Below are positions 1 to 31,619 of a stretch of DNA of 31,619 bases, one piece after another (the first letter of the stretch is position 1; each line of letters starts with the position of its first letter). The stretch covers positions 1 through 31,619 of the forward strand of contig JAFGON010000033.1 in the NCBI GenBank assembly GCA_016926475.1, read 5' to 3'. The position numbers and the translations under genes are program-made. This stretch comes from a candidate division WOR-3 bacterium. Its GTDB lineage: Bacteria; SDB-A. The notes beneath the pieces are model-generated. The model made no database searches. It saw nothing but the letters and a program-made list of their open reading frames with translations, and had not been told where the DNA came from.

Positions 1-1
1 A

Positions 2-43
2 ATTGATGAAAACAGGATCAGAGCCCTGTTTGAGAATTTTTAA
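2..43 (+). CDS. C-terminal tail of an upstream gene (partial)
   Basis: The second forward frame is open from the window edge and reads IDENRIRALFENF followed by TAA at 41-43. The composition looks like a normal protein C-terminus, but only 13 residues are visible, so the family cannot be named and the frame could be open by chance. If real, the gene runs in from the left on the plus strand. Confidence 0.3.
   Translation: MDENRIRALFENF
10..40 (+). terminator. Possible weak terminator hairpin
   Basis: AAACAGG (10-16) and CCTGTTT (25-31) form a perfect 7-bp inverted repeat with an 8-nt loop. A short run of five T follows a few bases later (36-41). It overlaps the putative end of the upstream gene. 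The distance to the T run is long for a classical intrinsic terminator, so the call is weak. Confidence 0.25.
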
Positions 44-105
44 AAGAGCATCGGGGCTATTTGATAAAAACCCAAAAAAGGAATCATGAATGTGTAAGAA
101 AAATT

Positions 106-200
106 GCCAAGGGAAAAAACCGAAGGATGCGCCAAAGAGCAGCTAAAATAATGCCACGATGGTAACTCCAGGCATCCCTGTGAAACAAAGGGGTGCTGCG
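106..200 (+). promoter_or_regulatory. Candidate structured 5' leader, class not recognised
   Basis: The stretch just before the PAS/ATPase gene has several mutually compatible or competing pairings. GGATGC (125-130) pairs with GCATCC (172-177). CCCT (176-179) pairs with AGGG (189-192). GCAGC (139-143) can pair with GCTGC (195-199), which would cross the first stem as a pseudoknot. The run around 133-175 has a faint resemblance to c-di-GMP-I (GEMM) riboswitches (CAAAG, CTAAAA, ATGGTAA-CCAGG), but the usual P2 hairpin is not evident. No class is assigned. Confidence 0.25.
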
Positions 201-226
201 AGAAAAAAAAGTGTAAAAATACTCAA

Positions 227-1282
227 ATGGATAGAAATGTAAAAATAGCGGCTGATGATCTTATAAAATATAACCCCTCCGCAATAATTGCGGCGAGCCC
301 CGAGGGAAAGATAGTTTATGCAAATCTGGCTTTCATTAAACTAACAGGATACAGCAAAGATGAGATGTTAAAAAAAACAAGACTTACTGCTTTACTTCCT
401 GAAAAAAATATCAACTCTATCATCAAAACCAATACAAAAACCTTAGAAAGTAATATCCCTGCACAGTTAGTATCCCTTGTAAAAAAAGACGGAAAAACAG
501 AGGAGTGCATTGCTGAAATATCCTTTTCTGAGTTTAAAAAAAAGAAAACAACATTTTTTTTATTCAGCAAAATAAATGATGTCGACGAAATAATATTTAA
601 AAGTGTCGAAACACGCCGAAAACGCGGTGAAGGTTCTTACGAAGTTTTCAGAGAACTGGTCAGAAAAATCAACCCTCCTCTTCTGAAAATCGAGACGCAT
701 TTCAAGACCATGACTTTAGAAAGAAAATATTCTGAGCCGGAATTCAAGGATGCTTTTAACGCCGTAGACGAGGCTATAAAAACGGTCAACAGAAAAATAA
801 GATATCTTTTTTCAATCGGAAATTTCAGTTCAGACTGTTATGACATTCTGGATTTAGCTGAAATTGCTGACGAGTTGAGGGTATATTACAAAAATATCTA
901 TAAGAAAGTATTGATAAAGATATTTATAAAGAAGAAACCTGTAAAAATCAGAGGTGTAAAAGAGCTGATGATGACAGCTGTCAGAAATATCTGCGACAAT
1001 TCAATCGAAGCCATGAAAGCCGAAGGTGTAATTGAAATAACTATATCGTCAGGGAAAAAGAGTGTTTATTTAGGCATCAAAGATACAGGCGGCGGAATCA
1101 GGGAAGATGTTTTTGCAAATCTTTTCAATTCTATAACGACCAAAAAAAAAGGATTCGGTTTAGGACTCAAGGACAGTCTTGAAATAGCCCAATTATTTTC
1201 AGGGGAACTGTCTGCAGAAAACTTTCCGGGCGAAGGAGCGCTCTTTAACTTCAATTTTCCGTCAATCGAAAATGTTTCGTGA
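227..1282 (+). CDS. PAS domain protein with histidine-kinase-type ATPase but no phospho-acceptor histidine
   Basis: This is a 351-residue cytoplasmic signalling protein without signal peptide or membrane segments. Residues about 11-115 form a PAS sensor domain. Residues about 130-200 resemble the dimerisation helices of a histidine kinase. The C-terminus is a GHKL/HATPase domain with N box NICDNSIEAM (254-263), G1 box DTGGG (286-290) and G2 box GFGLGL (309-314). In the dimerisation helix the expected HExxNP motif reads VRKINPP, so the phosphorylated histidine is Val. Autophosphorylation in cis is therefore unlikely. The gene stands 38 bp upstream of a sigma54 response regulator and two genes upstream of a protein that has the H box but no ATPase. 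It may phosphorylate that partner in trans or act as a non-kinase regulator. No clear Shine-Dalgarno precedes the ATG. Confidence 0.8.
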   Translation: MDRNVKIAADDLIKYNPSAIIAASPEGKIVYANLAFIKLTGYSKDEMLKKTRLTALLPEKNINSIIKTNTKTLESNIPAQLVSLVKKDGKTEECIAEISFSEFKKKKTTFFLFSKINDVDEIIFKSVETRRKRGEGSYEVFRELVRKINPPLLKIETHFKTMTLERKYSEPEFKDAFNAVDEAIKTVNRKIRYLFSIGNFSSDCYDILDLAEIADELRVYYKNIYKKVLIKIFIKKKPVKIRGVKELMMTAVRNICDNSIEAMKAEGVIEITISSGKKSVYLGIKDTGGGIREDVFANLFNSITTKKKGFGLGLKDSLEIAQLFSGELSAENFPGEGALFNFNFPSIENVS

Positions 1283-1320
1283 TTGTTAGTATGATGAAGA
1301 GCTGATAAAATAGTTTTGAA

Positions 1321-2754
1321 ATGAGAAAAAGGCTTGATCTCGTATTGGCAGACGATGATATTAATTACGCCAAATATACATCAAAAAACATAGCCGAAAG
1401 GCTTAAAATATCCGTCAAGTTCGTTTGCAGGGTAGAAGATGCCCTGAAGCTCATAAAAGCTGAAAATCCGAGGCTGGCACTTATCGACATAGTGTTCGAA
1501 AACGATATGCGTTTTCCAACCGGGCTTCACATTGTAGAAAAAATTTCTTCTCTTGTCGACACAGACTTCGTCATTCTTACTGGCTCTGACTCTATCGAAC
1601 AGGTATTTAGAGCAGGTCAGCTCGCCGTTAAAAGTGTCGTCAGAAAATCCGCAGATATCACGTTTCTCTTGTCTGTCATCAGGGAACTCATTGATAAATC
1701 AATCGAAAGAGAAAAAAACCAGGGATCTTTCGCCCTTCCCAGATTTATAGGAATATCTGAAAAGATGTCGTGGATAAGAAAACAGATAGAAACAGCCGGA
1801 AAGAGCGACCTTCCTGTATTGATAACTGGCGAGACAGGCGTCGGTAAAGACGTAACGGCGAGGTTGATACACCTCAACGGCAGCAGAAAAGAAAAGCCAT
1901 TCATGGTCTTCGACGCGGGGTCTGTTGAGACGTCTCTTGTTTCAAAGGAACTTTTTGGTAACGTCAAAAACGCTTTTACAGGTGCTGAAACCGCAACTCC
2001 GGGTATTTTCAAAGAAGCGGACAAGGGGACTCTTTTTATTGACGAAATAGGCAATATGTCCCCGGAAATTCAGAAATATCTTCTCAGGGCCCTGAATAAA
2101 CCACAGAAAATTAGACCCGTGGGTTCATCCATCGAGATAGGAGTTGACGTGAGGGTAATTCTTGCGACGAACAAAGATATAAAAGGTCTTTGCAGGGATG
2201 GATGTTTTAGGAACGACCTCTACGCGAGGATTGACAATCCGCTGAGAATCAACATTCCCCCATTGAGGGAAAGGAGAGATGATGTTCCGGCATTGTTCGA
2301 ACATTTCTTGAGAAATAGAGCGGCATCCGGAATGAAAACGCCTAAGTTTTCAAAAGATGCGAAAGATTTTTTATACAGGATCTATGCCTGGCCGATGAAC
2401 GTGAGAGAAGTGGATCAGTTCGTTGGCGGAATGGGAGAAAAAACGGAAGACAATCGAGAATTTGATCTCGATACGGTTCTGGAAAATCTTCAGATATTGA
2501 AAAGTGAAAGAGTTTCAGAGGACAAAACCGAGGTGAACGAAGGAAAATCTTTTGAATTTTTCAGGGACATGACGTTAAAAATGGCGAAAGAAGAAATGGA
2601 GTTTCAATCCTTGAAACACCATCTGGAAAAAAACGGCTACAAAACAGGCCTTGCAGCCAAGAGTCTCGGCATATCGAGGACGCACCTTTTCAGATTGATG
2701 AAAAAGCACTCAAAAAAACTCGGTATTACAGAAGACAAAATGCAGGATTTCTGA
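1321..2754 (+). CDS. NtrC-family sigma54-dependent response regulator
   Basis: The 477-residue protein has the three classic parts. The receiver (about 4-125) has acidic residues 11-13, phospho-acceptor Asp56 in LALIDIVF, and the conserved Thr and Lys in VILTGS and VVRKS. The AAA+ domain (about 145-380) has Walker A GETGVGKD, Walker B GTLFIDEIG, the arginine-containing RNDLYARI and PLRERRDDV segments, and the sigma54-contacting loop as NAFTGA (normally GAFTGA). The end is a Fis-type helix-turn-helix (LAAKSLGISRTHLFRLMKK). It should oligomerise on phosphorylation, bind an upstream enhancer and remodel RNA polymerase-sigma54. It lies between two PAS proteins with incomplete histidine-kinase parts. 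Two strong sigma54 promoter matches occur at 5087-5102 and 10154-10169, upstream of secreted-protein genes, making them plausible targets. The G-to-N change in the loop is mild; the AFTGA core is intact. Confidence 0.93.
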   Translation: MRKRLDLVLADDDINYAKYTSKNIAERLKISVKFVCRVEDALKLIKAENPRLALIDIVFENDMRFPTGLHIVEKISSLVDTDFVILTGSDSIEQVFRAGQLAVKSVVRKSADITFLLSVIRELIDKSIEREKNQGSFALPRFIGISEKMSWIRKQIETAGKSDLPVLITGETGVGKDVTARLIHLNGSRKEKPFMVFDAGSVETSLVSKELFGNVKNAFTGAETATPGIFKEADKGTLFIDEIGNMSPEIQKYLLRALNKPQKIRPVGSSIEIGVDVRVILATNKDIKGLCRDGCFRNDLYARIDNPLRINIPPLRERRDDVPALFEHFLRNRAASGMKTPKFSKDAKDFLYRIYAWPMNVREVDQFVGGMGEKTEDNREFDLDTVLENLQILKSERVSEDKTEVNEGKSFEFFRDMTLKMAKEEMEFQSLKHHLEKNGYKTGLAAKSLGISRTHLFRLMKKHSKKLGITEDKMQDF

Positions 2755-2786
2755 CAGGGGAAAGACCAGTCGGAAAAATCACGGAT

Positions 2787-3371
2787 TTGACAAAAAAAAC
2801 ATTTTTAGACTCAACTTCTACTGCTATAGTCCTCACTGATTCAGAGGGCAAAATCCTCCTGGTCAATCCGGCTTGTGAAAGGCTTTACGGAATAGAAAAA
2901 AACAGTATTGAAGGGCAAAATATTGAATTTTTTTTCTGTGACAGCTCTGAAGCTTTGGTTTCTGCAATATATAGCCAAATATCTTTAACAGGGGAATACT
3001 CGGATCTCTTGACTCACAGAAAAAAAGGAGGGGAAGAATTTTACGCGCTGATGCAGGGCTCGAGGGCTGAAATTTCAGAAAAAGCCTTTTCCGGAGTCGT
3101 TTTTTCAATCCATGATCTTACAGATTTACTGAAATACCGATTTGAAGTCACAACTGCCAGAGACGAAAAAATTGTTCTTCAGAGAAAAGAATGGCAGAAA
3201 ACCGCGAGAAAAATCATACATGACATAAAAACACCAATCGCCACCGTGGGTTCAGTACTCAATGCGATTCATTTCAAATTAGATAAAAAAGACAAATTTT
3301 TTTTTGAGGAATCGCTTTCGGATCTTATAGAAATCGAAAAAACGCTAAAATCGCTTTTATCCGGTGGATAA
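2787..3371 (+). CDS. PAS / H-box protein lacking the kinase ATPase domain
   Basis: This 194-residue protein (TTG start, 32 bp after the regulator gene, no good Shine-Dalgarno) has a PAS domain at about 8-112. A histidine-kinase dimerisation hairpin follows, with His145 in IIHDIKTP and a second helix up to residue 192. It then stops, so it has no N, G1 or G2 boxes. Within the cluster it complements the first gene, which has the ATPase but no histidine. Two readings are possible: a split histidine kinase in which the first protein phosphorylates His145 and this one passes phosphate to the regulator, or a full kinase gene cut short by a stop codon. The second is supported by the in-frame sequence after the stop. 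The PAS core is complete just after the TTG, so the start is reasonable though not proven. Confidence 0.72.
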   Translation: MTKKTFLDSTSTAIVLTDSEGKILLVNPACERLYGIEKNSIEGQNIEFFFCDSSEALVSAIYSQISLTGEYSDLLTHRKKGGEEFYALMQGSRAEISEKAFSGVVFSIHDLTDLLKYRFEVTTARDEKIVLQRKEWQKTARKIIHDIKTPIATVGSVLNAIHFKLDKKDKFFFEESLSDLIEIEKTLKSLLSGG

Positions 3372-3470
3372 AAACAGCATCTGAAACATACCGTTTATTC
3401 CCTTGAAGATATTTCAGAGTTAACCCAGCGGACACTTGATTATTGTGCCAGCAGAGACAAAAGTCTTTAA
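3372..3470 (+). pseudogene. In-frame kinase-like relic downstream of the H-box gene
   Basis: Reading on in the same frame after the TAA at 3369-3371 gives 32 further sense codons to a TAA at 3468-3470, including HTVYSLEDISELTQRTLDYC. The pattern of an aromatic or hydrophobic residue, then L-x-x-I/L-x-E-L and an amphipathic helix, resembles the linker that joins the dimerisation helices to the ATPase domain in histidine kinases. No N-box or G-box sequence follows in this frame. It is probably the remnant of a longer kinase gene that has lost its catalytic domain. It could also be chance, because the segment is short. Confidence 0.4.
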
Positions 3471-3566
3471 TGTATGGTATTTATTGTCTGTGAAGAATAT
3501 TTGTGATGCCGATTGTTTTACTTTTTTTCAGTTTCGTTGAATTTTAGAAAAACGCATGAAATATTT

Positions 3567-3582
3567 ACAAGAATATTCTTGT
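3567..3582. repeat. 16-bp perfect palindrome
   Basis: ACAAGAATATTCTTGT is its own reverse complement. It lies between the end of the signalling cluster and the terminator of the convergent secreted-protein gene. It could be a binding site for a dimeric regulator or a hairpin ending the plus-strand cluster. No T run follows, so a simple intrinsic terminator is unlikely. A shorter similar element (CAAGATTCTTG) lies near 10244-10254. Confidence 0.5.
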
Positions 3583-3596
3583 TAGGTTAATGTCTT

Positions 3597-3627
3597 AAAA
3601 AAAGCAGCGCCGTTTATGCGGAGCTGC
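3597..3627 (-). terminator. Intrinsic terminator of the propeller-protein gene
   Basis: On the minus strand GCAGCTCCG and CGGCGCTGC form a 9-position stem with one mismatch and a 6-nt CATAAA loop, followed directly by seven T. It starts 8 bp after the stop codon of the minus-strand secreted protein gene. Confidence 0.85.
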
Positions 3628-3635
3628 CCTGACTT

Positions 3636-5048
3636 TTAATAGACGAGTATTTTTCCGTGTTCGGAAAATATGGACGTCTCAAATGTGTAGATATAGACCC
3701 CTCCCTTTTCAAATTGATGCGTGATCCTGTGGTATCCCTGAAGATACCTGCCCGAGACTGGAGTGGAAACCAACCTCCCTGAAACGTCATAAATATTTAT
3801 CCGGACATCGTCTTCCCGTGGAAGTTCGAAATATATACTAATATTGTTGCCGTCTGCAGCGTTGACACTGATAAACGGATTATCAGGAGGATCTTGGGTT
3901 ATTACATTTTCCTCCACGGCGACACCATCTGAGTTCGTCCTTATCAAGTAAAGGTCTTCAACTCCGTAACCGAAGGACTTGGTATATCCAACGACTATGA
4001 AGCCTCCGTCTGAAAGCTGTTTTACCGAATACCCGAGATCGTCTGCTGAACCTCCGAAAGTCTTTGAGAAAACAGTTGATCCGGATGAATTTACCTTGAA
4101 CAGCCACACGTCCTTCCCGCCGTTGCCGTAAGATGCTGTATGCCCTGCAATTATATACCCTCCGTCTGAGGTCTTTTGAACTTCTTCGAAAAAATCATCC
4201 TGATAGTTGCCGTATGCATAGCCCCAGGTCATGTCTCCAGAACTGTTTGTTTTGAGGAGGACTGCGTCGAAATCGCTGTTTAAGTAGTAACCGGCCACGA
4301 TGTATCCTCCGTCTGATGTCTGTAAAACCGAGTTGGCTATATCGCTGTTGCTCCCCAACTCGATTTCTTTATCCCACGAAATACACAAAGAAGCGTCGAA
4401 TTTAACGAGCCACATTTCATAATCGCCGTAATTTTCATCGTAACCGCATGTGATGTATCCTCCGTCTGATGTCTGTTTGAGGTCGAATGCAGTATTGTTT
4501 TCCTGATCGCCGAATCTGTTGGAAAATATTGTGTCTCCGTTATTGTTAATTTTTACTATGTATAAATCCACATTTTGTGTCGCAATTTCAGACCATCCGG
4601 TTATGACATAATTTCCATCCGTGCACTGAACAATAGAATAACCTGAGTTCTCCATACCCGTAGACCAATACAGCTTATCCCATACCACATCACCGGAGCC
4701 GTTCGTTTTTACCACCCAGAAGTCCGAAACATTGCTTGAGAACACGCTGATTCCAATCATCATATAACCGCCGTCACTGGATTGAATCACCTGCTGAAAA
4801 TTATCATTTCTGTTGTTTTCGTCATACGCTTTTGACCAAATAAGGTTTCCCGAACTGTTTACTTTAATCAGGTAACCATCGTTTTCGGTTTTTCCTGCCG
4901 CGATAAAATTTCCGTCACTGCACTGAATAACTGAAAATCCACTTTCTGCTCCTCCTCCGCCAAACGTTCTTGTCCATCCGCAATAAAGAGCTGTTGCAGG
5001 TGCGAGAAAAGCTGAAAAGAGAATAAAAACTCTTTTTGCTTTTGACAT
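3636..5048 (-). CDS. Secreted seven-repeat beta-propeller-like protein with C-terminal sorting domain
   Basis: The 470-residue protein begins with a signal peptide (MSKAKRVFILFSAFLAPATA). Seven repeats of about 50 residues follow, each centred on a phrase like QTSDGGYIVAGYT and followed by D-x-W-L-V-K and G-x-x-x-W. Seven such units suggest a seven-bladed beta-propeller. The last 70 or so residues (FELPREDDVRINIYDVSGR ... GVYIYTF) are a FlgD-like / T9SS type A-like sorting domain, implying export to the cell surface. The start is set at 5048 rather than the longer frame opening at 5108. An AAAGGAGGAG Shine-Dalgarno precedes this ATG, and a sigma54 promoter occupies the start of the longer version. 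Some repeats are almost identical at DNA level (4299-4323 and 4455-4479), suggesting recent duplication. Ligand or enzymatic role is unknown. Confidence 0.87.
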   Translation of the reverse strand: MSKAKRVFILFSAFLAPATALYCGWTRTFGGGGAESGFSVIQCSDGNFIAAGKTENDGYLIKVNSSGNLIWSKAYDENNRNDNFQQVIQSSDGGYMMIGISVFSSNVSDFWVVKTNGSGDVVWDKLYWSTGMENSGYSIVQCTDGNYVITGWSEIATQNVDLYIVKINNNGDTIFSNRFGDQENNTAFDLKQTSDGGYITCGYDENYGDYEMWLVKFDASLCISWDKEIELGSNSDIANSVLQTSDGGYIVAGYYLNSDFDAVLLKTNSSGDMTWGYAYGNYQDDFFEEVQKTSDGGYIIAGHTASYGNGGKDVWLFKVNSSGSTVFSKTFGGSADDLGYSVKQLSDGGFIVVGYTKSFGYGVEDLYLIRTNSDGVAVEENVITQDPPDNPFISVNAADGNNISIYFELPREDDVRINIYDVSGRLVSTPVSGRYLQGYHRITHQFEKGGVYIYTFETSIFSEHGKILVY

Positions 5049-5086
5049 CGTCTCCTCCTTTGTTGGTTTGATTTCACTGTATCTAT

Positions 5087-5102
5087 AGCAACAACCTAGC
5101 CA
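5087..5102 (-). promoter_or_regulatory. sigma54 (-24/-12) promoter for the propeller-protein gene
   Basis: The minus strand reads TGGCTAGGTTGTTGCT. Against the sigma54 consensus TGGCAC-N5-TTGCW it keeps TGGC, TTGCT and the invariant GG-N10-GC spacing. The predicted transcript start is near 5076, giving a leader of about 27 nt that holds the Shine-Dalgarno. Transcription would need an enhancer-binding activator, and one is encoded at 1321-2754. Confidence 0.75.
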
Positions 5103-5160
5103 AATCATATGTCGCTTATTAGCGGGATTTGTAAATTAAGGTAAGGAAAATTGAATTTTT

Positions 5161-5178
5161 TGTAGCAAAAAAGTTACA
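5161..5178. promoter_or_regulatory. Putative enhancer dyad upstream of the sigma54 promoter
   Basis: TGTAGC-N6-GTTACA is an 18-bp inverted repeat with one mismatch from TGTAAC-N6-GTTACA. It lies about 85 to 102 bp upstream of the predicted start near 5076, where NtrC-type activators often bind. A sister dyad sits at the same distance from the second sigma54 promoter (10229-10246). Confidence 0.5.
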
Positions 5179-5242
5179 GAATTTAGACAAAAATGGAACA
5201 TTTTGTGGATTTTCTTGAGCAATCAGCACATAATCTTACTGT

Positions 5243-7747
5243 ATGTTTATTAGAGACAAAGAACTGACAAGAATCAAGAATATATCGAATAAATTTAGAA
5301 ATAAAGAGAAGTTTGGAGGAATAGTCTATCTATACGGCCCAGCCGGGATGGGAAAGGCTTTTCTATTGAACAAATTTTGTGATGATGAGAAGGACTTTTT
5401 CAACATCTGCTACATGCAAACCGACAATGTTTTGAAAAAGGATATGAATCCTTTCGTTTTTTTCTTCGAAAATTTCTTCGAACAGGACATTTTGAAGACA
5501 GAAAGAGAAAGAAAAGAAAGTTATGAAAGAATTTACACTGGTTTTTTGGATTCTCTATCGGAAAAAAATGATACAGTCATTATTAACGAGATAAAAAGAA
5601 TAAAATCAATTCTCGCTGGACTTATTGGGATTTACTATAATAATTCTCTGTTCGAATCTCTGACGCCTAAAGATAAGTATATTTCGATAAAAATTGCTGT
5701 AAAAGAATTTTTCAAAGCCCTGAGCCTTCTGAAGCCTGTGATAATTGTTCTGGAAAATGTCCAATGGCTTGATCAAGAATCCTTGAATTTTTTCCGTATA
5801 TTTTTCAGGAATATTGAAAGATTCCCGATTTTGATTATAGCGTCAGGCGAATCTGAACAGAGCAATGTTTTGAGTATCAATATTGATTCGAAAATAAAAA
5901 CCACGCCCATAGAGTTGAAGAAATTTTCTTTGATGACCGTAAAAAAAATGATCAAGGCGATTCTGGAAAAGTCTTGTGCCGAGAGAGTTTGCAGAGAGAT
6001 AGCCGAAAAAGCCGAATACAACCCTTTTCTGATTGAACAGATTTGTCTTTATTCAAAGGAACAGAGGTTGATTAAATTTTCCGGAAAATCTTATGATTTC
6101 AGCAATGGAGCAGGTTTTTCTTTTGTGAAATCAGAAGCAATGATTTTTTCGAGAATTGATTCCCTTGCAGAAAACGTAAAAAACTTTTTGCTTACGTCTT
6201 CCGCTTTGGGAAAAAGTTGCCCGTCTTACTTAATCTCAGGCATATCAGAATTGCTTCAAGGTACAAGGGGGGAAAAAACCATTTCCGAGAGTGTTGAAAA
6301 GGCTAAATCTTACAAAGGGGAATGTTTTGAGGTCAACGAAATAAGTCATATATTCAACGTAATGACTGGAATAAAAGATATTTTCATATCCAAATACGGT
6401 GAAAAAATAAAAGAAATACACAGATTGGCGATGAGAATATATAAGGAAAAGCCCAGTGAAATTTACACGGAAAATTTAGGTTACCTCTTTGAAAAGATCG
6501 ACAATAAAAGAAAAGCTTTCGAAAGCTATTCAAAATCGGGCGAATATGCAATGGAAAGATACTCGCTTGATACAGCCCTTTCTTTGTTTCGAAAAGCTTT
6601 ATCTATATCCGGGGAAGATGCGAATCTCGCAATTCCTGTTTACATATCAATCAGCAAAGTATATTTTGAAAAATCGGATTTCAGCAAATCACTCGAATAC
6701 TTAAACAAAGCTATGGAGCATGCAAAAAGAATCGGGTCCCGATCGGACCTTGCGGAAATTTATATATGCCTTGGGAAAATTTACCACAGAAAAGCCGAAT
6801 TCAAAACAGCAACTGAATTTTTCAAACGTGCACTTTTGTTGAAAAATAAATTGCTGGGAGTAAAGCATCCCGACTGCGCAAAACTCAGCATCTTAATCGG
6901 AAGAGTAGCATTTGACTGGGGCAGAAAATGCAAAAAAGCAGTTGATAGCTTTGAAAAAGCCCTTGCCGTTCAAATTGAAATACTTGGGAACAACCACTTA
7001 GACACATCGAATACATTCAACGACTTGGGAATAGTATACGGCTATAAAGGAGAGTATGTAAAAGCTCTGGAGTGCCTGGACAAAGCTCAATGCGTTGATA
7101 CAAAAAACGAAAGCATAAAGAAAATTACTGTTGCAAAAAATCTCAACAACAGGGCGGTAATATTTTATAACAATAAAAAATACAAAAAATCATTTGAAAA
7201 TGCATTGAAAGCCCTTGAGATATATAGAGAAATTCTTGGTGAAAAGCATTATCTCACGGCATACGCGTATCATAATACTGCTTCAATTCTTGATAATATC
7301 GATAAAGAAGACAAAAGAATTCTTGAATTTTATCGGATTTCAAACACAATTTTTAAAGAACTTTCAGGAGAAGAGCACATAGATGTTGCCGTTTCATACA
7401 ACAATATCGGTTCATTCCATCTGGGAAAAAAGGATTATTCCAAAGCCGCGAAATACTTCGATAAAGCTTACAAAATTTATCTAAATAGATTGGGAGAAAA
7501 AAACTACCTGACTGCACTTACCCTCAACCAGACAGGGAAATGCTTTTATTTCACAAAACATTATAACAAGGCGACAATATTTTTCAAAAAAGCACTTGCC
7601 GGATGCAAAGGCGACTCTGAAGATGCTGCTGCTCTCAGAACAGAAATATACTCTTATCTCAGCGAGGTCTATAAAAAAGAGGGATTTTTAAAAAAGGCAT
7701 CTTATTACAGGAGAAAAATTCGGATTGAAACAAGGAAGAAAAAATAA
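5243..7747 (+). CDS. AAA ATPase-like / TPR repeat protein with degenerate nucleotide-binding motifs
   Basis: This is an 834-residue cytoplasmic protein. The N-terminal part (about 1-400) is an AAA-type P-loop module like those of large cyclase and transcription-regulator proteins. The C-terminal half (about 420-830) consists of tandem TPR repeats. Later repeats have the 42-residue kinesin-light-chain spacing (LGxKHxxxAxxxNxxG). It is related to the AAA-TPR portions of the genes at 10309-14028 and 18547-22518 but has no cyclase domains. Walker A reads GPAGMGKA (32-39), with Ala where Ser or Thr should hold magnesium. The Walker B region reads VLENVQWLD (169-177) instead of the usual DD. ATP may therefore be bound without hydrolysis. 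There is no evident Shine-Dalgarno. It diverges from the secreted gene at 3636-5048. A scaffold or sensor role is inferred. Confidence 0.75.
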   Translation: MFIRDKELTRIKNISNKFRNKEKFGGIVYLYGPAGMGKAFLLNKFCDDEKDFFNICYMQTDNVLKKDMNPFVFFFENFFEQDILKTERERKESYERIYTGFLDSLSEKNDTVIINEIKRIKSILAGLIGIYYNNSLFESLTPKDKYISIKIAVKEFFKALSLLKPVIIVLENVQWLDQESLNFFRIFFRNIERFPILIIASGESEQSNVLSINIDSKIKTTPIELKKFSLMTVKKMIKAILEKSCAERVCREIAEKAEYNPFLIEQICLYSKEQRLIKFSGKSYDFSNGAGFSFVKSEAMIFSRIDSLAENVKNFLLTSSALGKSCPSYLISGISELLQGTRGEKTISESVEKAKSYKGECFEVNEISHIFNVMTGIKDIFISKYGEKIKEIHRLAMRIYKEKPSEIYTENLGYLFEKIDNKRKAFESYSKSGEYAMERYSLDTALSLFRKALSISGEDANLAIPVYISISKVYFEKSDFSKSLEYLNKAMEHAKRIGSRSDLAEIYICLGKIYHRKAEFKTATEFFKRALLLKNKLLGVKHPDCAKLSILIGRVAFDWGRKCKKAVDSFEKALAVQIEILGNNHLDTSNTFNDLGIVYGYKGEYVKALECLDKAQCVDTKNESIKKITVAKNLNNRAVIFYNNKKYKKSFENALKALEIYREILGEKHYLTAYAYHNTASILDNIDKEDKRILEFYRISNTIFKELSGEEHIDVAVSYNNIGSFHLGKKDYSKAAKYFDKAYKIYLNRLGEKNYLTALTLNQTGKCFYFTKHYNKATIFFKKALAGCKGDSEDAAALRTEIYSYLSEVYKKEGFLKKASYYRRKIRIETRKKK

Positions 7748-7754
7748 TAAAAAA

Positions 7755-7772
7755 TGGGGGATTAATCCCCCA
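7755..7772 (-). terminator. Strong intrinsic terminator of the 768-residue secreted-protein gene
   Basis: TGGGGGATTAATCCCCCA is an 18-bp perfect palindrome. On the minus strand it is followed by TTTTTTATTATTTTTT, so it ends the minus-strand gene whose stop codon is at 7815. The same hairpin also lies 8 bp after the plus-strand AAA/TPR gene, but on that strand the T run comes only later. Confidence 0.85.
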
Positions 7773-7782
7773 CGCATTCAAA

Positions 7783-7805
7783 AGGTGTGTCAGACCTCTT
7801 TTTTT
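7783..7805 (+). terminator. Weak intrinsic terminator for the AAA/TPR gene
   Basis: AGGT (7783-7786) pairs with ACCT (7794-7797) around a 7-nt loop, with seven T at 7799-7805. The 4-bp stem is short, but together with the GC palindrome just upstream the region probably ends plus-strand transcription. Confidence 0.4.
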
Positions 7806-7814
7806 GTCAAGTTG

Positions 7815-10121
7815 CTATTCGGCGATAATTATCTTGCCTGAATGTTTGTCTTTCCCGGCATCTAATATGAAAAAATATACTCCAGCGGGGATTTGATTTC
7901 CGTTTTCATCTTTTCCGCTCCATACGAGTTCATGGTATCCGGATTCGAGAATGCCGCATTCTTCCCTCGAAACAGACCTGCCAGTGATGTCGTAAACCAA
8001 AATTTTTACCTCAGAAGCGGTTGGAAGAGCAAGACGCAGAGGGAGGCGGCCGCTGATAATATTGGATGATGCGTAACGGACGGAAAAAGAAACTGGACTG
8101 ACCGGCGAGATTTCTTCGACAGCGTTTATAGAATCAATGCAAAGGGTCTGTTTTAAGAGTGTGTCGTTGGAGTGGTTCTGGTCGCCTGCAAGAAGAGTCG
8201 CCATCATAATGTAATATCTCTGTCCTGAGACTGCCGAGAAATAGCCGAAATTCAATGTGTCATAAAATCCGGAATAGACTAATTTAGTTGTCAGTGTTGT
8301 GTCCATGACCAACACATTATTTTGATTTCTCACCCTGCACCTTACGCCGAAGCTTTCCGGGAAATAGTTGCCGTTGTTTTTGACGACGCCGATAACGCTT
8401 CTGTTTGAAGGATATACGGTGTCCGGGGGTGAAAGAAAACTGTAACCCATCGCGTCTGTAAAATAAGAGATATTTTTAGGAACTGAAGCAAAAATCTGTC
8501 CGCCCCATGACCAGAGCATTATTGGGAACCATTGACCGTTAGGGGTGTTCCAGACGGTTGTGATGTCGCTATGCAAGTACAGACAAGATACAGGAGAACA
8601 GAAAGTATCTATTACGTGAGTTCCAACTCGCTCGAAATAAGAAGGATTGTCTTTAACCCAGTTGTCAATGGATGCAGAATCGTTCAAACATCTCAGGGAA
8701 AAAGCATACGTATTTGTAAATTCTTTGAAATAATACAAATGATAAAAATCGCTTGTGGTGTGATTTCCGTATTTAAATTCAGCGTCACAGGCAACTTTTG
8801 TATATTCTACATTGTTGTATTGATCTCCGTCAACAGTTTGATAATAAAAAGGGCGGTTTTGTGAAAGCCTGAAAAGAACCCTCAAGTTTCTGTCTCCAGA
8901 TGACCATTCATAAGTTATAGGTATAATCAGGCTTCTTTTGTTACGGTTGTGTGAAGCCGAGACATCAAAATCTTCAAGATCGCCTGAACCTGGATGATCA
9001 TAAACTGTGCTTGTCCAAGAACCCGAAGCGCCAGTTGAACTTTCATTTATGAGGAGTTTATCGCTGTTGTCATACTTCGATACAAAGTAAAAAATATTTC
9101 CATCGGGCGTGCCTGGCGCTGCCCCGGAAGCTCCTCTTGATTCAGAATTATAATTATCGATAAAATACGTGTAGACGGTGGTCCAGTTCACGCCCCCGTC
9201 GGTGGATCTTTTAATGACAATATAATAATCTTCCATCAATACACAGCACATTTGAGGAGTCAAGCCGCAGTGGTTGGCGACGAGGAAAGGATTTTTTTCC
9301 ATTACTCCCGAAGTTGCCGCTAAGCCTGAGTATGTGTATTGGTTCGGATCATTGAAATTTGTGAACTTTCTGAAATAAATATCATAATCGCTTGATGTGG
9401 TTCTTCTTGTGTAGAGATACAGCAAGTCCAGATTGTAGGGATCTATCTGAAGACCGGAAGAGAGTCTTGCGTAACTGTCCTTGTAAGAAAACCATCTGCT
9501 CCAAGTGTATCCGTAGTTAGTAGACCTCCAGATGAGCAGTGTGTCGTCCCTTGACCCTGCAACAAAAACATAGTTCTGATAGGAAGCAATATAACAACTA
9601 AAGACATCAAAAACACCGGTTGAAACCCTGCATGAATCCCACCCCCAGCCGTAAGAAAACGGTGAATATTGAATATTTTCCGTTGTCGTGGCGAAGGTCT
9701 GATCCTCCATGTTAAAAATATTGTCATCAGGATTCTGGGTGGCGTATCTGTTTCTTTCGGTATAATCTACGAATACGCTTGCTTCCTCATAACAGCTGGC
9801 GAGCTCTGAATAATTTATTTCGTCGGGGTCTTCATTAAAAAGCTTTTGCAGTTCGACAAGCCTTGAACGATATCCCACGTATTTTCCTTCGCCTGCAGAA
9901 TATTCGTCCTCAGGGAGAAGAGGTATTAAATTTTCTATGCGCGAATTCAGATCTGAAGATACAGAAATTCTTTGCCTAGATGAAAACGAAGACCAGGACT
10001 TCATCATCTCTTCTTTTTGAGGAGTCCAGCCTGTTTCTAGACGGAAATTTTCATCCGTTACTTCCGCTGAAACAACGGCCGTGAGAAATACAAACACAGC
10101 AACCATCAGCAACCCTTTCAT
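7815..10121 (-). CDS. Large secreted Asp-box / sialidase-like repeat protein with C-terminal sorting domain
   Basis: The 768-residue protein starts with a signal peptide (MKGLLMVAVFVFLTAVVSA) behind a strong AAAGGAGGA Shine-Dalgarno. The middle contains BNR/Asp-box-like phrases (RSTNYGYTWSRW, RSTDGGVNW), which usually mark beta-propeller blades. Around residues 560-660 lies a CARDB-like beta-sandwich (VIGVVKNNG ... SVRCRVRNQ-type pattern). The last 90 residues (LPTASEVKILVYDITGR ... PAGVYFFIL) are a FlgD-like / T9SS type A-like domain for surface attachment or secretion. It is transcribed alone, with a sigma54 promoter 33 bp upstream and a strong terminator downstream. Function is unknown; the Asp boxes alone do not show sialidase activity, and no catalytic residues could be placed. 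Confidence 0.83.
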   Translation of the reverse strand: MKGLLMVAVFVFLTAVVSAEVTDENFRLETGWTPQKEEMMKSWSSFSSRQRISVSSDLNSRIENLIPLLPEDEYSAGEGKYVGYRSRLVELQKLFNEDPDEINYSELASCYEEASVFVDYTERNRYATQNPDDNIFNMEDQTFATTTENIQYSPFSYGWGWDSCRVSTGVFDVFSCYIASYQNYVFVAGSRDDTLLIWRSTNYGYTWSRWFSYKDSYARLSSGLQIDPYNLDLLYLYTRRTTSSDYDIYFRKFTNFNDPNQYTYSGLAATSGVMEKNPFLVANHCGLTPQMCCVLMEDYYIVIKRSTDGGVNWTTVYTYFIDNYNSESRGASGAAPGTPDGNIFYFVSKYDNSDKLLINESSTGASGSWTSTVYDHPGSGDLEDFDVSASHNRNKRSLIIPITYEWSSGDRNLRVLFRLSQNRPFYYQTVDGDQYNNVEYTKVACDAEFKYGNHTTSDFYHLYYFKEFTNTYAFSLRCLNDSASIDNWVKDNPSYFERVGTHVIDTFCSPVSCLYLHSDITTVWNTPNGQWFPIMLWSWGGQIFASVPKNISYFTDAMGYSFLSPPDTVYPSNRSVIGVVKNNGNYFPESFGVRCRVRNQNNVLVMDTTLTTKLVYSGFYDTLNFGYFSAVSGQRYYIMMATLLAGDQNHSNDTLLKQTLCIDSINAVEEISPVSPVSFSVRYASSNIISGRLPLRLALPTASEVKILVYDITGRSVSREECGILESGYHELVWSGKDENGNQIPAGVYFFILDAGKDKHSGKIIIAE

Positions 10122-10153
10122 TTCTTCCTCCTTTTTTACTACACAGACTGATA

Positions 10154-10169
10154 AGCAATACTTGTGCCT
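10154..10169 (-). promoter_or_regulatory. sigma54 (-24/-12) promoter for the 768-residue secreted-protein gene
   Basis: The minus strand reads AGGCACAAGTATTGCT, matching sigma54 consensus TGGCAC-N5-TTGCW at all but the first base, with the required GG-N10-GC spacing. The predicted start near 10143 gives a leader of about 21 nt containing the Shine-Dalgarno. Confidence 0.8.
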
Positions 10170-10228
10170 TTAATGTATGTGGCGTTATGGAAGGACTTGT
10201 GAATTGAAAGAAAAAAACATGAAATCGC

Positions 10229-10246
10229 TGTAACTTTAATGTAACA
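10229..10246. promoter_or_regulatory. Putative enhancer dyad upstream of the second sigma54 promoter
   Basis: TGTAACTTTAATGTAACA is one mismatch from a TGTAAC-N6-GTTACA dyad. It lies about 86 to 103 bp upstream of the predicted start near 10143. It matches the minus-strand copy at 5161-5178 in 14 of 18 positions. It can also be read as a TGTAAC direct repeat with 11-bp spacing. Confidence 0.5.
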
Positions 10247-10308
10247 AGATTCTTGAATTTTTGGATAAGAGGCGCAGGTGCTTACAGAAAAGTGACAAAG
10301 TAAAAAAC

Positions 10309-13300
10309 TTAGATGTCTATCCCTTCCCATGTTATATTGTTTAAAAGCTTTTCAAGATTGTTTAGTCTGTCGTAGTCTTCGAGTTCTTCGTATATATTCC
10401 ATGCGTGTTCAAGGCATTTCAGGGTTTTAAATTTGTTTTTTTTGTCTATTTTAAACTCATTGCTTCCGTAGCTCTCCAGAGAGGAAGCCAGGGATTTTTT
10501 GTCTCCGGTTTTCTTGAAGTATGACATGCTCTTTAAATAATTTTCTCGAGCTTTTTTGAAATCGTTCTGATTCGCGTGTACGTCTCCAATGAATTTAAAA
10601 GACCTGCCTGTTGCCTCAAAATCTTCAGTTTCAATCCTGTTTTTCAGGGCTCTTTCGTAGTAGTTCATCGCTTGGGTCGTGTAACCCCTTACCCTTTCTA
10701 TGTCGCCTAATTTGTCTAAAATATAAGCTTCCAGTTTTAGGTTTTTAAGTTCGCGGGAAAGTTTTTGAGCTTGTTCTAGAAATTTCTCGGCTTTGTTGAA
10801 GTCCCTGGCTTTCATGAAAACCCCGCCTATGTTGTGGAGGTTGACTACCATCAAATTGTAGGAGCCGATTTCTTTTGCTGTATTGAGTGCCTGTATACTG
10901 TATTCAAGGCCTTTTCCGACTTTTCCTTGCCTGAAACAGACTTTGGCTAAATCGTTTAATACAGACGCCATATCGACAAAATTCTTGTTTTCTTCGAAAA
11001 CTGACCTGGAGTTTTCAAGAGACTGCAACGATTTCTCGAGTTCACCTCTGTTTAAAAATATTTTCCCCCTGCAAGCGTGAATATGTCCAATATAGTCCTT
11101 CTCTCCGTTAATAGCTTTCTCTTCAAGATTTTCAAGAGTTTTCAGCGCGGCGTCATAATTTCTCATTTCAACTAATAAAAAAGCTTTCTGCTTTAGTATC
11201 TCCGACAGCAACTCTTTTTGTCCGTTTTCTTCCGAGACGTCTTTAGCCATTTCAAGGGTCTGCAAGGATTTGGCGGGTTCTCCTCTTTTGAAAAGAGAAA
11301 TTGCTCTGTACAGCAAAAGCTTGACGTATGAGGACTTATCTTCCAAAGATATAAAATAGATTTTCGCTCTATTGTAAATTTCTTCATTGAGGGGAAAATC
11401 TTTTATGTCTTTTTCATAAAACATAATATTTAATGCTATTTGGTTTTTGTTTTCGGGATCATCTTCGATTTCATAAGCTTTAAACAATAAATCGCAGGCC
11501 TCATGCACCCTATAGTTATAATAAGACCACTGGGCTGCGTCGGTGAAGTATTTTACAGCCCAAGACTTTTCATCTCCCGCCAAATAATGCTGAGCTATCT
11601 CTGAAAACCTTGTTTTGTCTTTGCCGTAGAGCATCTCCAAAACTTTTGCGGATTCCCTGTGAAGCTGGGTTAGCTTTTCATTTGGAATATTTTGCAGGAT
11701 ACAGACTCTTGAATTCTCGTTTCTGAAATAAACGTGATTTGTCGAATTGAAAACCCATAATTTTTTTTTCATGCCTTCTTCAAGAAGAGATTCGTAAGAG
11801 CCGTTGAGCTTTGTGTCCTCGGCTTGAGAAGGGTTGGAAACAATCAACGTTTTTTTGCTGAAATGGTTTCCGAGTACGGACGCGAATTGGATCGCTTCTT
11901 GAAAATCTTTGTCCCACAATTCAGCCCTTTTGGATAAAACAGCCCTGAGGTCGCCTTCAAGAGTTGAATAATGATCTCTGTAATTTTCTTTGGATTCCTG
12001 TATTAAAAGACAGATTTGTTCGGATATAAGCGGATTTCCTGACGAAATGGCGGTTATTTTGTTTAAATCGTCTATTGTAATGTCTTCGCCAAGAAACGAA
12101 GTGATGAATTCCTCCTGCGCTTGAAGGGAAGTTTTTGTCAATTCAATTTCCATAAATGGAACGTCTTTATCCAAAACGAGCTGGGGTTTCGCCGGTTTAT
12201 TCTGTGCGGTGGCAATTATGAGCAGTTGGCGGTTTGATATTTCTCTCGTCAGTATTTGTATCGCTTTTACCGAGTCTTCATCTAGGTATTGTATGTCTTC
12301 GAAGACAAGTATCAAGGGATTCTGAAAAGCCAGGGATAAAACGAAATTCTTAATCGCGAATAGCGTGTTTTCAAACCTGCTGGTTTGATCGAGACTGTCG
12401 TATATTGAATTTTCCCATTCAAGGCCCAACAGCGCGGCTATAATCGTAGGCGTCCGAATCAGCTCTTCGTTGAGAGCGATATTGCTTTCTGAAGTGTTTG
12501 CCTGGCATTTTTTCAAAAAATTTTCGTATTTTTTTATGAATACGTCTTTTTTATCGTGAACGGTCTCTTCTTTGAAAAAAAATTCGTTGAAAAAATCTTT
12601 GAAAGGTTTAAATGATTCTCTGAAAGCCGTGTTGGGGTGGAGAAAACAGGTCATGCCTTTTAATCTTTTTGCCAGTTCACCGGCGAAAAATGATTTTCCG
12701 CTTCCCTGTTCTCCGTAAATGTATATGATCCCGGGAAACCTTTTCTCGAGAAAAGGTTTTGAAAAATGAAGGCATTTTTCGCCTAAGACTATTCTTTCTT
12801 TGAAAAGGCTTTTGACCGGTTCTACGATTTTTTTAGGCAGGACTTTCAGGATTTTTATCTCTACGCTGGAGCCTCTTTCAATTATTGAAGAATGAGGCTG
12901 AATTTTGTGAAGGGTTTTCAACTCTTCACCGATATTTTCTGTAACCAAAATTCCCTTTTCGGCGGTCTGGGAAAGCAGAAAATCGGTTGTATTCAGGGAA
13001 TTTCCCACTTCGACGCAGTCATAATAAGAAGGTGATTCAACGGGACCTATAAATGACATTCCCCGGGTGATAATCGAACGCGTGGAAATCTTAAATTCTT
13101 CTTCAGAAAATTTTATCTGTTTCAAAATATCTTCCAATTTGCTTTCATCATCCTTGTGCAGGCACATATAGACATGAGGGTTTGCCCTGTAATGTATCAA
13201 CCCGAGATAAAGGATTGGATCAACAGAAATATTTTCCGTGATAAAGCTTAAAAAATCGTGAAATTCATCTTCCGTTTGAAACACTCTTTCGTCGAAGGAC

Positions 13301-14028
13301 AGGACTATTGTCGTCAAATCGGCGAGTTCCTTTTTATTCGAACATCTAAAAGTCTTTTGGAAAATGTTTGTTTCTATCTCGTCAATAGGTTCGGTTTTGG
13401 TCGTCGAACTGTGTTCAAAATTTAATTTTGTCGACTCTGTAAAAAACAGGTTGTTTTGCTTTGTAAAAGAAGATTTTATGTTTTCAGAAACGATCAGGTT
13501 CTCCGTTTTTTCATCTATTGTAATCCTGTTTAACGGACCTGAACTTATGGAAAGATAAGCTTTTGTAAAAGCTTCTCCCATGAAATAAAACTGTTTTTCC
13601 CTCTTACCGTATATTCCCCAGTTTGTATTCCCAGTTCCTATGCCAATTTTACAGAAAACAAAAAACTCTCCATAAGAAGTTTTAATCTTTGAATTCGCCT
13701 TCATTTTTTTGAGTATTTCTATTCCTGCCAAAATCGAAGTTTCGGCCTTGTTTTCACCTTTTTCTTCAAGGAAAACGGCAAAAAGCATGTCGCCGAAAAA
13801 TTTGTATACAAACCCGCCATGCGAATATATTGTTTGAATTATTGGGGACAGCAGAAGGTTCAAAGTGATTTTAAATTCGTCGTATCCTTCGGCTGATTTA
13901 TCTTTCGTTTTTTCCAAAATTGAGTTTAAGGATGAAAAATGAACTATTACAACGGTTGATTGTATGGAACCATGAGGTTGGGAAACAAGATATTTTTCGA
14001 GAATAAATGAAGGTACGTTTTTATCCAT
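10309..14028 (-). CDS. Cyclase-like / AAA ATPase / TPR giant protein with degenerate cyclase domains
   Basis: The 1239-residue protein has the layout of soluble adenylyl cyclases: two class III cyclase-like domains (about 20-190 and 230-400), a P-loop NTPase (about 410-800) and a long TPR tail (about 820-1220). The first cyclase domain has His30 where the first metal-binding Asp should be, though Asp80 (KFFGDM) remains. The second has lost nearly all catalytic signatures. The NTPase looks intact, with Walker A GEQGSGKS (439-446) and Walker B LILVFEDIQYLD. The protein is therefore probably not a cyclase itself. It may sense a nucleotide, or act as a regulatory partner of its paralogue at 18547-22518. 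It is preceded by its own sigma70-like promoter (14083-14110) and has no clear Shine-Dalgarno. It lies 187 bp upstream of the sigma54-controlled secreted gene on the same strand. Confidence 0.8.
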   Translation of the reverse strand: MDKNVPSFILEKYLVSQPHGSIQSTVVIVHFSSLNSILEKTKDKSAEGYDEFKITLNLLLSPIIQTIYSHGGFVYKFFGDMLFAVFLEEKGENKAETSILAGIEILKKMKANSKIKTSYGEFFVFCKIGIGTGNTNWGIYGKREKQFYFMGEAFTKAYLSISSGPLNRITIDEKTENLIVSENIKSSFTKQNNLFFTESTKLNFEHSSTTKTEPIDEIETNIFQKTFRCSNKKELADLTTIVLSFDERVFQTEDEFHDFLSFITENISVDPILYLGLIHYRANPHVYMCLHKDDESKLEDILKQIKFSEEEFKISTRSIITRGMSFIGPVESPSYYDCVEVGNSLNTTDFLLSQTAEKGILVTENIGEELKTLHKIQPHSSIIERGSSVEIKILKVLPKKIVEPVKSLFKERIVLGEKCLHFSKPFLEKRFPGIIYIYGEQGSGKSFFAGELAKRLKGMTCFLHPNTAFRESFKPFKDFFNEFFFKEETVHDKKDVFIKKYENFLKKCQANTSESNIALNEELIRTPTIIAALLGLEWENSIYDSLDQTSRFENTLFAIKNFVLSLAFQNPLILVFEDIQYLDEDSVKAIQILTREISNRQLLIIATAQNKPAKPQLVLDKDVPFMEIELTKTSLQAQEEFITSFLGEDITIDDLNKITAISSGNPLISEQICLLIQESKENYRDHYSTLEGDLRAVLSKRAELWDKDFQEAIQFASVLGNHFSKKTLIVSNPSQAEDTKLNGSYESLLEEGMKKKLWVFNSTNHVYFRNENSRVCILQNIPNEKLTQLHRESAKVLEMLYGKDKTRFSEIAQHYLAGDEKSWAVKYFTDAAQWSYYNYRVHEACDLLFKAYEIEDDPENKNQIALNIMFYEKDIKDFPLNEEIYNRAKIYFISLEDKSSYVKLLLYRAISLFKRGEPAKSLQTLEMAKDVSEENGQKELLSEILKQKAFLLVEMRNYDAALKTLENLEEKAINGEKDYIGHIHACRGKIFLNRGELEKSLQSLENSRSVFEENKNFVDMASVLNDLAKVCFRQGKVGKGLEYSIQALNTAKEIGSYNLMVVNLHNIGGVFMKARDFNKAEKFLEQAQKLSRELKNLKLEAYILDKLGDIERVRGYTTQAMNYYERALKNRIETEDFEATGRSFKFIGDVHANQNDFKKARENYLKSMSYFKKTGDKKSLASSLESYGSNEFKIDKKNKFKTLKCLEHAWNIYEELEDYDRLNNLEKLLNNITWEGIDI

Positions 14029-14082
14029 AATTTCCGTTTCTCAACGATATATTTAATCGCCGAATATAAAAAGCTCATTACA

Positions 14083-14110
14083 ATTTTAGCACCTCTGAAA
14101 AATAAGTAAA
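14083..14110 (-). promoter_or_regulatory. sigma70-like promoter for the degenerate cyclase-AAA-TPR gene
   Basis: On the minus strand a -35 TTTACT (14105-14110) and a -10 TAAAAT (14083-14088) are separated by 16 bp, in the gap between the Cys-rich gene and the giant gene. The leader would be about 45 nt. Confidence 0.45.
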
Positions 14111-14133
14111 TATCAGAAATTCAGACCCGTCAA

Positions 14134-14751
14134 TCAAACTGAAGGGATTATTTCAAATTTGCATGAATCGTCCCCGTACAAAAGAGATTTTATGACTTCG
14201 GCTTTGACGGGTTTTTCGAGTATGCCTTCCCATATTCCTGCGTACCATCCCGCACTGCAGCTGCAGAAGGGTTTTGGAAAAGGAACTTTACCGGATCTGG
14301 CGAGAGGGCAAAAACATGCAGCCATTATCTTCTCTTTTAGAGTTTTCGCCGCCGCCCATGACTCCGGATCTCTTGGTTTTCTCTTTTCCTTTATGACTCC
14401 GTCCTCATAAATAGTAAACGCGAATTTATCTGGATAATCCTGCATGCGGGTTATCACATCTTCAATTTTACCTCTTTTTTTATACTCTTGTCTCAATTCG
14501 AGTATGATTTCGTCTCCGAATTCATCGGTAAATACGCAGGAACAAGAGGACATTATTTTTTTCCTGACCGAGATGTCCGGAATAAATTCGGACATTCTGT
14601 TCAAGGCGCACTCAATCCATTTTGCGCGCTCTTCTTCGTTGCTCGAAAGCAAAGATTCGTTTCCAAGCATTACTTTTTCGGTAATTATTTCGTTTGAAAA
14701 GGTTTTAAGGTTTCTTTTCCATTTTTCGATTTTCTCTTCAAACCATGTCAT
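14134..14751 (-). CDS. Cys-rich cytoplasmic protein of unknown function, V4R-like C-terminus
   Basis: This 205-residue protein follows a good Shine-Dalgarno (AAAGAGG). It has no signal peptide or membrane segment. It carries clustered cysteines: SSCSCVF, ACFCPLARSG, PFCSCSAGWY and a final DDSCKFEI. The CSCSAGWYxGxWEGIL segment and the GDDxCxFxI ending look like the tail of 4-vinyl-reductase (V4R)-type or related DUF proteins, where the cysteines bind metal or a small ligand. I cannot name the family with certainty. The N-terminal half is helical and charged, and a catalytic role is not evident. It is read divergently from the secreted protein at 14864, with a perfect palindrome in between. 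It lies on the same strand as the giant gene at 10309-14028 but appears to be a separate unit. Confidence 0.7.
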   Translation of the reverse strand: MTWFEEKIEKWKRNLKTFSNEIITEKVMLGNESLLSSNEEERAKWIECALNRMSEFIPDISVRKKIMSSCSCVFTDEFGDEIILELRQEYKKRGKIEDVITRMQDYPDKFAFTIYEDGVIKEKRKPRDPESWAAAKTLKEKIMAACFCPLARSGKVPFPKPFCSCSAGWYAGIWEGILEKPVKAEVIKSLLYGDDSCKFEIIPSV

Positions 14752-14770
14752 AATGACCTCTTTGTTTTAT

Positions 14771-14784
14771 TATTACTAGTAATA
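14771..14784. promoter_or_regulatory. Candidate operator palindrome in the divergent spacer
   Basis: TATTACTAGTAATA is a perfect 14-bp palindrome 19 bp upstream of the Cys-rich gene, in the 112-bp divergent region shared with the secreted protein gene. Its size and position suit a dimeric repressor or activator site. The regulator is unknown. Confidence 0.45.
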
Positions 14785-14826
14785 CCCCATCCAGGATGAA
14801 AAAGCCGAGTGGTTTTTTCGTAATTT

Positions 14827-14832
14827 TATAAT
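14827..14832 (+). promoter_or_regulatory. -10 element for the secreted protein gene at 14864
   Basis: A perfect TATAAT lies 31 bp before the ATG, with a Shine-Dalgarno (GGGAGG) between. No convincing -35 hexamer is visible 16-18 bp upstream, so the promoter may depend on an activator or may be chance in AT-rich DNA. Confidence 0.35.
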
Positions 14833-14863
14833 ATCATTAGATAATCAATTTCCGGGAGGCGAC

Positions 14864-15979
14864 ATGAGATTTTTTACCGTCTTTCTCATTGTGCTTTGGG
14901 CGGGAACTCTTTTTTCCCAGGAGTTTATCGTGGACCACAATTTTGTTCACCCTGAAAGCATACCTCAGAATTGGATAGATTCGGTTAAGGTTAAATGCAA
15001 GTGGCATTACGCGCACACATCTCACGGAGGTCAGCTGACGATTGGTCTCAATGACTACGAAACTCAAAACCCATTTTTCGGCGTGTCCATAGGTTCGTGC
15101 AATTTACCTAACACAGCTGGATCTTTCTGCATACACGACGGGCAAGTAAGCCAGACATACATAACGCCGGAGCTATACTGGCAGTCATCAACGGGGATGA
15201 ATCTGACGAGAGCTGTATTGAACGCGAACTCTTCGCTTAACTTTTCCGCCTGGGCCTGGTGTTGTCAAGTCGACGGATACAATCAAACTCAAATTCAGGA
15301 GTACCTCGATTCGATAAGCTTACTTGAATCAGAATTTCCGGACGTCACTTTCATCTACATGACCGGTAACGCGCAGGCCGAAGGTTCGAGCGGATACAAC
15401 AGACACCAGAGAAACAATCAGATAAGACAGTATTGCATTGACAACGATAAAGTCCTGTTCGATTTTGCCGACCTGGACTGTTGGTGGTTCAACGACACCA
15501 CCGGTCATTGGGAGCAAAACACTTACTTCTACAACGCCGAAAGTATTCCCGTAGAACATCAAGCTTTCAACGGAAACTACGGCGGTCATACTACATATCT
15601 GAGTTGCCAGCAGAAAGCCTATGCGGTTTGGTTTATGTTTGCCGTTTTGAGCGGCTGGGACCCCAGCAGTCCTGTTGAGGAGCACTTTGGAGATAACCCA
15701 AGCATAAGCCAATGCCGTGTCTTCCCAAATCCTTTTTCTGCCGAAGCTCAAATCTGTTTTGCTTTGAAAGAGAGCGAATTCGTTGAAATACTCATCTACA
15801 ACCTTCTTGGGCAGAAGGTAAAATCGTTGGTTTCCGGAAGACTTGAAAGCGGCGAGCACAGATTTGTCTGGAATGGAAAAACAGAGGGTTTGGAATTTGT
15901 CGAAAGCGGTGTTTATTTTTACAGAATAAATATAGGAGGAATAGAACAATCTAAGGGCGAGATAATCTACATAAAATAA
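14864..15979 (+). CDS. Secreted SGNH-hydrolase-like protein with C-terminal sorting domain
   Basis: The 371-residue protein has a signal peptide (MRFFTVFLIVLWAGTLFS) and a good GGGAGG Shine-Dalgarno. The mature region (about 20-270) has HTSHGGQ (51-57), TFIYMTGNAQ (about 162-171) and FADLD (201-205). The order of an early Ser-Gly motif and a later G-N motif is reminiscent of SGNH/GDSL hydrolases. A late GGHTTY segment could supply the histidine, but the catalytic set is not certain. There are several cysteines, as expected for an exported protein. The last 90 residues (VFPNPFSAEAQICF ... IYNLLGQKV ... SGVYFYRI) form the FlgD-like / T9SS type A-like sorting domain. Unlike the two minus-strand secreted genes it has no sigma54 box. 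The substrate is unknown. Confidence 0.8.
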   Translation: MRFFTVFLIVLWAGTLFSQEFIVDHNFVHPESIPQNWIDSVKVKCKWHYAHTSHGGQLTIGLNDYETQNPFFGVSIGSCNLPNTAGSFCIHDGQVSQTYITPELYWQSSTGMNLTRAVLNANSSLNFSAWAWCCQVDGYNQTQIQEYLDSISLLESEFPDVTFIYMTGNAQAEGSSGYNRHQRNNQIRQYCIDNDKVLFDFADLDCWWFNDTTGHWEQNTYFYNAESIPVEHQAFNGNYGGHTTYLSCQQKAYAVWFMFAVLSGWDPSSPVEEHFGDNPSISQCRVFPNPFSAEAQICFALKESEFVEILIYNLLGQKVKSLVSGRLESGEHRFVWNGKTEGLEFVESGVYFYRINIGGIEQSKGEIIYIK

Positions 15980-16013
15980 CATCTTTTTATGTAAATCACC
16001 CTGGAAAGAGATT

Positions 16014-16033
16014 TCAGATGTTAAATCATCTGA
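16014..16033 (+). terminator. Possible hairpin after the secreted protein gene
   Basis: TCAGATG (16014-16020) pairs with CATCTGA (16027-16033) around a 6-nt loop, 34 bp after the stop codon. No T run follows, so it may stabilise the 3' end rather than terminate. The rest of the 235-bp convergent spacer holds no clear terminator. Confidence 0.3.
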
Positions 16034-16214
16034 TTATCCAAAGAACACACAACTGAATAATTTCTTCAGAGGATGCTATTTCTGCATGAAGTCAGAATGT
16101 GTAAGTGCCATGAAGATGACTTGAAACTCATTCCCTGGGATATGCTCGATTGTGACGTTTTGTTTTTTTGCCGATGTTGTCTATGAAATGCCCCCGACAG
16201 CTTACAATCCGGCT

Positions 16215-18290
16215 TTATTTACGTTCTTTGAGAATTTGTTCTGTAGCCTCTTCCGTGGCAGCTGAATAATTTTGGAAGGACATGGAATAACTCGCCCTTC
16301 CGCTTGTCTGGTTTCTCAAAACGGTGCTGAATCCGAAAAGTTCTGAAAGAGGGGCTTCGCTAGAGACGGTGTTGAGATTTCCCTGGATTTCTATGCCGGT
16401 CACTTTACCTCTTTTAGAGCCGATAAGACCGGCAATCGCTCCGACATATTCTTCCGGAGAGTTTATTTCAAGCGACATGATAGGCTCGAGAAGGATTGGC
16501 GAACACTTTTTAAATGCACTTTTAAAACAATCCCTCCCTGCTACTTTAAACGCCAGATCAGATGAATCGACAGGGTGAAAAGAACCGTCTATCAACTCTA
16601 CCATAACGTCGACAATCGGGTATCCAGCCAAAATTCCTTTTTGAAGAGCTTCTATGACGCCTTTTTCGACCGATGGTATGAATTCTTTGGGTATTCTTCC
16701 TTCTTTAATTTTGTTTAGAAATTCAAAACCATGTCCAGCTCCGGCTGGCGAAACTATCATTTTCACGTGTGCGTACTGCCCTTTTCCGCCCGTCTGTTTT
16801 GAATATTTCAACTCTTCCTGGATTGATTGCAGAATCGTCTCCCTGTATGCTACCTTCGGTTCACCTGTCTCGATTTGCAGCCCGAATTCTCTTTTTAGCC
16901 TGTCGATCAGTATTTCAAGGTGAAGTTCACCCATTCCTGATACCACGATATCTTTAGTCTCCTCTTCTGTCCTGAAAAGAAACGAAGGGTCTTCCTCGGA
17001 GAGTTTAGTCAATGATTTACCCAGAGGCTGGGATTGATCTTTTTGGGAGGTTTTTATCGAAACAGACATTACTGGCGCCGGAAATTCTATGGACTCAAAG
17101 AGTATGGGATTTTCCAGATCGGTCAAACTGTCGCCGGTAAAGGTATGGGTCAAACCGACTCCTGCGGCTATGTCTCCTGCGTAAAGACATTCTACATTTT
17201 CCCTTTGGTTGGCGTGCATCTGGAGAATTCTGCTCAACCTTTCTTTTCTTTTTCTTGAGGCGTTGTAAATGTAGGATCCAGCCTTTACGGAACCGGAATA
17301 AACCCTGAAATAGACGAGTTTTCCCACGTGCTTATCGGTCTGAATCTTGAAAGCTAGTGCAGAAAACGGGTCGTCATCGGAGTTGTTTCTGAAAGACTGT
17401 GCGCCAGTTTCGTCCTTGCCGCTTAAAGGGGGCATATCTTGGGGCGAGGGTAGAAACATGTTTACGGCGTCGAGAAGTTTTCTCACGCCTTTGTTTTTAA
17501 AAGCTGATCCGCAGAGGACTGGAACTATTCGATTATTTATCGTCGCTTTGCGAACAGCCCCTATTATTTCGTTTTTTGTCAGAGAATTTTCGTCGTTGAA
17601 ATATTTACCCATGAGTTCTTCGTCGTCTTCAATAGCCTTTTCTATGAGTATTTCCCTCTGCTTTATAGCTTGTTCCTGGAGGTTTGAGGGTATTTTCTCG
17701 ACCTCGTATCTTTTGGCGTCATTATCGTCAGTGTAATAGTACGCTTTCATTTCAAGAAGGTCGACAATTCCTGTAAAATCTGATTCCGCCCCCACGGGTA
17801 TCTGAAGGGGCAAGACATTTGCCTGAAGCTGGTCTTCAATTTCTCTGACAACTTTAAAAAAATTAGCCCCTATTCTGTCCATTTTGTTTATAAAAGCAAG
17901 CTTTGGGACGTTGTGTTTTTGCGATTGATGCCAAACAGCTTCGGATTGAGGCTCTACTCCGCCCACGGCGCAGAAAACTGCTATCGCGCCGTCTAAAACC
18001 CTTAAACTTCTCTCGACTTCAACCGTGAAATCGACGTGTCCGGGAGTGTCGATAATGTTTATCCAATGACCTTCCCAATGGCAGTGTGTGGAGGCTGATG
18101 TAATGGTAATACCTCTCTCCTGTTCTTGTTCCATCCAATCCATTTGGGCTTCTCCGTCATGAACCTCGCCCATCTTGTGAGATTTACCCGTATAAAAAAG
18201 TATTCGTTCGGTCAGGGTTGTTTTTCCTGCGTCGATATGCGCCATTATTCCAATATTTCTAACTTTATCGAGTTTAGTGATTTCCTGCAT
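16215..18290 (-). CDS. fusA: Translation elongation factor G
   Basis: EF-G is the ribosomal GTPase that drives tRNA-mRNA translocation and, with recycling factor, subunit splitting. The 691-residue protein is full length. The G domain shows G1 AHIDAGKTT, the GITITS switch I segment, G3 DTPGHVDF, G4 NKMDR and G5 GSA. Domain III holds SGMGELHLE, and domain IV holds the GGKGQYAHV loop that reaches the decoding centre. Domain V follows to the end. The start is supported by AAAGGTGA 7 bp upstream. The gene stands alone, without rpsL, rpsG or tuf beside it, so it may be either the main EF-G displaced from the str operon or a second paralogue. The QSEAVWHQS form (more often QSETVWRQA) would fit a paralogue but does not prove it. 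Confidence 0.95.
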
Positions 18291-18359
18291 AATATTTCAC
18301 CTTTCTGTCTGCGTTTTTTTTAATGTTCTTGAGAAAAAACATCCGGAAATAAGTATCTT

Positions 18360-18388
18360 TTTTTAGCATAGAAAGCGTTTGTTTTCAA
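18360..18388 (-). promoter_or_regulatory. sigma70-like promoter for EF-G
   Basis: On the minus strand TTGAAA (18383-18388) and TAAAAA (18360-18365) are separated by 17 bp. The predicted leader is about 60 nt. The -10 is only a 4/6 match. Confidence 0.4.
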
Positions 18389-18435
18389 GTCCCGTGAATT
18401 GTCTTTTAGGTTTTTGTAAAAATATATCTTGAAAC

Positions 18436-18464
18436 TTGTAAATTCCGGCTCTGGAATATATAGT
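18436..18464 (+). promoter_or_regulatory. sigma70-like promoter for the sAC-like cyclase gene
   Basis: TTGTAA (18436-18441) and TATAGT (18459-18464) are separated by 17 bp. The leader is about 75 nt. It contains GCCGG, which can pair with CCGGC inside the promoter spacer, so the DNA has dyad character here. Confidence 0.5.
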
Positions 18465-18546
18465 TTGTTGCCGGCTTAAAAGGAATTTAAAAACCAGGAC
18501 AAGGTTTGAAATCCGGAGCTTGTTGCGCTGAAAAAGGTATAAAAAT

Positions 18547-21500
18547 ATGAGAAATCTCATACCCCAATTTATTGTTGAAAAAAGCATTAAAGGCGTTATT
18601 AGGGGTACATTCACTGCCGTGGTTGTTTTCATGGATATCAAAGGATTCACCACGATCACAGAAGAGCTTATGGAAAAGGGAAAGGATGGGGCTGAAACCC
18701 TTTCAATCCTTCTCGAAGCTATTTTCAGCCCAGTGACAAGGCTTATTTACGAATACGAAGGCTTTATAACAGGTTTTGCGGGGGACAGCATAAGTGCCGT
18801 TTTCCCTGTTGACAGGTGCCAAGTCTGGCATGCCTTGGGTTGCGTTCAAAAGATAAAAAATTTTGTGTCAAAATCAGAAAACGATAATCCCGAAGAAAAA
18901 AACATTTCCTTGAAAATAGGAGTTTCTCTGGGGTCTGTAGAATGGGGAACAATAGGGCACAAAAGAATAAAGACCTTCTTTTTTAGAGGTGAAGCCGTGG
19001 ATAGATCCGTGGCGGCGGAAAAAAAATGCAGAGACACAGAAATTGTATTGGACAGCAGCCTTTTTAAATTTTTGGAAAATATTCGTGTAAAGACGACCAT
19101 GCTTGACGACACCCATCTTGTCATGGAAAGCATAGAAATACCTGAAACAGACCCAAAAAAGGGTGAAGTTGAAATATTTGATCTTACAAAATTAAAGGAA
19201 ATATACGACGGTTTTGTCTCGGAAGACCTGTCAGAAATGCCCTATAAAGGAGAATTCAGGGAAATAACAGCGGTTTTTGTCCAGTTTCAGGGGAAAAAAG
19301 AGTTTGAAGATTTGAAAATTTTCGTCGAAAAAATTTTTGTTGAAATTGAAAAATTTGGAGGTTACTTCAGCTCTCTCGATTTCGGAGACAAGGGGGATAA
19401 TTTTCTTGTTGTTTTTGGAGCCCCCAGATCTCTTTCCAACAATCAGATGAGGGCCGTTGAATTCGCGCTTGCAATCAGAAGAGAAACCATAAAAGCCGGC
19501 ATTAACACAGGAATTGTCTACGCGGGGATGATAGGAGACGAATTAAGGTGCAATTATTCATTTCTTGGAGAAGCGGTGATAATAGCTTCAAGGCTGATGC
19601 AGAAAGCCGGGTGGGGCGAGCTTGTATCCTCGGACAGAGTTGAAGAAGAGCTCTCAGGTGATTTTGATTTTGAATTTTTGGGAGAATTGAAACTAAAAGG
19701 CAAAGCGAAAATGACATCTGCTTACAAAATTACCGGAGAATCGAAAAAAACAGGAAAGGAAAGTGCGCTAAATAAAATTTTCGGAAGAGAAAATGAAAGG
19801 AAAGCGCTCGCTATAGGGATAGAAGAGGTAAGGCAATTCAGGTTTGGAGGTTTGTTCCATATCTATGGTGAAGCCGGTTCAGGAAAAACTTTTTTTGTGT
19901 TGAAAGCATTTGAAGGATACGAAACCAGAGTGAACCTGCTGAGTTTTAGCTGCGATCCAATTTTGAAAGAGTCCTTGAATCCCGTCGTGGGTTTTTTGAA
20001 GAGTTATTTTAGGCAGAGGACATGCGAATCTGAAGCTGAAAAAAAGACAAATTTCGAAATTGTATTCAATAATCTCCTGCAAACTCAATCGGTTAAGAGA
20101 GAGAAAATCTTGGTTGAAAATCCCGGAGAAAAACTCCTAAAAATCAAACCTTTCTTGCAAGAGTTGTTAAATATAGACCATGAAAGTAATTTTTTGTTTC
20201 ATCTTGAACAAAAACAGAAAAAAGAAATTACAATGTTCTCGCTAAAAGATTTTTTTCTGTGCCTTTGTTCCATCAAACCGACTGTGTTTTTCATGGACGA
20301 CTTTCAATGGATTGATGATGAAACCTTGGAATTCACCGAAATATTTCTAAGAGGTATAGAAGATTATCCTGTATGTTTTATCACGGCGTCGAGGATGGAC
20401 GAAGAGAATTTGCCGTTGAAGAAGAAAATCAAAGGCAAAGAAATTGAGATGCGGCCACTGGATTATGGGAATGCTGTCGAGATGATGGGGGATATTCTAA
20501 AAAAAGAAATTTCTGAAGAGGCATCTTCTTTTATATACGGCAAAACACAGGGTAATCCATTCTATGTATACCAATTCTGCAAGTTTCTTTTTGACAACAA
20601 TTTATTTATAGAAAAATACGGTATTTACGACATTCAAGCAGAGAAAATCGAGGTTCCTGACACCGTCTTCTCTCTTCTCGTAGCTCGGTTTGATCAATTT
20701 CCGCTAAACCTCAGGTTGTGTCTGCAAACGGCGAGTGTTCTCGGCAATGATTTTGATGTTGCCTGCCTTTTCGAGATATTAAAGCAAAGCCAAAACATGG
20801 AAAAAAAGAATTTTGACGAAGCTTTAGGAAGTCTCGTCAAAGAGGGGTGTCTTTTTTTTACAGAGGCAAGTATATGCTCTTTTAAGAGCAATTTTCTAAG
20901 AGAAGCAATTTATCAAATGCAGTTGAAGTCAATCCTTAAACAGACGCATCTTTTGGCGGCTCAAAGCATAGAGAAAAGTCATGGTGATCATACGGAATTC
21001 TTTTACCAGATAGCGAGGCATTATTATCTTTCAGAAAATTTCGAAAAAGCGCTGCCGTATTACAGAAAAGCGGCGGATTTTCTCATGAAAAAATACAGAA
21101 ACAGAGAAGCTGTCGAGAGCCTTGAAAGGATAATTGAAATCTCGAAAGACCAAAAGGAAAAGTTTACCTGCTTCTACAAACGGATGAAAACAAACTTTTA
21201 TGCCGGCAACTGGGAAAAAGCGATTTCGGACGCTTTGTATTTATGCGAAAGCTTAAAAAATGTTATCGAAGTGGAATATTATATTCAAACTTTGAACATT
21301 CTCGGTCAGCTCTACCTCTACACAGGAAAAGCAGATAAAGCTCTGGAGACATCCCAACTCGGGGTTTCAATTTGTGAAAGCATGGGCGCAGAAGATCAAA
21401 AATGGATTTTCTGGGGTCTTTTGGGACAAATTTACAACAAAAAAGGTGAATACGATGTAGCAATGAAATACTATGAAGATGAAAGAACAGCAGCCGAAAG

Positions 21501-22518
21501 ACAAAAAGACAACGATACCCTGACGAAAGTCCTCGGGAATATGGGCTTGATCCATTGGGTGAGAGGAGAATTCGACAGAGCCATAGAACTATACTTAAAA
21601 CAAAAAGAAATTTATGAAATAAAAGGAGATTACTCTGGTTTGAGCTTTGTGCTTTTAAACTTGGGTTCTGTGTATTTTCACCAAAACAGGCTTGATGAAT
21701 CCATGGAGCATTTTGAACAATCGCTGTATTACAGCGAAAAGACGGGGTATAAAAGATTGATAAGCGCTTCTTTCGGAAACTTGGGTGGAGTGTATTATGA
21801 AAAGGGGGATTTGAAAAAAGCCTTTGAATGTTTCAACCGAAAAAAGAAAATATCCATTGAGCTGGGGGATAGACAAGGCATAGGCCTTGCCACAGGAAAC
21901 ATTGGCTCGATACACGCTGAAAAAGGCGACTATCAGAAAGCGATGGAAAATTTTCAGGAAAAGAAGAAAATTTGCCAAGAAATCGGGGACATGAAAGGTC
22001 TTGTTCACGCGCTTGAGTCTCAAGGTGAATTGTATATAAAGACGAAAAGAACGCAAGAAGCGCTGAATTGCATAACGCAGGCCGAAGAAATTTGCGACAG
22101 AATCGGATATAAAATTGGGAAAATACAGGCGAAATTCTACATGGGAAAAGTTTTGCTGATGGAGGGAAAATACATGAAAGCTCTGGATGAATTCAGAAAT
22201 GTTATAGCCCTTGAAAAACAGATAGGCACCCAGGTGTTTTCCGCGTATACCAAAGTGGGGGTCTGTATTTCAAAAATTGAAGATAAGGATAACAACATAA
22301 TTAAAGAGTTATCAACTTTGACTGGATTTTCTTCCGATCCGCTGGATTATTTCAATTATTCTTTGGAAAAACTGAGTATTAAAGCCAATTCTACTGAATA
22401 CGCGGACGCTTTATCTGATTACGGGGACTATCTTTTGTCGATTTCAAAAAAGGGTGAGGGAGACAAACAGAAAATGATCGCAAAAGAGATATACCGGGGT
22501 ATCAGAAATTGGAAATGA
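18547..22518 (+). CDS. Soluble-adenylyl-cyclase-like protein: two cyclase domains, AAA NTPase and TPR tail
   Basis: The 1323-residue protein has two class III cyclase domains (about 20-190 and 236-395), a P-loop NTPase (about 410-800; Walker A GEAGSGKT 441-448, Walker B FFMDDFQWID 581-590) and about ten TPR repeats (about 830-1250). Domain 1 keeps both metal-binding aspartates, Asp30 (FMDIKGFT) and Asp80 (FAGDS). Domain 2 has Gln246 at that position but keeps Lys282 in DKGDNFLVVFG and Arg349 in GEAVIIASRL. The usual Asn of VNxAxRL is Ile345. This division resembles mammalian soluble adenylyl cyclase, where C1 binds metal and C2 supplies the base-binding Lys and the catalytic Arg. It may make cAMP at one composite site, but the missing Asn leaves this open. 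AAAGGTA precedes the ATG. A hydrolase gene follows 38 bp downstream. Confidence 0.85.
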   Translation: MRNLIPQFIVEKSIKGVIRGTFTAVVVFMDIKGFTTITEELMEKGKDGAETLSILLEAIFSPVTRLIYEYEGFITGFAGDSISAVFPVDRCQVWHALGCVQKIKNFVSKSENDNPEEKNISLKIGVSLGSVEWGTIGHKRIKTFFFRGEAVDRSVAAEKKCRDTEIVLDSSLFKFLENIRVKTTMLDDTHLVMESIEIPETDPKKGEVEIFDLTKLKEIYDGFVSEDLSEMPYKGEFREITAVFVQFQGKKEFEDLKIFVEKIFVEIEKFGGYFSSLDFGDKGDNFLVVFGAPRSLSNNQMRAVEFALAIRRETIKAGINTGIVYAGMIGDELRCNYSFLGEAVIIASRLMQKAGWGELVSSDRVEEELSGDFDFEFLGELKLKGKAKMTSAYKITGESKKTGKESALNKIFGRENERKALAIGIEEVRQFRFGGLFHIYGEAGSGKTFFVLKAFEGYETRVNLLSFSCDPILKESLNPVVGFLKSYFRQRTCESEAEKKTNFEIVFNNLLQTQSVKREKILVENPGEKLLKIKPFLQELLNIDHESNFLFHLEQKQKKEITMFSLKDFFLCLCSIKPTVFFMDDFQWIDDETLEFTEIFLRGIEDYPVCFITASRMDEENLPLKKKIKGKEIEMRPLDYGNAVEMMGDILKKEISEEASSFIYGKTQGNPFYVYQFCKFLFDNNLFIEKYGIYDIQAEKIEVPDTVFSLLVARFDQFPLNLRLCLQTASVLGNDFDVACLFEILKQSQNMEKKNFDEALGSLVKEGCLFFTEASICSFKSNFLREAIYQMQLKSILKQTHLLAAQSIEKSHGDHTEFFYQIARHYYLSENFEKALPYYRKAADFLMKKYRNREAVESLERIIEISKDQKEKFTCFYKRMKTNFYAGNWEKAISDALYLCESLKNVIEVEYYIQTLNILGQLYLYTGKADKALETSQLGVSICESMGAEDQKWIFWGLLGQIYNKKGEYDVAMKYYEDERTAAERQKDNDTLTKVLGNMGLIHWVRGEFDRAIELYLKQKEIYEIKGDYSGLSFVLLNLGSVYFHQNRLDESMEHFEQSLYYSEKTGYKRLISASFGNLGGVYYEKGDLKKAFECFNRKKKISIELGDRQGIGLATGNIGSIHAEKGDYQKAMENFQEKKKICQEIGDMKGLVHALESQGELYIKTKRTQEALNCITQAEEICDRIGYKIGKIQAKFYMGKVLLMEGKYMKALDEFRNVIALEKQIGTQVFSAYTKVGVCISKIEDKDNNIIKELSTLTGFSSDPLDYFNYSLEKLSIKANSTEYADALSDYGDYLLSISKKGEGDKQKMIAKEIYRGIRNWK

Positions 22519-22556
22519 CAGGAAATTTAGGTTGAGTAAAAATTTCTTACCCGAAA

Positions 22557-23429
22557 ATGCAGATTAAGAGGAGGGGATCTACGGCTCCTGAAATAATGTT
22601 TATTCACGGAAGGGCTCAGGGCAAGAAAGATCCGGAAGAACAGAAAAAAGCCTGGATTAAAGCACTCGAAAAGGGTTTGAAAAGCTCTGGGCTCGGTCTG
22701 CCAAGCGAAATAAAATGTATTTTTCCTTTCTACGGTGATCGCCTGGATTATATTGTTCAGGAAACAAAGTTTATTCCAAGCATTGAAAATACGATTAGAT
22801 ACAAGCTTTTGGAAGAAATGGCTGAAAATGGAGGTCTGTTAAGAGATAAAGAAATCGAAAGCGAAGGTGAAAAAAGTATTTTTTCAGACGAAAATTTTCA
22901 GAAACTTTTAAAATTGCTCGAAAGAGATTTGGATATAGGCCCTTCTTTCTTGAGAATTTTCACAAAAGACGTTTCGATGTACCTTTCAAGAGAAGGTGTA
23001 AAAAAAGATATAAACGGTATTGTTGTATCGGAAATAACTGAAAACACGAGAGTAGTCGTAGGGCATTCACTGGGGTCCGTCATCGGATATGAAGTATTGT
23101 CTGGTCTTGAAAAACCGAATATTCCGCTTTTTATAACCCTCGGATCCCCCCTCGGTCTTTGTTCTGTAAAAAGACATGTGTCAAAACCGTTTAAAAAACC
23201 TGACTCTGTCGAGGAATGGATAAACGCTTTTGACGAGAGGGATTTCATCGCTCTGAACAAGCTTGATGAAAGTAATTCTCATACAGGAAAAGGGATTACA
23301 AACAAAAACGATATATGCAACGAAAGCCCTGGACATCACGGAATAAAAGGATACCTTGATAATGCGTTTGTCGCGACAAGCATATATAATGCCGCTCTTG
23401 GAGTACGGAATTGTTTTAATACCGCTTGA
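22557..23429 (+). CDS. Alpha/beta hydrolase, lipase/esterase-like
   Basis: The 290-residue cytoplasmic protein has an alpha/beta-hydrolase layout. An oxyanion-type strand reads MFIHGRAQ (14-21). The nucleophile elbow GHSLG (169-173) contains Ser171. FDERDF (225-230) offers Asp227 or Asp229, and SPGHHGIKGYL offers His260 or His261. The whole triad is thus present in the right order. The fold start supports the ATG at 22557, although no good Shine-Dalgarno precedes it. It lies 38 bp downstream of the sAC-like gene on the same strand, so the two are probably co-transcribed. A role as an effector of nucleotide signalling is possible but not shown. Similar hydrolases without signal peptide act on esters or lipids, or occur in conflict and signalling modules. 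The substrate is unknown. Confidence 0.75.
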   Translation: MQIKRRGSTAPEIMFIHGRAQGKKDPEEQKKAWIKALEKGLKSSGLGLPSEIKCIFPFYGDRLDYIVQETKFIPSIENTIRYKLLEEMAENGGLLRDKEIESEGEKSIFSDENFQKLLKLLERDLDIGPSFLRIFTKDVSMYLSREGVKKDINGIVVSEITENTRVVVGHSLGSVIGYEVLSGLEKPNIPLFITLGSPLGLCSVKRHVSKPFKKPDSVEEWINAFDERDFIALNKLDESNSHTGKGITNKNDICNESPGHHGIKGYLDNAFVATSIYNAALGVRNCFNTA

Positions 23430-23453
23430 TATTTTTTCATGCTGTTGTATACT
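23426..23453 (+). promoter_or_regulatory. sigma70-like promoter for the DEAD-box helicase
   Basis: TTGATA (23426-23431) and TATACT (23448-23453), each 5/6 matches, are separated by 16 bp. The -35 overlaps the stop codon of the hydrolase gene. The leader would be about 55 nt. Confidence 0.6.
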
Positions 23454-23515
23454 GAATTTTTGATTAAAGAAGATCTTTGATCCCGTTTAAAAACACCAAA
23501 AAAACGAAGGAAAAT

Positions 23516-25123
23516 ATGCACAGTTTAAAAAGCTTCAGCCAGTTAGGGCTTTCTCAAGACGCGTTGGATGCCATAGAAAAAAAGGGATTTGAAGAACCAA
23601 CAGAAATTCAGAAGCTTGTCATCCCGAGAATGCTGTCAGGTATAAAAGATATAGTAGGCCAAGCACAGACCGGAACGGGGAAAACGGCGGCTTTCGGACT
23701 GCCGATTTTGGAAATGGTTCAGTGCGACAAGAAAGTTCATGCTCTCGTGCTGACACCTACGAGGGAATTGGCGATTCAAGTGTCGGAAGAGTTGAATTCC
23801 ATCAAAGGCAGTAAAAATGTCTCGGTAGTTCCAATTTACGGAGGACAGTCTATTGAAGAGCAGTTTAGACGCCTTAAAAAGGGCGCGGAGATCATCGTCG
23901 GAACACCAGGCAGGATAATAGACCATTTAAAAAGAAAGACAATAGATTTATCGCTCATCTGCGTGCTGGTTATAGACGAAGCCGATGAAATGCTCAACAT
24001 GGGTTTTATCGACGAGATGGAAGAAATTCTCAAACATGCCAACCCGGAAAAGAGGACTCTCATGTTTTCCGCGACGATGCCGGAACGAATTATGGGAACC
24101 GTAAAGGCATACATGAAGGATTATGAGGTTATTAAAATTCGGAACAATCAGATGACGACCAGCCTAGCCGAGCAGATTTATTTCGAAGTTCGCGAAGAGG
24201 ACAAAGTTGAAGCCCTCTGTAGAATTATTGATTACGAAGACGACTTCTACGGATTGATTTTTTGCAGGACAAAAAGGGATGTAGATCTTCTGGCGACAAG
24301 GCTTTTGGACAGAGGGTATGACGTGGAAGGTCTTCATGGCGATATTTCTCAGGCTCAGAGAGAAAAGATTTTGGACAAGTTCAAAAAAAAGCATATAAAC
24401 ATTCTTGTGGCTTCTGATGTGGCAGCACGAGGCCTTGATGTTTTCAACATATCGCATGTAATCAACTTCTCTCTTCCACAGGATCCAGAATCTTATGTCC
24501 ACAGGATTGGAAGGACAGGCAGGGCGGGAAGAAAGGGTACCGCCGTGACGTTTGTGACGCCGTATGAATATAGAAAAATGTTTTTTATAAAAAAAATTTC
24601 CAAAGCCCGAATAACAAAAGCCGACATACCGGGAGTGGAAGAGGTTATTAAAATGAAGTTTAAACGCATCCAAAAGGAACTCGAAAATGCCATAAGGAAC
24701 TATGAAGACAGCGATTACAGCGAATGGGCATGCGATCTGGTAAAAAAATACGGCGCGGAAAAGACAATAGGCTCTCTTTTGAAGATGACATACTTTGAAA
24801 AACTCGACTCGAGTGTCTACGCAGACATAGGCGTGAAGAAACCAGGTGGGGCAACCAGCGAGAACTACATAGACAACCAAGGCACGGCGAGACTGTTTAT
24901 TTCAGTCGGGAAAAAAGACGGATTTACGCCGAGGAAACTTGTTCAAATGCTTACAAAGAAGGTTAAAATTAGAGGCAATAGAATTGAAGAAGTCGAAGTC
25001 TTTGAAAACTTTTCCTTTGTGACTGTGCCTTTCTCCAGCGCAGAAGAGGTGATTAAGAAATTTTCTATGCAGATAAAAGGTAGAAAAGCTTCGGCAAGAA
25101 GGGCAACTGCAAGAAATAAATGA
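23516..25123 (+). CDS. deaD: DEAD-box ATP-dependent RNA helicase with DbpA-type RNA-binding domain
   Basis: The 535-residue protein unwinds short RNA duplexes, as in ribosome assembly, cold adaptation or RNA decay. It carries the Q motif (GFEEPTEIQ), motif I AQTGTGKT (50-57), Ia PTRELA, Ib GTPGR, motif II DEAD (154-157), motif III SAT (185-187), and the C-terminal core motifs ARGLDV and HRIGRTGRAGR. After a linker, residues about 450-525 form a DbpA/CsdA-type RNA-binding domain (ARLFISVGKKDGF ... VTVPF), followed by a short basic tail. The ATG at 23516 is chosen over an upstream in-frame TTG at 23477 because GAAGGA lies just before it and the conserved domain starts there. It has its own promoter in the 86-bp upstream gap. 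The symbol is by domain architecture only. Confidence 0.93.
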   Translation: MHSLKSFSQLGLSQDALDAIEKKGFEEPTEIQKLVIPRMLSGIKDIVGQAQTGTGKTAAFGLPILEMVQCDKKVHALVLTPTRELAIQVSEELNSIKGSKNVSVVPIYGGQSIEEQFRRLKKGAEIIVGTPGRIIDHLKRKTIDLSLICVLVIDEADEMLNMGFIDEMEEILKHANPEKRTLMFSATMPERIMGTVKAYMKDYEVIKIRNNQMTTSLAEQIYFEVREEDKVEALCRIIDYEDDFYGLIFCRTKRDVDLLATRLLDRGYDVEGLHGDISQAQREKILDKFKKKHINILVASDVAARGLDVFNISHVINFSLPQDPESYVHRIGRTGRAGRKGTAVTFVTPYEYRKMFFIKKISKARITKADIPGVEEVIKMKFKRIQKELENAIRNYEDSDYSEWACDLVKKYGAEKTIGSLLKMTYFEKLDSSVYADIGVKKPGGATSENYIDNQGTARLFISVGKKDGFTPRKLVQMLTKKVKIRGNRIEEVEVFENFSFVTVPFSSAEEVIKKFSMQIKGRKASARRATARNK

Positions 25124-25145
25124 ATGCGATTTGAACGCCCCGGTA

Positions 25146-25174
25146 TTGTCCTAAATCCTCCTTTCTTATATACT
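25146..25174 (+). promoter_or_regulatory. sigma70-like promoter of the buk-ptb operon
   Basis: TTGTCC (25146-25151) and TATACT (25169-25174) are separated by 17 bp, about 57 bp before the buk ATG. It is the only gap in this gene group large enough for a main promoter. Confidence 0.55.
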
Positions 25175-25230
25175 TAATTCTTTACATTCGGTAATACGAT
25201 ATTTTCGCAAAATCGAGAAAAGGAAAAAGA

Positions 25231-26376
25231 ATGGGTAAAAATCATCTAATTTTAGTCGTAAACACTGGCTCCACGACCACAAAATGCTCGCTATTCAAGC
25301 AAAACGGAGATAATGTTGAAGTTCAAACTTCGGCGGTAATGGAACATTCCGATGATTTGATCCATAAATATCCGAATATTGCGGCACAGGTGGATTTCAG
25401 AGAGGAGCTAATACAAAACTTTGTGAAGGGAGCTCTCCCGGAAAAAGAAAAGGTAAATGGCATAGGTGCCATTGGAGGGATGTTGCCGCCTGTCCCGAGT
25501 GGAGTGATAGAACTGAACGAAACCCTCGCGGATTTCAGCCTGAACAGACCTGTTTATCAGCACGCTTCAAATCTCGCGGCTCCGATCGCTTTCAGGCTTT
25601 CAAAATTTTTGAAAGCCGTTTCCTACGTCGTGGATCCTGTCGGTGTAGATGAGCTCAATCCAATAGCCAGAATTTCAGGTTGTCCGGAATTTCCTCGTTT
25701 TTCTTTTGTCCATGCTTTGAACATTAGAGCGACAGTCAGAAAACTCGCCAAGGAACTCAACAAAGACTTCCATGAGATGAGATGCGTGGTTTGCCATCTC
25801 GGAGGAGGTTTTTCAATAGCCCCTTTTGACAGAGGTAAAATAGTTGACAGCGACAACAGAATGGAAGGAGCCCCCTTCACCCCTGAAAGGGCGGGAGGAG
25901 TTCCTCCTATACCACTCCTCGAAGCTTGTTTTTCCGGCAAGTATAAAAGAGAGGAACTGCATAAAAAACTTTACGGAGCGGGCGGCATTTACTCTTATCT
26001 CGGCACAAAAGACATAAGAGAAGTAGTCAGGAGGATAAACGAGGGAGACAAATACGCGAAGTTTATATACGATGCCATGATTTACCAAATATGCAAAGAG
26101 ATTGGATCAATGGCTTCGGTTCTCGATTTTGACTTTGACGGAATTATAATCACCGGCGGGGTGGCAAAGGAATGTTACCTGACTGGTGAGATAAAGAGAA
26201 AATGCTCAAAATTGGGTATGGTATATGTCTATCCGGGAGAAAACGAAAATGAAGCGATTGCGACAAGCGTTTCCATGGTGTTGACAGGAAAAGAGAAGGC
26301 AATGAAATGGCCACAATGTATCGTAAAGATAGACGACAAAAAGCCTTATGAAATTTTCAAGAGTTTAAAAAGCTGA
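25231..26376 (+). CDS. buk: Butyrate / branched-chain fatty acid kinase
   Basis: The enzyme converts acyl phosphate (butyryl-, isobutyryl- or isovaleryl-phosphate) plus ADP to the free acid and ATP, the energy-yielding last step of fermentation. The 381-residue protein has the ASKHA kinase signatures: phosphate-1 loop NTGSTTTKCSLF near the N-terminus, LGGGFSIAPFDRGKIVDSDN in the middle and ITGGVAKE near the C-terminus. It is slightly longer than typical family members. A purine-rich Shine-Dalgarno (AAAAGGAA) precedes the ATG. Its stop codon abuts the ptb start, and the same strand continues with a transporter and a 2-oxoacid oxidoreductase. That context favours branched-chain acids from amino acids over butyrate from sugars, because no crotonase, acyl-CoA dehydrogenase or thiolase is nearby. 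Confidence 0.93.
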   Translation: MGKNHLILVVNTGSTTTKCSLFKQNGDNVEVQTSAVMEHSDDLIHKYPNIAAQVDFREELIQNFVKGALPEKEKVNGIGAIGGMLPPVPSGVIELNETLADFSLNRPVYQHASNLAAPIAFRLSKFLKAVSYVVDPVGVDELNPIARISGCPEFPRFSFVHALNIRATVRKLAKELNKDFHEMRCVVCHLGGGFSIAPFDRGKIVDSDNRMEGAPFTPERAGGVPPIPLLEACFSGKYKREELHKKLYGAGGIYSYLGTKDIREVVRRINEGDKYAKFIYDAMIYQICKEIGSMASVLDFDFDGIIITGGVAKECYLTGEIKRKCSKLGMVYVYPGENENEAIATSVSMVLTGKEKAMKWPQCIVKIDDKKPYEIFKSLKS

Positions 26377-27333
26377 ATGCCGGAGGATGTTTTGAGAATT
26401 AATAATTTTCGAGAACTCGAAGAGGCGGTGAAAAAGCTTTCGCCTGTTTCGCTTGCGGTAGCCGCGGCTTCGGACGATGAAGTAATTGGCAGTCTCGATT
26501 TGGCTGTAAAAGCAGGTTTTTTAGGGAAATGCTTTCTCGCCGGTGATAAAGGCAAAATCGAAAAAAGCCTTAAAAACGCGGGAAGGAATTTGAAAAAAAC
26601 CGAGATATTGGAAGCTGCTGAAGACAGGGAAGCCGCTTTTTTGGCAGTAAAGGCGGTAAGGGATAATGAAGCTCAAATACTCGTAAAGGGAAGCCTTAAA
26701 TCAGAATTGTATTTGAAAGCGATACTCGACAGAGAAAGCGGGATTAAATCTTCCTCTGTTCTCTCTAACCTCAGTGTTTTCGAGATGAAGAGTTATCCCA
26801 AATTCTTCGCAATAAGCGACAACGCAATAATAATATACCCAACTCTCGAAGAGAAAATTTCAATAATTGAAAATACGAGAAAAATGTGGAGAGCTTTTGG
26901 AATTGAAATGGTCAAAGTGGCCGCTATTGCAGCTGTCGAAACGGTAAGCTCTAAAATGCAGGCGACTCTCGACGCCGCGGCTCTTTCGATCATGTCTTCA
27001 AGGGGACAATTGAAAAACTTCATAATTGAAGGGCCGGTAGGATACGACGCCGCTATAAGCAGAGAGTGCGCACTTCATAAAGGATTAAAAAATTCCGTTG
27101 TCTGCGGAGACCTCGATTTCATTCTCGCGCCGAATTTAGAGACAGCGAATTCCCTGGGTAAAAGTTATAAATTTCACGGTGGAGCGACCTGGGGAGGGTT
27201 GGTGTTCGGAGCAAAAGCCCCCTGCGTTCTAAATTCACGGTCTGACGACGAAAGAAACCGCTATAATTCTCTTTTGATCGCGCGTGCGATAGTTCACGGT
27301 GAACCCCTTACCATAAGCGAGGAAAAAAAATGA
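26377..27333 (+). CDS. ptb: Phosphate butyryltransferase (phosphotransacylase family)
   Basis: The enzyme swaps CoA for phosphate on butyryl- or branched acyl-CoA, giving the acyl phosphate used by the kinase encoded just before it. The 318-residue protein has the phosphate acetyl/butyryltransferase fold. The C-terminal half has ALSIMSSRGQL, EGPVGYDAAIS and CGDLDFILAPNLETAN, followed by a glycine-rich HGGATWGGLVFGAKAP segment. Its ATG directly follows the buk TGA. An alternative in-frame TTG at 26392 has a CGGAGG Shine-Dalgarno 5 bp upstream (26381-26386), so translation may really begin there, giving a protein five residues shorter. The stop codon overlaps the transporter ATG (ATGA), suggesting coupled translation. 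Confidence 0.92.
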   Translation: MPEDVLRINNFRELEEAVKKLSPVSLAVAAASDDEVIGSLDLAVKAGFLGKCFLAGDKGKIEKSLKNAGRNLKKTEILEAAEDREAAFLAVKAVRDNEAQILVKGSLKSELYLKAILDRESGIKSSSVLSNLSVFEMKSYPKFFAISDNAIIIYPTLEEKISIIENTRKMWRAFGIEMVKVAAIAAVETVSSKMQATLDAAALSIMSSRGQLKNFIIEGPVGYDAAISRECALHKGLKNSVVCGDLDFILAPNLETANSLGKSYKFHGGATWGGLVFGAKAPCVLNSRSDDERNRYNSLLIARAIVHGEPLTISEEKK

Positions 27334-28757
27334 GTATTTACGCTTTGATTATACTCGCGTATTTTGTTTTGGTAGTCATTTTGGGATTTTTGACAAAAAA
27401 AACAGCGAGCAAGTCTGTCGCGGAATTTCTTGTAGCAGGAAGAAACCTGGGAATAATTGTCTGCGCTGTCGTCGTATCCGCTGAATGGCTCGGCGGAATG
27501 AGCACAATAGGCGTCAGCGAAAAGGCGTTCAAGACAGGTTCGCTTCAGCCAATTTTCTACAACATCTCCACAGCTGTAGGCATGATAATAATCGGCTTCA
27601 CCGTAGCTGCGCACTACAGGAGAAAGAGCGTTCACACCGTCAGTGAGATGATAGAATCGATTTTTGGTTCCAGCGCGAAAACCATTTCCGCCCTGGCTTT
27701 TCTTATCGCCTACATAATTCTCACGTATGTCCAGCTTCAGACCTGCTCGAGCGTCATAGCTCCGCTTTTTAACATCAATTGGATATGGGCTGTTCTGATA
27801 TCTTCGGTTATTATAACCATATACACGTATTTCGGGGGAATGCACGCCCTCGCAATAACAGGAATAGTCTACCTTGTGACTATGTACGTGGGTTTAGGCG
27901 CGGCTTTTATCATAGGGCTTTTCAAGGTCGGGGGTTTTGGTCCTCTTCGCGATGTATTGATCGCCAAGGGCGCGCCTGTTAATATGTACAATCCCTTTAG
28001 TGCTGGAGTCAGCGACGCTTTTGCTCTTCTTTTAGGCGGTGTCCTAGGAGGAATGGCGGCCCAGGCGAGTATACAGCCAATATTTTCTGCGAGAAACGTG
28101 AAAACCGCAAAATGGTCGTCTGTTTTGGCTGGGCTGATTGTAGCTCCTTTTGGATTGATGGCGGCCTTTCTGGCTCTGTACGCGAAGACAGGTCTGTTTT
28201 TCGACACGACAAACGTAAAAGCGAACGAGATTCTGCCGACTTTGCTTCAGACACCTTCGTTCATTCACCCTGTTCTCGGAGGTATAGCACTCGCGGGAGT
28301 TCTCGCCGCTATTTTGTCAACAGTAGGTCCGGTCAATTTCGCCGTTGTGACTATTGCCGCCAAAGATATTTATCACGGAATCATCAACAAAAACGCTGAA
28401 GACAAAAAAGTTGTCTCGACCGCTAAGAAGCTTGTCATACTCGTAAACATCATCACTGTCCCTTTGGCGATTCTATTGAGGGGTGGAATTCTCGACACCG
28501 CCTATGTTTCCTACGCCATTCGGGCAATAGGGGCGATTGTAATACTCATGGGAATATATGCCAAAGGATGGATAACTCCTCTCGGCGTCAAACTTTCTTT
28601 TATATTGGGCACCATCGTCGTCTTTTTGACGATTGTTGCCAAACAGCTTGGAATTTTCACTGTTGACAAGACCTACAGCGCTGTAGTGACTACAATAGTT
28701 ATAATTGCTGTATCCACTATTCTCGACAAGCTATTTTCAAAAAAAACTGCAAAATGA
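27330..28757 (+). CDS. Sodium:solute symporter family transporter
   Basis: This is a 475-residue inner-membrane protein with about 13 hydrophobic segments and positively charged loops (HYRRKSVHT, NKNAEDKK). Family features of the SSS group (TC 2.A.21) include the early VAGRNLGIIVCAVVVSAEWLGG stretch (key residues AGR and the E-W-L-G-G turn) and the later LAGVLAAILSTVGPVNF region that lines the sodium site. It uses the sodium gradient to bring in an organic solute. The gene overlaps ptb by 4 bp and is followed 7 bp later by the oxidoreductase, so it belongs to the fermentation operon. It probably imports the amino acid or organic acid used there. The substrate cannot be read from the sequence. 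Confidence 0.9.
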   Translation: MSIYALIILAYFVLVVILGFLTKKTASKSVAEFLVAGRNLGIIVCAVVVSAEWLGGMSTIGVSEKAFKTGSLQPIFYNISTAVGMIIIGFTVAAHYRRKSVHTVSEMIESIFGSSAKTISALAFLIAYIILTYVQLQTCSSVIAPLFNINWIWAVLISSVIITIYTYFGGMHALAITGIVYLVTMYVGLGAAFIIGLFKVGGFGPLRDVLIAKGAPVNMYNPFSAGVSDAFALLLGGVLGGMAAQASIQPIFSARNVKTAKWSSVLAGLIVAPFGLMAAFLALYAKTGLFFDTTNVKANEILPTLLQTPSFIHPVLGGIALAGVLAAILSTVGPVNFAVVTIAAKDIYHGIINKNAEDKKVVSTAKKLVILVNIITVPLAILLRGGILDTAYVSYAIRAIGAIVILMGIYAKGWITPLGVKLSFILGTIVVFLTIVAKQLGIFTVDKTYSAVVTTIVIIAVSTILDKLFSKKTAK

Positions 28758-28764
28758 GGTTATG

Positions 28765-29874
28765 ATGAAAACGATGTCCAAGCGCTTTATTGACGGATCG
28801 AGGATAATCGTAGAGTCTGCTGTGAGAACAGGAGCAGACATTTTCATTGGTTATCCCATAACTCCAGCTAATCTCATTTACCTTTATGCGAGCAGACGTT
28901 TTAAGAATGTAATTCCGGCACCGGACGAGATAACGACACTGCAGTGGATGGCGGGTTTTTCGGCGACCGGGAAAATACCCGTAACAGCGACTTCTTTTCC
29001 GGGATTCGCACTGATGGTCGAATCAATCGGCATGGCTTTCATGATGGAGCTTCCCATGCTGATAATTCTCGTTCAGAGATTAGGTCCTTCGACCGGTACG
29101 GCTACCGGAAGCGCGCAGGGAGACGTCATGCTCGTCAACGGGGTCAATTCAGGGGGATACCATCTACCGACATTTTGCGTTTCAAATTTTGAAGACTGTT
29201 GGAAACTCCCTTCTGCCGCAGTCAAAACCGCGGTAAAACTGAGGACTCCCGTTATACTGCTCACTTCAAAAGAGATGGTAATGACGTTACAGGATTTTGA
29301 CACCGATTCTCTCGAAGAAATAAAACCTGTGGAAAGGGAATTCTACGAAGGGCAGGAGGAATTTATGCCCTACCACCCTAAAGAAAATAAAGTTCCCCAT
29401 TTTTTGCATGTCGGAAACCCCAGGCACCAGGTCAGAATGACAGCATCAACCCATGACAGAAAAGCGACGCTTCAGCATTCGACACAGGAAGCTATTTCAA
29501 ACACTAAAAGGTTAAGAGAAAAGATGACAGAGAATTTAAAGGATTATACCTATTATGACTATGAAGAAGACGGAAATGAAAACCTGGTATTTTCGTTTGG
29601 CACCACTTCCTTGGCTTCGAGGGATGCGGTGAAAATACTGCGTTCAAATGGGAAAAAAGTTTCACTTCTCGTCGCCAAAACTCTGTTTCCAATTCCGGAT
29701 GACTACTTAAGGATAATCACCAAACATAAAAAAACAGTCATTGCCGAAGAAAATTTGACTGGACAATACAGGGAATTGCTTTTCGGCAGGATGGGTAAAA
29801 ATGAAGTAAGAGGGGTCAACGCAATCGGCAGGATGATAAGACCTGAAGAAATCGTCGAAGAGGTGAAAAGATGA
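28765..29874 (+). CDS. 2-oxoacid:ferredoxin oxidoreductase, alpha subunit
   Basis: With the next gene product it oxidatively decarboxylates a 2-oxoacid to acyl-CoA and reduces ferredoxin. The 369-residue protein starts with the pyrimidine-binding domain, including GYPITPANLIY, the APDEI glutamate region and SFPGFALMVES. The LGPSTGTATGSAQGDVML block follows, then a C-terminal transketolase-like domain (NLVFSFGTTSLASRDAV). There are two candidate ATGs, at 28762 and 28765. GAGG (28756-28759) is better spaced for 28765, so that start is used; an upstream frame opening at 28705 would overlap the transporter and is unlikely. The last 4 bp overlap the beta-subunit start. Given buk and ptb, a branched-chain 2-oxoacid is the likely substrate, but 2-oxoglutarate-type specificity cannot be excluded. 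Confidence 0.88.
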   Translation: MKTMSKRFIDGSRIIVESAVRTGADIFIGYPITPANLIYLYASRRFKNVIPAPDEITTLQWMAGFSATGKIPVTATSFPGFALMVESIGMAFMMELPMLIILVQRLGPSTGTATGSAQGDVMLVNGVNSGGYHLPTFCVSNFEDCWKLPSAAVKTAVKLRTPVILLTSKEMVMTLQDFDTDSLEEIKPVEREFYEGQEEFMPYHPKENKVPHFLHVGNPRHQVRMTASTHDRKATLQHSTQEAISNTKRLREKMTENLKDYTYYDYEEDGNENLVFSFGTTSLASRDAVKILRSNGKKVSLLVAKTLFPIPDDYLRIITKHKKTVIAEENLTGQYRELLFGRMGKNEVRGVNAIGRMIRPEEIVEEVKR

Positions 29875-31151
29875 ACAGGGAATTTTTATCTGTTGACAAC
29901 ATGCCTTTTTGCGGTGGTTGCGGCCACAGGACTGTCGCACAGAGTTTGGAAAAGGCTCTGGGGAGAATGAAAGATTTGAACCCCCTCGATGTCGTCGTTG
30001 TAACTGACATAGGATGTATAGGAATAATTGACAAACAGTTTAAAACTCACACCGTACATGGTCTTCACGGCAGATCGACAGCTCTCGCCGCAGGCATATC
30101 TATGGGCCTCTCAGAAGAAAACAAAAAGGTAATTACCCTCATAGGCGATGGAGGAGCGACGATTGGGTTACAGCACGTAATTGAAGCTGCTCAGAGAAAC
30201 ATAGATATGACTGTCATCGTCCACAACAACATGCTCTATGGAATGACCGGAGGGCAGCCTTCCGGTCTGACACCCTGTGGTTTTAAGACACCCATAATGC
30301 CCGAGGGTAAACCAATGAGAGGACATGACCTTTGTAAGCTCGTTCACGCTGCCGGAGCCCCTTACGCCAGAAGACTTATAGCGATAGGTGATTTTTCAGA
30401 CGTCATCGAAGAAGCGTTGAAGATAAAAGGTTTCTCTTTTATCGAGGCAATGGAAATTTGCCCAAGCTACGGTCTCAAATACAACCCGACTAGAAAGCTT
30501 CATGAGATAGCAGAAGAAGCAGGTCTGGAAATCAAACTCTGGGAAAACAAAATTGGTCAAAGGGATGACAATAGCTACAGGCATGTAACTATTAATTCAC
30601 TTTTCGACGAGATCCAGCCCCTGGAGGTAAACTTTAAATCTGATTTCAGGGGGAGGTATTCTCTTTTATTGTCGGGATCTGCAGGTGAAGGCGTTCAATC
30701 AGCTGCTGAATTGTTGTCAAAGGCTGTAATATCATGTGGTCTCTCGGCCACAAAAAAAGGCACATATCCTGTTACGGTTGGTGTTGGTTTTTCGACTTCT
30801 GAAGTTATTATTTCTTCCGACCCAATCCTTTTCACAGGCATTTCGAGCCCAGACGCTGTTATTGTAGTTTCAAAAGACGGTTTAAACAAAGTAAAAAGCT
30901 CTGTTTCAGAAATGAGGCAAGGTTTTTTGTACATAGATTCTGATCTGAACGCCCCGGAGACGAAAGCAAAGATTTTGTCGAGTGATTTCAGAAAACCTTT
31001 CGGGGCTAAAAGCGCCGCACTTTTGGCTCTTCTTTTATTTCTTTCCAGAGAAAAACTCATACCCGTTGAGGCTCTTTCTGAACAGGTTAAAGCTTCGGGT
31101 ATCGGTAAAAAAATTGACATTGAAAAATTGTTGTCATGTTTGAAGGATTGA
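29871..31151 (+). CDS. 2-oxoacid:ferredoxin oxidoreductase, fused beta-gamma subunit
   Basis: The 426-residue protein joins two usual subunits. Residues about 1-235 are the thiamine diphosphate-binding beta part. They hold CGGCGH (Cys14 and Cys17), TDIGCIG, the TPP/magnesium motif from GDGGA to HNNMLYG, and MEICPSYG. The four cysteines match the [4Fe-4S] ligand pattern of beta subunits. Residues about 260-420 are the gamma part (GSAGEGVQSAAELLSKAV ... VVVSKDGL), which binds CoA and shapes the active site in this family. No separate ferredoxin-like delta subunit lies in the window, so electrons must pass directly from the beta cluster to ferredoxin, as in two-subunit forms. The gene begins inside the alpha stop codon (ATGA). 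Confidence 0.9.
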   Translation: MNREFLSVDNMPFCGGCGHRTVAQSLEKALGRMKDLNPLDVVVVTDIGCIGIIDKQFKTHTVHGLHGRSTALAAGISMGLSEENKKVITLIGDGGATIGLQHVIEAAQRNIDMTVIVHNNMLYGMTGGQPSGLTPCGFKTPIMPEGKPMRGHDLCKLVHAAGAPYARRLIAIGDFSDVIEEALKIKGFSFIEAMEICPSYGLKYNPTRKLHEIAEEAGLEIKLWENKIGQRDDNSYRHVTINSLFDEIQPLEVNFKSDFRGRYSLLLSGSAGEGVQSAAELLSKAVISCGLSATKKGTYPVTVGVGFSTSEVIISSDPILFTGISSPDAVIVVSKDGLNKVKSSVSEMRQGFLYIDSDLNAPETKAKILSSDFRKPFGAKSAALLALLLFLSREKLIPVEALSEQVKASGIGKKIDIEKLLSCLKD

Positions 31152-31154
31152 GGG

Positions 31155-31166
31155 TGTAAGATTACA
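31155..31166. repeat. Short dyad before the last secreted gene
   Basis: TGTAAGATTACA is an inverted repeat (TGTAA and TTACA, 2-nt centre) 28 bp before the ATG at 31195. It shares half-site letters with the TGTAAC dyads at 5161 and 10229 but has different spacing and no sigma54 box beside it. The meaning is unclear. Confidence 0.25.
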
Positions 31167-31194
31167 TGTAGGAAAAAAATAAAAGGAGGTATGT

Positions 31195-31619
31195 ATGAGG
31201 ATTTTTAAAATGTCTTTGATTCTTTCTTTTGCCGCTACAGCTATGGCGGCTCAGATCTCGATTGGTTTTTCCGAGATTCCAATGAACGTTGGACTTTCAT
31301 GGGCGACATGCGGTAATGATTCGGTTTCAGTTAATGTCGGAACGCTCGGAGGTCCCCAGACATGGAATTTTACTTCGCTGGCTACCTCAGACATGGAGTA
31401 TCACAGGTTGATAACTCCTTCTTCCGCGCCATCTTTTTCTTTATTTCCCACGGCTACAAAAGTTGAACTCGTACAGGATGAGTTGTATAGCTCTGACTCA
31501 AATTTAATCTATTTCGAAATCATTCCGGCTAGTTTTAGAACTCTTGCGTGGGAATACATAGACCCTTCGGAACATATAATTATGGAAGTAGACCAGATGC
31601 AGTTTCCGCTTCCGCTGAA
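31195..31619 (+). CDS. Secreted protein, N-terminal part (runs off the window)
   Basis: The ATG at 31195 follows a very strong AAAAGGAGG Shine-Dalgarno, and the frame is open to the window end (141 codons). The first 19 residues (MRIFKMSLILSFAATAMAA) are a clear signal peptide. The mature part is Ser/Thr-rich and beta-like (GGPQTWNFTSL, FSLFPTATKVELVQDELY), as in surface proteins of FCB bacteria. A C-terminal sorting domain like those of the other three secreted proteins is expected but lies outside the window. It is 43 bp from the oxidoreductase gene, so it may be partly co-transcribed with it, but no promoter is obvious. The function is unknown. Confidence 0.75.
   Translation, partial: MRIFKMSLILSFAATAMAAQISIGFSEIPMNVGLSWATCGNDSVSVNVGTLGGPQTWNFTSLATSDMEYHRLITPSSAPSFSLFPTATKVELVQDELYSSDSNLIYFEIIPASFRTLAWEYIDPSEHIIMEVDQMQFPLPL

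Follow-up and report, generated by a model that had tools for sequence, protein, structure and literature searches.

The window, a stretch of 31,619 nucleotides, is contig C33 of a 2.15-Mb genome (G000, 106 contigs) of a candidate division WOR-3 bacterium. Two genes for exported proteins on its minus strand are each preceded by an element of the -24/-12 type, which raises the question of whether these elements are genuine sigma54 promoters and, if so, which regulon they form and which activator they obey. The elements, the predicted leaders and the two genes are as follows.

5087..5102, minus strand: -24/-12 element 1, TGGCTAGGTTGTTGCT, 14.0 bits with an approximate matrix, predicted transcript start at ~5076
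5049..5076, minus strand: predicted leader 1, ~27 nt, with Shine-Dalgarno AAAGGAGGAG
3636..5048, minus strand: gene 1, 470-aa exported protein with signal peptide, delta-60/DUF5122 beta-propeller repeats and a T9SS-like C-terminal tail below the family cut-off
10154..10169, minus strand: -24/-12 element 2, AGGCACAAGTATTGCT, 14.4 bits with an approximate matrix, predicted transcript start at ~10143
10122..10143, minus strand: predicted leader 2, ~21 nt, with Shine-Dalgarno AAAAGGAGG
7815..10121, minus strand: gene 2, 768-aa exported protein with signal peptide, Asp-box-like motifs and a FlgD_ig/T9SS-like tail (PF13860 over cut-off)

Both elements show GG-N10-GC spacing in a TGGCAC-N5-TTGCW-like context and keep the eight core letters GGC-N7-TTGCT; their positions and letters had been given exactly in the initial annotation. 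Start codons led by a Shine-Dalgarno sequence are located 32-38 nt downstream of each element, at 5048 for gene 1 (AAAGGAGGAGACG ATG) and at 10121 for gene 2 (AAAAGGAGGAAGAA ATG), and the leaders counted from the predicted transcript starts agree with the 20-27 nt and the strong Shine-Dalgarno sequences claimed before. Mechanical ORF calling begins gene 1 at 5108, where an in-frame ATG precedes the promoter. This ATG is not likely to be used, because it lies upstream of the -24 box without an evident ribosome site, and the start at 5048 yields a signal peptide. Annotation of gene 1 from 5108 may hide its promoter inside the gene.

The matrix used for scoring approximates the published consensus, and the bit scores depend on this approximation. 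With both strands scanned, elements 1 and 2 have the two highest scores in the window and are its only strong sites located just upstream of a gene start. Sites of at least 14 bits occur at about 1.25e-5 per nt in the 320 kb of the same genome that were scanned; therefore, ~0.015 such sites would be expected within 60 nt upstream of the ~20 gene starts, and 2 were seen (Poisson P ~1e-4). Alignment of the two promoters shows GGC and TTGCT to be identical in 8/8 positions and the 7-nt spacer between them in 1/7, the pattern expected if the -24/-12 letters are the conserved part. The genome-wide count of the core motif was rejected as support: GGCN7TTGCT has 45 matches, mostly coding noise inside genes, and the reversed control has 47. 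The initial annotation had named absence of rpoN as grounds for dropping the proposal; one intact copy of this gene was found in the genome (507 aa, RpoN box ARRTVAKYR).

The likeness of the two promoters extends upstream of the -24 boxes, in a block and a dyad that were newly found here, beyond the initial annotation.

5108..5183, minus strand: 76-nt upstream block 1, including dyad 1, 62% identical to 10176-10251 without gaps
5161..5178, minus strand: dyad 1, predicted enhancer for an enhancer-binding protein (EBP), TGTAACTTTTTTGCTACA, 58 nt upstream of the -24 box, centre near -94
10176..10251, minus strand: 76-nt upstream block 2, the counterpart of 5108-5183
10229..10246, minus strand: dyad 2, predicted EBP enhancer, TGTTACATTAAAGTTACA, 59 nt upstream of the -24 box

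The register of the two blocks is equal to within one base, and among 6000 pairs of upstream regions drawn at random from the same genome none was as much alike. The dyad common to both promoters is 18 bp long, follows the pattern TGTNRC-N6-GYNACA and is centred near -94, a position that fits an enhancer where an EBP would bind. A shared dyad at least as good and in the same register, with spacer and place left free, was found in 0.8% of random pairs (P = 0.008). A search of the 2.15-Mb genome with TGTNRCN6GYNACA returned exactly these two promoter sites; since the pattern was derived from the sites themselves, this count demonstrates uniqueness and is not an independent discovery. The looser pattern TGTNNCN6GNNACA has 19 genome matches, 15 of which were read. 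Besides the two window sites, these are 13 matches that all lie within long ORFs and have no strong -24/-12 site. A search for a second dyad copy per promoter, allowing up to three mismatches, gave matches no commoner than chance.

Other start-proximal -24/-12 sites were found in the genome before the following genes.

C35: pilA
C23 (G000:C23:32341-32386, L011): a prepilin gene
G000:C74:25932-25970 (L202): a gene for a secreted protein with DUF6600 and a very high Trp and Tyr content
C27: a lipoprotein gene, lipobox read by eye
G000:C12:14193-14251 (L117): a NifX-like gene (family assigned by eye) with almost no leader; the site, TGGCACTAAGCTTGCG, lies directly 3' of an EBP gene

Nearly all the genes behind these sites encode exported proteins. 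Thus, sigma54 in this organism seems to serve the cell exterior, including pilins, a lipoprotein, a W-rich secreted protein and T9SS-like substrates. The initial annotation had regarded surface proteins under sigma54 as a departure from the usual nitrogen or flagellar genes. Such control is not unusual, since a role of sigma54 in the bacterial exterior has been proposed generally (PMC3162934), and in this genome too pilA and a prepilin gene have -24/-12 sites. The window pair differs from the pilin promoters in its common predicted enhancer; the window dyad was not found at any start-proximal -24/-12 site elsewhere in the genome, and the pair therefore probably has an activator of its own. The prepilin gene carries tandem near-perfect dyads upstream (GTGAAAATATTTTCAC / TTGAAAATATTTTCAC), unlike the window dyad, and these are possibly the enhancer of another EBP.

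The predicted export of the two gene products agrees with the initial annotation, and their tails resemble the sorting type. For gene 1, the tail scores 20.3 bits with PF18962 (cut-off 27) and 19 with TIGR04183 (cut-off 23), and no phage family match was found for this protein; for gene 2, the scores are 38.2 bits with PF13860 (cut-off 27) and 16.9 with TIGR04183 (cut-off 23). A SprA-type T9SS translocon (SprA_N, PF14349) was found over cut-off in G000 and in three relatives (G001-G003). The translocon argues for T9SS-type export of both products, with tails mostly below the cut-offs. The initial annotation described these as the only two minus-strand genes with FlgD/T9SS-like tails, which is true and also selective: a third sorting-tail gene, 14864-15979 on the plus strand, has no such promoter. 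The genome has 35 FlgD_ig matches, some in genes that run off contig ends so that the start is unreadable. Among the FlgD_ig-tail genes with a readable 5' end, only the window's gene 2 has a -24/-12 site in a position to drive it. The initial annotation had named lack of motif enrichment before comparable genes as a refuting result, and such enrichment was not seen. A general sigma54 regulon of sorting-domain genes was rejected for this reason. Among proteins with sorting tails, sigma54 control appears confined to this pair; since some starts at contig ends are unreadable and the genome-wide search covered FlgD_ig tails only, a few more cases are possible.

The candidate activator is encoded in the same window, at 0.9 kb from gene 1, and is flanked by genes for kinase-like proteins.

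227..1282, plus strand: PAS histidine-kinase-like protein with HATPase; its H-box, ELVRKINPPL, has Arg at the place of the phospho-His
1321..2754, plus strand: NtrC-type response-regulator EBP with receiver, sigma54-activating AAA+ and Fis-like HTH domains, the proposed activator
2787..3371, plus strand: protein with PAS and H-box (IIHDIKTPI) but no ATPase domain, perhaps the phosphoacceptor half of a split kinase
5243..7747, plus strand: AAA_16-TPR protein, divergent from gene 1

The order of receiver, AAA+ and Fis-like HTH domains in the product of 1321-2754 is that of the NtrC/ZraR/NorR-type EBPs, and its best solved relatives are NtrC-family regulators (e.g., 4l4u, 1ny5). The AAA+ domain (PF00158) is present, and its Walker A and B regions look intact. 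Two features set the protein apart from this type, namely a NAFTGA sequence in the L1 loop and the lack of an orthodox adjoining kinase. Adjacency to gene 1 and the private dyad make it fairly probable, from sequence, that this EBP activates both promoters; the NAFTGA loop is a real doubt about this assignment. In the relative G003, an orthologue with 50% identity over its length has GAFTGA. At L200 181-4514 (G003:C8), the gene for this orthologue overlaps an AAA_16-TPR gene like the one at 5243-7747 in the window, which suggests a conserved module of EBP and AAA-TPR protein. Three large AAA_16-TPR proteins are encoded on the one contig, at 5243-7747, 10309-14028 and 18547-22518; the last bears a guanylate-cyclase domain (PF00211), and the N-terminus of the 10309-14028 product is similar-looking.

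The Arg replacing the phospho-His in 227-1282 was seen by alignment with FixL. Reading on from 2787-3371 to 3640 in all three forward frames revealed no hidden ATPase domain. Kinases split in two are a known concept (PMC3591291, PMC7656254), and the two proteins look like complementary halves of one; they may act jointly. A more elaborate reading, in which the ATPase half with Arg and the His half without ATPase together drive the NAFTGA EBP, switching the private sigma54 promoter pair for T9SS-type surface proteins within a module that includes the AAA-TPR proteins, is put forward only tentatively.

With the EBP gene at this distance from gene 1, the data are best read as a local regulon of two promoters. 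We consider it likely that both sites are genuine sigma54 promoters and form one small regulon, most likely under the EBP of 1321-2754. The sequence itself shows the elements with their spacing, the shared and unique dyad, rpoN, the EBP gene and the SprA-like translocon; the transcript starts, the EBP that binds the dyad, the phosphorylation route, the secretion and the roles of the two proteins are inferred. There is a modest chance that the promoters are sigma54-dependent but obey another EBP, of which the genome has five more with full-length domains, and that the protein of 1321-2754 has lost sigma54 activation or acts otherwise. The loop speaks for this, since the four other EBPs that were read have GAFTGA or GAYTGA, GAFTGA mutants mostly fail (PMC7175178), and the tolerated variants listed in D. 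vulgaris all retain the first Gly (PMC4641369). However, the adjacent EBP looks intact in both Walker regions, A and B, and the dyad occurs only at the two promoters near the EBP gene, not at the remaining likely sigma54 sites. As both of these readings involve sigma54, their joint weight makes it very probable that the two elements are sigma54 promoters, a judgement already lowered slightly for error in the matrix and the null model.

The shared block contains a possible sigma70-type core (TTTACA/TTCACA with CATATG/CATACA); on this reading, an ordinary repressor or activator would use the dyad as its operator, and GG-N10-GC would be accidental or a relic of promoter duplication. The TTYACAARTCC...CACATA stretch is itself alike in both promoters, and the -24/-12 motif shows no genome-wide excess; nevertheless, the hexamer spacings, read by eye, are poor (18-20 nt), the distance of the dyad suits an enhancer, and GGC and TTGCT were kept in full while the spacer between them drifted, so that we regard this explanation as unlikely. 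A chance origin of both motifs, with transcription of the genes by other means, would accord with the equally frequent reversed pattern, but the start-proximal pair in one window and the shared block with its dyad make this very improbable. Most improbable is the broad sigma54 regulon of sorting-domain surface proteins proposed in the initial annotation: two cases in the window agree with it, whereas the other readable FlgD_ig genes have no driving site and the dyad is unique to the pair. What stands of that proposal is two promoters that look genuine, an intact rpoN and exported proteins with sorting-type tails, and the SprA-type translocon agrees with it.

Comparison with the three relatives gave no support by descent for the promoter pair, and this line of evidence was rejected. 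A -24/-12 site is lacking at the gene 2 homologues of G001 and G003, and an orthologue of the EBP is absent from G001 and G002. The exact dyad was not found in G002 or in G003, the relative with the EBP orthologue; its two matches in G001 both fall inside long open frames, and neither has a strong -24/-12 site.

Known systems offer two precedents. The remFG-sprCDBF operon of Flavobacterium psychrophilum has a sigma54 promoter tested by reporter fusion and mutagenesis (PMC9723704), and it resembles the present case in that a -24/-12 promoter drives a T9SS-secreted surface protein (the SprB adhesin operon). It differs as a gliding operon of Bacteroidota with an additional promoter for a different type of sigma factor, and neither a paired private dyad nor an adjacent split-kinase EBP locus was seen in its description. 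In Aquincola tertiaricarbonis, the PEP-CTERM protein PepA is encoded by the RpoN-dependent gene pepA, with the PrsK-PrsR system (PMC9850573); sorting there is of the PEP-CTERM type, and here it is T9SS-like. Membership of the window EBP in PrsK-PrsR was rejected, with 225 bits against the TIGR02915 (PrsR) cut-off of 503. By analogy, the present case may work like both precedents.

Under the preferred reading of a small local regulon, sigma54-RNA polymerase would sit in a closed complex at GGC-N7-TTGCT, and an NtrC-type EBP, most likely the product of 1321-2754, would bind the TGTNRC-N6-GYNACA dyad near -94, loop over and open the complex by ATP hydrolysis. Signals sensed by the PAS kinase proteins on either side would lead to phosphorylation of the EBP. 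The predicted output is a coordinated and tightly switched making of two exported beta-propeller-type proteins, which would leave the cell via a T9SS-like route. More generally, a private shared dyad can identify a sigma54 regulon where the count of the -24/-12 motif is not above chance. For this uncultured lineage, the locus would provide a concrete set of promoter, enhancer and activator for exported proteins.
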